Shown one piece after another: positions 1-64,000 of a DNA stretch of 64,000 nt. How positions within the stretch are numbered: the first letter of the stretch is position 1; every line of letters starts with the position of its first letter. The DNA comes from a virus. The position numbers and the translations under genes are program-made. The stretch covers positions 120,325 to 184,324 of IMG/VR virus record IMGVR_UViG_3300020391_000003. One strand, written 5' to 3'. The notes beneath the pieces are model-generated. The model saw nothing but the letters and a program-made list of their open reading frames with translations. It did no database searches and was not told the origin of the DNA.

Positions 1-209
1 TATTGGAATGTCCTCCAGGTACTCGTAGCATGTACTGGAATTGGCTCAAAAGATACGGCGCGCATGATTTTGTTAGTTATTTAATTAAGTCCACAGAAAT
101 TGAAAGTGGATATACTATAAAAACAACTAAACCTGCCAATATAGTAATCGACAAGTTTGATAACGATAATTTAAATTATCTTGTTACTCGCTTTGAGTTT
201 CTTCGCTAG
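1..209 (+). CDS. 3' end of an unidentified protein (partial)
   Basis: The frame is open from the left edge to a TAG at 207-209, giving about 68 C-terminal residues. Only a TTG near the edge could serve as a start, so the true start is probably upstream of the window. The fragment has aromatic stretches such as SMYWNWLKRYG and no domain I recognise. Its last 26 bases overlap the end of the convergent minus-strand gene, common in compact phage genomes. Function unknown. Confidence 0.5.
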   Translation, partial: LECPPGTRSMYWNWLKRYGAHDFVSYLIKSTEIESGYTIKTTKPANIVIDKFDNDNLNYLVTRFEFLR

Positions 210-480
210 GCTGCTCTTTGGGTTTAAGAGCTTCTTCAAGAATTTTCTGGAAATCTTCTTCGCTTAAATTTTTAACCGTTTCTTTTGCGCGGCTCAAAGC
301 TTGATTTTGTACGATTTGAACTAATGTATCCATAGGAACCGCAGATAATGCGTCTACGAGAGTTGATCTTGCTAAAAAGTCATTTGCAATGTATTGCGTA
401 ACTTTTTGCGTTTCTTCCTCTGAAGGAGCGTTAGATTCTTGAGTTTCCTCAGCGTTTTTTTCTAGAGTTGCATCTGTCAT
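184..480 (-). CDS. Small acidic protein, unknown function
   Basis: A 98-residue protein starting with ATG at 480. Both ends are rich in Glu, Gln and Ser (residues 5-25 and 85-98), with a predicted helical core around residues 30-80 (ARSTLVDALSAVPMDTLVQI). There is no signal peptide, membrane segment or motif I recognise. It is the last of three small minus-strand genes (892 to 184). The region before the ATG is a run of AT dinucleotides with neither promoter class obvious. Confidence 0.6.
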   Translation of the reverse strand: MTDATLEKNAEETQESNAPSEEETQKVTQYIANDFLARSTLVDALSAVPMDTLVQIVQNQALSRAKETVKNLSEEDFQKILEEALKPKEQPSEETQSE

Positions 481-518
481 ATATATATGATATAATTATT
501 AAAGATAAATTAAAGTGA

Positions 519-716
519 TTAATGTATATTATATAAACCACCTTTTCGCGGTGTATTTATAATCATATTTTGCATCATGTTTTGAATTACTATTTGTTGT
601 TTTAATTCTTGTATTTGTAGATTTTGTTTTTGAATTACTTTGTGTTGATCCCACGCAAACCACGACAAGAAAAAGATGAGCAACAGCAAACTTATTGTTC
701 CTAAATGATCATTCAC
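519..716 (-). CDS. Small single-pass membrane protein with coiled coil
   Basis: 65 residues, starting with GTG. One hydrophobic segment (residues 8-22, ISLLLLIFFLSWFAW) is followed by a Gln/Lys/Leu-rich helix (25-50) likely to form a coiled coil, then a short basic tail. The GTG overlaps the TGA of the upstream 59-residue gene as GTGA, a translational-coupling arrangement that supports this start. N-in or N-out orientation cannot be told from sequence. A spanin- or regulator-like role is possible but unsupported. Confidence 0.6.
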   Translation of the reverse strand: MNDHLGTISLLLLIFFLSWFAWDQHKVIQKQNLQIQELKQQIVIQNMMQNMIINTPRKGGLYNIH

Positions 717-892
717 ATCTTATTGTAGTAACTTTGTTTTATTTTTTCTATAGCCAATTCAAGATCGTAATTGTTTTCCTTTGCGTATCTTTGAAAAGTT
801 TTAAATTCTATACCTTTATGAATATCATTAAATTCACTTTTTTTGATATAAAATTCATAATACCATGCTGAAATTAATTCTGAAGTATTCAT
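713..892 (-). CDS. Small hypothetical protein (59 aa)
   Basis: Read by hand: ATG at 892, TGA at 713-715, 59 residues. The sequence begins MNTSELISAWYYEFYIKKSE and ends in a charged, probably helical segment with no transmembrane part. The stop overlaps the GTG of the membrane-protein gene (GTGA), so the two genes are probably co-translated. A GTGTA motif lies at 921, 29 nt before the ATG, with an inverted repeat between. It fills a region that would otherwise look empty. Function unknown. Confidence 0.6.
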   Translation of the reverse strand: MNTSELISAWYYEFYIKKSEFNDIHKGIEFKTFQRYAKENNYDLELAIEKIKQSYYNKM

Positions 893-894
893 TT

Positions 895-916
895 TATTGT
901 ATTTGAATATACAATA
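895..916. promoter_or_regulatory. Inverted repeat in divergent intergenic region
   Basis: TATTGTAT and ATACAATA pair perfectly around a 6-nt centre, between the start of the minus-strand gene at 892 and the plus-strand gene at 999. The position suits an operator. A second repeat (TGCAGA, 5 nt, TCTGCA; 945-961) lies in the same gap. Confidence 0.4.
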
Positions 917-983
917 TACACATTTAATATAAGAATATAATGTGTGCAGAAAGAATCTGCAAACAACTTTAAAGTCTAAAATA

Positions 984-998
984 GTGTATATAAATTAG
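984..998 (+). promoter_or_regulatory. GTGTA-class phage promoter, appendage genes
   Basis: GTGTATATAAATTAG directly precedes the ATG at 999, with the G 15 nt upstream and no Shine-Dalgarno between. It matches the motif shared by twelve genes in the window. Confidence 0.6.
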
Positions 999-2381
999 AT
1001 GGCAAGTTTACCAAAATTTCAATTCACTATGGGGTTGCATGCTCAGGTTGGGGTTAGCCCCAATATATATGTAAACATTTGGACCATAACTAATGTAGAA
1101 ATGATCGATGCCGGAAGCGGAATTCAAAACAGCGCTTTTGTTCAGCTTGAAAACTTGAGCACTGTGTATCACGCTCCCGGTACGGGTGGTAGCGCTCAAG
1201 TAGGATATCCTAATAATTTTAATTTCAGAAGACCAATCATTGGACAAACAAGTTTAAGTCATTTAACTGGCACCGGAAGAAACGGAGGCGTTTTTTCTAA
1301 TTCATTAAAAGATGCCACATTCAATATAACTGTAGATCCATCTACTCAGGCGGTAAGTGGAATATCTCTTCAGAATGGAGGATTTTATTATGGAATTGGG
1401 CAGTCAAATCAAAGTATTACCACTGACTGGCGCTCTTGGGTCGGAAGGAGCGCTGGAAACTTAAACACAACATTGAGTGCAGATGGAGGATACTTTCTGG
1501 GGCTGCCCGCAGAGCTTAAGATTAATGATGTTGAAACAAGACAAGCTAGCAGCAAACAATCAAGGCCAAATAACCCTGTCTATGAAAATGTTAGCGATAT
1601 TTTTACATATAGTTTTCTAGGCAAAGACGCAACAGGTAAAATCAGAAGAGGTGTTGAGCCTTATTATGCGCCTAAAAACCCAACTCAACTTGGTGGATAT
1701 ACTTTTACAGCAGACTATAATTTACATACCGCAACTGTTTTTGCTGATGCGGGTAGTACCACTACCGAAGGAGTAATTCAGGCTAGATTTAACAGTCCCA
1801 ACGCAACAGTATACGGAATTACAGCTCCAATTTTAGGTTTAAATTCTAGCTCAAAAAATTCTATGTTTGCTCAACCCTCTGATCCAACCCCGGATCCAGA
1901 TAAAGGTTTGAAAATCTATGAATTGCCCGAAACAAATGCTGAAGAATTTGACAAAACAAATAGATTTGTAATAGTTCAACAGCCTAGCGGTGAATTATTT
2001 AAAATGAGTGCGTTTCCTTTTTCTTCTGCTCAAGGGGTAGATGGAATAGAATTTTTTGACGAAGAAATTGTGGTTGAGAACATGAGAATTAATACCTCAC
2101 AAGTAAAAGAAATAGATATCCCGGCACATGATTTAAGGGGATTTGTGCCAGATTCAGCAAATTTTGTTATTATAACAATAGAATTTGGCACCGCATTATA
2201 TCCGTTTCTATCGTGTACGCTTGGAAACTGCTTTACATATATGGTTTCAAGGGGTGATGGGGACAATGCTCCAAGATCAAATCAAGTTTTTGTTCCGATT
2301 GTTAATGGAAGATTATTGATAACAAATGTTGAGGTTAGGGCAAGTGGATTTTTAATAATTAAACTTCATGGCTACGGATAA
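999..2381 (+). CDS. Probable virion appendage/tail-tip protein
   Basis: 460 residues, rich in Gly, Ser, Asn and Thr, with no signal peptide. The composition and predicted beta content fit a fibre or collar protein. The C-terminal part (about 300-460) has a segment LPETNAEEFDKTNRFVIVQ followed by a beta-rich domain ending in FLIIKLHGYG. The same layout recurs in the next two genes, whose openings contain a matching EFD/DFD...LFLL/LLLL segment. It overlaps the next gene by 14 bp, so the three are one operon under the promoter at 984. The structural role is inferred from composition, promoter class and paralogy; the precise role is unknown. Confidence 0.6.
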   Translation: MASLPKFQFTMGLHAQVGVSPNIYVNIWTITNVEMIDAGSGIQNSAFVQLENLSTVYHAPGTGGSAQVGYPNNFNFRRPIIGQTSLSHLTGTGRNGGVFSNSLKDATFNITVDPSTQAVSGISLQNGGFYYGIGQSNQSITTDWRSWVGRSAGNLNTTLSADGGYFLGLPAELKINDVETRQASSKQSRPNNPVYENVSDIFTYSFLGKDATGKIRRGVEPYYAPKNPTQLGGYTFTADYNLHTATVFADAGSTTTEGVIQARFNSPNATVYGITAPILGLNSSSKNSMFAQPSDPTPDPDKGLKIYELPETNAEEFDKTNRFVIVQQPSGELFKMSAFPFSSAQGVDGIEFFDEEIVVENMRINTSQVKEIDIPAHDLRGFVPDSANFVIITIEFGTALYPFLSCTLGNCFTYMVSRGDGDNAPRSNQVFVPIVNGRLLITNVEVRASGFLIIKLHGYG

Positions 2382-2949
2382 AGAAATTAAAGACTTTCCG
2401 ATTATCATCGGTTCGGAATTTGACACATCAAAAGATTTATTTTTGTTGCCAGGAGATGGATCTGTTCATCCGACAAGCACTGTTGTTGCTGACGCAGTAT
2501 TAGACAATTTAAAAAAACAGCAAGGTTTAGTTAACCATAAGCAAATTAAAAGTCTAAATTTATTTTCCGAGTGGGACGGATTTAAGCTGAGCGCTGCATC
2601 TACAAATATAGTAGATGAATGGGCGGGTCTTAGGCAGGAATCGAGTATTAGAACCTATGATTTAAGTAACCTTGGTATTCCTGATAATACTAAAGCGGTT
2701 TACGTAAAAATATTCATTCATGGAAGTTATCCCGCATTGCATATGACTTACTATAAAAGCTCCACCGCTACCTCTGGTCATACTATGAATAATCTGCAAA
2801 AAGGGAAATCTAGGGGAGCAGCAGAAGCGTGGCAACTGTGGATGCCGGTGAATGAAAAAAAAATATTCATAAAATGGAGATATACTAGAGCCACCGGAGT
2901 GGATGGGGCTCAATCTATCGTACAATTAATGGTATCATCATATATATAA
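2368..2949 (+). CDS. Appendage protein paralogue 2
   Basis: 193 residues. The opening (IIGSEFDTSKDLFLLPGDG) matches the central segment of the preceding protein and the opening of the next one. The C-terminal half has a beta domain with YDLSNLGIPDNTKAVYVKI and closes with LWMPVNEKKIFIKW before a short hydrophobic end. The ATG lies 14 bp inside the preceding gene, and the stop overlaps the next ATG (TAATG). It looks like a stand-alone copy of the C-terminal module of the 460-residue protein. Possibly a receptor-binding or tail-tip component. Confidence 0.6.
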   Translation: MATDKEIKDFPIIIGSEFDTSKDLFLLPGDGSVHPTSTVVADAVLDNLKKQQGLVNHKQIKSLNLFSEWDGFKLSAASTNIVDEWAGLRQESSIRTYDLSNLGIPDNTKAVYVKIFIHGSYPALHMTYYKSSTATSGHTMNNLQKGKSRGAAEAWQLWMPVNEKKIFIKWRYTRATGVDGAQSIVQLMVSSYI

Positions 2950-3554
2950 TGAACAAAAATATAGAAACCTTACCAATTTTAAATACAGACGACTTTGATT
3001 CTAGTCAAGATTTGCTTTTATTACAAAAGACTCAAGTCGGAGGGGTGGGTGAGCCTTCGATTTTTAGTTTAACAGGAGATTTAGCTAGTAACCAAGTAGC
3101 TATTCGTAATGCAAGCATAAGATTTTTACCGCAAGAGATGCATATTGATAAATTTTTTTATTCTGAAGGAGATCGCAATAAACAAGAATACGCTCAAAAT
3201 GTATTTAGATCTCAAAACTTAACATCTTACGGAGTTCCTTCAAGTGCAAACCATGTCTTACTTAGCGTAGTTGATTCGACTCGAGCGGGGGGAAATGCAG
3301 GAAGAACATTTCATATAAGATTTTTTTATGGAAAATATCCAGAAGCGCTTAATGTCAACAATTATCTATTCCAGGATTTTGTTAGACATTATACAAGCAA
3401 ACAATCTCAGGACGAGGGATATCCAATTATGCACACAGATCAGTTTTGGCTTCCTGTTTTCGAAAATACCGGAGACGATTCCAAAAAATTAATCTATCAT
3501 AAAGCTAATTTAGTAAATGTAGACTTAGATTTTTATATTATAGCTTATTCATAA
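2949..3554 (+). CDS. Appendage protein paralogue 3
   Basis: 201 residues with the shared opening LPILNTDDFDSSQDLLLLQ, a middle NLTSYGVPSSANHVLLSV segment equivalent to the GIPDNTKAVYVKI segment of its neighbour, and a closing block around DQFWLPVFENTGDDSKKLIY. ATG overlaps the preceding TAA, and its own TAA overlaps the next ATG. Tandem duplication with divergence is the simplest reading. The role is inferred as virion appendage. Confidence 0.6.
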   Translation: MNKNIETLPILNTDDFDSSQDLLLLQKTQVGGVGEPSIFSLTGDLASNQVAIRNASIRFLPQEMHIDKFFYSEGDRNKQEYAQNVFRSQNLTSYGVPSSANHVLLSVVDSTRAGGNAGRTFHIRFFYGKYPEALNVNNYLFQDFVRHYTSKQSQDEGYPIMHTDQFWLPVFENTGDDSKKLIYHKANLVNVDLDFYIIAYS

Positions 3555-3712
3555 TGCCATTACCAAAACCAAATAAAAACGAAAAAAACAGCAAGTTTAT
3601 GACGCGCTGTATTTCTCAATTAGAATCCAAAAAAGAATTCAAAGATAACAAGCAAAGAATTGCTGTTTGTTACAGCCAATTGGCTAGAAACAAAAGCAAA
3701 AAAAAGTCTTGA
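3554..3712 (+). CDS. 52-aa basic protein with FMxRC...AVCY motif
   Basis: Read by hand: ATG at 3554 (overlapping the previous stop) to TGA at 3712. This Lys-rich protein contains FMTRCISQL (residues 15-23) and QRIAVCYSQL (35-44). The same two-cysteine pattern occurs in the proteins at 18941 and 34850. In phages I know, this motif sits in small or fused virion and head-maturation proteins, so a structural or DNA-binding virion role is plausible. The sigma70-like -35 box of the next gene overlaps its stop codon. Confidence 0.6.
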   Translation: MPLPKPNKNEKNSKFMTRCISQLESKKEFKDNKQRIAVCYSQLARNKSKKKS

Positions 3713-3737
3713 CATTTTAGCACAAATTTGAGATAAT
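3709..3737 (+). promoter_or_regulatory. Sigma70-like promoter for M64-like peptidase
   Basis: TTGACA at 3709-3714, a 17-bp spacer, and GATAAT at 3732-3737. The ATG is only 6 nt beyond the -10, so transcription should begin at or next to the start codon (leaderless). Confidence 0.75.
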
Positions 3738-3743
3738 TCCAGT

Positions 3744-5153
3744 ATGAAATATTGGATATTATTTTTAATTAGTTTTACTTTATGTGCGAATACCTATGAT
3801 GAAGTTTTTATCAGTGGAAATTCAGATAATCGATTGGACATTGTTTTTGCTCAGCCAGAAAATGAAAATCCAAATTTAATACCAGATGTATCGAAAATGT
3901 GGAATGATGCCTGCGACTACTATCCATTTTACAAAAGATACAAAAACTTTTTCAATGTTCATGTAATCAGTAGAAATGATTTTTTAATGCACGATGAATT
4001 ATGGAATAGCGGCTATTACCAAAGAAATAATTTTAAATTAATTGATGCTAATTTTTCAAAACGCGATCTGGGTTTTATGATGAGATTTCCTTTATCTAAT
4101 AATGGGTGGGCTGCAGACTCATACTTGGAAGAAGGGCGGCTTGGGGCAATGATGGGCACAAATTTCAAAATTTTCGCCCACGAAATGGGGCATATGTTGG
4201 GAGACTTATATGACACCTATTTAAATTACATAGATAGTCATACTCATTATCCTCAAAACATAATTGTGCCAGAAAATCACCCTATTTTTCTTGCAAAATG
4301 GTTTTATCCCAAGCTTAAGCCAGGGTTTGATAAATGGAGTAGATGGCAAGATTATGAAGATCCAATTACAGGCATCAAAATAGATGGCCCTTTTATGGAG
4401 CATACAGAGCCTCATTCTAGTGAAGACATTTTTAATTATTGGAGAACAACAAGTGATACCACATTAATGAGATCATGGAATGCAGAGGGAGCCTTTTTGT
4501 GCCCAGTAGAGCGAGAGCATATGGTTTTGTCTCTTCATAAATACATCGACCCACTAGATTCATATTCAGACAATAATTTATCGATCAATGATTTTGATGT
4601 TTTAGAAGCAAATGTGGTGGATAAAGATGTGATTGATGTTTTGTGGAGCGTAAATGGAGAGCCCATTTCAAATCAGCATTTTCTTGCGATCAAAGATTTA
4701 AATTTAACTCAAGATACCAACATCACACTCACTGCATGGGACAACACACTCAATCACGATTACGAAACTGACAATCGTGGCGGCTGGGTACGAACAGAAG
4801 ATTTTTTAACAACTTATTCTACTGGCCCTGAGGGTGTAATTTCAGAAAGAGACGAAAGCAATAAGCTCACACAAATTATTGATTATAATTATGCCAAAAA
4901 CTCTGAAATTAAAAAATGGCATGATTTGATTCCAAATGTTGTTGGTAATTGGAAGCAATCAAACTGGTTTGGGGTGTTTGGCGTTTTTCAAAATGATTGG
5001 ATTTATCACGAAAAATTAGCTTGGATTTATGTTCATCAGGCAGAGAGAGGCTTATGGTTGTATCTTGAGGGTGCAGGATGGCATTGGACAAATACAACCT
5101 CTTATCCTTACCTTTACTCGCAAACCAAAAGCGAGTGGATTTGGGTGTATTAA
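3744..5153 (+). CDS. Secreted M64-like zinc metallopeptidase
   Basis: 469 residues with an N-terminal signal peptide (about 1-16, ILFLISFTLCA). The zinc-binding motif HEMGHMLGDLYDTY at 146-159 resembles the HExGHxxGxxxDEY signature of the IgA-peptidase M64 family; His146, Glu147 and His150 would bind zinc and catalyse. The C-terminal 65 residues form a Trp/Tyr-rich module (WIYHEKLAWIYVHQ, GLWLYLEGAGWHWTN, YPYLYSQ) that I associate with secreted proteins of Verrucomicrobiota and Lentisphaerota. It has its own sigma70-like promoter and is probably leaderless. It was likely acquired from the host as export cargo acting on envelope or extracellular proteins. The family call is good; the substrate is unknown. 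Confidence 0.75.
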   Translation: MKYWILFLISFTLCANTYDEVFISGNSDNRLDIVFAQPENENPNLIPDVSKMWNDACDYYPFYKRYKNFFNVHVISRNDFLMHDELWNSGYYQRNNFKLIDANFSKRDLGFMMRFPLSNNGWAADSYLEEGRLGAMMGTNFKIFAHEMGHMLGDLYDTYLNYIDSHTHYPQNIIVPENHPIFLAKWFYPKLKPGFDKWSRWQDYEDPITGIKIDGPFMEHTEPHSSEDIFNYWRTTSDTTLMRSWNAEGAFLCPVEREHMVLSLHKYIDPLDSYSDNNLSINDFDVLEANVVDKDVIDVLWSVNGEPISNQHFLAIKDLNLTQDTNITLTAWDNTLNHDYETDNRGGWVRTEDFLTTYSTGPEGVISERDESNKLTQIIDYNYAKNSEIKKWHDLIPNVVGNWKQSNWFGVFGVFQNDWIYHEKLAWIYVHQAERGLWLYLEGAGWHWTNTTSYPYLYSQTKSEWIWVY

Positions 5154-5192
5154 TCCCTCTTTTTTCCTTTAATTCTTTTGATTTCGTCGGGC
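5140..5192. repeat. 53-bp direct repeat, left copy
   Basis: Positions 5140-5192 are identical to 6776-6828 (offset 1636). The block holds the last codons and stop of the M64-like gene. On the other strand it holds a duplicate of the last codons of the gene at 6786. It borders the AT-rich cassette. Confidence 0.9.
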
Positions 5193-5214
5193 CCTATATC
5201 ATTTAAAAATATAT

Positions 5215-6216
5215 TTATAAAAAATAACCAACAGATGGTTCTGGTTTAACATAAAAATATCCGTATTTTTTCATAAAAATATCCAATTTTATTTTCAAAT
5301 CGTGTTTATTAATTTCAGAATCTTTTAAACCATATTGTTTAAATACTTTTACATATGTAGATGATATTTTTGGTTTATGTATAACAGCATGATAAATCAA
5401 ACTATATAAATGCATTTCATTGTTTGGAATATAAAAACCATTCGGATGTTTTATCCTTGTATCTAAGATATCTTTTTGGAGTTTTTTATCATAATAATTA
5501 TCACCTATCGATCTAAAATCAAATAAAACTTTTTTATTATTTATAATAACATAATTGAGTATTCTGTGTTTCCCATCTTCATATCTATCATTTATTGCAG
5601 AAGTACCATCTAGAATATTTTTTACTAAATAATAATCACTAACCAATAAATCTACGTCTAAATGATCATCTATAATAATATTATTAGGCATACCTTCAAA
5701 ATTACGCATAACAACCCATTTAAGTTTAGGATGTTTGTTTAATTCCTGAAAAACTTCTTCTAATGATGAAAACTCTTTATGTTTATAAAATGTTTTATAA
5801 AGACCTAATGACTTTAAATTATCTTTTGTTTCTTGTATGTTATCTGTTGCATGTATCTTACATCCTCCAGTAATTTTACGTAATGATATTTTTAAATCAA
5901 ATAAATTAATATTTACTTTACGATTGCCTTTTGATGTTTTTCTATAATCATAAATAGGATTACTATCTTTAATTATATATATATTGAACATAGTGCTTCC
6001 ACGAAAGTCATCTACAGAAACGTTATAAAATTTTGAAATGATTTCTTTTTTTTGTTTTAATTTTTTATGTGTTATTTTTTTTATAATATGAAGTGAATCC
6101 GTTAATTTATTTTCTAATTCATTAAAATGACACGTCCAATCAATTAATATATGTAATTCCGATATATTATCCATTAATTTTAACCTTTTTAAATTTGTTT
6201 TATCACTTGATGCCAT
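5215..6216 (-). CDS. Nucleotidyltransferase-like cargo protein
   Basis: 333 residues with extreme A/T codon use (many Lys, Ile, Asn, Tyr). Residues 187-192 (DVDLLV), preceded by GMPNNIIIDDHL, resemble the D-x-D strand of nucleotidyltransferase-fold proteins. A conserved-looking N-terminal block holds DFRGSTMFNIYII and LRKITGGCKIHATDNIQET. From memory, similar proteins occur in large algal viruses and some marine phages, which I cannot verify here. It lies 28 bp downstream of a kinase-like gene on the same strand, so the two are probably co-transcribed. Function unknown; sugar or nucleotide transfer is only a guess. Confidence 0.6.
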   Translation of the reverse strand: MASSDKTNLKRLKLMDNISELHILIDWTCHFNELENKLTDSLHIIKKITHKKLKQKKEIISKFYNVSVDDFRGSTMFNIYIIKDSNPIYDYRKTSKGNRKVNINLFDLKISLRKITGGCKIHATDNIQETKDNLKSLGLYKTFYKHKEFSSLEEVFQELNKHPKLKWVVMRNFEGMPNNIIIDDHLDVDLLVSDYYLVKNILDGTSAINDRYEDGKHRILNYVIINNKKVLFDFRSIGDNYYDKKLQKDILDTRIKHPNGFYIPNNEMHLYSLIYHAVIHKPKISSTYVKVFKQYGLKDSEINKHDLKIKLDIFMKKYGYFYVKPEPSVGYFL

Positions 6217-6244
6217 TTATATAATAATATAAATAATATTTTAA

Positions 6245-6751
6245 TTAAATTAAATGTAATCTTTCTAATGCGTTTTTATCTTGATTATACCCTCCTGGTT
6301 TATCTTTATTTTTACAATTCCACAGATCAATACCACAATCTAATTGTTTATTTATGGAGCCCCAACCAAAATCACATAAATATATTTTATCATTAATATC
6401 AATTAAAATCTCTCCAATTTTAATATCATTATGTTGAACATTAACACTTTTCATATCACTAAGTATTTTGTTAAATTGTTCTTTTAAATTCTTAGGTTTA
6501 TTTTTTCTAGTTACTGGAACACCTACATTACTATATACTAAAAACTTATTGATATCATCTGAATAAAGTAGTTTTGGGAACCAGTCAAAATCCTTTAAAA
6601 TTGATGCTAGGTATTTTTCTCTTTCATAAATATTATACTCTTTGTATTTTATCACATATTTAATAAATAAAAAAGGGCTTGTGAATGATGCACTGGTGGC
6701 TCCTTCATCTATGATGTTAATATCATTTTTAAGATTTATATTAGATTTCAT
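6245..6751 (-). CDS. Small protein-kinase-fold protein
   Basis: 168 residues. QHNDI (106-110) fits the catalytic-loop HxD position and CDFGW (126-130) the DFG metal-binding motif, 18 residues apart. Lysines in FIKYVIK (29-35) and Glu44/Glu46 could form the N-lobe salt bridge. The protein is much shorter than a 250-residue Ser/Thr kinase and has almost no C-lobe after the DFG, so it may be a minimal kinase, an aminoglycoside-kinase-like enzyme or a pseudokinase. It is paired with the nucleotidyltransferase-like gene in the cassette. Confidence 0.65.
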   Translation of the reverse strand: MKSNINLKNDINIIDEGATSASFTSPFLFIKYVIKYKEYNIYEREKYLASILKDFDWFPKLLYSDDINKFLVYSNVGVPVTRKNKPKNLKEQFNKILSDMKSVNVQHNDIKIGEILIDINDKIYLCDFGWGSINKQLDCGIDLWNCKNKDKPGGYNQDKNALERLHLI

Positions 6752-6775
6752 TATAAAGTACTAATATAAATTATG

Positions 6776-6828
6776 TTTGGGTGTATTAATCCCTCTTTTT
6801 TCCTTTAATTCTTTTGATTTCGTCGGGC
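6776..6828. repeat. 53-bp direct repeat, right copy
   Basis: Exact copy of 5140-5192. Here it overlaps the authentic 3' end of the 64-residue minus-strand gene (residues ...PDEIKRIKGKKRD and stop) plus a few bases beyond, where the M64-like gene's end would lie without the insertion. Confidence 0.9.
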
Positions 6829-6980
6829 AATATTTTTACAACCTTATCGGTTTTATTTTCCATCATAAGTTCTGCTGGAGTAGAGCCGTTTAGTCTGGCG
6901 TTTTCTGTTTTAAGCCAAGACGTCGATTGATAAGAATTTAAATTTTTGCTAAGAGTTTCAAGTATAGACTTTTGCGACAT
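6786..6980 (-). CDS. 64-aa hypothetical protein
   Basis: Starts at ATG 6980 and ends ...IKRIKGKKRD at 6786. It is helical and basic at the C-terminus, with no recognised domain. A GTGTA-class promoter motif lies exactly 14 nt before the ATG. Its last 43 bases lie in the 53-bp direct repeat and are duplicated beyond the cassette at 5150-5192. Promoter class suggests a structural or late gene. Confidence 0.6.
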   Translation of the reverse strand: MSQKSILETLSKNLNSYQSTSWLKTENARLNGSTPAELMMENKTDKVVKILPDEIKRIKGKKRD

Positions 6981-6994
6981 ATTATATATTACAC
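6981..6994 (-). promoter_or_regulatory. GTGTA-class phage promoter
   Basis: GTGTAATATATAAT lies directly before the ATG at 6980. It is back-to-back with a plus-strand copy at 7018. Confidence 0.65.
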
Positions 6995-7017
6995 ATAAAT
7001 ATATATATTTAAAATAA

Positions 7018-7031
7018 GTGTATACATATAC
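7018..7031 (+). promoter_or_regulatory. GTGTA-class phage promoter for subtilase operon
   Basis: GTGTATACATATAC lies directly before the ATG at 7032. No Shine-Dalgarno separates it from the start codon. Confidence 0.65.
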
Positions 7032-8291
7032 ATGAGCAAAAAAACGTTTCTACCCGAGATAACAGAAAATAAGAAGCTTGCGGTTTTAAGCCAGGTGATA
7101 GATTGGGGCTTAGATCAAGCGAATGTGCCTGAAACATGGAAAACAACACAGGGAGAAGGAATTACTATTCTGGTGATTGACACAGGATTTCCTACTCACG
7201 ATGATATAGGTGATAATGCAATTAAAGGAAAAAATTGTATTCCCACAGAGCCTTTAGAAGATGAAAATGGTCACCAAAGTCACTGCGTGGGAATAATTTG
7301 TGCTAAAAACAATAACCAGGGAATGGTAGGTGTTGCGCCGAAAGCTAAAGCTCTTTGCGTAAAAGCTCTATCAAAATTTGGATCTGGAACCTATGCGCAG
7401 TTAGCAGAAGCCTTGCAATATGCAATCGAAACAAAACCAGATATAGTTTCTATGAGTCTTGGAGGCAACTCTTACGATGCAGATATGCATGAAAAGATAA
7501 AGCAATTATATAAAATGAATATTCCAGTAATTTGTGCTGCAGGAAATACCGGAAGAGGAGGAGTAAACTGGCCTGCTGCATATCCCCAAACAATTGCGGT
7601 AGCAGCTCATGATAAACATGGTAAAATAGCTCGGTTTTCTTCTAGAGGAGAAAGAGTAGAATGGGCTGCACCAGGAGTAGATATTTACAGCACATATTTG
7701 AATAATGGTTATAGAAGTTTAAACGGCACTTCTATGGCTTGCCCCTTTATTGCTGGTGTCGTCGCTTTAATGCTTGCCAAACACAAAAAACAAGAATCAG
7801 AAACTGGAAAAAATAACTGCAAAACCGTTGCTCAAATGAGGGAGCATTTATTAAAATATACCTTAGACAAAGGAATGCAGGGTAAAGATTCTTCTTGGGG
7901 TTATGGGGTGATTGATGTTGAGGGGCTTATTAGTGGAAAAAAACCAAAACCCAAGCCAGAGCCCAAGCCAGAGCCCAAGCCAGAGCCCAAGCCAGAGCCC
8001 AAGCCAGAGCCCAAGCCAGAGCCCAAGCCAGAGCCCAAGCCAGAGCCAGATATACCGCATCCATATCCAGAACCAGATATACCGCATCCATATCCAGAGC
8101 GAGAACCAGATTCTGAAGATGCAATCCATGCAGAACTCTGGCGAAAAATATTAATGGGTGTTGGGTTGCTAATTGCAGCTGGTCTAAGTATGTTTGGTGT
8201 AAGTCAATGCAATAAAGAAGAGCCCGTTGATTGGGACAAAAGATTTGAAGAAGAAATGGAAAGGAAAAATAAAAATGGGACCAATCCTTAA
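7032..8291 (+). CDS. Membrane-anchored subtilisin-like serine protease (S8)
   Basis: 419 residues. The catalytic triad is visible: Asp50 (LVIDTGFPTHDD), His81 (GHQSHCVGI) and Ser234 (NGTSMACPF), with Asn172 (AAGN) for the oxyanion hole. Only about 45 residues precede the core and no signal peptide is seen, like intracellular subtilisins. After residue 300 comes a proline-rich linker (KPEP repeats, then two DIPHPYPE units). A C-terminal membrane segment follows (about 375-392, ILMGVGLLIAAGLSMFGV), then a charged tail. It is first in a coupled operon with three small membrane-associated proteins. A role in virion maturation, lysis or host takeover is possible; the substrate is unknown. Confidence 0.85.
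   Translation: MSKKTFLPEITENKKLAVLSQVIDWGLDQANVPETWKTTQGEGITILVIDTGFPTHDDIGDNAIKGKNCIPTEPLEDENGHQSHCVGIICAKNNNQGMVGVAPKAKALCVKALSKFGSGTYAQLAEALQYAIETKPDIVSMSLGGNSYDADMHEKIKQLYKMNIPVICAAGNTGRGGVNWPAAYPQTIAVAAHDKHGKIARFSSRGERVEWAAPGVDIYSTYLNNGYRSLNGTSMACPFIAGVVALMLAKHKKQESETGKNNCKTVAQMREHLLKYTLDKGMQGKDSSWGYGVIDVEGLISGKKPKPKPEPKPEPKPEPKPEPKPEPKPEPKPEPKPEPDIPHPYPEPDIPHPYPEREPDSEDAIHAELWRKILMGVGLLIAAGLSMFGVSQCNKEEPVDWDKRFEEEMERKNKNGTNP
7950..8045 (+). repeat. 12-bp tandem repeat (8 units) encoding KPEP linker
   Basis: Eight perfect units of CCCAAGCCAGAG, followed by two 27-bp units (8046-8099). They encode the rigid linker between the protease domain and the membrane anchor. Copy number could change by slippage. 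Confidence 0.85.
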
Positions 8292-8709
8292 TACTATAAT
8301 AGGCGCAGGGATAAAACTCGGGTGTAATTTACTAAACGCATGGTTGGAACAAAAAAGGCAAGATCAGCTCGCTTTGGCAGCAAGAGATGAAAAAATGTTG
8401 GACGCCTTAATTAAAAGTCAATCAGAAAACGCAAAAGATCCCTTTGTACAGGTCACAAGACGAGTGCTCTTCATGAGCATAACTTTTACGATGTGTTTTT
8501 TAATGATATATTATGCAATGAACCCTGATATAACATACAATCTTATTGTTCCAAAAGGAGATTCTGCTAAATGGGGATTTTTTAGTTGGATATTTGGTGG
8601 AAATGAATGGGAGATGGTTCAAATGACAGGAGGATTAATGTTAGCATCTTTTATGGATTTATGTTTTATGGTTGTAGGTTTTTATGCAATACCTAGCAAA
8701 AGAAGATGA
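8275..8709 (+). CDS. Two-TM membrane protein, holin-like candidate
   Basis: 144 residues using the ATG at 8275, preceded by AGGA (8261-8264 area), which fits better than an ATT-rich start 48 bases upstream. It overlaps the end of the protease gene by 17 bp. An amphipathic N-terminal part (MGPILNTIIGAGIKLG) is followed by two hydrophobic segments (about 67-85, VLFMSITFTMCFLMIYYAM, and 118-137, MTGGLMLASFMDLCFMVVGF) and a basic end, PSKRR. Size, topology and coupling to a lipoprotein gene recall lysis cassettes, but no endolysin is adjacent, so holin is a suggestion only. Confidence 0.6.
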   Translation: MGPILNTIIGAGIKLGCNLLNAWLEQKRQDQLALAARDEKMLDALIKSQSENAKDPFVQVTRRVLFMSITFTMCFLMIYYAMNPDITYNLIVPKGDSAKWGFFSWIFGGNEWEMVQMTGGLMLASFMDLCFMVVGFYAIPSKRR

Positions 8710-8933
8710 GATTTTTATTGATTTTATTATTATTTTTTAATGGATGTGGTGGAAAGTTTTTACAGAAATCAGAAGATTTAAAAGAAATAAATTCTACAAT
8801 TGAACCCGAGAATGTACTATCTATTGTAAAGCAAGTTAATGATTATGATCATACTTCGCCTTGGATTTGGTTTGGCATAATTATTGGTTTTGTTTGTTTA
8901 TTCTGTTTTGCTCCACTACTATTAAAAAAATGA
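8706..8933 (+). CDS. Small lipoprotein with C-terminal membrane segment
   Basis: 75 residues. A short hydrophobic signal leads to a lipobox-like FFNGC, placing the lipidated Cys at about residue 14, then a hydrophilic stretch and a C-terminal hydrophobic segment (about 53-72, WIWFGIIIGFVCLFCFAPLL) ending KK. N-terminal lipidation plus a C-terminal anchor is the layout of unimolecular spanins, though the span is much shorter than known ones. ATG overlaps the preceding TGA (ATGA). Function unknown. Confidence 0.55.
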   Translation: MRFLLILLLFFNGCGGKFLQKSEDLKEINSTIEPENVLSIVKQVNDYDHTSPWIWFGIIIGFVCLFCFAPLLLKK

Positions 8934-9520
8934 ATATTGGATTAGATATAATTAGCGTATTAACTGGTGTTGTTTCGGCTGCTACGGCTGTTTTAGGTAT
9001 GTGGTTAAAAGTAAAGTATGACGAGAGAAAAAGTAAGGAATTTAATTATGATCCATCTGCACATAGCAATGTAGTTGCGGCTTTAGATTTTGTAATGGAT
9101 AACACTGATTGTGATCGAGCATATGTTATGGAATTTCATAATGGAGAGCATTATTTTTCAGGAAGAGGTCAGCAGAAATTGAGCTGTACCTATGAGGTAA
9201 TTAGCGAAGGAATAAGCTCTGAATGTCATTCTATGCAAAATATTAGAATATCAAATTTTCATGCAATGATAAAAGATATAGCAGAAAATAAAACTTTTAT
9301 ATGCGAAGATACAGAAAATTATAATGAGGATATAGCGTTTAAATCATTTTTACAGCAAAAAGGCGTAGAGAGTATGTTTGCTAGGCCAGTAAAAACTTTA
9401 AATGGAAAAATCCTTGGCATTATCTGCTTGGAATATGTCAAAGAAAAGAGATTATGGGGCGTTGAGGTAGAAGACTTTGTAAGAAAACAGGCTCGAGTAA
9501 TTAGCGGCTATTTGATATAA
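8930..9520 (+). CDS. Membrane-anchored GAF-like protein
   Basis: 196 residues. The ATG at 8930 is chosen because it overlaps the upstream TGA as ATGA; the longer frame starts inside that gene. An N-terminal hydrophobic helix (about 5-25, LDIISVLTGVVSAATAVLGM) precedes a soluble domain with GAF-like features: RAYVMEFHNGEHYF near the start, a variable loop, then MFARPVKTLNGKILGIICLEY and a closing helix. GAF domains bind small molecules or mediate dimerisation. It is last in the protease operon, so it could sense a ligand for the system. Moderate confidence on fold, low on role. Confidence 0.6.
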   Translation: MNIGLDIISVLTGVVSAATAVLGMWLKVKYDERKSKEFNYDPSAHSNVVAALDFVMDNTDCDRAYVMEFHNGEHYFSGRGQQKLSCTYEVISEGISSECHSMQNIRISNFHAMIKDIAENKTFICEDTENYNEDIAFKSFLQQKGVESMFARPVKTLNGKILGIICLEYVKEKRLWGVEVEDFVRKQARVISGYLI

Positions 9521-9539
9521 TTTTATTTTTTATTATAAT
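9512..9539 (+). promoter_or_regulatory. Sigma70-like promoter for zinc-ribbon/sigma operon
   Basis: TTGATA (9512-9517), a 16-bp spacer, then TATAAT (9534-9539), 8 nt before the ATG at 9548. The predicted transcript is near-leaderless. Confidence 0.55.
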
Positions 9540-9547
9540 ATATCATT

Positions 9548-9913
9548 ATGGCTTTTTCTTACTGTCCACATTGTGGTTTCAAAAATATGTATTCGATACA
9601 AGCGCCCAAATTTTGTGGCGGTTGTGGCGAAAGTTTAAATGTCTTATCTGCAGCAAAGCAAAAAAAATCTAAGCCTGCTGTAAGATCAAGAGCTCCTCGA
9701 GAACGAATTAAAGAACAATCTTACGATCCAGACGGACTAGATATCTTTGAAGTCCCAGAAATATCTAAATTATCTTATAGTATAGAGGTCGATAAGATTT
9801 CATTTGATCTAAAAGATGTATTGCCCTCTGAAGAAGAATTAGATAACATGAAAAAGTCAGAAACGCAAAAACCCAAAAAATTAGCTAAGCGTGGAAGACC
9901 CAGAAAATCATAA
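9548..9913 (+). CDS. Zinc-ribbon protein with AT-hook-like tail
   Basis: 121 residues. Cys6, Cys9, Cys23 and Cys26 (YCPHCG and FCGGCG) form a short zinc ribbon. The middle is acidic and probably disordered, and the end KRGRPRKS resembles an AT-hook (GRP core) that binds the minor groove of AT-rich DNA. It overlaps the sigma-like gene by 23 bp, so it may act with that factor as a transcription or DNA-binding accessory. That role is inferred from context. Confidence 0.65.
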   Translation: MAFSYCPHCGFKNMYSIQAPKFCGGCGESLNVLSAAKQKKSKPAVRSRAPRERIKEQSYDPDGLDIFEVPEISKLSYSIEVDKISFDLKDVLPSEEELDNMKKSETQKPKKLAKRGRPRKS

Positions 9914-10634
9914 CTTCTCTTACGAAGACAAGTCTGAAGAAATTGATTTAGAAATAAAAAAGAGGCGAGGAAAATGGTTCCTTGATTCTTTAGCTTGGTT
10001 TGACTTTGAAGATGTTGAGCAAATTATAAAAGCTCATATTTATAAGAAATGGCATCAATGGGATCAGTCGAGGTCATTAAAGCCTTGGATAAATAAAATT
10101 ATCACAAATCAGATGAAAAATATATTGCGCAATAATTACAGTAATTTTGTGCGCCCATGCCTGAATTGTCCGTTTAATCAGTCTTGCGCAACTAAAGGCG
10201 GTGGAGAAGCTTCCTTGTGTGGCTTTACAAAAAGTGGCCTACAAGACTCTACTTGTCCGCTTTATGCAAAATGGGAAAGAACAAAAAAACCAGCTTACGG
10301 AATAAAAATGGCTTTAGCTTTAGAAAATCACTCGCATGAAGTATGCTCTATGCCAGATCAAAATTTTGATATTTTAGAAGCTCAAGATAAGTTGAATCAA
10401 TATATGAAGAAAGATCTTTCATCTAAACAATACCAAGTATATGAATTATTATTTGTAAAACATATGGACGAAGAAGAGGTTGCTAAAAAAATGGGATATA
10501 AAACAAGCGAAAAGGGTAGAAAGGCTGGATACAAGCAAATCAAAAATTTAAAGAAAATATTTAAACAAAAAGCTCAAGAAATATTGAAAAATCAAGACAT
10601 AATTACTGTTAGAGCGGTTACGCCATGGAATTAA
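9891..10634 (+). CDS. Sigma-factor-like protein with cysteine-rich insert
   Basis: 247 residues starting at GTG 9891, inside the end of the zinc-ribbon gene. Residues 38-85 (FEDVEQIIKAHIYKKW, SLKPWINKIITNQMKNIL) match the helical region 2 of ECF/sigma70-family factors, which binds the -10 element. Residues 177-225 (LSSKQYQVYELLFVKHMDEE) look like a region 4 helix-turn-helix. Between them Cys90, 93, 99, 110 and 122 may bind a metal, which is unusual. T4 and relatives use a divergent sigma (gp55) for late genes; by analogy this is the best candidate to read the GTGTA promoters. Upstream of terminase and capsid genes. Confidence 0.7.
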   Translation: MEDPENHNFSYEDKSEEIDLEIKKRRGKWFLDSLAWFDFEDVEQIIKAHIYKKWHQWDQSRSLKPWINKIITNQMKNILRNNYSNFVRPCLNCPFNQSCATKGGGEASLCGFTKSGLQDSTCPLYAKWERTKKPAYGIKMALALENHSHEVCSMPDQNFDILEAQDKLNQYMKKDLSSKQYQVYELLFVKHMDEEEVAKKMGYKTSEKGRKAGYKQIKNLKKIFKQKAQEILKNQDIITVRAVTPWN

Positions 10635-11677
10635 GCGAGCAACAAAAACAGATAGTTAGAGAAAATGCTTCCTCGATAAGCGATCTAACAGAACTAACTA
10701 GATTGGCTTTTCCTGATGCAGAAAAGATTGATGGAAGAAGTAAGCAGGGCAGGGCGGTCAGAGAGTTTCTTTTGAATAACGAAATAGAATATGAGACAAA
10801 GCATATATATCCAAAAGAAGATATACAGCTTACGCAAGAGCAAAAAGAATTTATTGATCAGTCTGTTTTAAGCGGAATGACCTGCGCTCAGGCAGCTTCT
10901 GTACTTTTCCCAGATATAAGGGTTACTCATAATGCAAAAGAATATCAAGCTGTATTTGAATACGTTGATACAAATGAAAATATTAAAACACCAGCTTCTG
11001 AGGACGCCATAAACAAAAGATACTCTCCTCCCAAAGCAATAAGTAAAATCATAAAAAAAATAAATGATTATGCTCAAACATCAATAAATGAAGACAAGAT
11101 GACAATCATAGAAAAAAGAGGAGTAGAATCTCTAGGAAACTTTCTATCATCTCCTAGATTTATTCAAATTATAAATAATTATGATAGTCAAGCTGATAGA
11201 GATTTATTTGAAGCAGAATTTGTTAGAGCTACTTGGGATAAGCCAGATTTAACGTCTGATGAAATTAACTTGTATATCAATGTTTGTATAGATTATATTC
11301 ACCTGAAAAATATTCAAAGCGCAATTAACAAATTAAACAGAATGTTTGACGAAGCAGAAGATCAACAAGACTTAACTGTGAGACTTGCAGAACTACTAAA
11401 AACAAAAAGCGAAGAATATAATCAATGTGAAAAACGCATGGAGTCTTTGATTCAAAAGCTTCAGGGAGATAGATCAAAAAGGATATCAAGCAAACAACAA
11501 CAAAACGCTAATATACTAGCTTTAGTTCAATTGTTTCAAGAGGAAGAAGAACGCAAAGTTATGATTAAGATTGCCGAGCTTCAAAAGCAAGCAGCTAGAG
11601 AAGAGGCAGATAAACTAGAATCTATGCCAGACTGGAAAGCTAGGGTATTAGGAATTTCTAAAGAAGATGTCATATAA
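10625..11677 (+). CDS. HTH-type protein, terminase small subunit candidate
   Basis: 350 residues. Two N-terminal segments look like an internal duplication: about 4-52 (SEQQKQIVRENASSISDL...LAFPD) and 69-118 (TQEQKEFIDQSVLSGMT...VLFPD), each with a helix-turn-helix feel. The remainder is helical and charged with a probable coiled coil around 215-325. It overlaps the sigma-like gene by 10 bp and the ERCC4 nuclease by 11 bp, two genes before the large terminase. The small-terminase role rests on position and HTH appearance only. Confidence 0.5.
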   Translation: MELSEQQKQIVRENASSISDLTELTRLAFPDAEKIDGRSKQGRAVREFLLNNEIEYETKHIYPKEDIQLTQEQKEFIDQSVLSGMTCAQAASVLFPDIRVTHNAKEYQAVFEYVDTNENIKTPASEDAINKRYSPPKAISKIIKKINDYAQTSINEDKMTIIEKRGVESLGNFLSSPRFIQIINNYDSQADRDLFEAEFVRATWDKPDLTSDEINLYINVCIDYIHLKNIQSAINKLNRMFDEAEDQQDLTVRLAELLKTKSEEYNQCEKRMESLIQKLQGDRSKRISSKQQQNANILALVQLFQEEEERKVMIKIAELQKQAAREEADKLESMPDWKARVLGISKEDVI

Positions 11678-12587
11678 ATGCAAAGTCTGCGAGCAAGTCT
11701 TTGATGAAGAAAAACAACTTCACATGCATTTACGTTCGCATAAATTAATGCTTTCCGAGTATTATCTAAAATATTATCCGAGAAAAAATCTATATACTGG
11801 AGAGCCTTTACCTTTTAAAACTAAAGAACAATATTTCTCAAAAGACTTTTCTCATAGACAACAGTTATTAAATTGGTGCAAAGAAAATGAACCAGAAACT
11901 GTAAAAGAATATATTCTAAAATTACTGCAAAATAGAATACAAAAAAAGAATTTAAAGTATGGCCCATCTCATTTAGAATTGGAGCTTCACGATTTACCAA
12001 CAATAGAAATTTATCAAAAGCATTTTGGATCATATACTGCGGCCTGTAAAGCTGCTGGAGTAAACCCAATGTTTGGATCTCGTTTGCCTGATGAGTGGTC
12101 AAATCGATCTTATAAAAATGTAAAGGTTTTTATTGATACAAGAGAGCAACAGCCTCTAAAGTTTACTAACTCTGAATCGTTAAAGTTGGATTTTGGAGAC
12201 TATGCAGTGGGCAAAGAATATTACGATTATACTTATGTGGATAGAAAGGGAGAACAAGATTTTAAATCAACTTTGAGTAAAAATAATTTAGAAAGATTTA
12301 CTTATGAACTGAAAAGGGCAAGGGATTTCGATAGTTATTTATTTGTTGTTACTGAGGGGAGTATTAGAGATATAGAGAAGCATAATAGGTGGACTCATCA
12401 TACTTCAAATATGAAATATATTTATCATAACATGCGAGAGCTCGCGCACAAGTTTTGTGGAAATTGTCAGTTTATATTTACTAAAAATAGAGAAGAATCC
12501 GAGCATATAATCCCAAAAATACTGGTACTTGGCAAAAGATTATGGGATGTAGATATGCAATATTATATAGATAGAAAGATGATATAA
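11667..12587 (+). CDS. ERCC4-type nuclease with N-terminal C2H2 zinc finger
   Basis: 306 residues. A classical C2H2 finger (Cys5, Cys8, His21, His25) opens the protein. The C-terminal half has ERCC4/XPF-family signatures: VFIDTREQQ (Asp157), LDFGDYAVG (Asp178) and VDRKGEQDF (Asp192-Arg-Lys194), matching the GDX(n)ERKX3D pattern with Asp for Glu. XPF-type nucleases cut branched DNA. Lying directly before the large terminase (1-bp TAATG-style overlap), it may resolve branches during packaging or recombination. The finger-nuclease fusion is unusual. Good confidence on the nuclease. Confidence 0.75.
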   Translation: MSYKCKVCEQVFDEEKQLHMHLRSHKLMLSEYYLKYYPRKNLYTGEPLPFKTKEQYFSKDFSHRQQLLNWCKENEPETVKEYILKLLQNRIQKKNLKYGPSHLELELHDLPTIEIYQKHFGSYTAACKAAGVNPMFGSRLPDEWSNRSYKNVKVFIDTREQQPLKFTNSESLKLDFGDYAVGKEYYDYTYVDRKGEQDFKSTLSKNNLERFTYELKRARDFDSYLFVVTEGSIRDIEKHNRWTHHTSNMKYIYHNMRELAHKFCGNCQFIFTKNREESEHIIPKILVLGKRLWDVDMQYYIDRKMI

Positions 12588-14458
12588 TGGTTTGGGAAAC
12601 AGGAAATCAATTATCTAGATCTTCTGAGAAAGATTTTAATGAAGAGCTGACAAAAATCAAAGGCTTTATTGACGAAAAAGATGCAAAAATATTACTGTAT
12701 AAATTTTTAAGAGAAAACATAACTTTTACAGCAGACTTAGTAAGCGGAGTAAAACTATTTCCATTTCAGCACATGGCAATTAAATCCATGTTTAATACGG
12801 ATTACTTTATGGGAGTATGGAGTCGAGGTATGAGTAAATCTTTTACCACAGCAATTTTTGCTTATCTGGATGCAATGCTTAATCAAGGAGTTGAGATAGG
12901 TATTTTATCTAAATCATTTCGTCAAGCAAAAATGATATTCAAAAAAATAGAAGATATAGCTTCTAAGCCTGGCGCTGCATATTTGTCTCAATGCATAACT
13001 CATAAATCAAAAAGTAATGATGAATGGCTTCTGGAAATTGGTTCTAGCCGTATTCGTGCATTACCTTTGGGCGATGGAGAAAAACTAAGAGGATTTAGAT
13101 TTCACAGAATCATTATTGATGAGTTCGCATTGATGCCAGAAAGAATATATAATGAGGTTATAATTCCGTTTTTGAGTGTTGTTGAAAATCCAACTCAAAG
13201 AGAAGAGCTTTTTAATGTAGAAACGCAATTGATTAATGACGGTAAAATGAAAGAAGAAGATCGTCATGTTTGGAAAAACAATAAATTGATTGCATTAAGT
13301 TCTGCAAGCTACAAATTTGAATATATGTATAAAGCATACGAGCAATTTGAGCATCTAATTCAGGCAGGAAGCACAAGGCAGAGTGATGCGCATAGAGTTA
13401 TTATGCAATTTAGTTATGATTGCGCTCCAAAGCAACTTTATGATCAAAATCTTTTGGATCAAGCAAAATCAACAATGAGTCAAAGCCAGTTTGATCGAGA
13501 GTTTGGTTCTATATTTACTGATGATAGCAGCGGTTATTTTAAAACTTCCAAAATGGCTTCATGTACTCTTAAAGACGGAGAAACGCCTACTGTAGAAGTT
13601 TGTGGAGAAGTAGGAGCAAAATATATTCTTGCATTTGACCCAAGTTGGGCAGAAAGTGAAAGCAGCGACGATTTTGCAATGATGGTTTTAAAATTAAATG
13701 ACGATAAGAAGATTGGAACAGTTGTTCATAGTTATGCTTTAAGTGGTGCAAATTTAAAGCAACATATATTTTATTTTTATTATTTATTAAAACATTTTAA
13801 TATTGTATCTATCGTTGGAGATTATAATGGAGGTGTTCAGTTTATTAATGCTTGTAATGAAAGTAGTTTATTCAAAAAAAATAAATTAAATATAAAATGT
13901 TTAAATACTAACTTTGATGATATAGAAAATTATCAACAAAAATTAGCAGAAGGAAAAAAAGAATATAATTTAAAAGATAAAACTATTTGTTATTTGAGAA
14001 AACCAACAAGCCAATGGATCAGGGTGGCCAATGAATTGCTGCAAGCAAACTTTGATCATCATAGAATATTTTTTGGTTCCAGGGCAATTGATGATGCATA
14101 CAATGAGCAGCGACAAAAAAAGATACCAATTCAGGATATTAATTTTCTGAGAACATCTCAGAGTTTAGAACGTCAAACTAATGCCGCAAAGATGATTGAT
14201 TTCGTGGAGCATCAGTTTGATATGATGAACTTAATCAAAACACAATGCTCTTTAATTCAAATCACTACATCAGCTGGTGGAACGCAAACATTTGATCTGC
14301 CGCCAACATTAAAAAGACAGACTGGGCCAGAAAAAGCAAGAAAAGATAGTTATTCTGCATTAATACTTGGCAATTGGATGGTTAAGTTGTACTATGATAT
14401 AGTGAACGTAAAAACTGATAATGTTAACTATACCTTTACTCCCATGTTTATAAACTAG
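12587..14458 (+). CDS. terL: Terminase large subunit
   Basis: 623 residues. The ATPase domain has a Walker A-like WSRGMSKSF (78-86) and Walker B RIIIDEF (174-180, Asp178-Glu179). The RNase H-fold nuclease follows with Asp351 (LAFDPSWAE), Asp412 (IVGDYNGG) and Asp587 (RKDSYSALIL), the usual three metal ligands. It powers DNA translocation into the prohead and cuts the concatemer. Walker A has Ser/Met in place of the common Gly/Lys spacing, as in several T4-like terminases. The ATG overlaps the preceding stop. Very likely. Confidence 0.9.
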   Translation: MVWETGNQLSRSSEKDFNEELTKIKGFIDEKDAKILLYKFLRENITFTADLVSGVKLFPFQHMAIKSMFNTDYFMGVWSRGMSKSFTTAIFAYLDAMLNQGVEIGILSKSFRQAKMIFKKIEDIASKPGAAYLSQCITHKSKSNDEWLLEIGSSRIRALPLGDGEKLRGFRFHRIIIDEFALMPERIYNEVIIPFLSVVENPTQREELFNVETQLINDGKMKEEDRHVWKNNKLIALSSASYKFEYMYKAYEQFEHLIQAGSTRQSDAHRVIMQFSYDCAPKQLYDQNLLDQAKSTMSQSQFDREFGSIFTDDSSGYFKTSKMASCTLKDGETPTVEVCGEVGAKYILAFDPSWAESESSDDFAMMVLKLNDDKKIGTVVHSYALSGANLKQHIFYFYYLLKHFNIVSIVGDYNGGVQFINACNESSLFKKNKLNIKCLNTNFDDIENYQQKLAEGKKEYNLKDKTICYLRKPTSQWIRVANELLQANFDHHRIFFGSRAIDDAYNEQRQKKIPIQDINFLRTSQSLERQTNAAKMIDFVEHQFDMMNLIKTQCSLIQITTSAGGTQTFDLPPTLKRQTGPEKARKDSYSALILGNWMVKLYYDIVNVKTDNVNYTFTPMFIN

Positions 14459-14475
14459 GTGTACCTTTCTTGTAA
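14459..14475 (+). promoter_or_regulatory. GTGTA-class promoter (offset copy)
   Basis: GTGTACC begins at 14459, 17 nt before the ATG at 14476. The ATA part is weak, so this is a less certain member of the class. Confidence 0.4.
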
Positions 14476-16095
14476 ATGTCTAAAGAATATAAATATACAA
14501 CAACGTTTGAAAATATAATTTTTGCATCGAGCGATATTGAAGACTCAAATATCAGTCAAGCTTCTTTGGAATCTTTGAGACCTTTGATTCCTGCAAGTAT
14601 TGATTTAGACAAAAATATTGATTTGCTTGGAGTAGCTTTTAATGCTGCAGTTGTAAATAAATTTAATAAAAATGGAGATGGTATTGATAGTGAAGCGGCA
14701 GTTAAAATCAAAGATTATTTTGTTCACAAACCTGCAAACATAGAGCATGATAGAGACAGAATAGTGGGGCACATTGTTTCTGCTGGATTTTCAAAATACT
14801 CTGACTCTTCAGAATTGATGAGCGACGAGGAAGCTTTGGTTGAAGACAAAGCTTATAATATTGCATTGGCTGCAGTAGTTTATCGAACAGCCAGCAAAGA
14901 GTTTGCAGATTTAGTTGTTAATTCGACAGATCCAGACAGCGACTTTTTTGAAAGTGTTTCTGCTAGTTGGGAAGTTGGATTTAATGATTACGTAATTTCA
15001 GTGGGAGGAGATGACTTACATGAGTCTACTATAATTTCTAACCCAGAGGAGGTCAAAGCATACTCTCCTTATTTAAAATCTTTAGGTGGAAAAGGAATGC
15101 TTCAAGACGGAAGAAAAGTAAATCGATTAATAGTTGGAGATATTTATCCACTAGGAATTGGCTTTACTTCTAATCCTGCTGCCGATGTCAAAGGCCTTGT
15201 TGCCGAGAAAGGAGAATCTAAACCAGAACCTTCTGTTAAAAAAGATCCTATCGACAAGTTAATGACAAAAAGCAAAAAAACTTCCCATTCTACTCAAGAA
15301 AATGTACTAAACAAAGAAACCTATCATAATAACATTATGGACAAAGATCAAATCATCAATGAATTCCGAGCAGCTTTAGACGAAAAGCTTGGCAACCAAG
15401 ATTTTTCTGAAGAGAGTGTCGCAAGCATCTCTAAAGTTTTTATCGAGGCTATCCGAGAGAAAGGCGAGCAATATGTCGCCGATCTTGAAAAGGCTAAAGC
15501 TGAAAAAGAAGAAGCTGTTCAGGCTCAAAATTCTCTTCAAGAGAAAATGGGAGAAGTGGAGCAGCAATTACAATCCACGCAAGAAAAACTTTCTGTGTTA
15601 GAAGAAGAAAATTCTGCTAGAGAAGCAGAAATTCGCTTCAACTCACGCATGGAAGCTTTAAACGAAATCTATGACCTTGACGAAGATGATTCCAAAATTG
15701 TGGCTTCTGAAATCAGCGACCTTGACGAAAGCGAAGAAAGCTTTGCAGAATATCAAGAAAAACTCGCTAAAGTCTGGAAGCACAAGAACAAAGAATTTAT
15801 CGCAGCTGAGCAAAAAGCTTTTGAAGATCGTGTGGCTCAAGAAGTTGAGAAACGAATCGCTCAAGCATCAGAATCTCAGCAAGACACAGAAACCGAAGAA
15901 GAACTTGAAGTTGCAGAAGCATCTGCAGAAAAAACTGAAGATGCTGAAGAAGCTGATGCAGTAGAAGAAGCTCTTGAAAGTTTAGAAGTCGAAGAAGCAG
16001 CCGTTGTCAATAACAACGAATCTTCTTCTGATGGAGAATCTTTAAGAGATCGTCTTCAAAAGACTTTCAAGGATTCTGTAAAAATTTCATACTAA
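14476..16095 (+). CDS. Prohead protease fused to scaffold
   Basis: 539 residues in two parts. The N-terminal ~260 residues look like an assemblin-type prohead protease: NIEHDRDRIVGHI (candidate His) and FFESVSASWEVGF (candidate Ser). The C-terminal ~280 residues are Glu/Ala/Lys-rich with long coiled coils (about 330-430), typical of scaffold. An internal ATG at 15337 (MDKDQIINEFRAAL) could yield a separate scaffold protein, as in lambda C/Nu3, though no Shine-Dalgarno is visible. Codon use becomes less AT-rich after this point. It sits between terminase and capsid genes as expected. Confidence 0.75.
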   Translation: MSKEYKYTTTFENIIFASSDIEDSNISQASLESLRPLIPASIDLDKNIDLLGVAFNAAVVNKFNKNGDGIDSEAAVKIKDYFVHKPANIEHDRDRIVGHIVSAGFSKYSDSSELMSDEEALVEDKAYNIALAAVVYRTASKEFADLVVNSTDPDSDFFESVSASWEVGFNDYVISVGGDDLHESTIISNPEEVKAYSPYLKSLGGKGMLQDGRKVNRLIVGDIYPLGIGFTSNPAADVKGLVAEKGESKPEPSVKKDPIDKLMTKSKKTSHSTQENVLNKETYHNNIMDKDQIINEFRAALDEKLGNQDFSEESVASISKVFIEAIREKGEQYVADLEKAKAEKEEAVQAQNSLQEKMGEVEQQLQSTQEKLSVLEEENSAREAEIRFNSRMEALNEIYDLDEDDSKIVASEISDLDESEESFAEYQEKLAKVWKHKNKEFIAAEQKAFEDRVAQEVEKRIAQASESQQDTETEEELEVAEASAEKTEDAEEADAVEEALESLEVEEAAVVNNNESSSDGESLRDRLQKTFKDSVKISY

Positions 16096-16116
16096 TATAT
16101 ATAGAAGAAAAAAATT

Positions 16117-16740
16117 ATGGCAAAAAGAATACTACCATACCGAGACTACAGCGAACACGACGTCGTTAATCTCTTCGCTCTTGATGTTTCTAGCGCAACC
16201 TTGGCTAACATGGTTCCTGGAGGCTCCGGCGATTTTGATGCAGGCGTAGTGGTCAAAGTAAGTGCGGGCGCACTCCCCGGTGACACACCATCAACACTTG
16301 AAACTTCAGGAAGTCTTAGAGACTATCTTGGAGCAAGTTTTAGTGGTGCACACATCGGATTTAACGCATACCCCTCTAACGGTATGACGGTTGTCCCCGC
16401 TGATGGCTCCGGAGCAACTCTGGGTATCACACTTCGTGAAACCTTAGCGTTCGACGAAAACGGAGAGAAAATGTTATACTACAAGCAAAAGCTTGATGAA
16501 GCACAAGGAGTTCTTCCTGGCGAAACAGTTCCTGTTTTGTGCAAGGGAATGGTTCTTTTGGCTGCATCCGCTTTTACGTCTGCGCCTTCACTAGGAGATG
16601 ACCTCGAGGTTGATTCTAGCTCTGGTAATGCTGGAAAGCTTGTAACCGCATCAACTGGAACTGTTGTAGGAAAAGTTATCGCTACTGGTGTTGACACAAG
16701 CAACTCAGCTGCTAAATTTCTCTGCAAGGTTAGCTTCTAA
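16117..16740 (+). CDS. Probable head decoration/capsid accessory protein
   Basis: 207 residues, rich in Gly, Ala, Ser and Thr, predicted mostly beta. It lies between protease/scaffold and major capsid genes, where decoration proteins are usually encoded. Codons are strikingly more GC-rich than in neighbours, as in the capsid gene, consistent with high expression. The closing part (GTVVGKVIATGVDTS) resembles the small beta-barrel head-decoration style. Neither promoter class is clear upstream, so it is probably read from the gene before it. Confidence 0.65.
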   Translation: MAKRILPYRDYSEHDVVNLFALDVSSATLANMVPGGSGDFDAGVVVKVSAGALPGDTPSTLETSGSLRDYLGASFSGAHIGFNAYPSNGMTVVPADGSGATLGITLRETLAFDENGEKMLYYKQKLDEAQGVLPGETVPVLCKGMVLLAASAFTSAPSLGDDLEVDSSSGNAGKLVTASTGTVVGKVIATGVDTSNSAAKFLCKVSF

Positions 16741-16757
16741 AGAAAGGACTTAATAAA

Positions 16758-17873
16758 ATGAAAATCACTCTAGATAGAACACCCGAGCAAGTCGAGCTTG
16801 TAAAAGCTATGGCTTCCAAGAACAGAGATGTTGCTTATGAAGCTCAAACTGCTTTGGCTGAATTTATTGGCCCAGTTTTGGCAGAAGTTGTTAACGCAGC
16901 TCCCACAGTAAGCAACATGTTTACGTCGCTGCAGTTCAATTCTGATGAAAGCCCAAGCATTCCTTTGGACCTTTATCACGACATTACTGATGAAGATTAC
17001 ATTCAGGTTTGGAGTCAGTCAGTTCCTGGCGGACTTCCCACCAACCAAGTCGCTCCTTCGCAAAGCGAGCTTAAGTTCACAACTTATACTCTCGACAGCG
17101 CTTTGAGCTTCGACAAGCGTTACGCTTCTCGTTCAAGACTTGATGTAGTTAGCAAGACATTTACCCGCATGGCTCAAGAAGTTTTACTTAAGCAAGAAAA
17201 AACTTCTGCTTCCATGATCTTCACCGCATTGGCTAACGCTGAAACAAATAGCGAAAAGCACGTTATTCGTTCTGCTCAAGCTAATCGATTCCTTCTTTCC
17301 GACCTTAACAAGTTGTTTACAAAGGCCAAGCGCATTAATACTGCTTGGACCGGTGGAACACCTGCTGAGCGTCGTGGACGTGGAATCACCGATATTCTCG
17401 TTTCTCCTGAAATCGTAGAAGAAATCCGCGGTTTGGCTTATAACCCAATCAACACTGTTGGTACTGATTCTATTCCTGGAACAGATAGTATGCGTGACGC
17501 TGTTTTCAATAGCGCTGGCATTCCTGAGTTCTATGGCGTATCGATCCAAGAGTATAATGAAATGGGCAATGGTCAAAAATGGAATACTACATTTGATGTA
17601 GCTGCAGGTGATACAGAATATGATGATCACTATGCTACGGCAGCAAGCAAAGACACATTTGATGGCTCTACAGAGCAAATCATCGTTGGTGTTGACCTTA
17701 GCCGCGAATCCATGATTCGTGCAGTAGCTACTGATTCCGAGTCCGGAGACGAGTTCTCTCTCGTAGCCGACGATCAATTCGTAACACGTCAATCCAAGAT
17801 TGGTTACTACGGTTCTCTTGAAGAAGGCCGTATGATCATCGATGATCGCGTGTTGCTTGGTCTTATCGTTTAA
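16758..17873 (+). CDS. Major capsid protein (HK97-like)
   Basis: 371 residues. Features include an N-terminal helical arm, a segment APTVSNMFTSLQF, a long P-domain-type helix around TRMAQEVLLKQEKTSASMI, and a beta-rich end with IGYYGSLEEGRMIIDDRVL. Length and position fit an HK97-fold capsid protein, and codon use is the most GC-rich of the window, suited to the most abundant virion protein. A strong terminator follows at 17901. An AAGGA Shine-Dalgarno precedes the ATG (16743-16747), unlike most genes here. Confidence 0.8.
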   Translation: MKITLDRTPEQVELVKAMASKNRDVAYEAQTALAEFIGPVLAEVVNAAPTVSNMFTSLQFNSDESPSIPLDLYHDITDEDYIQVWSQSVPGGLPTNQVAPSQSELKFTTYTLDSALSFDKRYASRSRLDVVSKTFTRMAQEVLLKQEKTSASMIFTALANAETNSEKHVIRSAQANRFLLSDLNKLFTKAKRINTAWTGGTPAERRGRGITDILVSPEIVEEIRGLAYNPINTVGTDSIPGTDSMRDAVFNSAGIPEFYGVSIQEYNEMGNGQKWNTTFDVAAGDTEYDDHYATAASKDTFDGSTEQIIVGVDLSRESMIRAVATDSESGDEFSLVADDQFVTRQSKIGYYGSLEEGRMIIDDRVLLGLIV

Positions 17874-17900
17874 TTTTTTTAAATTAACGTTTTGTAAAGG

Positions 17901-17930
17901 TCCACCTCAGGCAACTGGGGTGGATTTTTT
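17901..17930 (+). terminator. Rho-independent terminator after capsid gene
   Basis: TCCACCTCAG pairs with CTGGGGTGGA around a GCAA tetraloop (one T-G pair), followed by six or more T. It ends the capsid transcription unit. Confidence 0.9.
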
Positions 17931-17952
17931 ATTTAATTAGTTTATTATATTA

Positions 17953-17960
17953 GTGTATAA
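17953..17960 (+). promoter_or_regulatory. GTGTATAA motif upstream of SAP-like gene
   Basis: GTGTATAA begins 34 nt before the ATG at 17987, further than usual. An AAGG Shine-Dalgarno-like site lies between, so this copy would give a transcript with a leader. Confidence 0.35.
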
Positions 17961-17986
17961 CCCATACAAGGCAAAAGGTAAAAATT

Positions 17987-18406
17987 ATGGCAAAAAAGAA
18001 AACTACTACGAGCAAGTCTACTGCTTCTAAAACTGTAAAGGCAAGGAAACAGCCAAAGCTTGAAGATTTACAACAAACAAACGGTAAAAATTATGAGGAT
18101 CAAGTCGCAAAGGCACGCGAGCTTGAAGAAATTTTAGGTATTCCAAAGATTAATCCATTTAGAACTAATGACAAAAGAGTATTCGCAGATATGCTGCAAG
18201 ATATGAACTTAACAGACCTTCAATCATTTGCGGTAAAAGTCGGAGTATTTCCATCTGGAAATAAAACTGTATTAAAAAACAAAATAAAAAGAGCATTTGA
18301 TTCTAGCTTGCACGGAAAAGGAAGCGTTCAAGTAATGGGCGAACCCATCAAGTTAGATCCATCAAATCCAAAGCATAAGCAAGTTATTGATTATTTAAAC
18401 AACTAA
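17987..18406 (+). CDS. Small basic protein with SAP-like motif
   Basis: 139 residues. A Lys/Thr/Ser-rich basic N-terminus (1-25) precedes a helical stretch (about 60-105) containing DMNLTDLQSFAVKVGVFPSG and KTVLKNKIKRAF, a helix-turn-helix arrangement like SAP or Rho-N domains that bind nucleic acid. It follows the capsid terminator and starts a short set of connector-type genes. Possibly a virion DNA-binding or head-completion protein. Confidence 0.55.
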   Translation: MAKKKTTTSKSTASKTVKARKQPKLEDLQQTNGKNYEDQVAKARELEEILGIPKINPFRTNDKRVFADMLQDMNLTDLQSFAVKVGVFPSGNKTVLKNKIKRAFDSSLHGKGSVQVMGEPIKLDPSNPKHKQVIDYLNN

Positions 18407-18407
18407 A

Positions 18408-18926
18408 ATGGCTCACGATATTAATCCAGATACAAATCTCGGTCAACTCGCAGTAAAGATTTACGATCAAGAGTTGGGGTTTGAAGAGCATGGCGATTCT
18501 CGTAATTCAGAGATTGGCTTGATATCTGGTTGGCTCGAAGGTCATCTTGGAGAGTTAAATAATTTAATATTTACTTCTTTTAGCGGAGATAGTCCAGAAA
18601 ATTTAAAGCTAGAAGAGCAATCTATACTGAGAGAGATGTATGTTTCTGAATATAATCGTAAAGCACATAGAAGAACTTTGCGAGGAATTGATGGAACCAC
18701 ACCTGGGCAAGATTTTCAAACAATCAGAGAGGGCGACTCTATGATTCAAAGATCAAATAAAAATGTTACTGCAAAAAATTATTCAGAAGCATATTCTCAA
18801 TCTCAAGCAAGATTAAAAGATCTAATATATGCATATAATTTGCATGCAGCGCAACCAAATCAAGTTGTAGGAAAAGACGCTCCAAATCAAAAGTCTAGCT
18901 CTGGTTTGGATCAATATCTTAATTAA
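18408..18926 (+). CDS. Hypothetical head-completion/neck-type protein
   Basis: 172 residues, mainly helical, with no signal or membrane segment. The N-terminal helix region contains LGQLAVKIYDQELGFEEHG and SGWLEGHLGELNNLIF. It starts one base after the preceding stop and precedes another virion-type gene. Position downstream of the capsid is typical for head-tail connector or neck proteins, but no family is recognised. Confidence 0.5.
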   Translation: MAHDINPDTNLGQLAVKIYDQELGFEEHGDSRNSEIGLISGWLEGHLGELNNLIFTSFSGDSPENLKLEEQSILREMYVSEYNRKAHRRTLRGIDGTTPGQDFQTIREGDSMIQRSNKNVTAKNYSEAYSQSQARLKDLIYAYNLHAAQPNQVVGKDAPNQKSSSGLDQYLN

Positions 18927-18940
18927 GTGTAAGTATAATT
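18927..18940 (+). promoter_or_regulatory. GTGTA-class phage promoter
   Basis: GTGTAAGTATAATT lies exactly before the ATG at 18941, with the G 14 nt upstream. Confidence 0.65.
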
Positions 18941-19453
18941 ATGAGCGAACTCTCAGAAAGTAATCATATGTCAGATCATGGCAATACAAATAAAAAAGTA
19001 AAATCTGAATTGTATCACATTTGGAAAAAGGCCAGGGTGATGTATGATATGGTAAAGGATGAATCTAATTTAGAAGGTTGGGTTAAGAATAATATAGCTC
19101 AAGCATATGATTTGATTGACCAAGCTATGAGATACTCTGAATACGAGCAAATGTTCCCAGAAAAACAGCCAGAAACCCCTGAAGAAGAAAAAAATAATTT
19201 TCTTACAAATGAAGACAAAAGGTATCCAACTCCAACCGCGCAAGAATCAGGTGATCAGTTTATGACTAGATGTATTTTAGACGCAAATATGAAAAAAAGA
19301 TATCCTGTTCAAGGCGATAGGTTTGCTGCTTGCATGTCAATTTATAATGAAAATAAAGATGCCCCTTCAGAAAATCCCGGAGAAAAATTTGAAGATCCAA
19401 TGCAGGTAAAAGAGGATCCAATGGGCGATCCAATTAAACCTCTTCTTCCGTAA
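18941..19453 (+). CDS. Virion-type protein with FMTRC...AACMSIY motif
   Basis: 170 residues. The N-terminal half is helical; the C-terminal half has QFMTRCILDANMKKRYP and RFAACMSIYNENK, the two-cysteine motif also found at 3554 and 34850. The tail is Pro/Glu/Asp-rich and likely disordered. It overlaps the convergent Clp gene by 20 bp. The motif family is associated with phage head genes in my experience, but the biochemical function is unknown. Confidence 0.6.
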   Translation: MSELSESNHMSDHGNTNKKVKSELYHIWKKARVMYDMVKDESNLEGWVKNNIAQAYDLIDQAMRYSEYEQMFPEKQPETPEEEKNNFLTNEDKRYPTPTAQESGDQFMTRCILDANMKKRYPVQGDRFAACMSIYNENKDAPSENPGEKFEDPMQVKEDPMGDPIKPLLP

Positions 19454-21896
19454 TATTATTTATTATTTTTCCTTTGCACAAGGAAAACTTTATTTCTGAG
19501 CCAGCAACTAATTTATTACTTAAGAGCATCTTAGACAAATCATTTTCAATAAATTTTTGAATAAGTCTTTTGATTGGTCTTGCTCCCATTTTTTCCTCAT
19601 GCGCTGCTTCAGCTATATGTCTGACTGCTTTAGGGGTGACCGAGATAGATATATTTTTGTGAAAAAGTTTATTTTCTAAGTCTTGAAGCTCAAGTCTTGC
19701 TATTTGTCCAAGTTGGCTAATATTAAAATCCTCAAAAACTATAACCTCATTTAGTCTATTTAAAAATTCTGGTTTAAAATAAATTTTTAATTCTGATTTA
19801 ATTTTATCTGCAGAATTAGAAGAGGTATCTGTAGAAAAACCAACAGATGCTTTGTCTAATTTTTCACTACCAACATTGCCTGTTAATATTATTGTGCAAT
19901 TAGAAAAGTTAATTTTTCTTCCAGAATTATCAGTGACAAAACCTTCTTCTAATATTTGCAAAAGAACATTTAAAACTTCAGGATGAGCTTTTTCTACTTC
20001 ATCAAATAATACTACACTGTAAGGGTTTCTTCTTACTTTTTCTGTCAATTCTCCTCCTTCTTCATATCCAACATACCCTGGAGATGCTCCAATTAATCTG
20101 CTTGAAGAAATTTTTTCAGAAAATTCACTCATATCAATTTGTATAAGTTTGCTTTTGTCTCCGTATATATATTCAGCTATACATTTAGCAGTATATGTTT
20201 TTCCTGTTCCAGTCGCACCAACAAGCAAAAAGCTACCTACTGGTTTATTTGGATCTTGAAGTCCAGATTTAGATCTAAGGATACATTCGGAAATTTCTTT
20301 AAGAGCAGTAGATTGGCCAATAATCTTTTTATTTAATTTTTTGAACAATCCGAGCATTTTGTCGGAATCTTTTTTTGAAATTTCAGATATAGGAATTCTA
20401 GTTCTAGAAGATATAACTTCATAAATATCTTTCTTTTTTACAGATATTTTTCTTTTCATGGTTTTTTTTGCCCAATTATCAATTATACCATCATATTCTT
20501 CTAATAATTGTAACTGCTTGTCTTCTAGGTCTATTGACTGAGCTCCAATCAAATTAAGCTTTGACTCTTGAAGTGCGAGCTCTTCTAGCTTGTGCTCAAT
20601 GTCTTTTGCTTCTTGAGGTCTTTCTATATTTTTTATTTTAACTTTTGATCCCACCTGATCAATAATATCAATTGCTTTATCTGGAAACTGCTTGTCAAAA
20701 ATATATCTTGATGTAAGCTCTACTGCTAGATCAAGGACTTCTGGTGGATATAATATCCCATGAAATTCTTCGTACTTTGATTTAATTCCCTCAAGTATTT
20801 CTCTGGTTTGCTCTTTGGTTGGTTCTAAAACCGTTACTGCCTGAAAGCGCCTATCTAGTGCTCCATCTTTAAGTATAGATTTTTTATACTCGTCTTGAGT
20901 AGTCGCTCCAATGCATTTCAATTCTCCTCTGGCAAGTAAAGGTTTTAATATATTTGCGGCATCCATACTTCCTTCTGCGCTGCCTGCACCAACCAGAGTA
21001 TGTATTTCGTCGATGAATAAAACTAAGTTGTCATTTTTTTTAGCTTCATCTATAACACCTTTTAGTCTTTCCTCAAATTGACCTCTATATTTTGTTCCTG
21101 CGATTAAGGAACCTAAGTCTAAAGAATATATTGTTTTATTTAAAAGAAAATCAGAGGCTTCTCCACTGTTAATTTTTTGAGCTAGTCCTTCAACAATCGC
21201 AGTTTTACCAACTCCAGCTTCACCCAAAAGAACTGGATTGTTTTTTGTTCTTCTACATAAAATTTCAGAAACTTCGTATATTTCTTGACTCTTGCCTACT
21301 ATATTATCAAACTTTCCTTGGGAGGCCATAGCATTTAAATTTGTAGCAAATTTCTCTAAATTTTGTATGTTTTTTTCTTTTACTGATTTAGTCTTGCTTC
21401 TATTAGGAGAGGAAGGTTTTTGTACACCGGAAGCTTCTTTGCCAAGGTGCAGATAATCTCTAACTTCAGAAATAATATCATCTTCAGAAGCGTTAAAGGA
21501 ATTGAAATATTTGGGTATATTTGATTCTTCGTATTTTAGTAACGCTAAAAGAATGTGTTCTATCCCTACGTATTCATGTCCTAGCTTGCTTGCTATAGAT
21601 GCAGAAACTTTTAAAACTAGATGAAAATGTTGATCAAATGAAGGTTCCATCATCATGTCAAAACTTGTCTGATCAAAATTAAAAAAAGAGCTTTCAATTT
21701 TTTCTTTTAATAAATTTTGGTCAATTTTAAGCAAGAAAAGTATTTCGGCTAGTATCCCAGCATTTAAATTAACCATTCCATAAAATAAGTGATCAAGTGT
21801 CACAAATTCATTGGAATATTTTCTTGCAACTTTTTTAGCTTCATTAATTGCCTGCTGAGCGCGAGGCGTAAAATTAGGTTTAGGAGTCATCTTCAT
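19434..21896 (-). CDS. ClpA/B/C-type double-AAA+ unfoldase
   Basis: 820 residues. A Clp N-domain (TPRAQQAINEAKKVARKYSN, DHLFYGMVNL) is followed by AAA-1 with Walker A GEAGVGKTA (225-233) and Walker B FIDEIHTL, a short middle region (about 425-480), and AAA-2 with Walker A GATGTGKTY and Walker B VLFDEVEKAHP plus a C-terminal D2-small domain. It should unfold or disaggregate proteins in the cytoplasm. The short middle domain resembles ClpA/C rather than ClpB. Start: ATG 21896 is 10 nt after GTGTA; the second ATG at 21890 gives 16 nt, nearer the usual 14. A phage Clp may redirect host ClpP. Confidence 0.9.
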   Translation of the reverse strand: MKMTPKPNFTPRAQQAINEAKKVARKYSNEFVTLDHLFYGMVNLNAGILAEILFLLKIDQNLLKEKIESSFFNFDQTSFDMMMEPSFDQHFHLVLKVSASIASKLGHEYVGIEHILLALLKYEESNIPKYFNSFNASEDDIISEVRDYLHLGKEASGVQKPSSPNRSKTKSVKEKNIQNLEKFATNLNAMASQGKFDNIVGKSQEIYEVSEILCRRTKNNPVLLGEAGVGKTAIVEGLAQKINSGEASDFLLNKTIYSLDLGSLIAGTKYRGQFEERLKGVIDEAKKNDNLVLFIDEIHTLVGAGSAEGSMDAANILKPLLARGELKCIGATTQDEYKKSILKDGALDRRFQAVTVLEPTKEQTREILEGIKSKYEEFHGILYPPEVLDLAVELTSRYIFDKQFPDKAIDIIDQVGSKVKIKNIERPQEAKDIEHKLEELALQESKLNLIGAQSIDLEDKQLQLLEEYDGIIDNWAKKTMKRKISVKKKDIYEVISSRTRIPISEISKKDSDKMLGLFKKLNKKIIGQSTALKEISECILRSKSGLQDPNKPVGSFLLVGATGTGKTYTAKCIAEYIYGDKSKLIQIDMSEFSEKISSSRLIGASPGYVGYEEGGELTEKVRRNPYSVVLFDEVEKAHPEVLNVLLQILEEGFVTDNSGRKINFSNCTIILTGNVGSEKLDKASVGFSTDTSSNSADKIKSELKIYFKPEFLNRLNEVIVFEDFNISQLGQIARLELQDLENKLFHKNISISVTPKAVRHIAEAAHEEKMGARPIKRLIQKFIENDLSKMLLSNKLVAGSEIKFSLCKGKIINNITEEEV

Positions 21897-21906
21897 ATAT
21901 TTACAC
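21897..21906 (-). promoter_or_regulatory. GTGTA-class promoter (short spacing)
   Basis: GTGTAAATAT lies immediately before the Clp ATG at 21896, or 16 nt before a second in-frame ATG at 21890. Confidence 0.5.
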
Positions 21907-21912
21907 TGTAAA

Positions 21913-24474
21913 TTATTTAACGTCAGACATTTTCATATAGATCTTTTCATCCATAATATTCAATGAATCAAGAAATACTATATCTTCGCCTTTTCTTCCA
22001 TAAGCTACAATAATACTCTTTTTAGACGGAGTTTTATTTTTAGATTCAAAGTACCTATCATAATAGTTTCCTCTTCTTGAATTGAGTAACATAGCATCGT
22101 ATTTACCAAATTCATCAGAGATGGAAAGCTTCATATACTTATTTCCATTTCTAGATGTTCTTTTAATGCAGTCGTCAACCACGCCAATAAATTTTCCTTT
22201 TTCATCTGACTCCATAATTTTAAGATCTCTAGAATCTAAAAGAGAATTATATGAGTCAATAAAACATGATTTCAAGTTAGAGCTATGGCTATAACCCAGC
22301 AACTCTGTTTCAAAATACCAGTTTGCAAAAGTTTCATAAGGCTTGTTTTTATCATAAATAGATTTATAAACATCATACTTCTTCTTAAATGTTTTAAAAC
22401 GAGACTCCTTCATGAGAGGCTTTCCATCATCGCCAACTAATTCTCCTTTTTTTGCATCAGAAATACAATTAAGAAGTTTATATTGATATTTTTCTCCGAG
22501 CAATATAAAGTTTCTTTTTTCTCTTTCAGTTAAAAGATTAAATGCTTGAGCCTCTAAAACCATCAGCGATCTATTTGAACCTTTACTTTGTAATGATCCA
22601 GCTTGTATTAATGCACTAAGCACGCCAATATTTAATCCTGCTTGTTTGGCGGCAAGAAATATATCATATTTTGTTGGCGTGTCACTCGACCTAAAATCTT
22701 TTAGAGACTGCAGAGACTTTTCGCTTACTCCTTTTATACTGTTTAATCCAAAGCGAATATCTTTGCCTTCAATCGAAAAATCCATATTAGATTTTGCTAA
22801 ATCTGGCGAAAGTAATTTAATACCAAAGCTTGATAATTCTTTGCATATTTTTGATATTTCTTCTTGAGGTGCAGGCTCATACTTTGTCATCTTCAATAGA
22901 GACAAGAAGAACTGTTGTGGATGCTGAAACTTTAAGTATGTAGTCCATGCACTCAGAACAGAATAACTCAAAGAGTGTGATTTATTAAATGAGTAGTTGG
23001 CGCTATCTTCTGCAACGCTCCAAAGAATAGTTCCTACTTCTGGAGGTAAATCATTTTCCTCTACTTTTTCTCGTATCTTTGCTTTCCAAGCTGGCATTTG
23101 ATCAACTTTCTTTTTGCCCACTATTCTTCTTAACTGCTCTGATTCGTCAAGGGTAAAACCTACCTTGACGGCCATTTGCATAAGCTGCTCTTGATAAAGA
23201 GGAATACCTCCTGTATAATCTAAAACATCAGTAAAAAACTCATGAATGACTTGTGCTTCACCAGTTTCAATATATGTCGCATAGTCTTGGAGAAATTCTA
23301 AAGCGCCAGGTCTTCCAATGGCTACAACCGCGCTAAGCTCTTCTAGGCTTCTAGGCTTGATTTTTTTGCATACTCTATAGTTGGTGTCAGATTCAATTTG
23401 AAAAAGGCCGTGAGGCGCGCTAAGCGACTGCAAGGGGGTAAATGTGGAAACCTCATTTAAGTCAATATCTTCGCAATCAATATTTAGCTCTTTACATACA
23501 TCATGAATTACGCTCAAGGTGCGCAGTCCCAAAATATCAAATTTAACCATAAGTTCTGAAACCCAGTTCATGTCATATCCAGTTACCAAGGCTCCGTCGT
23601 TGGACTTTTGTATTGGGCATATGTCAGTCATTTTGTCAAAAGAAATTGCGATTCCGCTTGGATGAACTCCAGTGTTTTTGTTGAGCCCTTCTAGCTTTAA
23701 CGCTATGTTAAACGACTCTGCATTTTCTGCAGACCAGTCAACGAATTTTTCGCTTTCCTCTAAAGCAGTTTTAAGCGGAACAACAACTCCAAATCTTTTG
23801 GGAATAGTGTCGCTAACTTCATTAACTTCTTGCTCTGATAACTCACCAACTATCTTGCCGCATTCTTTTATGCATAGCTTGCCGCTTAGGGTATTGAGTG
23901 TTAAAATTTTTGCAGTCCTGCCAGGGTGTTTTTTATCAATATAATTTATTACCTCTACTCTTCTTTCGTACGCAATATCGTTATCAACGTCTGCTAGTAA
24001 ACTTCCGTCGAGATATGTAATACCATTATGTTCAATTTTTCTCGCTCTGCTTTTAGAAACAAACCTTTCAAAGAAAAGATTATATTTTACGGGGTCTACG
24101 TTTGTGACTCCTATTAAATATAAAACTAAGGATCCTGCAGCAGAACCTCTGCCTGGGCCAGTAGGTATATTGTTTTCATGGCAGTAATTTAGTATATCCC
24201 AATTTAGCAAAATATAATCCGTAAATCCAAGATCTTCTAAAATTGTTAACTCTGTTTTTGCGCGGTCAAAGTAGTCTTTTTTGTTTTCAAATTTGTCTAT
24301 ACCTTTATCATAAACACCTTTGTGGCAGAGTTTTCTGAGAAAATCATAGTTTGAGATATTAGGTTTTGCGTCAAGCATTTTATAATATCTGTCTTCGATT
24401 TTGATATTTGGAAGTCTGACTCCAACTGGCACGCAGTCATCATAGGATGAAAATTGTTCTGTAAAATTACTCAT
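21913..24474 (-). CDS. dnaE: DNA polymerase III alpha, catalytic and C-terminal parts
   Basis: 853 residues from the ATG at 24474, which overlaps the exonuclease TGA as ATGA; a longer start at 24489 is possible. The family signature GPGRGSAAGSLVLYLIG is present, followed by VDPVKYNLFFERFVS and the catalytic ADVDND, where the aspartates match the PDxDxD motif of bacterial replicative polymerases. Later regions contain YQEQLMQMAVKVGF and YSFNKSHSLSYS, and an OB-fold-like end. The N-terminal PHP domain is missing and is encoded separately at 25596. Replicates phage DNA. Confidence 0.9.
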   Translation of the reverse strand: MSNFTEQFSSYDDCVPVGVRLPNIKIEDRYYKMLDAKPNISNYDFLRKLCHKGVYDKGIDKFENKKDYFDRAKTELTILEDLGFTDYILLNWDILNYCHENNIPTGPGRGSAAGSLVLYLIGVTNVDPVKYNLFFERFVSKSRARKIEHNGITYLDGSLLADVDNDIAYERRVEVINYIDKKHPGRTAKILTLNTLSGKLCIKECGKIVGELSEQEVNEVSDTIPKRFGVVVPLKTALEESEKFVDWSAENAESFNIALKLEGLNKNTGVHPSGIAISFDKMTDICPIQKSNDGALVTGYDMNWVSELMVKFDILGLRTLSVIHDVCKELNIDCEDIDLNEVSTFTPLQSLSAPHGLFQIESDTNYRVCKKIKPRSLEELSAVVAIGRPGALEFLQDYATYIETGEAQVIHEFFTDVLDYTGGIPLYQEQLMQMAVKVGFTLDESEQLRRIVGKKKVDQMPAWKAKIREKVEENDLPPEVGTILWSVAEDSANYSFNKSHSLSYSVLSAWTTYLKFQHPQQFFLSLLKMTKYEPAPQEEISKICKELSSFGIKLLSPDLAKSNMDFSIEGKDIRFGLNSIKGVSEKSLQSLKDFRSSDTPTKYDIFLAAKQAGLNIGVLSALIQAGSLQSKGSNRSLMVLEAQAFNLLTEREKRNFILLGEKYQYKLLNCISDAKKGELVGDDGKPLMKESRFKTFKKKYDVYKSIYDKNKPYETFANWYFETELLGYSHSSNLKSCFIDSYNSLLDSRDLKIMESDEKGKFIGVVDDCIKRTSRNGNKYMKLSISDEFGKYDAMLLNSRRGNYYDRYFESKNKTPSKKSIIVAYGRKGEDIVFLDSLNIMDEKIYMKMSDVK

Positions 24475-25115
24475 ATTTCTATTTCCCATATCATTTTTTT
24501 AAATACTTCAAAATTAACTTCAATATCGTATAATGCATCATGAAGCTTATTTTCATTAAAAGGCACATCAAAATCTTTGCAGCATTGTTTTAAATTACAA
24601 GATAACCCTCTTTCTATTAAGTGATTTAGTCTATATTGCCATGCCAGAAAGTCGTCGTCTTTATTTAATTTAATTCTTTTCTTTAGAGCTTTAGCTAGAC
24701 AGAGAGTGTCAACCAGTTGGTTGGCATAAGAAAAGTCTGGCTTGTATTTTTCATTCACAAGTTTGCGATGTAAATTGTGCATGTAAACATCAAAACCTAA
24801 AAGGTTATGCCCCACCTTAATATAATCTGGGTCATATAAATATTTTTCAAAATGTTCTAGAGCTTGTTTTGGGCAAGATGCTTTTTTATCATATTTAGCT
24901 TTTGTGAAACCGGTAATTTTTGCGGCTTCAGGAGAGACAGTTAAGTCGTTCCATTTTAACCAATAATCTTTTGATTCTATAATTTTATTATTTTCCACAA
25001 CAAGAAATGCTAATTGCCATGGTTTATTATTTGATACCAAATTTAAATTGCATGTTTCATAATCGAACAGTAAGTATTTTTGATTTTTTTTAAATCTTAA
25101 TAGTGATTCTTTCAT
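24471..25115 (-). CDS. DEDDh 3'-5' exonuclease (proofreading, DnaQ-like)
   Basis: 214 residues. Motif I is FDYETCNL (Asp18 and Glu20 region), motif II HNLLGFDVYMHNL, and motif III LHDALYDIEV with His and Asp, as in DnaQ/epsilon-type exonucleases. It lies between the polymerase and SET genes with 4-bp ATGA overlaps on both sides, so translation of all is coupled. It most likely proofreads for the phage polymerase. Confidence 0.85.
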   Translation of the reverse strand: MKESLLRFKKNQKYLLFDYETCNLNLVSNNKPWQLAFLVVENNKIIESKDYWLKWNDLTVSPEAAKITGFTKAKYDKKASCPKQALEHFEKYLYDPDYIKVGHNLLGFDVYMHNLHRKLVNEKYKPDFSYANQLVDTLCLAKALKKRIKLNKDDDFLAWQYRLNHLIERGLSCNLKQCCKDFDVPFNENKLHDALYDIEVNFEVFKKMIWEIEI

Positions 25116-25621
25116 TTTAAATCTTCTCTTTCTGGGTTGCCATAGTTTATTAAAATTTCTTCCCCCTTTTTGATGTCAATTACAGATGTATATCTAAATA
25201 AAAAATCATCAAAATCTATTTCCCAATTTGCGTTATATTTTTTTTCGGAATGATTAAATATCATTCCATAGCCTAAAACTGCAGCCGTACAGTAAATTTC
25301 AGAAATATCTTTATACCCCAACTCTTCTAGATCCTTAAGTATTTTATTTTTTAAACCTTCGTCGCCAATGTGTGAAGCTAGAGAAATTTTGAAATTAATT
25401 TCTTCATTTTCCTCGGGGGAGCTTGCTTCGTTATAAAAAAGAGAAAAGAAATATCTACTGAGCTCTTTGTCTTGAAAAGTTTGTTTTGCGCCGCAAACTA
25501 TAAAGTGAGCTTCTTCAAGTATTTCTCCTTCTTTAATATTCTCTGAAGCAAATACGCCTCTGCCTCCAATGTTGGATTTTCCGATTGATATTTTGTTATT
25601 TCTTATTAGTTCGTACTTCAT
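25112..25621 (-). CDS. SET-domain protein (putative lysine methyltransferase)
   Basis: 169 residues from the ATG at 25621, chosen to limit overlap; an upstream start at 25663 also exists. SET signatures: IGGRGVFASENIKEGEIL near the start, MIFNHSEKKYNANWEI (the NHS..N motif that binds AdoMet) and KKGEEILINYG at the end (GE..xxYG). Eukaryotic-type SET enzymes methylate lysines on proteins. One inside a phage DNA-polymerase operon is unusual. Targets could be replication proteins or host nucleoid proteins; unknown. Confidence 0.8.
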   Translation of the reverse strand: MKYELIRNNKISIGKSNIGGRGVFASENIKEGEILEEAHFIVCGAKQTFQDKELSRYFFSLFYNEASSPEENEEINFKISLASHIGDEGLKNKILKDLEELGYKDISEIYCTAAVLGYGMIFNHSEKKYNANWEIDFDDFLFRYTSVIDIKKGEEILINYGNPEREDLK

Positions 25622-26375
25622 TTTCTTGCTTCCAGCTTTGAAAACTAAATTGATCGCTTCCAAAATGGTCTAGGTTTGGTTTGCTCAGCGTTTTATTGCC
25701 AAAACTTCTTCCTGTAATGCATTTATAGGTTTGAAGTGCGGCTACATCTTTGTTTTGTTTGTAATAAATGCTTTTTGTTTGCTCTGTTTTAAAGTCGTTA
25801 GAGCGGCAGTATTCTGAAACTTTTTCTGACAAGAAGTTGTCAAATGGAAGTCCATTATTTTCAATAAAGAAAACAGGTTTACAAAAATCAAAATTTGGTG
25901 TGCAATTAGAAAACTTCATAAGATTATTGTATATAAAACTATCATAAAATGGAATTGCCATGATTAGACTTCTGCTTGACCAGTGCTTTTTTAAAAGTTT
26001 GTGATCAACGCAGTTGTGATTCTTTGTAAATGCTTCGCTGTAAATTTTATTAATTAATTGACATCCCTTTGCGTTTCTTGCAAACAGGATTATTTTGTGC
26101 GAGCTGTCCAGTGATTCTTCTTTGGGATCTATCATTCCATCTTCTTTCATATTTATTCTTAGTCCGAAGACTAGTTTGATGCCTAGCTTGTCTGCGTTTT
26201 TCTTCGCTTGAAGAAATCCAGTAAGCGAATCTTCAACTAAAACTATTTCTTTTAAATTATTTTCTACAGCAATACTAAAAATGCTATCTGCTCCGCCTTC
26301 TTTTTGTGTAATTGGATCATCTAGAGTTAATATACTTTTGCCGATAGAAAAGTGGCTTTTGAATAATGCGATCAT
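25596..26375 (-). CDS. Stand-alone PHP-like domain of DNA polymerase III alpha
   Basis: 259 residues from the ATG at 26375. The frame continues to 26411 but a sigma70-like promoter lies across those codons with its -10 ending 7 nt before this ATG, so the upstream codons cannot be in the mRNA. Features of the PolIIIalpha N-terminal region: SIFSIAVENNLKEIVLVED, LVFGLRINM and ARNAKGCQLINKIYSEAF. The metal-binding HxH of active PHP domains is replaced at the start (LFKSHFSIGKS), so it is probably catalytically dead. It presumably binds the separate polymerase chain. Confidence 0.75.
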   Translation of the reverse strand: MIALFKSHFSIGKSILTLDDPITQKEGGADSIFSIAVENNLKEIVLVEDSLTGFLQAKKNADKLGIKLVFGLRINMKEDGMIDPKEESLDSSHKIILFARNAKGCQLINKIYSEAFTKNHNCVDHKLLKKHWSSRSLIMAIPFYDSFIYNNLMKFSNCTPNFDFCKPVFFIENNGLPFDNFLSEKVSEYCRSNDFKTEQTKSIYYKQNKDVAALQTYKCITGRSFGNKTLSKPNLDHFGSDQFSFQSWKQENEVRTNKK

Positions 26376-26382
26376 GCCCACT

Positions 26383-26411
26383 ATTTTATCAATAAATGCG
26401 GTCTTTGTCAA
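26383..26411 (-). promoter_or_regulatory. Sigma70-like promoter for Pol III operon
   Basis: Reading minus: TTGACA (26411-26406), 17 bp, TAAAAT (26388-26383), then 7 nt to the ATG at 26375. Divergent from the nrdA promoter. Confidence 0.75.
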
Positions 26412-26446
26412 GCTCTAAAAAAGTTATCAACAATTTAAAAATACAA

Positions 26447-26475
26447 TTGACAGGAACCCATTTAAATGTTAATAT
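26447..26475 (+). promoter_or_regulatory. Sigma70-like promoter for nrdA
   Basis: TTGACA (26447-26452), a 17-bp spacer, TAATAT (26470-26475), and 11 nt to the ATG at 26487. The two divergent -35 boxes (26411 and 26447) lie 35 bp apart. Confidence 0.7.
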
Positions 26476-26486
26476 TTTAGGTAAAT

Positions 26487-28946
26487 ATGGATATCAAAGT
26501 AAAAAAACGAAACGGACGTCTTCAGGACTTTAGAGTAGAAAAAATAAATACAAATGTGGAAAGGGCATGCGAAGACATTTCAGAGGTTTCTGTTAGCGAA
26601 GTAGTACTCGATGCCCAGCTACAATTGTATGACAAAATCACCACCCGAGAAATAGATACAGCATTAATTCTTAGTGCTAGAGAAAAAATTGAGAAGGAAC
26701 CTGACTATAGCTTTGTGGCAGCTAGACTTCTTTTAAATACTGTATACAAAGAAGTTTTTAAAGAGGGTGTTGACTCCGACATATTTAAATTGCAATATAG
26801 GAAAAGCTTTATTCAGGGCGTTAAGCGTCTAGTCAAGCTCGAAAGGTTAAATCCAAAAATGCTTGAGTTTGATCTTCAAAAGCTTTCGGAAGCAATTAAA
26901 ATTCATAGAGATTTAAAATTTAAATACCTGGGCATTCAGATTTTAACAGATAGATACTTTATTAGAGAAGAAGGAAAACTCATGGAAGCTCCTCAATCTT
27001 TTTGGATGAGGGTTGCCATGGGTCTTGCTATCAACGAAGAAAACAAAGAAGACAAGGCTATTGAGTTTTACAATTTATTTAGTAAGTTTTTATATACTTC
27101 TTCGACGCCAACTTTATTTAATAGTGGAACCGTAAGGTCCCAGCTTAGCTCGTGCTACCTTAATACATTTGATGATAGCATCGATGGAATTTTTGATGGA
27201 GCTTGGCAGGAGGCAAGAAAATCAAAATATGCTGGTGGGCTGGGTCTTGACGTTACACCTTTTAGATCAACTGGTTCCCATATTCAAGGAACCAATGGAG
27301 TATCTAGCGGATTGGTACCTTGGTTAAAAATTTATAACGATTTATTGGTTGCGGTTAATCAAGGCGGAAAGCGTCCAGGTGCAGGATGTGCATATCTCGA
27401 ACCCTGGCATTTAGACTTCGAGGACTTTCTTAATCTTCGTAGAAATACTGGAGATGATCGATTGAGGTGTCATGACATGAATACCGCTTCATGGATTCCT
27501 GACGAGTTTATGAGAAGAGTTCAAAATGAAGATGTTTGGTATTTTTTCGATCCTAGAGAAGCTGACCTACATGATTGCTTTGGCTCTGAGTTTGACAAAA
27601 GATATAAAAAGCTCTGCAATCAAGCAGAAGAAGGATTAATCAAAAATTACAGAGTGATGCCTGCAAAAGAATTATGGAAGAAAATGCTAAAAGTACTTTT
27701 TGAAACTTCTCATCCTTGGAATACTTTTAAAGATCCTTGCAATATCAGATACACAAATCAGCATGAAGGTATCGTTCACAGCAGCAATTTATGCACGGAG
27801 ATAACCCTACATACCAAAGCTTCCAAGTATGATAAAGGACAAAAAACCGAAGTTGGAGAAACAGCTGTGTGCAATCTTGGATCAGTAAATTTGCTTAATC
27901 ATCTCAACGAAGATGGGGATGACATCGATTATATTAAGCTAGAAAAAACAATTCATACCGCAATCAGAATGCTTGATAATGTTATTGATTTGAATTTTTA
28001 TCCAACCTTAGAAGCGTCAAATTCTAATTTAAGAAATCGACCTATAGGCCTTGGCCTTATGGGATTGCATGATATTCTTCATAAAAAGAACATTATAATT
28101 GACAGCAAAGAAGCTGTAGATTTTAGCGATAAACTGTTTGAGTTTTATTCAATGCATGCAATTTATGCCAGTTCTATATTGGCAGCTGAGAGAGGCAAGT
28201 ACGAAACTTACGAGGGTTCTCTTTGGAGCGGGGGGGTATTTCCAATTGATTCTTATAATAATTTAATGGTATACAGAGGAAAACAAAAAGTTCCCCAACA
28301 ATCTGTAACAGGCAAGCCTCTTACCGGAACAGGTCAAACGTTTGAGGATTGGTCAAAAGTTAGAGTTCATGTGGGAGAACACGGCATGAGAAATTCTAAT
28401 GTAATGGCTATAGCTCCAACGGCAACTATTGGATATATAAATGGTATTGAGCAGAGTATAGAACCTAATTTTTCTGTATTATTTGTATACGAAAATAAAA
28501 GCGGTAATTTCTTTATTACTAATGCGCATTTTATTGATGATATGAAATCAAGAGGTTTATGGAATAGTGAAATAGCTTCATTGGTAAAAGAAGCTGATGG
28601 CGACCTATCATTATTAAATGGATCTATACCTAAAGATTTAAAAGAAAAATATAAGACAGCTTTTGATAGAGATATGTTTACGCTAATTGATGCCAATGCA
28701 GCAAGACAAAAATGGATGGATCAATCAATTAGTTTTAATTTATACAATAAATCAACTTCACTTAAATACTTAAATGATGTTTATATGGCTTGCTGGGAAG
28801 CTGGCCTCAAAACAACTTATTATCTTCGTAATAGAGCTGCGTCTAAGGTAGAAAAATCTCACGCTGAGGATCAAAAAAATGAAGAGCAAACCTCTTGTAG
28901 TATTGAGGCAATGAAAAATGGAGAGTCTTGTGAAAGTTGTCAATAA
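26487..28946 (+). CDS. nrdA: Ribonucleotide reductase class I alpha (NrdA)
   Basis: 819 residues. An N-terminal ATP-cone (about 1-95, VKKRNGRLQDFRVEKIN) for allosteric control precedes the ten-stranded barrel. Catalytic features: SQLSSCYL (active-site Cys), HSSNLCTEI (Asn-Cys-Glu triad), the Tyr pair in TTYYLR, and C-terminal CESCQ cysteines for re-reduction. It makes dNTPs from NDPs with NrdB, which follows 53 bp later under its own promoter. Length is normal. No intein or split is seen. Supplies precursors for the AT-rich genome. Confidence 0.95.
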   Translation: MDIKVKKRNGRLQDFRVEKINTNVERACEDISEVSVSEVVLDAQLQLYDKITTREIDTALILSAREKIEKEPDYSFVAARLLLNTVYKEVFKEGVDSDIFKLQYRKSFIQGVKRLVKLERLNPKMLEFDLQKLSEAIKIHRDLKFKYLGIQILTDRYFIREEGKLMEAPQSFWMRVAMGLAINEENKEDKAIEFYNLFSKFLYTSSTPTLFNSGTVRSQLSSCYLNTFDDSIDGIFDGAWQEARKSKYAGGLGLDVTPFRSTGSHIQGTNGVSSGLVPWLKIYNDLLVAVNQGGKRPGAGCAYLEPWHLDFEDFLNLRRNTGDDRLRCHDMNTASWIPDEFMRRVQNEDVWYFFDPREADLHDCFGSEFDKRYKKLCNQAEEGLIKNYRVMPAKELWKKMLKVLFETSHPWNTFKDPCNIRYTNQHEGIVHSSNLCTEITLHTKASKYDKGQKTEVGETAVCNLGSVNLLNHLNEDGDDIDYIKLEKTIHTAIRMLDNVIDLNFYPTLEASNSNLRNRPIGLGLMGLHDILHKKNIIIDSKEAVDFSDKLFEFYSMHAIYASSILAAERGKYETYEGSLWSGGVFPIDSYNNLMVYRGKQKVPQQSVTGKPLTGTGQTFEDWSKVRVHVGEHGMRNSNVMAIAPTATIGYINGIEQSIEPNFSVLFVYENKSGNFFITNAHFIDDMKSRGLWNSEIASLVKEADGDLSLLNGSIPKDLKEKYKTAFDRDMFTLIDANAARQKWMDQSISFNLYNKSTSLKYLNDVYMACWEAGLKTTYYLRNRAASKVEKSHAEDQKNEEQTSCSIEAMKNGESCESCQ

Positions 28947-28963
28947 TTTATTTGAACTTAGGC

Positions 28964-28992
28964 TTGACTATTTTCGTTATTTAATGTAGAAT
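28964..28992 (+). promoter_or_regulatory. Sigma70-like promoter for nrdB
   Basis: TTGACT (28964-28969), a 17-bp spacer, TAGAAT (28987-28992), and 7 nt to the ATG at 29000. Predicted leaderless. Confidence 0.75.
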
Positions 28993-28999
28993 ATAAACC

Positions 29000-30013
29000 A
29001 TGAATGATAAAACTGGAGAATTATTAACTGAAAACATCGCGGGAGTAAATAGAATTTTACCTCATAAACATAAATTTGCATGGGATCTATTTTTAAAAAG
29101 CTGTGCAAACAATTGGATGCCTACCGAAATAAGTATGCAAAATGATATTAAACAATGGAAAAATGATGAAATTACGGAAGATGAAAAACTTCTTGTTAAA
29201 CGCTGTCTTGGATTTTTTGCTGGAAGCGAGTCTTTGGTTGGCAATAATTTGTTATTATCAGCCTTTCGCTATATTACAGATGCTGAGTGTCGCCAATATA
29301 TATTGCGTCAAGCATTTGAAGAGAGTCTACACAACCTCACCGTAGTATATGTCTGCGATAGCTTGGATTTAGATATTGAAGAAGTTTTCGCTGCTTATGA
29401 AACGATTCCGAGCATTAAAGCCAAAGACGACTTTCTTATGGAAATTACAAATGATCTTAGTCGTCAAGATTTTAAGCCTCACACAAAAGAAGGAAAGCAA
29501 GAAATACTAAGAAACTTTTTAACGTATTGGATAGTATGTGAAGGAACTTTCTTTTTTAGTGGATTTGCTATGCTATTAGCACTAGGCAGGCAAAATAAAT
29601 TGCAAGGAATATCAGATCAAATTAAGTATACATTGAGGGACGAAAGTTCTCATATTTCATTTGGAACATATTTAATAAATACAATGATCGAGCAAGATCC
29701 TTCTATATGGACAAAAGAAATTCAAGAAGAATTTGTTGAGCATATGAAAAAAGCTGTTGAATTAGAAATTGCATACGCTCACGATGTTTTACCAACGGGT
29801 ATTCTTGGATTAAATGCTGATATGTTCGTAGATTACATGCATTATATTGGTAATCGAAGACTAGAAGGTATTGGGCTAGATTACAGATTTCCCAGTGACA
29901 AAAATCCCTTTCCTTGGTTAAGTGAAGTCGTAGACGTTCAAGCTATGGGCAACTTCTTCGAAAGAAGAGTAAGAGAGTATCAGCAAAGTGGGTCTTTAGA
30001 AGATGACTTTTAA
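29000..30013 (+). CDS. nrdB: Ribonucleotide reductase beta (NrdB), class Ic-like
   Basis: 337 residues of the ferritin-like R2 fold. Metal ligands: Glu77 (GSESLV), Glu108 and His111 (EESLHN), the Glu in VCEGTFFF, and Glu/His in DESSHISF. At the place of the radical Tyr (His+4 in the E. coli enzyme) this protein has Val115 (HNLTV). Glu77 replaces the Asp84 equivalent. Both changes are known from class Ic R2 of Chlamydia, which uses a Mn/Fe cofactor without a Tyr radical. It pairs with NrdA; a terminator follows. Confidence 0.9.
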   Translation: MNDKTGELLTENIAGVNRILPHKHKFAWDLFLKSCANNWMPTEISMQNDIKQWKNDEITEDEKLLVKRCLGFFAGSESLVGNNLLLSAFRYITDAECRQYILRQAFEESLHNLTVVYVCDSLDLDIEEVFAAYETIPSIKAKDDFLMEITNDLSRQDFKPHTKEGKQEILRNFLTYWIVCEGTFFFSGFAMLLALGRQNKLQGISDQIKYTLRDESSHISFGTYLINTMIEQDPSIWTKEIQEEFVEHMKKAVELEIAYAHDVLPTGILGLNADMFVDYMHYIGNRRLEGIGLDYRFPSDKNPFPWLSEVVDVQAMGNFFERRVREYQQSGSLEDDF

Positions 30014-30043
30014 CGGGTTGATAAATTAATTAATTATTAACAC

Positions 30044-30068
30044 AACAGCCCCAAGGGGCTGTTTTTTT
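30044..30068 (+). terminator. Rho-independent terminator after nrdB
   Basis: AACAGCCC and GGGCTGTT form an 8-bp stem with a CAAG loop, followed by a run of seven or more T. It lies in the gap between convergent nrdB and the DUF1501 gene. Confidence 0.9.
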
Positions 30069-31332
30069 ATGTCAAGATATCCAAGATTGGTGGCTCGCCA
30101 TTTGAAACTTTAAAAGGTCTTCCGCTAGGAGAGTATGTAATTTTTTCAATACTCAATCCCATAGCGTAAGCAATTGTTGCATTAATTGATGGAACATCAA
30201 CTCCTTTTTCTTCAACGTAATGTGCCCGCTTATCAGATTTACCATGAACATAACCTTGCTTAATTCCGCCTCCAGCAAAAAATACGCTGAACGCAGACGG
30301 ATGATGATCTCTTCCAACTCTTCCGGCTTTGATTTCTGGAGTTCTTCCAAATTCACTTGCTACAACAACCATTGTATCTGAAAGCATACCTCTGCGATCA
30401 AGATCTGAGAGCAAGGTCGAAAGTCCATCATCTAAAACTTTTGCTTTGTTTTCTAATCCGCCAAAAACATCATTATGCATGTCCCATCCTCCATACGATA
30501 CTTCTACAAAACGCACTTTGTTTTCTATAAGTCTTCGAGCTAAAAGACAACCTTGACCAAAATTGTTTTGTCCATATTCTTCTCTTAATGCTTCTGGCTC
30601 GTGAGTAAGGTCAAATGCTTCGAGGTCTTTACTTTTCATAAGTTTTATTGCATCGTCATATAAATCAGAATAAGCTCTAACTTGTTTTTGAGGAAATTGC
30701 CTAGTAAAACCTTCGTTTAAAATACTTGATGCATCTAGTCTGTCTTTATACATATCTTCTTGTACATATCCTGATTTTTTTACGTTTTGTATGCCAGCAT
30801 CTGGGTTTCCAAGAGGCAGTGGGCCGTGCTTACTTTCGAAATATCCCGCGCCAATAATTCCACTTCCGCCATTGATTTTAACATTATCTGGAAGGCTGTG
30901 ATTTAATTTTCCACATAATTTACTAATCCAGCTGCCCATGCTTGGGTGAATAATTGTGCCACGCTTTTGATAACTTGTATGCAAAAGATAGTTTGCTTGT
31001 TCATGTGCCCCTTGATTGCTATTTACCGATCGAACTAACGACGCTAAGTGCATTTGTTGCGCTGTTCTAGGAAGCCAGCTGCCAATCTGAATGCCATCTG
31101 CAGAAGTATTTATTGCCGTAGTTTCACCCATAACCTCTTTGTTTTCTGGCTTTGGGTCAAATGTATCTATGTGAGTCATTCCTCCTGACATATTTAAAAA
31201 TATAACGTGCCTAGCAGTAGGGACTCGTTCTGTGCGGGCGATTAAATCTTGTCCATATATTAGAGCGTTTACTCCGAGGTATGCTTTGGCAATATTTTGC
31301 GCAAATTGTCTTCTAGTTAATTCATCGTTCAT
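30067..31332 (-). CDS. DUF1501 family protein
   Basis: 421 residues. An N-terminal twin-Arg element (LTRRQFAQNIAKAYLG) lacks a clear cleavable hydrophobic stretch. Family signatures: VIFLNMSGGMTHIDTFDPKP near the start, VEVSYGGWDMHNDVFGG, VVASEFGRTPEI, and VGRDHHPSAFSVFFAGGG near the end. DUF1501 proteins are abundant in Planctomycetota and Verrucomicrobiota, related to the alkaline-phosphatase/sulfatase fold, and normally paired with DUF1549/DUF1553 proteins, as here (20-bp gap). The biochemical role is unknown. In a phage it is likely cargo from the host. Transcribed from the promoter at 33488. Confidence 0.9.
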   Translation of the reverse strand: MNDELTRRQFAQNIAKAYLGVNALIYGQDLIARTERVPTARHVIFLNMSGGMTHIDTFDPKPENKEVMGETTAINTSADGIQIGSWLPRTAQQMHLASLVRSVNSNQGAHEQANYLLHTSYQKRGTIIHPSMGSWISKLCGKLNHSLPDNVKINGGSGIIGAGYFESKHGPLPLGNPDAGIQNVKKSGYVQEDMYKDRLDASSILNEGFTRQFPQKQVRAYSDLYDDAIKLMKSKDLEAFDLTHEPEALREEYGQNNFGQGCLLARRLIENKVRFVEVSYGGWDMHNDVFGGLENKAKVLDDGLSTLLSDLDRRGMLSDTMVVVASEFGRTPEIKAGRVGRDHHPSAFSVFFAGGGIKQGYVHGKSDKRAHYVEEKGVDVPSINATIAYAMGLSIEKITYSPSGRPFKVSNGEPPILDILT

Positions 31333-31352
31333 AATAATTATTTGTTTACACT

Positions 31353-33401
31353 TTACTTGATAAAAATAAATTCATGGCTATTTAATAGTATCCATGATAC
31401 ATGTTTGAATCCATCTTTTTCATCAATAAATTTTGTTAATAAATTTGATTCACTAGTTTTAGGTTTTCTAGATAAAATCGATAAAAATGCATTTTCTACT
31501 TGTTTTGTTTTTGTTTTTTCTGATTGCATTAATTCTATAAAATCTGCATCTTTTTTGTTCAATATATTTGTTTCTACAAATCCATTTAAAAGATTAAGTA
31601 CTTGTGTTGTATTTGGCTCTGAATTGCTATTATCTATTTGCTCTTTATCACTACCACCAAACTGCCTTATTAAGTGTCCTCCTGGAGCTGGATAAGAAAG
31701 ATAGCTGCTTCTAACAAGGTTGCGATCCTTTACCTTGACTTTTTCATATTCAAGGCCCGAAGCTTTTTCAATTAAACTAACAAAGTTTCTGCTGTTTGGG
31801 TTTTCATCTGCAAGGGCTTTGATGTCTTGATAGATTTCCGGGCCAGTCATGTCTTTATATCTTTTGTATATAATAGAATAGTCTTGTTGATTTTGCATGT
31901 GAATTCTAGATTGACTGTCTATATCATTATAAACTAAAGTTACCAAAGAATCCCAGAGTTGCTCTCCTGTCATTCTTCTCAATATAGGACCTTCAAAATT
32001 ATAGTCTTCCAAGCTTTTGTAATCTTCTTTTTTACTTTCTCTTTGAAACAATCTAGTATTCAAAAGAATTCTTTGGTATTCTTTCAAGTCATAATTCACA
32101 CTAACCATTAATCTTTCCAGATATTTCATCAGCTTTTCGTTGCTAGCCAAAGTATCATCCATCATCGAATCAATAGGTTCTATAAGGCCAGCACCAAAAA
32201 TATGTTTCCATATTCTGTTTGCAATCATTGTTGTAAATCTAGGATTATCTTTACTTGTCATCCAGTTCGCAAAAACTTTTCTACTATTACCTTCTATTTT
32301 TTCAATCGGCTTGGGGGTAAATATAGCTTTTGCTAAAACAGTATCTCCTGGATTAGCATTATCTTCCGCAAAATCTACAGGCAATTTTATTGTTCCTGTG
32401 CCATTATTTTCTATTCCAAACTGTATAGAATCTCTTATTTGATTTCGCCAATTATTAAATGTTCCAGCTCGAGGATCAGCGTCACTATCAATACTTCGAC
32501 TTAAATCATTTATAACCTTACCTTCTTTTCTTAATCTAACATTACCAATACCAGAAGTAAATGCTGTCATTTCATAAAATTCTTTTTGTGTCCATCGATC
32601 AAAAGGATGATCGTGGCACATCGCGCACTCTAGTTGGGTTCCCAAGAAAATTCTAACTGTATGAGAAAGATTATCTGCTTGCATGCCTCTATCTCTTAAA
32701 TAATAACTTATGGCTTCTCCGCCATCATATAGCTTACCAGTGCTTCCTAATAACTCTTTTACAATTTGATCATATGTTTTGTTTGCAGTTATTGCTTCTC
32801 TTAGCCACTTGCGATAAACAATACCCACACTAATATTGGTTCCATTTATTCCGTCTTTAATTCGCAACATATCGCTCCACCAGTTTAATTGATGATTTAC
32901 ATAACCACTTGAATTTAAAAGTTTTTGAATTAACTTATCTTTTCTATCTCTGTCATTATCATCAGTAAATTCAATCACTTCTTTGTGAGTTGGTATTCTG
33001 CCTATAGTTGTTAAATACAATCTTCTTGTATAAGTATACTCGTCTAATTCTTTTGTTTTTTGTAATCTTTTTGAACGTAAATTTTGATCTATAAGCGTGT
33101 CTATATAGCTAGAGTACTGTTTTAGGGTTTTAGTATCAAGAGGCGTTTTAAGTGGCGGTATGGAGCTGTATCGACCTTCTGAGTAGTAAAGTTCTATTTG
33201 CTTTTGAGAGTCTTTTGTTAGAAGCTCTGTTTTAATTCTAAATTGTTGCAAATCTGAAGATCTTTTTAATAAAACATGTGTTGTATTAGCTTCTATAATT
33301 TCTGCGTCTAATGATTTGCCGTTATTAAAATAAAGCTTACTTGCTAAGGTTATTGGCGCTGTTACCAATAAAACAAATAGTATAAATATAAATTTTTTCA
33401 T
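31353..33401 (-). CDS. DUF1549/DUF1553 secreted protein
   Basis: 682 residues with a clear signal peptide (1-20, FIFILFVLLVTAPITLA). Domain order: a small N-terminal beta module (22-75), DUF1549 (about 95-300) with WWSDMLRIKDG and LECAMCHDHPFDRW, whose CAMCH at 259-263 is the family's CxxCH motif, then DUF1553 (about 360-640) with KVFANWMTSKDNPRFT and IANRIWKHIFGAGLIEP. It is shorter than many homologues, which carry extra cytochrome or LamG domains. Exported to the periplasm or surface; the CxxCH could bind haem or metal. Paired with DUF1501. Confidence 0.9.
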   Translation of the reverse strand: MKKFIFILFVLLVTAPITLASKLYFNNGKSLDAEIIEANTTHVLLKRSSDLQQFRIKTELLTKDSQKQIELYYSEGRYSSIPPLKTPLDTKTLKQYSSYIDTLIDQNLRSKRLQKTKELDEYTYTRRLYLTTIGRIPTHKEVIEFTDDNDRDRKDKLIQKLLNSSGYVNHQLNWWSDMLRIKDGINGTNISVGIVYRKWLREAITANKTYDQIVKELLGSTGKLYDGGEAISYYLRDRGMQADNLSHTVRIFLGTQLECAMCHDHPFDRWTQKEFYEMTAFTSGIGNVRLRKEGKVINDLSRSIDSDADPRAGTFNNWRNQIRDSIQFGIENNGTGTIKLPVDFAEDNANPGDTVLAKAIFTPKPIEKIEGNSRKVFANWMTSKDNPRFTTMIANRIWKHIFGAGLIEPIDSMMDDTLASNEKLMKYLERLMVSVNYDLKEYQRILLNTRLFQRESKKEDYKSLEDYNFEGPILRRMTGEQLWDSLVTLVYNDIDSQSRIHMQNQQDYSIIYKRYKDMTGPEIYQDIKALADENPNSRNFVSLIEKASGLEYEKVKVKDRNLVRSSYLSYPAPGGHLIRQFGGSDKEQIDNSNSEPNTTQVLNLLNGFVETNILNKKDADFIELMQSEKTKTKQVENAFLSILSRKPKTSESNLLTKFIDEKDGFKHVSWILLNSHEFIFIK

Positions 33402-33487
33402 AAAAAAACCGCATTAAATAATAAACAACCTATGCCAAGAATCAATAAAAACTCTAATAAGAAAAAAAGATTTGATGTATTCATTAT

Positions 33488-33516
33488 AGTATATACTAAT
33501 ATTAATATCTTGTCAA
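33488..33516 (-). promoter_or_regulatory. Sigma70-like promoter for DUF1549/DUF1501 operon
   Basis: Reading minus: TTGACA (33516-33511), 17 bp, TATACT (33493-33488). About 80 nt of leader precede the ATG at 33401, unlike the leaderless promoters elsewhere. Confidence 0.75.
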
Positions 33517-33529
33517 TCAAAAATTACAC

Positions 33530-33553
33530 AAAAAAACCGCATTTAAGCGGTTT
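33530..33553 (-). terminator. Rho-independent terminator after Hsp20 gene
   Basis: AAACCGC and GCGGTTT form a 7-bp stem around a 6-nt loop. On the minus strand it is followed by seven T. It separates the Hsp20 unit from the DUF1549 promoter 14 bp further on. Confidence 0.8.
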
Positions 33554-33575
33554 TGTGGCAGAAGCAATATTATAA

Positions 33576-33977
33576 TTAATTGATTTTAATTCTGCTTTTT
33601 GGTGAAGATTTTTTTCGTTTTATACTTATTTCAAGTATTCCATTATTCATGGATGCCTCAATATTTTTATCATCTAAATCTTTAGATAATTTAAATTTAT
33701 TATAAAAACCATCTTTGAAAATTTGTTGATGAACAAAAGATTGATCTTCTTCAGCTCCATCATATGAAACTTCTAAAATGCCATCTTTAACATTAATATC
33801 AATATCTTCTTTATTTATTCCAGGAGCTTGTAAATGTATTTCTATATGCTTATCATCTGAAAGTATATTTGATGGAGCAGGAACATTATCAAAACTTTTT
33901 CCGCTAAAAATAGAATCAATTAAATTATCCCATGAATTAACATGGCCGTTATTTGTATTTTTGTAGTAATATGTCAT
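33576..33977 (-). CDS. Small heat-shock protein Hsp20
   Basis: 133 residues from the ATG at 33977. The frame runs on to 34214 but those residues overlap the HNH gene and are unlike Hsp20. The alpha-crystallin domain (about 38-125) includes IHLQAPGINKEDIDINVKDG and ends LEISIKRK; the final RIKIN gives an I-x-I motif used for oligomer assembly. It prevents aggregation of unfolded proteins without ATP. Small Hsps occur in T4-like phages. A terminator follows. Confidence 0.85.
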   Translation of the reverse strand: MTYYYKNTNNGHVNSWDNLIDSIFSGKSFDNVPAPSNILSDDKHIEIHLQAPGINKEDIDINVKDGILEVSYDGAEEDQSFVHQQIFKDGFYNKFKLSKDLDDKNIEASMNNGILEISIKRKKSSPKSRIKIN

Positions 33978-34005
33978 GTATATTAACTTGCATATAGTGT
34001 GCCAA

Positions 34006-34605
34006 TTATTTTCTAAATAAAAAAGGTTCCCACTCTGGTCTATGTTTTTGCATAGGATCAAAGAAAGGGTAAGGGTTTGAGGGAGACAGCTCATGTCCTT
34101 TACAATTTTTATAAGGATATATAGCCGCTTTCTTTGAATTACACGGTTGACATGTAAGAGTGACATTATGACTCTCGTTTGTACCGCCTTTGCTTTTTGG
34201 GTAAATATGTTCAATTGTCATTTGCTTCATGTCAAACTTTTCTCCGCAAATTTGACACCTGCCTCGATATCTTTTATAGAGATACCTTAAATTTGGTTTT
34301 GCTTTTGTTTGATGTATCCATTTGCAAGTTGTAAGCAATATAGTCGGAACTGGATATTTAAAATTATAAGATTTTATATGCGGTTGATTGGGATAATAAT
34401 TTGAACGCTCTGGATTAATCCAACTTTCCCAAGAAAGAGGTTCTCCGCCGTATGAAAGCGCAAAGACGGATTTTGTTCTTAAGGAATCTGATCCGCAAGA
34501 TATTAGTTTTCTAATACCTTCTCTGGCGGTAGTAATATTTATTGGAGTCCAAAAGTGAGATAAAATTAATACTATTTGATTTTTTGCACAAAAAAGCTCA
34601 CTCAC
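34006..34605 (-). CDS. HNH endonuclease
   Basis: 199 residues from the GTG at 34605 (GTGAGTGAGC), which leaves only 8 bp of overlap with the upstream gene. A longer start at 34635 is possible. The HNH domain is clear: RCQICGEKF and LTCQPCNSKK zinc cysteines flanking MTIEHIYPKSKGGTNESHN (catalytic His, then Asn/His). An N-terminal domain of about 100 residues is of unknown type. Free-standing HNH enzymes in phages are often homing nucleases, but one could also aid packaging. Confidence 0.75.
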   Translation of the reverse strand: MSELFCAKNQIVLILSHFWTPINITTAREGIRKLISCGSDSLRTKSVFALSYGGEPLSWESWINPERSNYYPNQPHIKSYNFKYPVPTILLTTCKWIHQTKAKPNLRYLYKRYRGRCQICGEKFDMKQMTIEHIYPKSKGGTNESHNVTLTCQPCNSKKAAIYPYKNCKGHELSPSNPYPFFDPMQKHRPEWEPFLFRK

Positions 34606-34819
34606 TTTGATTAGCTTGAAGGTTTGATACGTCAACCTGAATACCGGAAATTTCCGATTGTATATTTTCTATTTGTGATGTAGAGTTTATATTCTCAGTG
34701 GTAATAATTAAATGATCATTTATATACAATTGTCCACTAATTTGCCTTAAAATAATTTCATTGCCAGACGGCGAGTCGGGCGATAACTTCATTGAGTCTA
34801 TTACAATATTGCGCGCCAT
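34598..34819 (-). CDS. Small fibre-like protein with coiled-coil end
   Basis: 73 residues, MARNIVIDSM start, an internal beta-type stretch (GNEIILRQISGQLYINDHLI) and a C-terminal heptad-like repeat (IENIQSEISGIQVDVSNLQ). The end resembles the repeats in the fibre proteins at 51653 and 62948, suggesting a small structural or trimerising protein. No promoter of either class is obvious directly upstream. It lies 30 bp after the basic protein gene. Confidence 0.5.
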   Translation of the reverse strand: MARNIVIDSMKLSPDSPSGNEIILRQISGQLYINDHLIITTENINSTSQIENIQSEISGIQVDVSNLQANQSE

Positions 34820-34849
34820 AAGGTAGTTGTAATATACTGGGCTTGTGTT

Positions 34850-36358
34850 TTAACTTTTACTTTTTTCTTCGGATTTTTTCTTATCCAAAATTTCTTTGTG
34901 CTTTTCCATAAAAACTTTATGGCTAGGTCCTGCCATATATAACGTCTTACCGTTTTTATCTTTGAGGGTATGAAAACCTTGCAAGCCAAGTTTTTTTGCG
35001 TCCTTAAGAGCTTCTTCTTTTGTTTCAAAATAATGTTTCATGGGGTCAGGATTACCTTGAGCTCTTTTTAAAGCTTCTTTTGTGGGCCTATCTTTATCTC
35101 CAGGCTTTGCTGGTCGATAGTTTTTGCCCATACGTTTTTTCTTTTTGCGAATATTTTCCCAAAGACTTGAGTAAGATTTTTTCTTTTTCTTTTTGTCTTT
35201 ATCTTTTTCGTGATGACCAGATTCGGACTCTTTCATTTCTTCGCCTTGCTTTTTTAAAATTGCTTCTTGCAATGGCTTGGGAAGTTTCTTTTGTTTTTCG
35301 GTTAAACCAGCTTTACTTTTTTCATACAATGAGCTTTTCATTTTTTTGTATTGAATTGCGCAAGCTGCATAAGTTTTATCTTTATCCATTCCAGCGGTAT
35401 TAACTAAATCATCATCATATTTTGCACAATGATGCATAAATGCCTTTTCCATGTAGTCCATAGAACTTGCTTCAGATTCTTCAGTTTCTTTGTGATCTTC
35501 TCCCTTGGTCATTTTTGTTACGCTTTTCTTTGACCACATTTTGCAGCTCCAATAACGTGCTTTTGTTTTGGGTCCGGGATTTTCACAATTATGTCTAGCT
35601 CTAAAGTTCTTGCGACGATTTGGATCATCGCGTTTAATTTCCATGTTCGGATCTCCAAAATTTACTTTTACTACATTGCCCTTTTCATTTTTGACATAAA
35701 CAGAAAACTTTTTTGGACCGCCTGGAGTTCTAAATGGTTTATTGAGTTTTTTACCTTTGTTGGCTTCAGCCGCCCAACTTTCTTCATCAACATACTCTTC
35801 AAAACCTAATTCGTCAACGTCCGAAAAAATTTCGCTCCACATTTCTTCGGTGAAGTCTGGGTCTTCTTGTAATTGGTCGTTATAAATATCAAGCTTAGCT
35901 TGAATAAAATCTTCTTCAGTCAAAAAGTTTTCTTCTCTAATACCGTCATCGATAATTACATTGGCACTAGCTTTAGCGATATCTTGGTCAGCTTTTCTGT
36001 AGCTATCTTTTACTTTACCACCACGCACCATTTTAAGAAATGTATTAACTCTTGCCATAGCCCATTGACCTCTTGATTTTCCTGGCCTGTGACTGGATGA
36101 AAATGCTCCAGCTCCTCTGCGATAAACTTTTTTAAGCTGTGAAAGAGTAACTTTTTTACTATACTTAGAGTTATGTTCTTTTACTTTATTTTTTAAAGAC
36201 TCTAAAACTTTGGCTGAAAAATTAATTTTACCACCTTTTTGGCCAGCACTACCTGGCTTATTTTTAGAGGAGCCTTTTTTACGTTCTGATTTTTTAGCTG
36301 GAGTTTGAGCGGAGCTTTTTGGTCCAGGGCGTTTTGCGGAGCTGTATTTATCTTTCAT
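34850..36358 (-). CDS. Large basic multi-module virion-type protein
   Basis: 502 residues, very Lys-rich. Modules in order: a disordered basic start (1-45); a conserved block with LKKVYRRGAGAFSSSHRPG and RGQWAMARVNTFLKMVR (about 73-112), well known in phage head or structural proteins; an acidic region (130-200); a second block with VKVNFGDPNMEIKRDDP and FRARHNCENPGPK (about 230-275); a two-cysteine module AFMHHCAKYDDD...TYAACAIQYKKM (about 305-345); and a basic tail. The blocks are often found as separate or fused modules in phages. The family function is unknown; an internal head or DNA-associated role fits the charge. Confidence 0.7.
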   Translation of the reverse strand: MKDKYSSAKRPGPKSSAQTPAKKSERKKGSSKNKPGSAGQKGGKINFSAKVLESLKNKVKEHNSKYSKKVTLSQLKKVYRRGAGAFSSSHRPGKSRGQWAMARVNTFLKMVRGGKVKDSYRKADQDIAKASANVIIDDGIREENFLTEEDFIQAKLDIYNDQLQEDPDFTEEMWSEIFSDVDELGFEEYVDEESWAAEANKGKKLNKPFRTPGGPKKFSVYVKNEKGNVVKVNFGDPNMEIKRDDPNRRKNFRARHNCENPGPKTKARYWSCKMWSKKSVTKMTKGEDHKETEESEASSMDYMEKAFMHHCAKYDDDLVNTAGMDKDKTYAACAIQYKKMKSSLYEKSKAGLTEKQKKLPKPLQEAILKKQGEEMKESESGHHEKDKDKKKKKKSYSSLWENIRKKKKRMGKNYRPAKPGDKDRPTKEALKRAQGNPDPMKHYFETKEEALKDAKKLGLQGFHTLKDKNGKTLYMAGPSHKVFMEKHKEILDKKKSEEKSKS

Positions 36359-36372
36359 GCATTATGTTACAC
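36359..36372 (-). promoter_or_regulatory. GTGTA-class phage promoter
   Basis: GTGTAACATAATGC directly precedes the ATG at 36358 (14 nt). Confidence 0.65.
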
Positions 36373-36399
36373 GAAACAGAGGTATTTTATATTATTTTT

Positions 36400-37458
36400 T
36401 TAACTTAGTAATGCATAATCATTGTTATACATCTTTTTAACTAAATCATTAAAGTTTGTTTTTCTTTTCCATCCTAATTCTTTTTCAGCTAAAGATGGAT
36501 CTCCTTGCAATAGTTCAACTTCCGCAGGTCTATAGAATTTTGGATTAATATTCAATAGCTCTAAATCTGTAATATTATTATCCTCTGCAATATAATTTGA
36601 TAAAAACAACTTTTCGTTTATGCCTGATCCTTTCCAATAGCATGGAATGTTTGCTGCCGAAAAACAATTTTCTACAAAACTTCTTATTGAGTGCGTTTGC
36701 CCTGAACTAAGAACATAATCTCTTGGTCCTTTAGAATTATTCATCATCAACCAGATACCTTCCACGAAATCTTCTGCATCTGACCAATCTCTTTTTGCTT
36801 CCAAATTACCAAGAGATAAAGGCTCAAAAGGTTTTTTATTTTCTAGACATTTAACTATTTTAGCGACACCTTTAGATATTTTTCTGGTAACAAATTCTTC
36901 TCCTCTTCTTGTTCCTTCGTGATTGAATAGCCAGCCTTGAACTGCATATATATCGTAAGAATCTCTATAAACTTTTACAAGATGTCTTGCGGAAGCTTTT
37001 GAAGCTCCATAAGGACTTCTTGGTCGAAGTGGATGATTTTCGTCCTGAGGACAATGTATGACATCTCCAAATTCTTCGCTGCTGCCGGCATTATAATACT
37101 TGCAATTTGGGCAATGTTCAGCTATAGAAGTTAACTGATAAAGCACCGACATAGTATTATTTTCCATATGGCTAATAGGCATTGACCAGCTGTTGCCAAC
37201 AAAAGAGTTTGCGGCAAAGTTTAAAAAATAATCTGGTTGTTCTTTAAGAATAACATTAGAAACATTTTGTTGATCTGTTACATCAAGGTCTATCAACTTG
37301 AACCGATTATTATTTTCTAAATGTCTAATATTTTTATGGTTTTGAACGCTTAACCTTCTTATACCTCCTATTATCGTATCTGTGGTATTTTTAAGTAAAT
37401 AATCTACCATGTGACTGCCATCTTGCCCTGTGACTCCTGTGATTATTATTTTTTTCAT
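36400..37458 (-). CDS. gmd: GDP-mannose 4,6-dehydratase
   Basis: 352 residues of the extended short-chain dehydrogenase family. The NAD(P) motif GVTGQDGSHM (8-17) opens the Rossmann fold; the catalytic region has AGSSEEFGD and YGASKASARH (Tyr-x3-Lys). The C-terminal half holds SLGNLEAKRDWSDAEDFVEG, typical for Gmd. It makes GDP-4-keto-6-deoxymannose, precursor of fucose and rhamnose-type sugars. No GDP-fucose synthase is in the window. Coupled by ATGA to the cytidylyltransferase gene; last in the long operon from 43442. Confidence 0.9.
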   Translation of the reverse strand: MKKIIITGVTGQDGSHMVDYLLKNTTDTIIGGIRRLSVQNHKNIRHLENNNRFKLIDLDVTDQQNVSNVILKEQPDYFLNFAANSFVGNSWSMPISHMENNTMSVLYQLTSIAEHCPNCKYYNAGSSEEFGDVIHCPQDENHPLRPRSPYGASKASARHLVKVYRDSYDIYAVQGWLFNHEGTRRGEEFVTRKISKGVAKIVKCLENKKPFEPLSLGNLEAKRDWSDAEDFVEGIWLMMNNSKGPRDYVLSSGQTHSIRSFVENCFSAANIPCYWKGSGINEKLFLSNYIAEDNNITDLELLNINPKFYRPAEVELLQGDPSLAEKELGWKRKTNFNDLVKKMYNNDYALLS

Positions 37459-37889
37459 TTTAATATGTCTGGATTTTGTTTAATTGTTTGTTTTGCGATC
37501 AAATCTTTTAATCGAGTAGTAGACCACTCATGTGAGCGAGTGGTGTATATAACTTTAGGAGGAAGATCATCTCCTGTGAAGCTTTTGCCAATGTAATCTT
37601 CTCCAAGTATACGAACATCAGGTTTCCAAAATTTTATTAAATCAACAAGCTCTTCTTCTGTTTGATACATGTATACTTCGTCGATATATTTTATAGCCAT
37701 TAATGCTTTGTATCGTTCGTAGTACGGTATAACAGGTTTGTATTTTGTGAATCGCGTGGCACTTGGGTCTTTCTGTAAAAAAATTAAAAAACGATCACAA
37801 TGTCGTTTCGCCTCCTCAAAAGTATAAATGTAACCTGGATGCAATAAATCAAAATTGCCTGCCGTGAATCCTACTATTTCTTTATTCAT
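37455..37889 (-). CDS. Cytidylyltransferase-family nucleotide transferase
   Basis: 144 residues from the ATG at 37889; the frame continues upstream but overlaps the GT gene. It has the family start GFTAGNFDLLHPGYIYTFEE (the HxGH-type motif reads HPGY here) and RSHEWSTTRLKDLI near the end (the ISTT-like motif). TagD/RfaE-like enzymes link a nucleotide to glycerol-3-phosphate or heptose phosphates. The second His is replaced by Tyr, so activity is uncertain. In a sugar-nucleotide operon. Confidence 0.75.
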   Translation of the reverse strand: MNKEIVGFTAGNFDLLHPGYIYTFEEAKRHCDRFLIFLQKDPSATRFTKYKPVIPYYERYKALMAIKYIDEVYMYQTEEELVDLIKFWKPDVRILGEDYIGKSFTGDDLPPKVIYTTRSHEWSTTRLKDLIAKQTIKQNPDILK

Positions 37890-37890
37890 T

Positions 37891-38514
37891 TTAATTATGT
37901 ACAAATAAAATTTTAGGTATTTTTTGAGTTTTATCAAGAGAAATATGTTGCAGACAGCCTTGAAAGAAGTTCCAGTCTGCTCCAAAACTTCTAAAGGGAA
38001 AACCTACTTTCATAGCTATATCCGATTTGACAGCAACGCAGCCCATGTCAATCCAAGTGTCTTTTAGTTGAGAATTTAATAAGCCATATCCACATATTCT
38101 ATCAAAATTAACATTTCGATGATTATGAATACAATCCCAATATATAAAATCTTTATCTTGATTGGCTAAATTATTAATATCGGACACCCAAATTGGTACA
38201 TAATAATTATCGCAATTAGTTATTGTAATATAAGGTGCATCTGAGATTCTATTTTGTAAACCATACTCACGCAATGGATGGCCCCATTTGTTGGTGCGAG
38301 TTTCAGTTGCAGACAATACAATTCTAGAATTATCTAAATATCCATTGCTAGATAAATCTTCTTTCAGATTTTCAAAAATTTCTCCAGCACCATCATGAAT
38401 AATGTGAAGACGCCAATTGGGACTTGTTTGAGACCGAATGCTATCAATAAAACATTTTAATTTGAAGCCATGGTCATAAGTAACAGCTATAATTTCTAAT
38501 ATAGGTTTGTTCAC
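37891..38514 (-). CDS. Family 2-like glycosyltransferase
   Basis: 207 residues starting at GTG 38514, which overlaps the TGA of the upstream gene (GTGA). The N-terminal Rossmann-like part has LEIIAVTYDHGFKLKCFIDS and SPNWRLHIIHDGAG, as in GT-A family 2 enzymes. TITNCDNYYVP is in the place of the DxD motif. The end, IPKILFVHN, is compact. It probably transfers a sugar made by the adjacent nucleotide-sugar enzymes. Confidence 0.75.
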   Translation of the reverse strand: MNKPILEIIAVTYDHGFKLKCFIDSIRSQTSPNWRLHIIHDGAGEIFENLKEDLSSNGYLDNSRIVLSATETRTNKWGHPLREYGLQNRISDAPYITITNCDNYYVPIWVSDINNLANQDKDFIYWDCIHNHRNVNFDRICGYGLLNSQLKDTWIDMGCVAVKSDIAMKVGFPFRSFGADWNFFQGCLQHISLDKTQKIPKILFVHN

Positions 38515-39443
38515 ATCAATTCTTTTAATCCTTCCTCAAAATTTACACTAGGAGACCAATTCAATTCATCTTGAATTTTATTATTATCAATTGCATAACG
38601 CCAATCGTGACCTAATCTATCTTTCACAAACTCTATTTGGCTTTCATCCTTGCCTAGCAGTTTAAGAATGGTTTTAACGATATGAATGTTTCGCACTTCA
38701 TTTTTGCCGCCAATATTGTATACTTCACCAATTTTTCCTTCATGCAGAACTGCATCGATACCAGAGCAATGATCTGAAACATGAATCCAGTCGCGAATAT
38801 TTCTACCATCACCATAAACAGGAAGTTTTTTTCCTGCTTTAGCATTTTTAATTATTAATGGAATTAATTTCTCTGCATGTTGATTTGGCCCGTAATTGTT
38901 TGAGCAGCGAGTAATTAAAATAGGATAGCCAAAAGTCTCATAAAAACTGCGACATAATAAATCTGCGCTAGCCTTGCTTGCAGAATAAGGGCTATTAGCT
39001 TGTAACGGAGTGTTTTCAGTAAAAGCATCGTCTTCCTCAGTTAAACTGCCATATACCTCGTCTGTGGACACTTGAAGGTATCTCTCGACACTCGGGCAAT
39101 CGTGAAGCAAACTCAATAAAGAATGTGTTCCATTTATGTTAGTCTGTACGAAAGGAGTTGAGTCATTTATACTATTATCAACATGACTTTCCGCCGCAAA
39201 ATTAACTATGTAGTTTATATTGTTCGTCTGCACAAGACTTTTAATATAACTAGTATCATTTATATCTGATACTATTAATGAATACCTATTTGAGTTAGAT
39301 ATATCATCATGTATATTGTCAAAATTAGAGGCATATGTACGAGAATCTACATTAAATATTTTGTAGTCGTATTTATTAAATACATATTTAATAAAATTAC
39401 TTCCAATAAAACCTAAGCCTCCTGTTACTATGATTTTTTTCAT
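38511..39443 (-). CDS. rfbB: dTDP-glucose 4,6-dehydratase
   Basis: 310 residues from the ATG at 39443 (ATGA overlap with the NUDIX stop; an upstream in-frame ATG is rejected). Motifs: GGLGFIGSNFIKYVF for NAD, LQVSTDEVYGSL (Thr-Asp-Glu) and YSASKASADLL (Tyr-x3-Lys). The C-terminal part includes GDGRNIRDWIHVSDHC. It forms dTDP-4-keto-6-deoxyglucose, first step towards dTDP-rhamnose and other deoxysugars. Downstream steps are not in the window and would come from the host. Confidence 0.9.
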   Translation of the reverse strand: MKKIIVTGGLGFIGSNFIKYVFNKYDYKIFNVDSRTYASNFDNIHDDISNSNRYSLIVSDINDTSYIKSLVQTNNINYIVNFAAESHVDNSINDSTPFVQTNINGTHSLLSLLHDCPSVERYLQVSTDEVYGSLTEEDDAFTENTPLQANSPYSASKASADLLCRSFYETFGYPILITRCSNNYGPNQHAEKLIPLIIKNAKAGKKLPVYGDGRNIRDWIHVSDHCSGIDAVLHEGKIGEVYNIGGKNEVRNIHIVKTILKLLGKDESQIEFVKDRLGHDWRYAIDNNKIQDELNWSPSVNFEEGLKELM

Positions 39444-39835
39444 TTTAACATTAGTATTGAATTTTTTGTTTCTTCTGTTATGGGAGATGGTAGGCAATTC
39501 TTTTCTATTTTAAAAAATCCCCACTCTTCATGCTCTACAGCATCTATAGCTTTTTGATCTGGAAATATTAAATCATCAACATCTGAATAAAAAACATAAA
39601 ATGTGCCTCCTTTATAATTTTCAAAATAAGTAAGAAATTCGATTGGTGAATTTAAAATAATATTTGTTTCTTCAAAGAATTCTCTTTTTGCAGCATCAAT
39701 AGGTTTTTCAAAATCTTCACACATACCACACGGCATTGACCAATATCCACCAAGGATTTCGCATGTTCTTGATCTTCTTCCTAGAAGAGCAAGATTGTTG
39801 AATCTTATAATTATTCCTGCAGAATTAATTTGCAT
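39440..39835 (-). CDS. NUDIX hydrolase
   Basis: 131 residues. The Nudix box G-x5-E-x7-R-E-x2-E-E is met by GMCEDFEKPIDAAKREFFEE. The N-terminal strand region is SAGIIIRFNNLALLGRRS. It hydrolyses nucleoside diphosphates linked to another group. Context suggests GDP-sugars, a damaged nucleotide or the mRNA cap-like 5' end; the substrate cannot be read from sequence. It overlaps the nuclease gene upstream by 11 bp. Confidence 0.85.
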   Translation of the reverse strand: MQINSAGIIIRFNNLALLGRRSRTCEILGGYWSMPCGMCEDFEKPIDAAKREFFEETNIILNSPIEFLTYFENYKGGTFYVFYSDVDDLIFPDQKAIDAVEHEEWGFFKIEKNCLPSPITEETKNSILMLK

Positions 39836-40901
39836 CCAAAAAATCTTCTATTTTTTCTTTATTGTTCCAATGTGGGCATCCTTCATATTTCATTTTAACT
39901 ATTTCGTCTCCTTCTTCTATTGTTAATTTATATTTTTCTTCTAAGAATGCTGTTTTTTTAAGGTTGCCATCTTTATCCTTCAATGCGTAGTATTCCATTG
40001 GTTTGCGATATGGACATATATAAGCTAATATAGGCTCTCCATTTTTATCTAGAATAGGCTCGCCTCTAGACATCTTATAACCATCTTTACCGCAAGCAAG
40101 CGGTCCTCCAAATGTTCCATCTTTTGGATAATCTTGCGTGGCAGCATAGTTACTCATTGCGGTATTTTTATCAAAATTATCTAAATAGTTTTGAAACTCT
40201 GTGAGTTGATATTCAAAGCCTTCTAATTCTTCTGGAGAAATTTTATCCATTTTTAAAAATCCTTTTCCGTAATTACCTAATAGATCTCTATCAAGATCAA
40301 ACCTTAAAAAAAGAAATTCGCTTTGAGGATTGCACTCTGGCATTAAGTGTTTGACCGCAAGGCAATATATTAAATTTTGTAAATTATCTGAAATCTCTTT
40401 TCCTTTAAAAACTGATTTACTGCTTTTGAAATCTCTGATTATTACAGAATTATCTTTATATACAAAAAGTTTATCTATGTACCCTCGAATTGCATACCTC
40501 TTAATTCCATCTTTAATTTCTAAGTCAAAAAACTTTTCGGATTCTGCATGCGTTGGTTTTTCTACTGTATCTCCAAAAAAATCGCATCGTAAGCCGTTGA
40601 CAATCATTTCATCAATCAAATCAAGATTTTCTTTATCGTTTACATTTAATTCTTCTGCTTCTTTGTTTACTTGACTTGCTACAGCTCTTGTGTTCCAGAT
40701 AGTTCCTTCTTTTACAATTTTATTAAATTCTCTTTTATGTTTATCTCCTAATAGTTCAAAGACGTTGTGGCATATAGTTCCTCTGCTTGATCCGTCATTA
40801 CCTGAATCAGGAAGCTTTAACTTATAATTGCACCAATAAGTCCATGAACAAGTTTGCGCAGTTTTTATTCTACTGGCGGAGAGTTTGGTTAATTCACTCA
40901 C
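39825..40901 (-). CDS. PD-(D/E)XK nuclease, RecB/Cas4-like
   Basis: 358 residues starting at GTG 40901 (GTGAGTGA overlap with the primase end). Core motif: GTICHNVFE (His45), GYIDKLFVYKD (Asp143) and VIIRDFKSSK (Asp157, Lys159), then a QxxxY-like LQNLIYCLAV. Cysteines near both ends (Cys18, Cys24, and two in YICPYRK and EGCPHW) could hold an iron-sulfur cluster as in Cas4 and AddB. Probably a DNA-end-processing exonuclease in replication or recombination. Confidence 0.8.
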   Translation of the reverse strand: MSELTKLSASRIKTAQTCSWTYWCNYKLKLPDSGNDGSSRGTICHNVFELLGDKHKREFNKIVKEGTIWNTRAVASQVNKEAEELNVNDKENLDLIDEMIVNGLRCDFFGDTVEKPTHAESEKFFDLEIKDGIKRYAIRGYIDKLFVYKDNSVIIRDFKSSKSVFKGKEISDNLQNLIYCLAVKHLMPECNPQSEFLFLRFDLDRDLLGNYGKGFLKMDKISPEELEGFEYQLTEFQNYLDNFDKNTAMSNYAATQDYPKDGTFGGPLACGKDGYKMSRGEPILDKNGEPILAYICPYRKPMEYYALKDKDGNLKKTAFLEEKYKLTIEEGDEIVKMKYEGCPHWNNKEKIEDFLDAN

Positions 40902-41928
40902 TACTAATTATTTTTACATTTTTTAGCAATGTTTTTGGTATATTTTTATGTATATTGTTTATTTTTTTTAATATAAATTTTTGTTGATTATTTGGATCTG
41001 TAGATTGTAGCTTGTTTGACCATTTTTTAAATTCTTCTTGATTCATATCTCCAAAGTCTTTTTGAAGTGGGAGGCATATTACAATTTTATGCGGATCATA
41101 ATAATTTAATAATCTAAGATAATTTTTGATGCTGGCTTCTAAGCCACGATTTCTAGACGAAGAGATGTCATTATTTAAGCTGACAACAATTTTTTCAACA
41201 TTTAAAGAAAGACTTGCGCAGATAACTTTTGTTGATATATCTAAGCCAAAAGTAACAATAACATTGTGAAAGCCATTTTCATGTAGATTTAACATATCTC
41301 CAATACTTTCAACAAAAATTATTTCTGATGTTTTGTTTATGGATTCTAATGTTTTTTTATTTACATATAAGGGGTATATCCAGCTTTTCTTTTTTCCGAC
41401 ATGTTTCCATTTGGGTCTAGAGCTAGAGCTTTGCATATCTCTACCGGAAAAGCCGTGAATTTGTTTATGCTCATTGTATATTGGAAATACGAATCTATTA
41501 TTTAATTTTCCGCTTGTTGCATATCCACCCTTAAGTGGAATGAGGGTATCATTAGAAATCGCTTTATCGTTATAAAATTTATAGTGAGGAAGAAGCCTAT
41601 CAAGGCAACTCTCTGGGTATATTTCGTCCATTTCTAATTTTTCTGAAAATTGAAGTTTATTATAATTTGCGCCAATATCTTCTTCATCTATATATTGGTT
41701 GACAGATTTAGGGTCATTTGTTCCAAGAGTAATTTCAACTAATCTTTTAAATGGAGAGAATTGACTTTCAGCAACATGATCTTTCCATACTCCTGTGTTT
41801 TTATATATTTGTATGGCTGTTTTATTATCTCCATTTCTGAAAATAGCATTAGTCTGCCAGTAAGAACCTCTATCTGCCAGTTTATACCCTAGTTGAACTA
41901 GAGAATCTTTTATCTTTTCTGGGCTCAT
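40894..41928 (-). CDS. DnaG-type primase with Toprim domain
   Basis: 344 residues. The N-terminal part (1-110) is like phage DnaG-type proteins but lacks the zinc ribbon Cys/His. The catalytic N-lobe region is followed by a Toprim domain at about 205-265, with FVESIGDMLNLHENG (Glu, Gly-Asp) and VVSLNND in place of the DxD. It synthesises RNA primers for the DnaB-associated fork. Its ATG overlaps the helicase TAA by one base (TAATG). The altered DxD deserves attention. Confidence 0.8.
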   Translation of the reverse strand: MSPEKIKDSLVQLGYKLADRGSYWQTNAIFRNGDNKTAIQIYKNTGVWKDHVAESQFSPFKRLVEITLGTNDPKSVNQYIDEEDIGANYNKLQFSEKLEMDEIYPESCLDRLLPHYKFYNDKAISNDTLIPLKGGYATSGKLNNRFVFPIYNEHKQIHGFSGRDMQSSSSRPKWKHVGKKKSWIYPLYVNKKTLESINKTSEIIFVESIGDMLNLHENGFHNVIVTFGLDISTKVICASLSLNVEKIVVSLNNDISSSRNRGLEASIKNYLRLLNYYDPHKIVICLPLQKDFGDMNQEEFKKWSNKLQSTDPNNQQKFILKKINNIHKNIPKTLLKNVKIISSE

Positions 41929-43442
41929 TAAATATCGGGGACTTCATCTCCTCTTTCAATAAGAACGCCAACTCCTTCCGATTCTATATGGTCAACCATG
42001 TCTTGAAGGTCTCCTTTTTCTGTGATTGAAAAATTTTCTAAATTTAAATTGATATAGTTTTTTCTTTTGCTTCCATCTGGCATTTCTATAGGTTGTAGGG
42101 CTCTATGTACATCTTTGCCTAGCCATCTGTACTTTAGGCAAATGAGTTTATGAGTGCCAAAGTCTTCAGGTTCATCTTGAATTTCATCCATTGTTTTTTG
42201 TCTTAATAAAAATAAGTGAGAGCAAAATTGTGTAATTTGATCGGATAAAGAAACTATACTTTCGTCATCTACTACATTGTCTGAATTTCTATTATTGGTA
42301 ATTCCTAGGCGATTGCTCTGGACACTTGTGAGCATAGATACTGCAGGCTTGTCATTGAAACATAATTCTTTTTGAATTAATTGCTTGAATTTATCAACCA
42401 TTCTTCCCACAGTTTCCCAGCTACTCGTTCCATTCTGGCGCTCATAGGTAGTTTTAATATAGTCGAAACTAAAAATCATCTGGTTTCCTCTGCCAACCTC
42501 GGAATAATAAAACCTTCTTATTATATTCAACATGCTATCTATGGAGTGTCCTGCAACATTGTAGTAATAAAACTTGAATTTTTTAACCTTCTTCCAGGTA
42601 TCTCTTACTTTTTCTATAATTTCTTCTCCAGCTTGACGCCATCGACCAGTTTCAAGCAAATGCATGGGCACTCCAGAAAGTGCAGAACACTGCCTAACAA
42701 TTAACTCTTCTTTGCTCATTTCTCCATTGTCAAAATGAAGTACAGGAATATTGTTATTTATCTCTGAAACTTTTGTGCAGAAATCCATACAAAATTGTGT
42801 CTTACCAACTCCTGCTCTAGCTACAACAACCGCTATATTTCCTGGTCTAAACAAAGAACCATAAAGTTCATTTAATCGAGGATGAGGCCCCATTAATCCA
42901 AATTCATCAATTGGATTATTGCCTCTTTCTTCAATAAAATCTTCCATGTCATCAAAAAGATTCTCTGGCTTGCTTGAGCCCATCTCGTATAGATTTATTT
43001 TATCGTTGTATATTTTGTCTGCTTCGCTTACAATGTCATCAAAACTGGCGCTTGAAGGCATGCTCTTCATATTTTTTGCAACTTGTAAAGATGCATTGTG
43101 TATCTCTCTTCTTACCGTAATTTTCTTCAACTCTTGCGCGGCTTTTAAAACTCCTTCTTTGGATATCTGTCTCATGGATAGAGCTTTAATGTAGTCTGAA
43201 ATGTTAATATTATCTTCAAAGGAAATATTTAAAGACTGAACTCTTTGAGCTAGCAGAACTTCGTCTAGTGCATCTCCCAATTCAAGTGATTGCCTTAACA
43301 CACAAAAAATAGTTTTATTAACAATAGTGTTTTTATCAAAGAAATCGTCTTGATTTATGAAAGATGCTATTAGTGGATAGCTTTCTGGGTATTTTATAAG
43401 TCCAGCTATTAGATGCTGCTCTAGTTCGTGTGAATTTACCAT
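41928..43442 (-). CDS. dnaB: Replicative DNA helicase (DnaB-like)
   Basis: 504 residues. The N-terminal helical domain (about 1-110, ELEQHLIAGLIKYPESY) is the DnaB collar that contacts primase. The RecA-like motor has Walker A ARAGVGKTQ (208-216) and a downstream FSFDYIKTTYERQ (Walker B region), ending near GTHKLICLKYRWLGK. It unwinds DNA at the phage fork. It heads an eight-gene operon running to 36400. The -10 of its sigma70-like promoter is 6 nt from the ATG, so the mRNA is probably leaderless. Confidence 0.9.
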   Translation of the reverse strand: MVNSHELEQHLIAGLIKYPESYPLIASFINQDDFFDKNTIVNKTIFCVLRQSLELGDALDEVLLAQRVQSLNISFEDNINISDYIKALSMRQISKEGVLKAAQELKKITVRREIHNASLQVAKNMKSMPSSASFDDIVSEADKIYNDKINLYEMGSSKPENLFDDMEDFIEERGNNPIDEFGLMGPHPRLNELYGSLFRPGNIAVVVARAGVGKTQFCMDFCTKVSEINNNIPVLHFDNGEMSKEELIVRQCSALSGVPMHLLETGRWRQAGEEIIEKVRDTWKKVKKFKFYYYNVAGHSIDSMLNIIRRFYYSEVGRGNQMIFSFDYIKTTYERQNGTSSWETVGRMVDKFKQLIQKELCFNDKPAVSMLTSVQSNRLGITNNRNSDNVVDDESIVSLSDQITQFCSHLFLLRQKTMDEIQDEPEDFGTHKLICLKYRWLGKDVHRALQPIEMPDGSKRKNYINLNLENFSITEKGDLQDMVDHIESEGVGVLIERGDEVPDI

Positions 43443-43448
43443 GCAAGA

Positions 43449-43477
43449 ATGGTATCATAATAAATAAGAAATGTCAA
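43449..43477 (-). promoter_or_regulatory. Sigma70-like promoter for dnaB operon
   Basis: Reading minus: TTGACA (43477-43472), 17 bp, TACCAT (43454-43449), then 6 nt to the ATG at 43442. It overlaps the end of the upstream small gene. Confidence 0.75.
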
Positions 43478-43755
43478 GGCATTTCTTCGTCACCAACATC
43501 GCCACCGGAATTCAATTCAATTTCTTGTGCAGCTAGTTGATCGAGATATTGCTCTAAAGCTTTTCTCAGTCCCATTTCTACAATTGGGGAAGATGCTTTG
43601 GTAATGACCGAGGGCAACCCATCTTGATTAACAAAAGATAATATAAAACCGCTATCACCAGAGCTTGATCCAGAAAACTCAAAGAGTTGACTGAGTATAT
43701 TTTCTGGCAAGTGAAATTTTGATAAATTTTCTGGGTCAATAAATTCGTCGCTCAT
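43474..43755 (-). CDS. Small acidic hypothetical protein
   Basis: 93 residues, with MSDEFIDPENLSKFHLPENI at the start and a Gly/Asp/Glu-rich end. No membrane segment. A GTGTA-class motif lies exactly 14 nt before the ATG, in an otherwise replication-type region, so it may be expressed at a different time from its neighbours. Function unknown; the middle IVEMGLRKALEQYLDQL helix suggests dimerisation. Confidence 0.6.
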   Translation of the reverse strand: MSDEFIDPENLSKFHLPENILSQLFEFSGSSSGDSGFILSFVNQDGLPSVITKASSPIVEMGLRKALEQYLDQLAAQEIELNSGGDVGDEEMP

Positions 43756-43769
43756 ATTCTATATTACAC
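43756..43769 (-). promoter_or_regulatory. GTGTA-class phage promoter
   Basis: GTGTAATATAGAAT directly before the ATG at 43755; G is 14 nt upstream. Confidence 0.65.
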
Positions 43770-43772
43770 TAA

Positions 43773-44183
43773 CTATAGATTAACTCCAAAATTAGAGAAT
43801 AAACTTTTGTTAAGCTTGTCTCCGTCGTAAATCTCAACAAGTTGTATATTGTTTATCTCGCAAAATTTTAATTTATCTCTATCTCTTTTTAATTGATTTA
43901 GGTAGTTAATTTTATTGGAACCATGAAAAAACGGAACATATTTTGTGTGCTGCTTGCCTTGAACTTCGACAGCTATTTTTTTATTTGCATTATAAAAATC
44001 TAATGAAAGTTTTGTTCCTGCAACGGGAAACTCTTCAAAAACAATATGATTGCTCCAATGCTTTTTTAAAAATTGCTTGGCTTGAAATTGAATTTTACTT
44101 CTGCTTTCACCGTCCCAATCTATTAAGTAGGATCTAGCTTTTTTAACAGTTCTTTCAGCGCCAGTTAAAGTCTTAAAGCGCAT
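43773..44183 (-). CDS. Small PD-(D/E)XK-like endonuclease
   Basis: 136 residues. HIVFEEFPVAG (Glu50/Glu51), SLDFYNANKKIAVEVQGKQH (Asp62, Glu73, Gln75) and a following long helix plus NNIQLVEIYDG match the VSR/DUF559-type restriction-endonuclease fold (E...D...ExQ). It overlaps the end of recA by 11 bp, so it belongs to the recombination operon. Possibly a resolvase or a nicking enzyme. Confidence 0.7.
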   Translation of the reverse strand: MRFKTLTGAERTVKKARSYLIDWDGESRSKIQFQAKQFLKKHWSNHIVFEEFPVAGTKLSLDFYNANKKIAVEVQGKQHTKYVPFFHGSNKINYLNQLKRDRDKLKFCEINNIQLVEIYDGDKLNKSLFSNFGVNL

Positions 44184-45279
44184 TAGTTAGGTTTTTAAAA
44201 TCTTTATACAAGAAGTCGCAGAGCTTTTCGTTTTCTTCCAAGAATTCCACTAACCTTAATTCTCCCTGAAATTTTTCATTAATTTTAATTTTCTTGCCAG
44301 CTAGTTCTTTTACTAAATCTTCTGAGACTGTAATCCATGCTCCTTTTTTAACTATAAGATTAAACAAGTAAAGCATGTCAAGTATTTCTCTTGCCCTCCA
44401 AACTGACTTTCCATCTTTTTGCCCATATTGAATTGGATATCTTACTGTCGAGCCAGTTTTTTCATTTATACTTTTCCTGAATTTTACTTTACAATAGTGA
44501 CCTATTGGCTCTCCCTTTTCGTCTATTCTTGTTGCAGTTGGGTTTTTATATATGAGATCTGAGGCGAATCTTTCTTCAAACTCTAAAATAAAATTGGCAT
44601 AATGTTTTATTGCATTTCCACCTGCTTGTTTTACTCTTGGGCCTCCACGCGCAGCGTATGGATTCGTTGCTACCTCGACCCTAACCTGACTAGTCAAGAT
44701 CATTGTGTGCCCCATTTTAGTGATAGGAAGAACCATTTTCTTTAAGAAAACAGAAGTAATTAGCGCTCCTCCTGCAACTTGTTCTGATTCGGCGAAAGGC
44801 TTATCTATATCTCCTACCCTGCATAAAGCATCTACGCTATCAATTATGAACATATATTTTTTGTCATGCTCATTGTTAAAAACAAGTTCTCTAATTAACT
44901 CGAAAACTTTTTCAAAAATATTGCAATCAAACACAAAAAACTTTTCAGGATTTGTATCAATACCTGAGCGTTCTATCATCTCTTTACTAAATCTGCCTTC
45001 GCTTTTGATGTAAATAATCATACCATTTTTATCGAAATGGTTTTGGAAATTTTTTGCAAATGCCATTGCACAACTAGTTTTTCCGCCTTCGTTGATTCCT
45101 GTGAACCTATGTGCTCCGCTTGGTAGGCCTCCGCCCAAAGCTATGTCTAGGTTAAGGCTTCCGCTTGATATTTTATATTCTTCGCTTTCGTGAAAGTTAT
45201 AGTGATACTTTTGGTTATCTTTGTCAGAAAGAAACTTTGCTATCTGTTCGGTTGTTTGAATGTCTTTAGTTTTGCTCAT
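44173..45279 (-). CDS. recA: RecA/UvsX-type recombinase
   Basis: 368 residues. SSGSLNLDIALGGGLPSGAH leads to Walker A GINEGGKTS (61-69), which lacks the usual GPESSGKT wording. Walker B is FIIDSVDAL, and the loop region contains TSQVRVEVATNPYAARGG and RVKQAGGNAIKHYAN. It should form filaments on single-stranded DNA and drive strand exchange, needed for recombination-dependent replication. It overlaps the preceding gene by 14 bp in the operon from 45604. Good confidence on family; Walker A divergence resembles phage recombinases. Confidence 0.9.
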   Translation of the reverse strand: MSKTKDIQTTEQIAKFLSDKDNQKYHYNFHESEEYKISSGSLNLDIALGGGLPSGAHRFTGINEGGKTSCAMAFAKNFQNHFDKNGMIIYIKSEGRFSKEMIERSGIDTNPEKFFVFDCNIFEKVFELIRELVFNNEHDKKYMFIIDSVDALCRVGDIDKPFAESEQVAGGALITSVFLKKMVLPITKMGHTMILTSQVRVEVATNPYAARGGPRVKQAGGNAIKHYANFILEFEERFASDLIYKNPTATRIDEKGEPIGHYCKVKFRKSINEKTGSTVRYPIQYGQKDGKSVWRAREILDMLYLFNLIVKKGAWITVSEDLVKELAGKKIKINEKFQGELRLVEFLEENEKLCDFLYKDFKNLTNAL

Positions 45280-45604
45280 CTATAAATTGTCTGATTGTTT
45301 TTAATTTTTTCGAAATTATTTTGTCTTTTCCCTGTTTTTTTCCTATTGGAATTTCAACCTTCTCAGGTATTTTATAATTAAATTCTTTATACTTTTTTGA
45401 TAGTATGTTTAGTCCGTGACCAGATCTTAATACTGCTAAAGAGGGAACTTTATCTAGGGTAACCCTTTGCCAGAAATCTTCTGACTTGAACATATTCATT
45501 AGATCATTGAGAATTTTCATTTCTCTAGCCCAAAACATTCTCTTTTGGGTTGATGGCTCAGTAACAATTTTTTTAATTATATTTCTTTTGTTGAGTTTTT
45601 TCAC
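45266..45604 (-). CDS. 112-aa basic hypothetical protein before recA
   Basis: Starts at GTG 45604 (MKKLNKRNIIKKIV). Basic throughout, with RMFWAREMKILNDLMNMF as a probable amphipathic helix and a Lys-rich end. The sigma70-like -10 ends 6 nt before the GTG, supporting this start. Co-transcribed with recA and the small nuclease, so a recombination accessory or ssDNA-binding mediator (like UvsY in T4) is possible, but there is no sequence evidence for it. Confidence 0.6.
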   Translation of the reverse strand: MKKLNKRNIIKKIVTEPSTQKRMFWAREMKILNDLMNMFKSEDFWQRVTLDKVPSLAVLRSGHGLNILSKKYKEFNYKIPEKVEIPIGKKQGKDKIISKKLKTIRQFIDEQN

Positions 45605-45610
45605 CCATCA

Positions 45611-45639
45611 AGTATAACTTAATTTGTATAAAAAGTCAA
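45611..45639 (-). promoter_or_regulatory. Sigma70-like promoter for recA operon
   Basis: Reading minus: TTGACT (45639-45634), 17 bp, TATACT (45616-45611), 6 nt to the GTG at 45604. It overlaps the 3' end of the upstream coiled-coil gene. Confidence 0.75.
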
Positions 45640-47648
45640 GCTTTATATTTATACTTGGGTTTTATATTGTGGTAAGTTCTATTGTCAACATGTTGGTCTA
45701 CTAAATTTTTAATCATAGAATTAAATATACTTTCTTTAGTTGATGGGTCTTTACCTATATCTGCCAAATCTATTTTATCTGAAATGTCTGAAAATTTATA
45801 TATATCCTCTTTTGTAAAATTATTTAATCTTTCAAAGCAGTGATGGCCAGAGTGCTTACATGGTACTTCTAGTAAATATCTTCCATTAGGTAAAATCGAG
45901 CATGTAATAATTGATATTTTACGATTTTTAATTTCAATATTTTCTTTTAATAATTGATTTTTCTGAGTGGTGAGTTCAGATATTTTATTCTCTAGTTCTG
46001 TATTTGGATTAATATTAACTTCTTGACTTTTATTTAAAAGCTGTTTTTCTAAATTAATATTTTTAATATAAAGATCTTCTTTTTCTTGCTCGAGGGCTGT
46101 TACTTGATTTTTTATTTCCGATAAAGCATTGGCACTCACACATATTTCAGATTTTAATTCGTCGATTGCATTTGATTGAGACTTATGGGAAATCATGATT
46201 TCTTTTATTTCGGAAACGTTTTTTGCGGCTTCATCTGCTTTGTTCAGTAGTTTGGCTTTACTAATTTTTATTTGCTTAATGTCATTTTCGGCAATTGTTT
46301 TTTGTTTTATTAGCTCTTCAATTTCTTTAGATACAACCGAGGAGTCTTCTTTTTTTATTATTTCTTGCTGACATTGTATTTTAATTTTTCTGAGTTCTTC
46401 TTTGGCTGCAGAAACTTCTTTTTGGTATTTTTGTACTTGATTCTCCTTTAGTGAAAGTATCTTACTTTCTTGGTCTATATCTTTTTGTTTTTCTTCAAGA
46501 TCAATTTGTTGCCTATCTAATTCTTTGATTTTAAGTTCAATTTCAGTTGACTTTTCAAATACAACAGTTTCATCTTGCATGGCTTTAGGAAACCTTTTGG
46601 ATAAACTAATGTGAGCCGCAAGAACCAGAAGAATAGCTAGAGGATCAAAAACGAAAATTAATATAATTATTACTATTCTTACAGCTTTCCCCATATCAAA
46701 TTGCATACCTGTAAAGTCCGCAATTAATTCTGCCACATATTTTATTGGCCCAATCTCGGCTTCTAGTTGTCTGGAGCCATCATCTAGCTCAAATTTTTCA
46801 CGTTCTAGATTGTCAATAATATTTAGAGCTTCAGAAATATTACGATTTAATTCTTCTATTTTTAATTCTGTATCTTCTGGCTTTTGAAATCCTATGGTTT
46901 GATATTCTTGTATTCTTTGTCTTATGTCTGAAATAATGGAAGATGTTTCATCTCTATATTTAGAAATTCTTGATTCTATTTCTTGTTTTTTAGTTTTAAG
47001 TTCTTCTCGCTCTGTAGCTTGCTCGGTTACTTTATCCTCTATCTTTTTCTTTTTGTTTGAAAATAAACCTCCAGGCCCATTTTTGACTTCATTCAATTCT
47101 TGGTTTAGTTCGTTAATTCTTGCTTGTATTGGATCAAGCATTTTGCTGTCAAGAGCTATATCTTTTTCTAGCTGTTCTGTAAGTTGGGATATTTTCTTCT
47201 GCTCCAATTCAATGTTGTCTGAGCTTTTATCTGATAGGTTTCGGTTTTTATCTTCGTTTTGAGCTATCAACTCTTTTTGCCTAGAAATATAATCTTGTTG
47301 TCTTGATATTTTTGTTTCAACCTGCTGAACTAAAGCTTGTGCTTTTTCGCTATTTTGCTCGTGTTCTATATGAGATTTAGATAAAAAACCAAAGATTCCC
47401 ATGCTTGTTATTCCCATCAAAACAACAATAGCTGAAAATAAATAAATTTTTATCATCTTAGGCGCAGACTTCCAGTTCTTGTGAAGCCATATTGCTGCTA
47501 TAATTTTACCAACTTCAAGAGCTGATCCCATAGCTATCACTGCGGCAATAGAACCTGGGAATATTGTGGCAAGACCAATAATACTAAAATATGCTGCTAT
47601 GCAAGATATGCTTAGCGCAGAAACAAGAGTCAAGATCGCGAAGATCAT
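45636..47648 (-). CDS. Membrane protein with long coiled coil
   Basis: 670 residues. Three hydrophobic segments lie in the first ~90 residues (ILTLVSALSISCIAAYFSII, FPGSIAAVIAMGSALEVG, IYLFSAIVVLMGITSMGIFG). A long coiled coil follows (about 95-300), one more membrane segment around 325-345 (IVIIILIFVFDPLAILLVLA), then another coiled coil (about 365-580) and a compact C-terminal domain. Proteins with this N-terminus occur in T4-like phages, function unknown. It could tether replication or virion assembly to the membrane. It overlaps its upstream gene by one base. Confidence 0.65.
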   Translation of the reverse strand: MIFAILTLVSALSISCIAAYFSIIGLATIFPGSIAAVIAMGSALEVGKIIAAIWLHKNWKSAPKMIKIYLFSAIVVLMGITSMGIFGFLSKSHIEHEQNSEKAQALVQQVETKISRQQDYISRQKELIAQNEDKNRNLSDKSSDNIELEQKKISQLTEQLEKDIALDSKMLDPIQARINELNQELNEVKNGPGGLFSNKKKKIEDKVTEQATEREELKTKKQEIESRISKYRDETSSIISDIRQRIQEYQTIGFQKPEDTELKIEELNRNISEALNIIDNLEREKFELDDGSRQLEAEIGPIKYVAELIADFTGMQFDMGKAVRIVIIILIFVFDPLAILLVLAAHISLSKRFPKAMQDETVVFEKSTEIELKIKELDRQQIDLEEKQKDIDQESKILSLKENQVQKYQKEVSAAKEELRKIKIQCQQEIIKKEDSSVVSKEIEELIKQKTIAENDIKQIKISKAKLLNKADEAAKNVSEIKEIMISHKSQSNAIDELKSEICVSANALSEIKNQVTALEQEKEDLYIKNINLEKQLLNKSQEVNINPNTELENKISELTTQKNQLLKENIEIKNRKISIITCSILPNGRYLLEVPCKHSGHHCFERLNNFTKEDIYKFSDISDKIDLADIGKDPSTKESIFNSMIKNLVDQHVDNRTYHNIKPKYKYKA

Positions 47649-47884
47649 TACGGTTTATAGTTTGAGTTTGGTGGCTGTATTTTGTTTGGTAGATCTATCG
47701 TTGACGAGCTTGGTCTATTAGAGTTTGCAAAATCACCTTTATTGTCATTACCGTAGTAACCTTTTTCGCCTTTTTTCAGAGAAGGATCGTTTTTTTGTTG
47801 GCTGGGATAGTCATATTGACTTGGTGAAGCCTCCCTGTTGTCGTTTGGGTATCTGAAGTTAGGATCTTGGTTTGGATTGCTCAT
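47648..47884 (-). CDS. Small Pro/Asn-rich hypothetical protein
   Basis: 78 residues, very rich in Asn, Pro, Ser, Gln and Tyr (NPNQDPNFRYPNDNREASPS), probably disordered. A GTGTA-class promoter lies exactly 14 nt before the ATG. Its stop overlaps the start of the coiled-coil membrane-protein gene, implying co-expression. Unknown function. Confidence 0.6.
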   Translation of the reverse strand: MSNPNQDPNFRYPNDNREASPSQYDYPSQQKNDPSLKKGEKGYYGNDNKGDFANSNRPSSSTIDLPNKIQPPNSNYKP

Positions 47885-47898
47885 TTTAATATATACAC
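47885..47898 (-). promoter_or_regulatory. GTGTA-class phage promoter
   Basis: GTGTATATATTAAA directly before the ATG at 47884. Confidence 0.65.
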
Positions 47899-47899
47899 T

Positions 47900-48079
47900 T
47901 TATTCTTCAATCAATTCAGTCATTTTAACTGTAATCATTTGACCATTATCTAGTTCAATAACAGCAAAAACTGCGCCATCCTCCGCGCCACCAAGTTCTT
48001 CATATTCGTTTATGACAGTGCCACCAATTTCTCCATTTTCTGTAGAAACTATACATCTTTTTCTTTTTTTATCAGACAT
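47900..48079 (-). CDS. 59-aa hypothetical protein
   Basis: Read by hand: ATG 48079 to TAA 47900-47902, 59 residues. A basic start (MSDKKRKRCIVST) is followed by a small beta-type domain (GEIGGTVINEYEELGG, DGAVFAVIELDNGQMITVKM). A GTGTA motif lies exactly 14 nt upstream. It fills the gap between the Pro/Asn-rich gene and the portal. The fold looks like a small SH3 or Tudor-type barrel, but that is a guess. Confidence 0.65.
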   Translation of the reverse strand: MSDKKRKRCIVSTENGEIGGTVINEYEELGGAEDGAVFAVIELDNGQMITVKMTELIEE

Positions 48080-48093
48080 ATTTATGTATACAC
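48080..48093 (-). promoter_or_regulatory. GTGTA-class phage promoter
   Basis: GTGTATACATAAAT directly before the ATG at 48079; divergent from the portal promoter at 48161. Confidence 0.65.
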
Positions 48094-48112
48094 TATTTAT
48101 GGTTTACGGAAA

Positions 48113-48149
48113 AGTCTAAAAGTTAACTTTTAACTTTTAGTAGACTTTA
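48113..48149. promoter_or_regulatory. Long imperfect inverted repeat between divergent promoters
   Basis: AGTCTAAAAGTTAA pairs with TTAACTTTTAGTAGACT apart from an inserted TAG. It lies midway between the GTGTA promoters of the 59-residue gene and the portal. It could be an operator or a bidirectional hairpin; there is no T-run on either side. Confidence 0.45.
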
Positions 48150-48160
48150 CTTTGACTTTC

Positions 48161-48174
48161 GTGTACCATAATGC
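48161..48174 (+). promoter_or_regulatory. GTGTA-class phage promoter for portal gene
   Basis: GTGTACCATAATGC directly precedes the GTG at 48175. The exact 14-nt spacing supports the GTG start over the out-of-frame ATG inside the motif. Confidence 0.65.
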
Positions 48175-50154
48175 GTGGCCAAAAGAAAATATATAAAAAA
48201 ATCTGATTACTGGAATAAGTTTTCCAAAGATAGCTCAGAAGATCTTTCCAAAATTATTCAATCTAACGACGCTAGCCCTTCTTCTTCTGGGGAACCTTAT
48301 TATACAGAATCTATAGCATCTACTTATAGTAGGAATAAATCTCTGTCTGACGAATTTTCTTCAAGAAGAAATGCGACACACAAGTCAACAAAAAAACATA
48401 GATTCTCTAATATTGCTAGTGGAGTCTTGCCATATACATATGGAGCTGACGGAGTAAACGTCAGAGAGACAATTGAGCTTTGTCAAAAAGCGTACGCGAA
48501 TATTTCTGTATTTAGAAATGCAATTGATGTTATGTCTGAGTTCGCTAATTCAAAAATATACTTAGAGGGTGGAACTCAAAATTCTCAAGACTTTATATAT
48601 AAATGGTTTGAGAGAATAAATTTATGGAACTTAAAAGATCAATACTTTAGAGAATATTATAGAAGTGGGAATATCTTTATGTATAGGGTTGATGGCCAGT
48701 TTTCAAAAGCTGACTTTGACAAAATAAGTAAAATTTATGGATCAACAATATCTTTAAAACCTGGAAATCTTCCTGTTAAGTATATTATGCTAAACCCTTA
48801 TGATATTGTCGCTAAAAAGGGATCTTCATTTGAAAATGGATTGTATGAAAAAATATTATCGGAGTTCGATATAGAAAGACTAAAAAGCCCTAAAACAGAA
48901 TATGATATTCAGGTATTTGAAGCTCTAGATCCTGAAACCAAGCAGGCAATAGAAAGAGGTCAATATAATTCTGATGGATTAAAAATAAAACTTGATCCTG
49001 GGCATTTGGTATATTCATTTTATAAAAAACAAGATTACGAACCTTTCGCTATTCCTTTTGGGTTTCCTGTGCTTGATGACATTAACTTTAAATTAGAGCT
49101 AAAGCAAATAGATCAGGCTATCTGTAGGACAATTGAAAATGTAATACTTTTAATAACTATGGGCGCAGAGCCAGATAAAGGCGGTATTAATCCAAGAAAT
49201 ATGGAGGCGATGCAGAACCTTTTCAAAAATGAGAGTGTTGGCAGGGTTTTGGTTAGTGATTATACAACAAAAGCAAATTTTGTTATACCTGACATCAGTA
49301 AAGTTGTTGGGCCGTCTAAATATGAGGTAATTAATAATGACATCAAAGAGGGATTGCAAAACGTAATTGTTGGTGATGAGAGATATAGTAATACCCAAGT
49401 GAAGGCGAAAATATTTTTAGAAAGACTTGAAGAATCAAGGAATGCTTTTATATATGATTTTTTACAACCTCAAGTAAAAATGATTTGTCAAAACTTAGGC
49501 TTTAGGAAATATCCGACTGTAAAATTTGAGCAGACAGATATAAAGGATGAAGTTCAGCTGCAAAGAGTTGCTACTAGATTAATGGAGCTGGGTATTATAA
49601 CTCCTGAGCAAGGCGTAAATGTTTTAGAAAAAGGTTCTTATCCAAGACCAGATGAAATGGAGGGAGCTCAAAAGAAATATATAGAGCAAAGAAAGCAGGG
49701 TATGTACAATCCAATTGTAGGAGGAGTTCCAATGATTGAACCTCAAACAGGTACAGGGTCTGGCCCATCAAAAGAAGTCGGAAGGCCAGTCGGAACAAGT
49801 GAAATTCCTCAGGAAAACAAAATTAATGCACAAGAATTATATTCAAGAAAAAACATACAAGACATAATTTATTCAACAGAAAATTTAAAAGCTCAAGGTT
49901 TAAAAGAAATGAGAAAGAGGCTTGGAAAGAAGAAGCTTAAAAAATCTGAAGAGTCTATGGTTTTTGAATTGATAGAGTCTGTAGTGCTATCGGAGGCAGA
50001 GAATCTATGGCAAGAAAGTATGTCGAAATGTATAAAAGATCCTGAGCAAGTTCTAAATTTAGGTATTAATAGTGAAATAAGAAATATATCTGAAGCGCAT
50101 GATTTAGATTTATATTCTGCAGCTTTATTATATCACAGTAACAGGAGGGATTAA
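48175..50154 (+). CDS. Portal protein
   Basis: 659 residues. A long N-terminal region leads to LKDQYFREYYRSGNIFMYRV, then LELKQIDQAICRTIENVILL and ITMGAEPDKGG, the helical stem-like part, and ERLEESRNAFIYDFLQPQVK. The C-terminal third is charged and helical. Size, order and RTIENVILL/YDFLQPQ style match phage portals, the 12-mer that docks the terminase and passes DNA. It is far from terminase and capsid genes (about 30 kb), unusual for a compact head module. Confidence 0.8.
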   Translation: MAKRKYIKKSDYWNKFSKDSSEDLSKIIQSNDASPSSSGEPYYTESIASTYSRNKSLSDEFSSRRNATHKSTKKHRFSNIASGVLPYTYGADGVNVRETIELCQKAYANISVFRNAIDVMSEFANSKIYLEGGTQNSQDFIYKWFERINLWNLKDQYFREYYRSGNIFMYRVDGQFSKADFDKISKIYGSTISLKPGNLPVKYIMLNPYDIVAKKGSSFENGLYEKILSEFDIERLKSPKTEYDIQVFEALDPETKQAIERGQYNSDGLKIKLDPGHLVYSFYKKQDYEPFAIPFGFPVLDDINFKLELKQIDQAICRTIENVILLITMGAEPDKGGINPRNMEAMQNLFKNESVGRVLVSDYTTKANFVIPDISKVVGPSKYEVINNDIKEGLQNVIVGDERYSNTQVKAKIFLERLEESRNAFIYDFLQPQVKMICQNLGFRKYPTVKFEQTDIKDEVQLQRVATRLMELGIITPEQGVNVLEKGSYPRPDEMEGAQKKYIEQRKQGMYNPIVGGVPMIEPQTGTGSGPSKEVGRPVGTSEIPQENKINAQELYSRKNIQDIIYSTENLKAQGLKEMRKRLGKKKLKKSEESMVFELIESVVLSEAENLWQESMSKCIKDPEQVLNLGINSEIRNISEAHDLDLYSAALLYHSNRRD

Positions 50155-50157
50155 TAA

Positions 50158-50691
50158 ATGGGAGCGTTCGAAACTTTCGTTAATGCTAACCTAGGAATAA
50201 GAAAGCCATTAATCTTGGACGTAGGGCATCCAACTGGCAGCACAAAGGCTGCTGGAATTGTTGGGTCTGAATATATAGATACTTCTAACAATTTTATATA
50301 CGAAAAAACCGGAGAGAATAATCAAGAAGACTGGAGGTTTGTTAGAAAACTGGGCGAGTTTAGTGATACAATTCAAAATGTATCTGGATCTTTGTATCAA
50401 CAAATTTCATCTGTGTCTGAAAATACTGTTTGTACTGAATTAAATTTACCGACAGGAGTTGATAGTGTAAGTTTAAGATACGATGAAATTAATAGCTCCT
50501 TAAGTTTCTCTGATCCGCCACACGTTTTTGTAAATTTAAAGTCAAGCGGGGGTTTTCCAAATTTCTACGCTTTATCAACTTATGATGTTGATAACGAATC
50601 GTTTAAGGTAGGATTTTCTAATCAAATAGTAGATGAAGATCTTTCTTTAGAGATTATGATAAAAGGATATGACGGTAACACCGTTACTTAA
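50158..50691 (+). CDS. Hypothetical virion-type protein after portal
   Basis: 177 residues starting 3 bp after the portal stop, with GGAGG (50144-50148) as a good Shine-Dalgarno. It is beta-rich, with ILDVGHPTGSTKAAGIVGSE near the start and a coiled-coil-like middle. Similar short N-termini (a statement of object identity followed by beta strands) occur in phage fibre or collar proteins. Co-transcribed with the portal. Overlaps the convergent small gene by 8 bp. Confidence 0.55.
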   Translation: MGAFETFVNANLGIRKPLILDVGHPTGSTKAAGIVGSEYIDTSNNFIYEKTGENNQEDWRFVRKLGEFSDTIQNVSGSLYQQISSVSENTVCTELNLPTGVDSVSLRYDEINSSLSFSDPPHVFVNLKSSGGFPNFYALSTYDVDNESFKVGFSNQIVDEDLSLEIMIKGYDGNTVT

Positions 50692-50881
50692 TACATATAC
50701 TATCAAAATCAGCTTTGCCGCAAAACTTAGATAATTTAGTACCATCTTCATCTATAGCTTTCAGGCAATAACGAATAGATAACTTGCCTGATTTGGTTAT
50801 TTTTTCATAAGTTTTTTTTGAAACTTTAGCAGAATCAATTAAAACTTTTGCTTTTTTCTTTACATTATAAAATTCGATCAT
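50684..50881 (-). CDS. 65-aa basic hypothetical protein
   Basis: MIEFYNVKKKAKVLIDSAKV at the start and FCGKADFDSICIK at the end, with three Cys. Basic, probably a small mixed alpha/beta domain. A sigma70-like promoter (TTGACA, 16 bp, TATAAT) precedes the ATG by 20 nt, so it is expected to be early. No function suggested. Confidence 0.6.
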   Translation of the reverse strand: MIEFYNVKKKAKVLIDSAKVSKKTYEKITKSGKLSIRYCLKAIDEDGTKLSKFCGKADFDSICIK

Positions 50882-50901
50882 AATTATGTAGGGTTGTAAA
50901 T

Positions 50902-50929
50902 ATTATAAGGGTTTTAAATTTTTTGTCAA
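50902..50929 (-). promoter_or_regulatory. Sigma70-like promoter for 65-aa gene
   Basis: Reading minus: TTGACA (50929-50924), 16 bp, TATAAT (50907-50902), then 20 nt to the ATG at 50881. It overlaps the end of the J-domain gene. Confidence 0.6.
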
Positions 50930-51583
50930 TAACTCGAATATTTGTTGTTTTGTTTTTTTGTCAGATTTTGACCACTTATACATGATATCATTTTTTATTT
51001 GTTTTATGTTTTTTTGCATTTTTTGTATTTCAGACCTTAATTGCTGAATGAATTTTGGCGTTATATTTTTTATTTGCACGTTTAATTCTAGAGCTACTTG
51101 AAGTATTTTTCTCAAGTCTCCTCCTTGTTTTCCTTTTACCGCCTCATTGTACAGGTCAACCATTTCTTCCATTTCTTCTTGTGGTAAATCTTTATTAAGG
51201 TCTGGGTGAGTTTTTTTTACTATCTCTCTGAACAAATCATTCATATTTTTATCTGAAAGATTTTCTTTTTGTTTCGCTTCTGGAGAAACCGACTCAAATG
51301 GATCTTCTATTTTTTTATCTTTGCAATACTCTAACATTTTGCTTATGAATATATGGCGAACTTCTTCGAATTCTTCAATTAATTCTTCATGTTCCATGTT
51401 GAGATACAAGGCCTTGTGGCGTAATTTTTTAAATTGCTTTCTTAATTGTTTTTGGGCTTGTGGAGCAGAGTATTTTACAGGAAGATTTTCTTTTGCGTAT
51501 TTTTTGTTTTCAGGTGTGTGTTTGCCTAATTCATGTTTAGGTTTGTCTCCAAATAAATCATCAAATAATTCTTCTCTGTTCAT
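50903..51583 (-). CDS. J-domain-like co-chaperone protein
   Basis: 226 residues. KKTHPDLNKD holds the His-Pro-Asp signature (126-128) in a helix-loop-helix context (NDLFREIVKK before, LYNEAVKGKQGGDL after), typical of J domains that stimulate DnaK ATPase. The N-terminal 100 residues are charged and helical. No zinc-finger or Gly/Phe region is present, so it is not full-length DnaJ. No DnaK lies in the window, so it would recruit host DnaK. Promoter is GTGTA class, directly after a terminator. Confidence 0.75.
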   Translation of the reverse strand: MNREELFDDLFGDKPKHELGKHTPENKKYAKENLPVKYSAPQAQKQLRKQFKKLRHKALYLNMEHEELIEEFEEVRHIFISKMLEYCKDKKIEDPFESVSPEAKQKENLSDKNMNDLFREIVKKTHPDLNKDLPQEEMEEMVDLYNEAVKGKQGGDLRKILQVALELNVQIKNITPKFIQQLRSEIQKMQKNIKQIKNDIMYKWSKSDKKTKQQIFELLTKNLKPL

Positions 51584-51597
51584 ATATTATTTTACAC
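51584..51597 (-). promoter_or_regulatory. GTGTA-class phage promoter directly after a terminator
   Basis: GTGTAAAATAATAT lies between the terminator T-run (51603-51598) and the ATG at 51583. Nothing else separates them, so transcription of the J-domain gene must begin here. Confidence 0.75.
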
Positions 51598-51623
51598 AAA
51601 AAAGGCGACCCCAAAGGGTCGCC
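51598..51623 (-). terminator. Rho-independent terminator after repeat-fibre gene
   Basis: GGCGACCC and GGGTCGCC form a perfect 8-bp stem with a 4-nt loop; six T follow on the minus strand. Confidence 0.9.
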
Positions 51624-51652
51624 CAAGAATTAAATCTTGCTCGTATTACTGA

Positions 51653-52657
51653 TTAACCTGCGATTGACGCAATCAATTCCACTGTATAATTAGCGGAAGG
51701 AACTGCATCTGCGAATGTTACAGTAGCAGCACTTGTACTTACTGCAGAAACCATGCAGGCAATGATTGGATCATTTGCGTTAGAGCTCTTTAGTAAGGCT
51801 ACAACAACTGGTGTTGAAGCGAATGTTCTACCAAATGCTATTGAACCAGAATTATCTGCTCCATTACTTATTGGAGAGCTTTTGGCTACGACATCATTTG
51901 TAGCAATCAATCCAGCAAGGCTGGAAATGTCACTGTCTGTAGTACCTTCGTCTGCATTACGCTGAGCTTGTAAGCTAGAAACGTCACTTTCGAGATCTCC
52001 CTTGTTTTTGGAGATGTCACCAGCAAGACTGGAAACGTCACTATCTGTAGTACCTTCGTCTACGTTACGCTGAGCTTGTAAGCTAGAAATGTTGCTTTCG
52101 AGATCACCTGTGTTTCCGGAGATGTCACCAGCAAGACTGGAAATGTCACTGTCTGTAGTAGCTTCGTCTACGCCGCGCTGAGCATGCAAGCTAGAAACGT
52201 CGCTTTCGAGGTCTCCCTTGTTTTTGGAGATGTCACCAGCAAGACTGGAAACGTCACTATCTGTAGTGCCTTCGTCTACGCCGCGCTGAGCATGCAAGCT
52301 AGAAACGTCGCTTTCGAGGTCTCCCTTGTTTTTGGAGATGTCACCAGCAAGACTGGAAACGTCACTATCTGTAGTGCCTTCGTCTACGCCGCGCTGAGCA
52401 TGCAAGCTAGAAACGTCGCTTTCGAGATCTCCCTTGTTTTTGGAGATGTCACCAGCAAGACTGGAAACGTCACTATCTGTAGTGCCTTCGTCTGCCACAC
52501 GCTGGGCGTGCAAAGATGAGATATCACTTTCGATTGTAGCTTTACTCATTAGTGTGGAACCGCTGCTATCTGTAATTTCAAAAGCATCGGTTGCACTCGC
52601 TGCCAAGCGGATATTGCCCGCTAGGTCTAATGTTTCGGTACGGAATATTTTAGCCAT
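51653..52657 (-). CDS. Repeat-rich fibre protein with H-type-lectin-like end
   Basis: 334 residues. An N-terminal 50 residues (MAKIFRTETLDLAGNIRLAA) are followed by five 36-residue repeats plus a partial sixth (residues about 54-250; GTTDSDVSSLAGDISKNKGD, LESDVSSLHAQR), a coiled-coil trimer pattern. The C-terminal domain (about 255-334) has SIAFGRTFASTPVVVALLKS and VTFADAVPSANYTVELI, as in H-type lectin-like virion domains. Probably a tail or head fibre with a sugar-binding tip. A terminator follows. Confidence 0.75.
   Translation of the reverse strand: MAKIFRTETLDLAGNIRLAASATDAFEITDSSGSTLMSKATIESDISSLHAQRVADEGTTDSDVSSLAGDISKNKGDLESDVSSLHAQRGVDEGTTDSDVSSLAGDISKNKGDLESDVSSLHAQRGVDEGTTDSDVSSLAGDISKNKGDLESDVSSLHAQRGVDEATTDSDISSLAGDISGNTGDLESNISSLQAQRNVDEGTTDSDVSSLAGDISKNKGDLESDVSSLQAQRNADEGTTDSDISSLAGLIATNDVVAKSSPISNGADNSGSIAFGRTFASTPVVVALLKSSNANDPIIACMVSAVSTSAATVTFADAVPSANYTVELIASIAG
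51908..52498 (-). repeat. 108-bp tandem repeats in fibre gene
   Basis: Five full 108-bp units plus a partial one. At least two are near-identical (for example the blocks starting at 52261 and 52369). They encode the 36-residue coiled-coil repeats. Confidence 0.85.
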
Positions 52658-52721
52658 ACGTAACTATATACGTTCAAAAAAAGAGTATGGGAAATTTTTT
52701 TTTGAAGGGATTTTTTTCGTT

Positions 52722-53519
52722 TTACAGGGACTCTGTAGAAAAATTATTTTGCCAATAGCTCATGAATATTTTCTTTAATTCATATGGATAGGCCATAAAA
52801 TGTAATATAAATGAATCTTCGTTTACTAGCCTTGGGTCTGTATTAAATTCGTTCATTTCGAATATTTTTCTATTAAATCCAAAGCCATCACTTTTTCTTA
52901 AAATTTCGCAGAGTATTTCTTGATCTCCGCCGCTGGCGTACAGTGAAGACTTGTCTCCATTGAAATCTCGCCATTTTGTAATTAAGTTTTTTGTGTATTG
53001 ATGAGATTTAAAAAATAATACCCCGCTATTTAACATACAATGGTTGCCAATATCTTTTGTTGCAAGTATGAATTTTTTAGGAGATTTTTCTATAATCGAC
53101 TCGAGTTTTTTTTCTGGATTAAAAATTAATGTATCAGAGTCCATCCAAACTATGTAATCGTGATCGTCAATATGGTTTAATAAGGCTTGCGATTTTGACC
53201 AGTTTGGGCTTCCGTTTTTGTCTAACTTTTCTCTGTAGACGTAAAAACTGTAACCCTGCTTTTCGCAGTAATTTTTAATACTTTCTTCTGAGTAAATAGC
53301 AAATTCAGAAATTTCTTTAGTATACAAGCTGACAATCGCAATTTTCTTAAATGGATTAAAGCAATTGAATCTATCTTCAGGTTCTTCAATCACAGGTATT
53401 TGCGAGCTTATGTATTTAACCCAATCAAAAAGCTTTCTGTGTTTTCCGAATCTATCATTATTGAAAAAATTAAGCCATTCGTTTTTTAGGCCTATGAATT
53501 CTTGTTGTTTTTTATTCAT
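52722..53519 (-). CDS. GT34-like glycosyltransferase
   Basis: 265 residues. IAIVSLYTKEISEFAIYSEE at the core start, YIVWMDSDTLIF (DxD metal motif), LNSGVLFFKSHQY and GGDQEILCEILR match galactosyl/mannosyl transferases of the GMA12/MNN10 type. It uses a nucleotide sugar. It follows the large putative transferase with no gap and is last in the island transcribed from 59633. A paralogue-like enzyme is at 57742. Confidence 0.75.
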   Translation of the reverse strand: MNKKQQEFIGLKNEWLNFFNNDRFGKHRKLFDWVKYISSQIPVIEEPEDRFNCFNPFKKIAIVSLYTKEISEFAIYSEESIKNYCEKQGYSFYVYREKLDKNGSPNWSKSQALLNHIDDHDYIVWMDSDTLIFNPEKKLESIIEKSPKKFILATKDIGNHCMLNSGVLFFKSHQYTKNLITKWRDFNGDKSSLYASGGDQEILCEILRKSDGFGFNRKIFEMNEFNTDPRLVNEDSFILHFMAYPYELKKIFMSYWQNNFSTESL

Positions 53520-55154
53520 TTAATATAATTTAAAATCTTCACTATTTAAAATTTTTGCTCCTGCGTTTTTAATCTTGCTTGTTAATAATAACTCGTTAAT
53601 TATGCACTGAGTTTTTTTCTTGAATAGTTTAACATTTGATTCTATCTTAAATTTACTATGCCAGCCTTTTGTCAACCAGTTTATTATGTGATTCTTTAAA
53701 TCGCTTGAAATCCTTGACGAATTTAGAAATGAATTTAATTCGTTTTCATCCTGAATTAATGAGTCAATTTTTATTTCCGAAGAGTTGTCTAATTTTATTT
53801 TTTGCAGTATTTTATTTGGTATAATAATCGCATTGCTACAAATCCAGTTGTTAAATTTCGCGTTATCAAGTGAAAAGTTTTTTTCCGATAAATTTAATCC
53901 ATCAATCTTTCCAAAAACTAAATCGTGTTTTTTTAATACATTTAATAAATCTTGATTTAAATGTTTGCCTATAACTTTTGTATTATAATTTAAGAAAGAA
54001 TCATTTGTTATTAAAATTAAGTCATAATGCTTGCCTTTTGATTCGTCGAATCCTTTTTGCCAACCCGAGAACTCCCAGTTTAAATTGTTACCTGGAATTA
54101 TTGATATTTTTTTTCCTTGAAATTTATTTAATCCTTCTCGCTTGTTATCTATTACTACGCAATCAAAATCTATACCTTTATTGTATAAGGCATCGGATAA
54201 AATTTTAAAAGAATGAGGGTATTTGTTGGAGTCGAATTGAGTATATAAAACTAAAAGATTTGCTTTGTCTTGAGGGTTAATTTTAAATCTAGAGCAATAT
54301 CTATCATGCACTCCGCATAATACGAAGATATCTGTCCCCTCTTTTTCTAAACTGCAACAATAAGATTTATCTTCTGGGGGATTTATTTCTTTTTTTTCTT
54401 TTATTATTATTTCTTTATCTATTATTTCAAAGCTTACCTTGTTAAACTTGTATTCGTATTCACCTCTTCTTTCGTGGCAAAGCATTATGAATTCATTAGA
54501 CTGAATATTTATAGGGTTACATGAGTTTCTGAGATTTATATTTTGATCTAGGTTGATGTTATTAAAAGAAATATTCTCTAATTTTTGTGCAGTTGTATAG
54601 ATGAGGGGAAACATAGAGTATATCACGTAAAACAAATCTTCATATTTGAAGCTCATCCAGTTTTTATTTGGATTGATTTGGTTTATTGAGTCGAATTTTT
54701 TAATATTAGTGATTTCAAGTTTAGATAAGTTTACTGAGCAGTGCCCTGCTGAAAAATCAATAGACACTTTTTTGCATTCTTCGTCATGGCAGATAGTTTG
54801 GTTTATTATTGTGCATGTAGCTAAAGCAATGATATCGCCGTTTTCTATTGTTACTGCACCATGTATAAATCTTATATCTTCAGGAAATTTATAATCTGGA
54901 TTTACATCTTTTTTTATATAGCTGTGGATTTTTTTCCCTTTTATATTGAATTTTAATTTAACATATTCGCCAGAATCTTCTTTTAACCAATAGGTAGATT
55001 GGCCATTAAAGTGGCCTCTGGGCGGAGGAGAGTTTTTGTAGTCTTCTCCTCTCGCAATAGTATATTTTTTGCCATTAAAGTTTGTTGAGCTTGGATTGAA
55101 GATGCAAATTGTTTTTTCGCCGGTTATTGATTTGCCTATATTTTTTAAGTTCAT
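53520..55154 (-). CDS. Large putative glycan-modifying protein
   Basis: 544 residues. The N-terminal ~300 residues have the character of a beta-propeller or glycoside-hydrolase-like fold (GAVTIENGDIIALATCTI, KNWMSFKYEDLFYVIYSMFP), as in GH130/GH32-related sensor parts. The C-terminal ~240 (LLVLYTQFDSNKYPHSFKIL, YDLILITNDSFLNYNT) resembles a glycosyltransferase-type Rossmann domain. This may be a two-domain transferase. It lies in the island, 4 bp after the GT25/GT32 fusion. Domain calls are tentative. Confidence 0.5.
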   Translation of the reverse strand: MNLKNIGKSITGEKTICIFNPSSTNFNGKKYTIARGEDYKNSPPPRGHFNGQSTYWLKEDSGEYVKLKFNIKGKKIHSYIKKDVNPDYKFPEDIRFIHGAVTIENGDIIALATCTIINQTICHDEECKKVSIDFSAGHCSVNLSKLEITNIKKFDSINQINPNKNWMSFKYEDLFYVIYSMFPLIYTTAQKLENISFNNINLDQNINLRNSCNPINIQSNEFIMLCHERRGEYEYKFNKVSFEIIDKEIIIKEKKEINPPEDKSYCCSLEKEGTDIFVLCGVHDRYCSRFKINPQDKANLLVLYTQFDSNKYPHSFKILSDALYNKGIDFDCVVIDNKREGLNKFQGKKISIIPGNNLNWEFSGWQKGFDESKGKHYDLILITNDSFLNYNTKVIGKHLNQDLLNVLKKHDLVFGKIDGLNLSEKNFSLDNAKFNNWICSNAIIIPNKILQKIKLDNSSEIKIDSLIQDENELNSFLNSSRISSDLKNHIINWLTKGWHSKFKIESNVKLFKKKTQCIINELLLTSKIKNAGAKILNSEDFKLY

Positions 55155-55158
55155 AATT

Positions 55159-56664
55159 TTAAATGAATTTCATTTTGTTTTTATCTATAGGGTTTTTTAT
55201 CCCCCAATGCTCAACACCGCTTTCATCGTACATAGCTTCTTTGCCGAGACCATTGCCGAAATTAAAAGTATTTTTATCATATTTAAATATAAAAGTCTCT
55301 TCAGGGACAGTCTCTATGAAGGTTTGAGAATATTTTGATTGATTTATTTTTTTAATTATTTTATCTGACACTTCTTTGCTTGGGTATCTTTCTAGGGCGT
55401 GGCCATAAATCAGTTTAGTCAAGCCATGAAAGTAGGTAATTGGTGCCAGCGTAAGTATGTCCTGCCATCCTGATCTTCTTCTTCTGAGCATTAGATCTAG
55501 CGCTGACTTATGTAGCGGATTATTTGGGGCGCTTATCATAATATCTTGAGAAAAATCGATAATTTTTCCATGATTGGAGTGCAAGGGTAGGACACATTTT
55601 GCGTTTTTTTCTATGATTGAGTTTAGTTCTTTATTTGCGTGCCTATCTATGTCTGTATATAGGCCGCCTTCGTTTACTATTTTTAATAAACGCCACGTGT
55701 CAACTTTTGATACAATTGGGGCATCTTTTATTAAATTGTAATCTATAGTTGATAAATTTTCTTTCAAGTATACTTCGACTTCATTATCATCTGAAATTTC
55801 AAGTTTCCATTCTGGGTTTATTTTTACTAGATTTTGTATTCCGTTTATGGCTAATTGATTTGAGCTTTCTAATATAGACCTATCTTTCCATGATATATGA
55901 ATTTTCTTGGGTATTGAGGGTAAAGGTTCAAGGAGATCATCTAAATTTTGTTTCTGTGAACTTATTCTCATCACAGAGGAGTTTCTGAAGTAATTAGATT
56001 TTCGATTAGATAAATTTATGGGGTCCGAAAAAACTTCTTTGTTGTATCTTTTGTTATCTAATTCGAAATTGGTTGCAGCTTCTCTTCCGCCAAACTTTAA
56101 GTCTTGCAAGAAGATAGGTTTTTTAAGCGCGTAAACATTATAGTTTGATTGCATTTCAGCGGCAAATACATCCCAGATTTTTTCTTGATAAAAACCGTCG
56201 ATCATGGCTTTCTCATAGGCTGCGGCACCAAGTGCGGAGCAAATCATAATTGCGTGACCGCTTAGCATATTAAATATTTGATAAGTATTTTCATCAATTT
56301 GTTGAGCAGAAATATTATCAATAGCTTTACCGTTGTTCATTGCAAGCTGAGATAATCCTAGATAAAATAAATCTGTATCATTAGGAATGTCAATTTCTTT
56401 TGGCATTTCTCGGTAAAAAGATACGTCATCCTCTAATATTACGAATGGCTGAAATGGTCTTGAATTATCTTGCTCCCTTAGGCCTGCTTCAATCATTCTT
56501 GCGTGACCTATACTTCCCGATTTTTCTTTTGATATGCCTATTTCGTAAGGTAGTATTTTTCTAAAATTATAGTCTTTTAGTATAGATTCTATATGTTTAG
56601 AGTTTTCACTATTTTTTGTTTTTGTTAGGTAATAAAATTTAAGATTGTTTGTTTTTAATATCAT
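55159..56664 (-). CDS. GT25-GT32 fusion glycosyltransferase
   Basis: 501 residues, two domains. Residues 1-235 match LPS-type GT25: FYYLTKTKNSENSKHIESIL, GSIGHARMIEAGL and FVILEDDVSFYR (metal motif). Residues about 245-480 match GT32/Och1-type: IPKKIHISWKD, SKVDTWRLLKIVNEGGLYTD with DxD in YTDIDRHAN, and a later VLPLHSNHGK. Fusion of two transferases in one chain is uncommon and suggests that two successive sugars are added. It overlaps the upstream gene by 26 bp. Confidence 0.8.
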   Translation of the reverse strand: MILKTNNLKFYYLTKTKNSENSKHIESILKDYNFRKILPYEIGISKEKSGSIGHARMIEAGLREQDNSRPFQPFVILEDDVSFYREMPKEIDIPNDTDLFYLGLSQLAMNNGKAIDNISAQQIDENTYQIFNMLSGHAIMICSALGAAAYEKAMIDGFYQEKIWDVFAAEMQSNYNVYALKKPIFLQDLKFGGREAATNFELDNKRYNKEVFSDPINLSNRKSNYFRNSSVMRISSQKQNLDDLLEPLPSIPKKIHISWKDRSILESSNQLAINGIQNLVKINPEWKLEISDDNEVEVYLKENLSTIDYNLIKDAPIVSKVDTWRLLKIVNEGGLYTDIDRHANKELNSIIEKNAKCVLPLHSNHGKIIDFSQDIMISAPNNPLHKSALDLMLRRRRSGWQDILTLAPITYFHGLTKLIYGHALERYPSKEVSDKIIKKINQSKYSQTFIETVPEETFIFKYDKNTFNFGNGLGKEAMYDESGVEHWGIKNPIDKNKMKFI

Positions 56665-57745
56665 TTATTATCTTATTATATATATTAATGTTGTCTTGAT
56701 TGTATGGGCTATACTGTTTTAAAAAGTTTTTGTTATCATATTTGGTTTGATCTAATGTTTTGCTATGATTTAGTATGGCGTTCTTTAATTGGTTTGCCCC
56801 GAAGTCCACATCGCAGTCGGGATAATAATAACCTACATCTTCTAGAGTCGAAGAGTTGTGTATTAAGGGTAGGTTTAAGAATAAAGCTTCAAGGTAACTA
56901 TAGTTCAGTTCGTTTTTAATTTGATGACTAACTATGGTGCTACCAAATTTGCTCAACGCATCAAGTAAGCTCCATCTTTTATTGAAATAGCAGAAGTCTT
57001 TCTTTTTTACCACTTCTAATCTGTTCATTAGTTTTTCAAAGAAAGGATTAAATTTAATTCTTTGGCAACAGAATATGTTTATGGAGTTTAATATTTTCGG
57101 ATCTTTATGATAAAGATTTTCGCATATATTAATTGGTATTACGCAATTTTTAATAAAAGATATGTTTGGTTCAAAGACGCACACTTTTTTAATTTGTTCT
57201 TTTTTAAAGCTTGGGTCCATACCCTTTTTTTTAAGTTCTTTTATCTTATCTTCTATGAAAAAAGAGTCCCATATGAATGGAATAATTATAACGTCTTTGA
57301 AGTTATAATAAGTTTTTATGTAGCTTTGGGAATACTCATGTTGAGGAGATATCCAGATTTGTTCTAGGTGTTTAGGTTTTTCTAGTGGCAGCTTGGGGCT
57401 TTTACTTAATAGGGAATGATTGATATCATCCATTAACTTATTGCCAAAATGTATTAGTATTGTTTTGAAATTGCTATTCCTGGATTTTAATTTGTCGTAC
57501 ATTTCTGGAAATAAATCGAATCCGGCCACAATTAATAGGTCTAAATTTTCATTATCGTCGGCAAGCAAATCATCTAAAAGCATACCTTTATGATTTTTCT
57601 TTAGTGTGTGAATAGGTTTTTTATGGGTAATGTAAAAACATTCGTGCCCACATCTTTCTATCATTTCATAAAGAAATACGATGTTTTGTTGCATTCCGTT
57701 TGCCCAAAAAGCAACGGACATATCTAGTGTAATTCCTATTTTCAT
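56639..57745 (-). CDS. DUF2827-like glycosyltransferase, copy A
   Basis: 368 residues. FWANGMQQNIVFLYEMIERC at the start, IWISPQHEYSQSYIKTYYNF in the middle, and SYLEALFLNLPLIHNS with YYYPDCDVDFGANQL near the end. The last block is the donor-binding region of GT-B enzymes. These features match DUF2827-type proteins of phages and proteobacteria. It is about 30 percent similar by eye to the protein at 58539 over its whole length, so the two are paralogues. ATGA overlap with the preceding gene. Confidence 0.7.
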   Translation of the reverse strand: MKIGITLDMSVAFWANGMQQNIVFLYEMIERCGHECFYITHKKPIHTLKKNHKGMLLDDLLADDNENLDLLIVAGFDLFPEMYDKLKSRNSNFKTILIHFGNKLMDDINHSLLSKSPKLPLEKPKHLEQIWISPQHEYSQSYIKTYYNFKDVIIIPFIWDSFFIEDKIKELKKKGMDPSFKKEQIKKVCVFEPNISFIKNCVIPINICENLYHKDPKILNSINIFCCQRIKFNPFFEKLMNRLEVVKKKDFCYFNKRWSLLDALSKFGSTIVSHQIKNELNYSYLEALFLNLPLIHNSSTLEDVGYYYPDCDVDFGANQLKNAILNHSKTLDQTKYDNKNFLKQYSPYNQDNINIYNKIINDIKNKQS

Positions 57746-58542
57746 AATTTTATTTTTGTTTTTCTCAATGGTAAGAAGTCTATATTATTTGCGATTAATA
57801 ATATTGCTTGTTTATATATTTCAGTAGGCCTATGGTTTAGTTTGTCATCACCTTCGTAGCTTCTTTGATATGCTCCCCAAACTTGACACGAAAACACTAG
57901 CCAATAATACTCTAATTCTGTATCGCACGAGATTTCTTCATTCGCGAATCTAACAAAGCGATCATAATCTAAAGGGTGGTGACCCATAAAGTGTATTAAA
58001 AAGTCTCCACGATTGTATAGAGTTGGGTATATATTAAAGTGATGTGGGTTTACAGGGTTGAGTTTGCTATGTTTTCTTAGAACATCTACTAGCCTACCTT
58101 GATCAGCCCCATTTCCGTTTCCCCCATGCCTCCAGGGTTTGTCTGTACCTATCAATCGAGATTCCCACCACTCATTTAACACTTGTAGTGAATAATTATT
58201 TGTTCTAAAAAACAAAACGCCAGAATTTAGAGGACTAGCCCCAGGGTCTTTTGCGTATAAAATATCTCGTTCTGAGCTACTTAAATAAGTATATAAATCG
58301 AAGTCTCTATTAACTATTGCAGTATCAATGTCTATCCACCCTAGGTATTCATATTCATTAAAATGCTGCAACAACTTTAGCGGCTTTTGGTAATTAACAT
58401 GAACTGACTTATCAAGAGTTCCTGCCGCTCCCAGGTAGTCGTAGCCTTTTCTGCTGCAATAATCTATAACTGAATTTACGCAATTCTTGCGTTTTTCATA
58501 ATATTTTAAATCGGATAGTTGACAAATTCCTATTTTTTTCAT
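57742..58542 (-). CDS. GT34-like glycosyltransferase with DID motif
   Basis: 266 residues. KIGICQLSDLKYYEKRKNCV at the start, YLGWIDIDTAIV (DxD motif), SPLNSGVLFFRTNN, ADQGRLVDVLRKH and FLIHFMGHHPLDY. Same layout as the enzyme at 52722, with a longer C-terminus. The ATG overlaps the TGA of the DUF2827-like gene (ATGA). It transfers a sugar from an NDP donor; the acceptor is unknown. Confidence 0.75.
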   Translation of the reverse strand: MKKIGICQLSDLKYYEKRKNCVNSVIDYCSRKGYDYLGAAGTLDKSVHVNYQKPLKLLQHFNEYEYLGWIDIDTAIVNRDFDLYTYLSSSERDILYAKDPGASPLNSGVLFFRTNNYSLQVLNEWWESRLIGTDKPWRHGGNGNGADQGRLVDVLRKHSKLNPVNPHHFNIYPTLYNRGDFLIHFMGHHPLDYDRFVRFANEEISCDTELEYYWLVFSCQVWGAYQRSYEGDDKLNHRPTEIYKQAILLIANNIDFLPLRKTKIKL

Positions 58543-59618
58543 GACAATAATTTTTTATATTTTTCTATAACAATTGGATTTGTTGGAGAGTATTTGTAGA
58601 TTATTTTTTGCGCTTCATCTTTGTATTTATCTAAATTTTTATCGTGATAATTTAGGGCGAGGTTTAGGGCCTCTGCCCCTAACTTGGTGTCGTAATTAGG
58701 GTAGTAGTATCCAGATTCTTTGATCAGCTCAGAGTTGTGAACAAGTGGCAAATTAAAATGTAACGCTTCGAAATATGTATAATTTAAAGAATTTAATAGT
58801 TGATTTGAAATTATCACATTAGACATATCTGTAAATATTTTAGAAACTTTTATTCTTCCTTTAAATTCTATTTTATTTTCTTTTGTTACATCTAGTTCCC
58901 ACATTAGGGATTTGAAGTATTTTTTATCCAAAAATTTTGCCGCGCAATAAACTGTTATTTTATTGAAATCATTTCTGCTAAACTTTGTGTAAAATTCTTC
59001 GGCTATCATGATTGATGGAAGGCAGTGCTTTGTCATGTTTAAATTGGGTTCGAGTATTCCAATATTTTTAGCTTCGCCAGGATTGTAACGGCAGGTCTTA
59101 TTTATTTTGTTCCATATTTTTTCATGCATATCTATATATTTTGAGCTCCAGATATAAGGTAATTCAAATACTTTTTCTGTATTATAGTATGTTTTATAGT
59201 AGTTGTATGAAAATTTGTAATGAGGAGATATCCATATTTCGTCAACCATTTTTGTGCTTATGGCTAAATGATCTTGCCAGCTACATCTTTCTATGTCTGC
59301 TAAAAGACCGTTTCCATAAACAATATGTATGTTTTTTGAATTTTTATTTTTTGCTTTTATTAATTTTATTATATCATTATTTATTAACCAGGAAGTATTT
59401 AATATAAAAGATATATCTTCACAATATTCTAATAATTCATTTTCTTCTACAATTAAAATATCACATGGAGGATCAATGCATTCTTCCATTTTATGGTTTA
59501 TAGCAATAATCGGAGTAAATCCGATATCTTTTAATAAATCAGCAAGGAACACTATGTTTTGTTGCAATCCATTGCTGAATAGCCCGTTTTTATAATTAGC
59601 AGTAAGCAATATATTCAT
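58539..59618 (-). CDS. DUF2827-like glycosyltransferase, copy B
   Basis: 359 residues. LFSNGLQQNIVFLADLLKDI at the start, EIWISPHYKFSYNYYKTYYN in the middle, TYFEALHFNLPLVHNSELIK and YYYPNYDTKLGAEALN near the end, closely parallel to copy A at 56639. First gene of the glycosyltransferase operon, with the GTGTA promoter 15 nt before its ATG, so the island belongs to the same class as virion genes. Confidence 0.7.
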   Translation of the reverse strand: MNILLTANYKNGLFSNGLQQNIVFLADLLKDIGFTPIIAINHKMEECIDPPCDILIVEENELLEYCEDISFILNTSWLINNDIIKLIKAKNKNSKNIHIVYGNGLLADIERCSWQDHLAISTKMVDEIWISPHYKFSYNYYKTYYNTEKVFELPYIWSSKYIDMHEKIWNKINKTCRYNPGEAKNIGILEPNLNMTKHCLPSIMIAEEFYTKFSRNDFNKITVYCAAKFLDKKYFKSLMWELDVTKENKIEFKGRIKVSKIFTDMSNVIISNQLLNSLNYTYFEALHFNLPLVHNSELIKESGYYYPNYDTKLGAEALNLALNYHDKNLDKYKDEAQKIIYKYSPTNPIVIEKYKKLLS

Positions 59619-59633
59619 CGCATTTTATTACAC
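59619..59633 (-). promoter_or_regulatory. GTGTA-class promoter for glycosyltransferase island
   Basis: GTGTAATAAAATGCG directly before the ATG at 59618; G is 15 nt upstream. Confidence 0.65.
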
Positions 59634-59648
59634 GGCAAATTTCAATAT

Positions 59649-62264
59649 TTATTCTGAAATGACAAAACTAGCAGGATTTAATGTGGAGGTATTAGCTGAC
59701 CTATTTAACTTATCAAGGTTAAATAAAAATGATCCGTTTGAGTCTGCAATACCATTAGAGTCGCACACTGTAAAATTATTATTTTCATCTATTGCGTTGG
59801 ATAATTGAAAACCGTCGGCATATGATTTATATGTATAAATGGTGCCTCCGTTTGGTGCAGTTCCACCTTCTGATATATTTTCCAAAGATACGTTGGTTGG
59901 ATTTGAAACCGTAGTGCCTATATCGGCTAATCCTGCGCCTAGACTATTTGGTGATGCGGATATGGTTCTAGAAGAAAATCCTTCTAATTTATATGTTGGT
60001 CTTGTAGAAATTGATGTAGTTTCTATATTGGCCAAATTAAAAGCTGAAACTTGCCATGAAAATGTTCCTTTGGTGTCGACATCTTTTGCAACTATTGTAA
60101 AAGAATTGCTGTTTCTTCCTGTGCCGGATGAATTTATGGTAAGTTGAGATGGGTTTGTTTGTGCGCTGCTGGTAGATAAGGATGGAGCAGTAAGCATTAA
60201 TTGATTACTGGACATTGAGAATTGATCTGAGTTGCCAGCTGGAGAGCTAATTAATTTTGAAGCTAAGTTGTTGATTGACAAAGATAAAGGTGTATTTGCA
60301 ATATTTACCACATCTTGATCTTCTATTGTAATTCCATTTGAGGTTTTTGTTGCAGATATTTTTATATTATTTTGACCACCATCATTTTTTACATTGTATC
60401 CCCCGTTTAAATAATCCACACTTTTATTTGATTCGAACGTATTAGGGTTGGATATTGTTAACTGGTTATTTGGCGATGCGTATATTACTGAATCGTAATT
60501 GTTTAGAGTGTTTAAAACGGTTGCGCTTTCTGTGTCTTTAATAGCTTGTTGTGAAGCAGGGTAGGTAATTGATGATATTGAAACTGATGGAGCGCTACCG
60601 TTATTTAATTTAGCTGTATCTGTTGTTGTGAATTTGTCGCTTTGTGTGCCAAAATTATTTCTAGCCTTAAAGGATGCAGCTTGATCTCCGTCTCTATTTG
60701 AGGATCCAATTGAACCAAATACAGAGATAGGAACTGTGAATTTATATGTTCCGTCTGATAGAGTTGTTTTGGAGTAAGTTGAAGAGAAAGATGTTTGTGT
60801 CCCCTTTGATACCCCTTCATTTTGAACAGAAATTGAAATGTTATTAATGGAAACTCCTTTTCCGTCAACAACAATTTCTGAATTGATAGTGTCACCAGCC
60901 TTAACTTCTTGGGTTCCAATAATATGTGGAGATGTTGTGGATGTGGCTAATGAGTCTAATGATCCGCTGATGATCGCTGGACCGTTCGCAATTTTTACTT
61001 TCACTCTTTCTGTATCTGTAGCTCCATTGTTTGTTCTAAGTGCATGTATTTCAATATTATCTGAATTATTAAATATACCACCAACATAATTTACCGTTTT
61101 AGGTGATTCGAATATTCCTGAGTTAGTTATGCTGATTTCAGAATTCAAAGATGAATAAGAAACCGTATCTGTGGTATCTTGCCAGTTTAATATGCTGTTT
61201 GAAAAGGTTGTAGACTCACCTTCTCTTAGGCCGTCTGATCTTCCATTATATGATGTTGGATCACTTGCGTTAATAATTGGATATAGTTGATCAAGGTCTC
61301 TTGTTCCGCTGGTATGACCGTAATCAGTCGATTCTTTTAAATCACCTGTAGCACCAAAGGTATTAATTGCTTGAACTGCGACTGAGCTTGGACCAGATCT
61401 ATTAGAAACTGTTACGGGAATCGTAGCCCTAAAAAGTCCACCTATGTCCACTAAATTGTAATTACTAAAATCAATTTCTTCTGCTAAGCCATGATTGTGA
61501 ACTTTTATAAAGTCTACGTCATTCCTATCAAAATCAACGAATATATTAATTGTGTCTCCTTGTTTTAAATGAGAGGATCCTAGTTCATGGCCAGGTCTTG
61601 CGGTTGCATTTGATATTTCGTCAATCATTATATTTACCGCCTCAGGACCGCCACCAAGTTCATTTAAAGGTATGATTGTAGATCTACCATTTGCGTGTCC
61701 AGTTATGCCTGTAAAACCTTCAAGATTAACATTATCCAAAAATCCTTTAAACCTTCTTGTATTATCTCCAAGTTCTTCTATATTTTCAAGAGGTATTGCT
61801 TGGCCATTAATGGAAGCAAATCCAACATAATCTTGACTTGGTCCGTCCCATTCTATCTCGATTCTTAAATCTTCGGCAGTAGCCACAGTAACTCCCGAAA
61901 GATGAGTGTTTGCATCTGGGGTATTGGTATAAAATATTTTTTCTGTAACTCCGATATTATCACTAACATCTGAGAAAAAAACAAATTCTGCGGCTCCAGA
62001 ACTAACTTGAGTTATTGAAGTGTTTAGGGTATCTAGTTTTGTTGCAACATCAACACCCGCAACGGTCAAACCATTAGTGAAGTTTCCTTGATTAAATTCA
62101 ACTGAATCAGTAGTTCTTACGTTTTGATCCATGACAAGAAACTCATTGTTAATTAGCTTGCCATCAAAATATAGATTATCAAAGACGCCTGTACCCCAGG
62201 CTCTGCCTATTCTACCTACACTGCCTTCTCCGCTATTTCTTGGAACTAGATTTCTTGTGCCCAT
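59649..62264 (-). CDS. Large virion fibre protein with Ig-like repeats
   Basis: 871 residues. The N-terminus (LVPRNSGEGSVGRIGRAWGT, VFDNLYFDGKLINNEFL) is typical of phage fibre bases; the segment MDQNVRTTDSVEFNQGNFTN resembles a conserved fibre module. The rest holds several beta-rich repeats (HLKQGDTINIFVDFDRNDVD, HIIGTQEVKAGDTINSEIVV, and paired PVSVF/PVTVS-type blocks), recalling Ig-like domains. A surface or tail fibre, perhaps glycan-decorated given the adjoining transferases. GTGTA promoter, 14 nt. Confidence 0.7.
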   Translation of the reverse strand: MGTRNLVPRNSGEGSVGRIGRAWGTGVFDNLYFDGKLINNEFLVMDQNVRTTDSVEFNQGNFTNGLTVAGVDVATKLDTLNTSITQVSSGAAEFVFFSDVSDNIGVTEKIFYTNTPDANTHLSGVTVATAEDLRIEIEWDGPSQDYVGFASINGQAIPLENIEELGDNTRRFKGFLDNVNLEGFTGITGHANGRSTIIPLNELGGGPEAVNIMIDEISNATARPGHELGSSHLKQGDTINIFVDFDRNDVDFIKVHNHGLAEEIDFSNYNLVDIGGLFRATIPVTVSNRSGPSSVAVQAINTFGATGDLKESTDYGHTSGTRDLDQLYPIINASDPTSYNGRSDGLREGESTTFSNSILNWQDTTDTVSYSSLNSEISITNSGIFESPKTVNYVGGIFNNSDNIEIHALRTNNGATDTERVKVKIANGPAIISGSLDSLATSTTSPHIIGTQEVKAGDTINSEIVVDGKGVSINNISISVQNEGVSKGTQTSFSSTYSKTTLSDGTYKFTVPISVFGSIGSSNRDGDQAASFKARNNFGTQSDKFTTTDTAKLNNGSAPSVSISSITYPASQQAIKDTESATVLNTLNNYDSVIYASPNNQLTISNPNTFESNKSVDYLNGGYNVKNDGGQNNIKISATKTSNGITIEDQDVVNIANTPLSLSINNLASKLISSPAGNSDQFSMSSNQLMLTAPSLSTSSAQTNPSQLTINSSGTGRNSNSFTIVAKDVDTKGTFSWQVSAFNLANIETTSISTRPTYKLEGFSSRTISASPNSLGAGLADIGTTVSNPTNVSLENISEGGTAPNGGTIYTYKSYADGFQLSNAIDENNNFTVCDSNGIADSNGSFLFNLDKLNRSANTSTLNPASFVISE

Positions 62265-62278
62265 TTATTATATTACAC
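62265..62278 (-). promoter_or_regulatory. GTGTA-class phage promoter for large fibre gene
   Basis: GTGTAATATAATAA directly before the ATG at 62264; one of the best matches to the motif. Confidence 0.7.
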
Positions 62279-62287
62279 CCAAGGTTA

Positions 62288-62941
62288 TTAAAAAGATATA
62301 TCGTCAGTAAATGCATTTGGACCTGTATCATATCTCCAAAGATTAGCTCTTAATTCTAAATTATTATCGTCTCTAAGAATCCACATTGTATCAGATATGA
62401 ATTCATGGGTTGTTGGGGTAACTTCCCCAAATTCATTTAGTTCAAAAGCTTCTTTTTGAAGAAATCTGCTTCTAAGCATTTCTTCTTCGAAGCCACTACT
62501 TAATCCACTGCCACCAACTCCTGAAATCTCGATGCCTGAAACTGTAGATTGGAGTTCGTTAATTTCGTTCAAGAGTGATAATCCGGTAGAATCAAGATTA
62601 CCACTTAATGTATCAATATGTTCGTGGAGATGAAGTTCTGTGGTTTCGAGATTACCACTTAATGCATCAATATGTTCGTGGAGATGGAGCTCTGTGACTC
62701 CGGGGTTTCCACTTGATAAGTTAAAACCTGTAGAATTTTGTAGTAAGTCAATAATATTTATTTTTTCTCCAGATAAATTTTGTAAAAATCCAGATTTAAA
62801 ATTTAATTGATCTACATCAATTTGTTTAGTAGAAAGTTTTTTTCCTTCAATTAATACAAGTGGATCAAAGGGCTGCTGGCCAATAATATACTTATCTTTG
62901 CCAATCTTTCTTAATGCATTTTTTATTTGAAAAAATTCCAT
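62288..62941 (-). CDS. Coiled-coil virion fibre or baseplate protein
   Basis: 217 residues. The start is helical (MEFFQIKNALRKIGKDKYII). The middle has a tandem 16-residue unit, TELHLHEHIDALSGNLE, present twice and partly a third time, then EINELQSTVSGIEISG. The C-terminal 50 residues are beta-type (TTHEFISDTMWILRDDNNLE). It lies 6 bp after the end of the repeat protein at 62948. Co-transcription from beyond the right edge is likely. Confidence 0.65.
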   Translation of the reverse strand: MEFFQIKNALRKIGKDKYIIGQQPFDPLVLIEGKKLSTKQIDVDQLNFKSGFLQNLSGEKINIIDLLQNSTGFNLSSGNPGVTELHLHEHIDALSGNLETTELHLHEHIDTLSGNLDSTGLSLLNEINELQSTVSGIEISGVGGSGLSSGFEEEMLRSRFLQKEAFELNEFGEVTPTTHEFISDTMWILRDDNNLELRANLWRYDTGPNAFTDDISF

Positions 62942-62947
62942 AATTTA

Positions 62948-64000
62948 TTAGATTACATCGTTATCGCCTGTAACTTTATATACTATAGAATATTTAACTG
63001 TATATCCAGAAATAGTATGAGGCCTTTTAATAAAAACCCTTCCCGCTTCGTCATTGTCTATTTTTACTCCGATATCTGAATCAATAAATATTAAATCTTC
63101 ATTTTTTGGTGAAACTGGTTCATTTTTATTTAATCTTCTATCTGCAGTATGAAATTGTATTGGATATGATGATTCATTAAAAATAACAATGTGATCCATT
63201 AAGCCTCTTTCATATAAGTTGTTATAATCTTCTAGTTCATAAGAATTTATCAAACTAGCTGAAACGTTTTCTTGACGAAGCGAAAATTGCGTGTCTGTGT
63301 GAAATGTGCTAAATGAGTCAACGCATCTGTCTTGCGGTGTATATTCTGAGTGTATAAAGTATTCTGGATGAGCTATTTCGAGCTCGCTTTTATTCATTCT
63401 GCCATTTTCAAAATAAGTTCCAAAAACATCATCCATTAAATTTTTATTTGTTCCGTAACAACTTCCAGAGTCAGTGCCATACCTTAAATTATCTGGTATA
63501 TCTTCCATTAATATGAAATCTTCTTCTATTTTTTGATTAACAGTTTTTGTTCTTTTTTTATAAGGCTGAGTGTCACTTCGTTTTATAGTTACTCCTTCGC
63601 CGGAAAAACCAATATTACTTAATTTAGATATGACTCCAGAAAGAAGTTCGTGCGTTTTTACATCAGAATCTAATTCTACATCAACGTGTATGTTAGAAAG
63701 TTCTCCAGAAATACCAGAAAGTAATCTATGGGTTTCGCTGTCATCTATATCTATATTAGAAAGCTCTCCAGAAACCCCAGATAGTAACCTGTGAGTTTCT
63801 GCGTCATCAATATTGATATTAGAAAGCTCTCCTGAAACTCCAGATAGTAACCTGTGAGTTTCTGTATCGTCAATATTGATATTAGAAAGCTCTCCTGAAA
63901 CCCCAGATAGTAACCTGTGAGTTTCTGTATCGTCAATATTGATATTAGAAAGCTCTCCTGAAACCCCAGATAGTAACCTGTGAGTTTCTGTATCGTCAAT
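62948..64000 (-). CDS. Repeat-rich fibre protein, 5'-truncated by window edge
   Basis: The frame is open without a stop from the right edge to 62948, 350 residues. An ATG at 63508 is an internal Met, not the start, because the upstream repeat codons run into it in frame. From the edge come four 21-residue repeats of the type IDDTETHRLLSGVSGELSNI, a related degenerate copy (VDVELDSDVKTHELLSGVIS), then EGVTIKRSDTQPYKKR and a C-terminal 186-residue domain with a beta-type HTISGYTVKYSIVYKVTG end. Likely a fibre or baseplate spike with a coiled shaft. The start lies outside the window. Confidence 0.75.
   Translation of the reverse strand: MDDTETHRLLSGVSGELSNINIDDTETHRLLSGVSGELSNINIDDTETHRLLSGVSGELSNINIDDAETHRLLSGVSGELSNIDIDDSETHRLLSGISGELSNIHVDVELDSDVKTHELLSGVISKLSNIGFSGEGVTIKRSDTQPYKKRTKTVNQKIEEDFILMEDIPDNLRYGTDSGSCYGTNKNLMDDVFGTYFENGRMNKSELEIAHPEYFIHSEYTPQDRCVDSFSTFHTDTQFSLRQENVSASLINSYELEDYNNLYERGLMDHIVIFNESSYPIQFHTADRRLNKNEPVSPKNEDLIFIDSDIGVKIDNDEAGRVFIKRPHTISGYTVKYSIVYKVTGDNDVI
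63695..64000 (-). repeat. 63-bp tandem repeats, continuing past right edge
   Basis: Four or more 63-bp units encode the 21-residue repeats; the outermost three are almost identical. The array continues beyond the window. Confidence 0.85.

Follow-up and report, generated by a model that had tools for sequence, protein, structure and literature searches.

Comparison of phage and bacterial sequences indicates that large marine myoviruses took a gene for a DUF1501 protein, usually with the upstream gene for a PSCyt2-PSD1 protein, several times independently from one locus of Opitutia-class bacteria. The best explanation, to which we give about an even chance, is that the genes form a host-derived auxiliary cassette, which would contribute two of the three proteins of a host system in the periplasm. 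The stretch of DNA analyzed, referred to here as the window, is the final 64 kb of a 184,324-bp IMG/VR virus record; the features of the pair and its flanks are collected in Table 1.

The gene pair and its surroundings

An earlier note, made from the letters of the window alone, described an intact DUF1549/DUF1553 and DUF1501 pair between nrdB and an Hsp20 gene, the first protein having a signal peptide and a CxxCH motif, and this description stands in full: both reading frames are intact over exactly the boundaries in Table 1, both flanking genes are confirmed, and the domains are recovered by Pfam. The first gene codes for PSCyt2 (PF07583; E 6e-40, 137.9 bits against a cut-off of 29.8) and PSD1 (PF07587; E 1e-32, 113.6 bits against 28.5) within one protein, whose N-terminal part also contains an SHD1-like region, as judged by eye. 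The second matches DUF1501 (PF07394; E 9e-109, 364.7 bits against a cut-off of 27) over profile positions 1-389 of 390.

Table 1. Features of the gene pair and its flanks, in window coordinates
Feature	Position	Strand	Details
PSCyt2-PSD1 protein	31353-33401	-	682 aa, intact ORF; PSCyt2 (DUF1549) residues 100-283, PSD1 (DUF1553) residues 374-658
Putative Sec-type signal peptide of PSCyt2-PSD1	33342-33401	-	MKKFIFILFVLLVTAPITLA; by eye
CxxCH motif of PSCyt2-PSD1	32613-32627	-	CAMCH, residues 259-263; candidate c-type haem site, from sequence comparison
DUF1501 protein	30067-31332	-	421 aa, intact ORF; alkaline-phosphatase/sulfatase-like predicted fold
Twin-arginine motif of DUF1501	31303-31317	-	TRRQF; putative Tat export signal, from sequence
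Sigma70-like promoter	33488-33516	-	TTGACA-N17-TATACT, 11/12 matches; upstream of the unit, leader of ~80 nt
Terminator-like hairpin	33533-33554	-	between the unit and Hsp20
Terminator-like hairpin	30044-30063	+	convergent end with nrdB

The relatives of the PSCyt2-PSD1 protein likewise start with hydrophobic leaders, and Cys259, Cys262, and His263 are invariant across the phage and host homologues. No other of the record's 232 ORFs with 60 aa or more codes for a CxxCH protein, and the combination of CxxCH with an export leader is that expected of a c-type cytochrome. The twin-arginine motif of DUF1501 was overlooked in the first reading; close to the N-terminus and of the form [ST]RRxF, it precedes a helix in the predicted model, as is expected of a Tat substrate, whose arginine pair comes ahead of a hydrophobic stretch. 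R7-R8 is invariant in all of the 33 distinct phage sequences, 32 of which have F at position 10. Twin-arginine export has been proposed previously for DUF1501 (PMC5122149).

The pair had also been credited with a sigma70-like promoter of its own and an 80-nt leader. The site is present and is one of two 11/12 sites within 12 kb, but the promoter scan as a whole is at chance level (50 sites against 46.7 expected), and among 12 relatives only the closest, L002, has kept it (L016 has a similar one at another distance). The promoter is therefore plausible in the window, whereas a promoter of its own as a general feature of the pair is rejected; relatives other than L002 probably read the genes from upstream promoters.

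Genes for terminase, a split DNA polymerase, a ClpA-like ATPase, helicase, primase, UvsX, and tail sheath surround the pair, which identifies the carrier as a myovirus. The polymerase seems to be divided among separate ORFs, one for the N-terminal part (window 25596-26411), a small one (25112-25663), one resembling an exonuclease (24471-25115), and one for the polymerase body (21913-24489); relatives retain this arrangement. The DUF5824-like module at 34850-36358, upstream of Hsp20/HNH, is mobile and lies between PSCyt2-PSD1 and DUF1501 in L003, L004, L016, L018, and L022. The large phage proteins encoded at 14476-16095, 45636-47648, 48175-50154, and 53520-55154 have no Pfam or PHROGs match and, where tested, none over the NCBIfam cut-off, and the single tRNA found in the record is tRNA-Thr(TGT) (L027:1387-1462, record 81387-81462).

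Distribution among related phages

The same gene order is present in L002, a contig of another metagenome, with 89-97% identity for the pair and nrdA/nrdB; an assembly chimera is thereby ruled out, and no sign of the artefact that the earlier note had named as fatal to its proposal was found. The other outcome that it had so named, the lack of any related phage with the pair, also did not occur. Initial scans with either protein matched 6 and 13 viral contigs. To avoid selection by the gene itself, contigs were chosen by DNA polymerase or terminase kinship, and a Pfam model search of 82 such records found DUF1501 in 31; together with other finds and the window's own record, the total is 38 distinct virus records, although IMG/VR records are mostly fragments and any record in these counts may be partial. 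Many close phage relatives contain neither gene, and hence the function is dispensable.

PSCyt2 is present in 24 of the 35 DUF1501-positive records checked and in 0 of 13 DUF1501-negative records. One of the 11 positive records without it, G201, ends at the contig edge just inside the partner gene, and DUF1501 occurs without PSCyt2-PSD1 in records of 211, 195, 126, and 107 kb. The view that the two are nearly always side by side thus holds only in part for phages, and a strict two-gene unit is rejected: DUF1501 is the constant component and PSCyt2-PSD1 an optional partner, so that the two need not act jointly. Record G220 has two DUF1501 genes, which belong to different paralogue clades (L077:2414-3724 and 5336-6667).

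Neither protein matched any of 50,697 records of isolated phages or has a homologue in PHROGs or NCBIfam, and PDB sequences gave a single match, at chance level. No paper was found in the literature that mentions DUF1501 together with DUF1549, in combination with both DUF1553 and phage, or in connection with auxiliary metabolic genes of viruses; a mention of DUF1501 in a phage table proved to be a weak match on a 61-aa protein. A protein of an uncultured Caudovirales phage, A0A6J5M742 (BFVD), is likewise viral and already bears the UniProt name "DUF1501 domain-containing protein," but its identity is only 11% over the structural alignment, and the literature search found no study of it.

In the window, L002, L004, L018, L022, L068, and group B1, the DUF1501 gene is convergent with nrdB, directly or past a small insert, and in group B2 the genes are placed between nrdB and the polymerase. 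An Hsp20 gene abuts nrdB in the close relatives L045, L048, L051, and L052, where the pair is missing. L063 (a contig of L004) and L104 have polymerases that are 82 and 83% identical to that of the window and nrdB genes that are 94-95% identical, yet DUF1501 has 83% identity to the window in one and 53% in the other. The nrdB-adjacent site therefore holds different alleles in otherwise close relatives, which amounts to replacement of alleles at a single site.

Origin and selection

Cellular relatives were sought by a genome scan and in up to 388 genomes of Verrucomicrobiota, and the nearest were from Opitutia and their kin, including AG-892-I21 (uncultured Verrucomicrobia, L008) and Opitutia bacterium IN921 (L009). 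DUF1501 of group B2 shares 87-88% identity with the copies on the chromosomes of G016 and G164. The host locus is conserved, with the order PSCyt2-PSD1, DUF1501, PSCyt1-LRR, and sufS, the last coding for a SufS-like cysteine desulfurase, and often includes a sulfatase. It contains the best-matching sequences to the phage pair and shares with it both domain families, their order and orientation, the Tat motif, and CxxCH, but its PSCyt1-LRR and sufS genes are absent from the phages. PSCyt1 had no match in any of 35 DUF1501-positive phage records, whereas two host genomes contained 14 and 21. Some host copies of PSCyt2-PSD1 have a Cys-rich insert that is missing from the protein of group A phages, which is also shorter than that of the host (682 versus about 840 aa).

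In a DUF1501 tree of 56 rows, a single phage clade is rejected (p-AU 2.75e-5), and with it a single ancient acquisition by phages; five phage/bacterium changes are needed across the bootstrap trees. A quick tree of 107 rows has seven such changes, with groups C1 and C2 derived from other paralogues. Several phage groups are nested among chromosomal orthologues, and group A, to which the window belongs, is a clade of 15 made up of phages only; its stem is long, and its sister clade unites the chromosomal orthologue with the B groups. Groups A, B1, and B2 are likewise distinct in the PSCyt2 tree, where A is next to IN921 (88% SH-aLRT). The phage copies thus represent several lineages rather than one, a new observation, with at least five switches between phage and bacterium, and five phage groups go back to a single conserved locus on the chromosome of marine Opitutia. 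Because the host genomes contain 8-66 DUF1501 paralogues (15 genomes counted), phages are unlikely to have drawn repeatedly on the one orthologue by chance, although the sampling of phages is uneven. The nesting and the chromosomal synteny point to transfer from host to phage, and the pair was almost certainly captured from the host; the stretch of G016 that resembles group B2 phages in nucleotide sequence spans both captured genes and leaves out the host flanking genes. That the genes are phage cargo derived from Verrucomicrobiota is borne out by the trees and nearest relatives, but the source is narrower than the families as a whole, being one particular chromosomal orthologue that was captured several times independently.

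The PSCyt modules of freshwater Verrucomicrobia (PMC5615132) are, with the Opitutia locus, the closest known systems, and He et al. suggested from gene context that PSCyt proteins act in carbohydrate metabolism (PMC5615132). Because the captured orthologue has sufS as its neighbor and a sulfatase nearby in only some cases, we do not claim a polysaccharide substrate. The DUF1501 modules of PVC bacteria (PMC4452313) and the DUF1800-DUF1501 pairs of Proteobacteria (PMC5122149) likewise combine DUF1501 with a partner protein that has no assigned function, but neither is phage-borne and the proteobacterial partner is a different one.

Between the window and L002, dN/dS is 0.023 for DUF1501, 0.055 for PSCyt2-PSD1, and 0.012 for nrdB; in more distant comparisons, synonymous sites are saturated. 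The ratios indicate that the pair is kept under strong purifying selection. As host-derived genes on a phage genome under such selection, the two have the sequence attributes of auxiliary metabolic genes, and the earlier suggestion of an auxiliary function gains from this, from the Verrucomicrobiota derivation, and from the many carrier phages. It is highly improbable that they are passive host cargo that confers no benefit, or a chimera: an accessory distribution, with many relatives lacking the pair, would fit that explanation, but it is already contradicted by the common order in an independent contig, by dN/dS values of 0.02-0.06, and by the fact that a single orthologue was captured several times although many paralogues were available.

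Predicted structure and possible role

The predicted DUF1501 model (pLDDT 77, pTM 0.78) matched sulfatases, sulfamidase, lipoteichoic acid synthases, and Escherichia coli alkaline phosphatase in Foldseek (best E 4e-7, probability 1.00), with modest global TM values of about 0.4. Membership of the alkaline-phosphatase superfamily is clear from the fold of the model, whereas the detail is not. Among the 107 sequences compared, 33 from phages and 74 from bacteria, H110, D284, H286, E327, R330, R341, and H343 do not vary, D/E56 is conserved in all, and D342 is conserved in 99; from this conservation, D/E56, D284, H286, E327, D342, and H343 are candidate metal ligands or catalytic residues. The C/S-x-P-S/A-R formylglycine motif was not found in DUF1501, and the protein is therefore not a type I sulfatase; the corresponding region reads GAHEQA, so that the presumed nucleophile region has the invariant H110 and no conserved Ser, Thr, or Cys. 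Comparison with the neighboring sulfatases by hhalign gave no significant match. The model of PSCyt2-PSD1 (pLDDT 53) was too poor for a fold search.

Such a fold raises the possibility that DUF1501 acts alone as a phosphatase- or sulfatase-like scavenger of phosphate or sulfate esters, feeding nucleotide synthesis during replication. Phage-carried phosphate-stress genes provide a comparison, and the proximity of the pair to nrdA/nrdB in the window and the constancy of DUF1501 are in keeping with this role. It is nevertheless rather unlikely, given the nucleophile region without CxPSR or a conserved Ser, Thr, or Cys and the profile comparison with sulfatases, and it leaves the PSCyt2-PSD1 partner unexplained.

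Modification of the envelope is somewhat less improbable but still unlikely. The exported DUF1501 would alter a surface glycan or a phospho- or sulfo-ester receptor, excluding co-infecting phages or freeing progeny from debris, and the swapping of alleles would follow variation in the host surface. The lipoteichoic acid synthases among the fold matches, the predicted export of both proteins, the occurrence of DUF1501 by itself, and the different nrdB-adjacent alleles (53 versus 83% identity) in phages with similarly diverged polymerases would accord with this; however, no glycan-synthesis cluster is visible around the captured orthologue beside sufS, and strong purifying selection with invariant candidate catalytic residues is unlike surface-driven diversification.

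The supply of subunits to a host periplasmic system, which we prefer, would explain the usual capture of the genes as a block, the retention of catalysis-type residues and of the haem motif, and the cytochrome gene left behind. During infection, PSCyt2-PSD1 would exit the cytoplasm via Sec, and its CAMCH may receive c-type haem through the host maturation system; DUF1501 would be exported folded by Tat and then meet PSCyt2-PSD1. In the periplasm, the pair would serve as, or replenish, the two catalytic-type subunits of a three-member system, with the PSCyt1-LRR cytochrome still coming from the host. As an enzyme of the alkaline-phosphatase superfamily, DUF1501 may use a metal to hydrolyze a phosphate- or sulfate-ester-like substrate or to transfer a group from it, a step that PSCyt2-PSD1 would couple to electron transfer, and the benefit may be a sustained supply of nutrients or energy, or upkeep of the envelope, once host expression is shut down. 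The occurrence of DUF1501 alone suggests that it carries the main benefit. An analogy is provided by cyanophage psbA, which keeps photosynthesis running in the infected cell and exemplifies host subunit genes that phages have acquired many times, leaving the other parts of the complex to the host; repeated capture of a host subunit is common to both cases, but the pair described here comprises predicted periplasmic proteins known from their genes.

The missing cytochrome could also indicate interference, in which phage subunits replace or titrate those of the host and, lacking the cytochrome (PSCyt1 in 0 of 35 phage records tested), shut the system down in a dominant-negative manner. This is very improbable, since a decoy would be expected to lose the candidate catalytic residues and CxxCH, all of which are kept under strict, enzyme-like selection.

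Capture and retention under strong selection suggest that the proteins are useful in the outer compartment of the infected cell. It is very probable that both are exported and functional; that they augment a host periplasmic system is a serious possibility to which we give slightly less than an even chance. More tentatively, the system may be an undescribed redox-linked, ester-processing one in the periplasm of marine Verrucomicrobiota, from which phages captured DUF1501, mostly with PSCyt2-PSD1, at least five times independently, swapping alleles at one site and relying on the host cytochrome. If so, this would be the first phage-carried PSCyt/DUF1501 system to be studied and would give a handle on the function of families that are strongly expanded and uncharacterized in Planctomycetota and Verrucomicrobiota. 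The phages narrow the question to one orthologue, repeatedly chosen out of many, and one optional partner; their choice marks members worth biochemical tests and offers small, strongly conserved natural variants.

The ancestry of the genes also points to marine Verrucomicrobiota as the probable hosts of this large uncultured myovirus lineage. Phage P8625, which has a capsid of about 47 nm and a long tail, infects a marine Verrucomicrobium (subdivision 4), as proposed for the host group here, but there is no evidence of its kinship to the window phage (PMC4642752). The phage record contains a tmRNA (L026:6721-7082, + strand, record 66721-67082; Rfam RF00023, E 1e-60) with the predicted tag AKNINSVESFSQEGLALAA; against Opitutia genomes it matched just short conserved stretches, mainly at the 3' end, and as these are uninformative, host assignment by tmRNA was abandoned. 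In three related phages, a tmRNA lies directly upstream of PSCyt2-PSD1, about 10-50 bases before its start (L005:5585-5951, L006:5539-5936, and L017:5486-5923).
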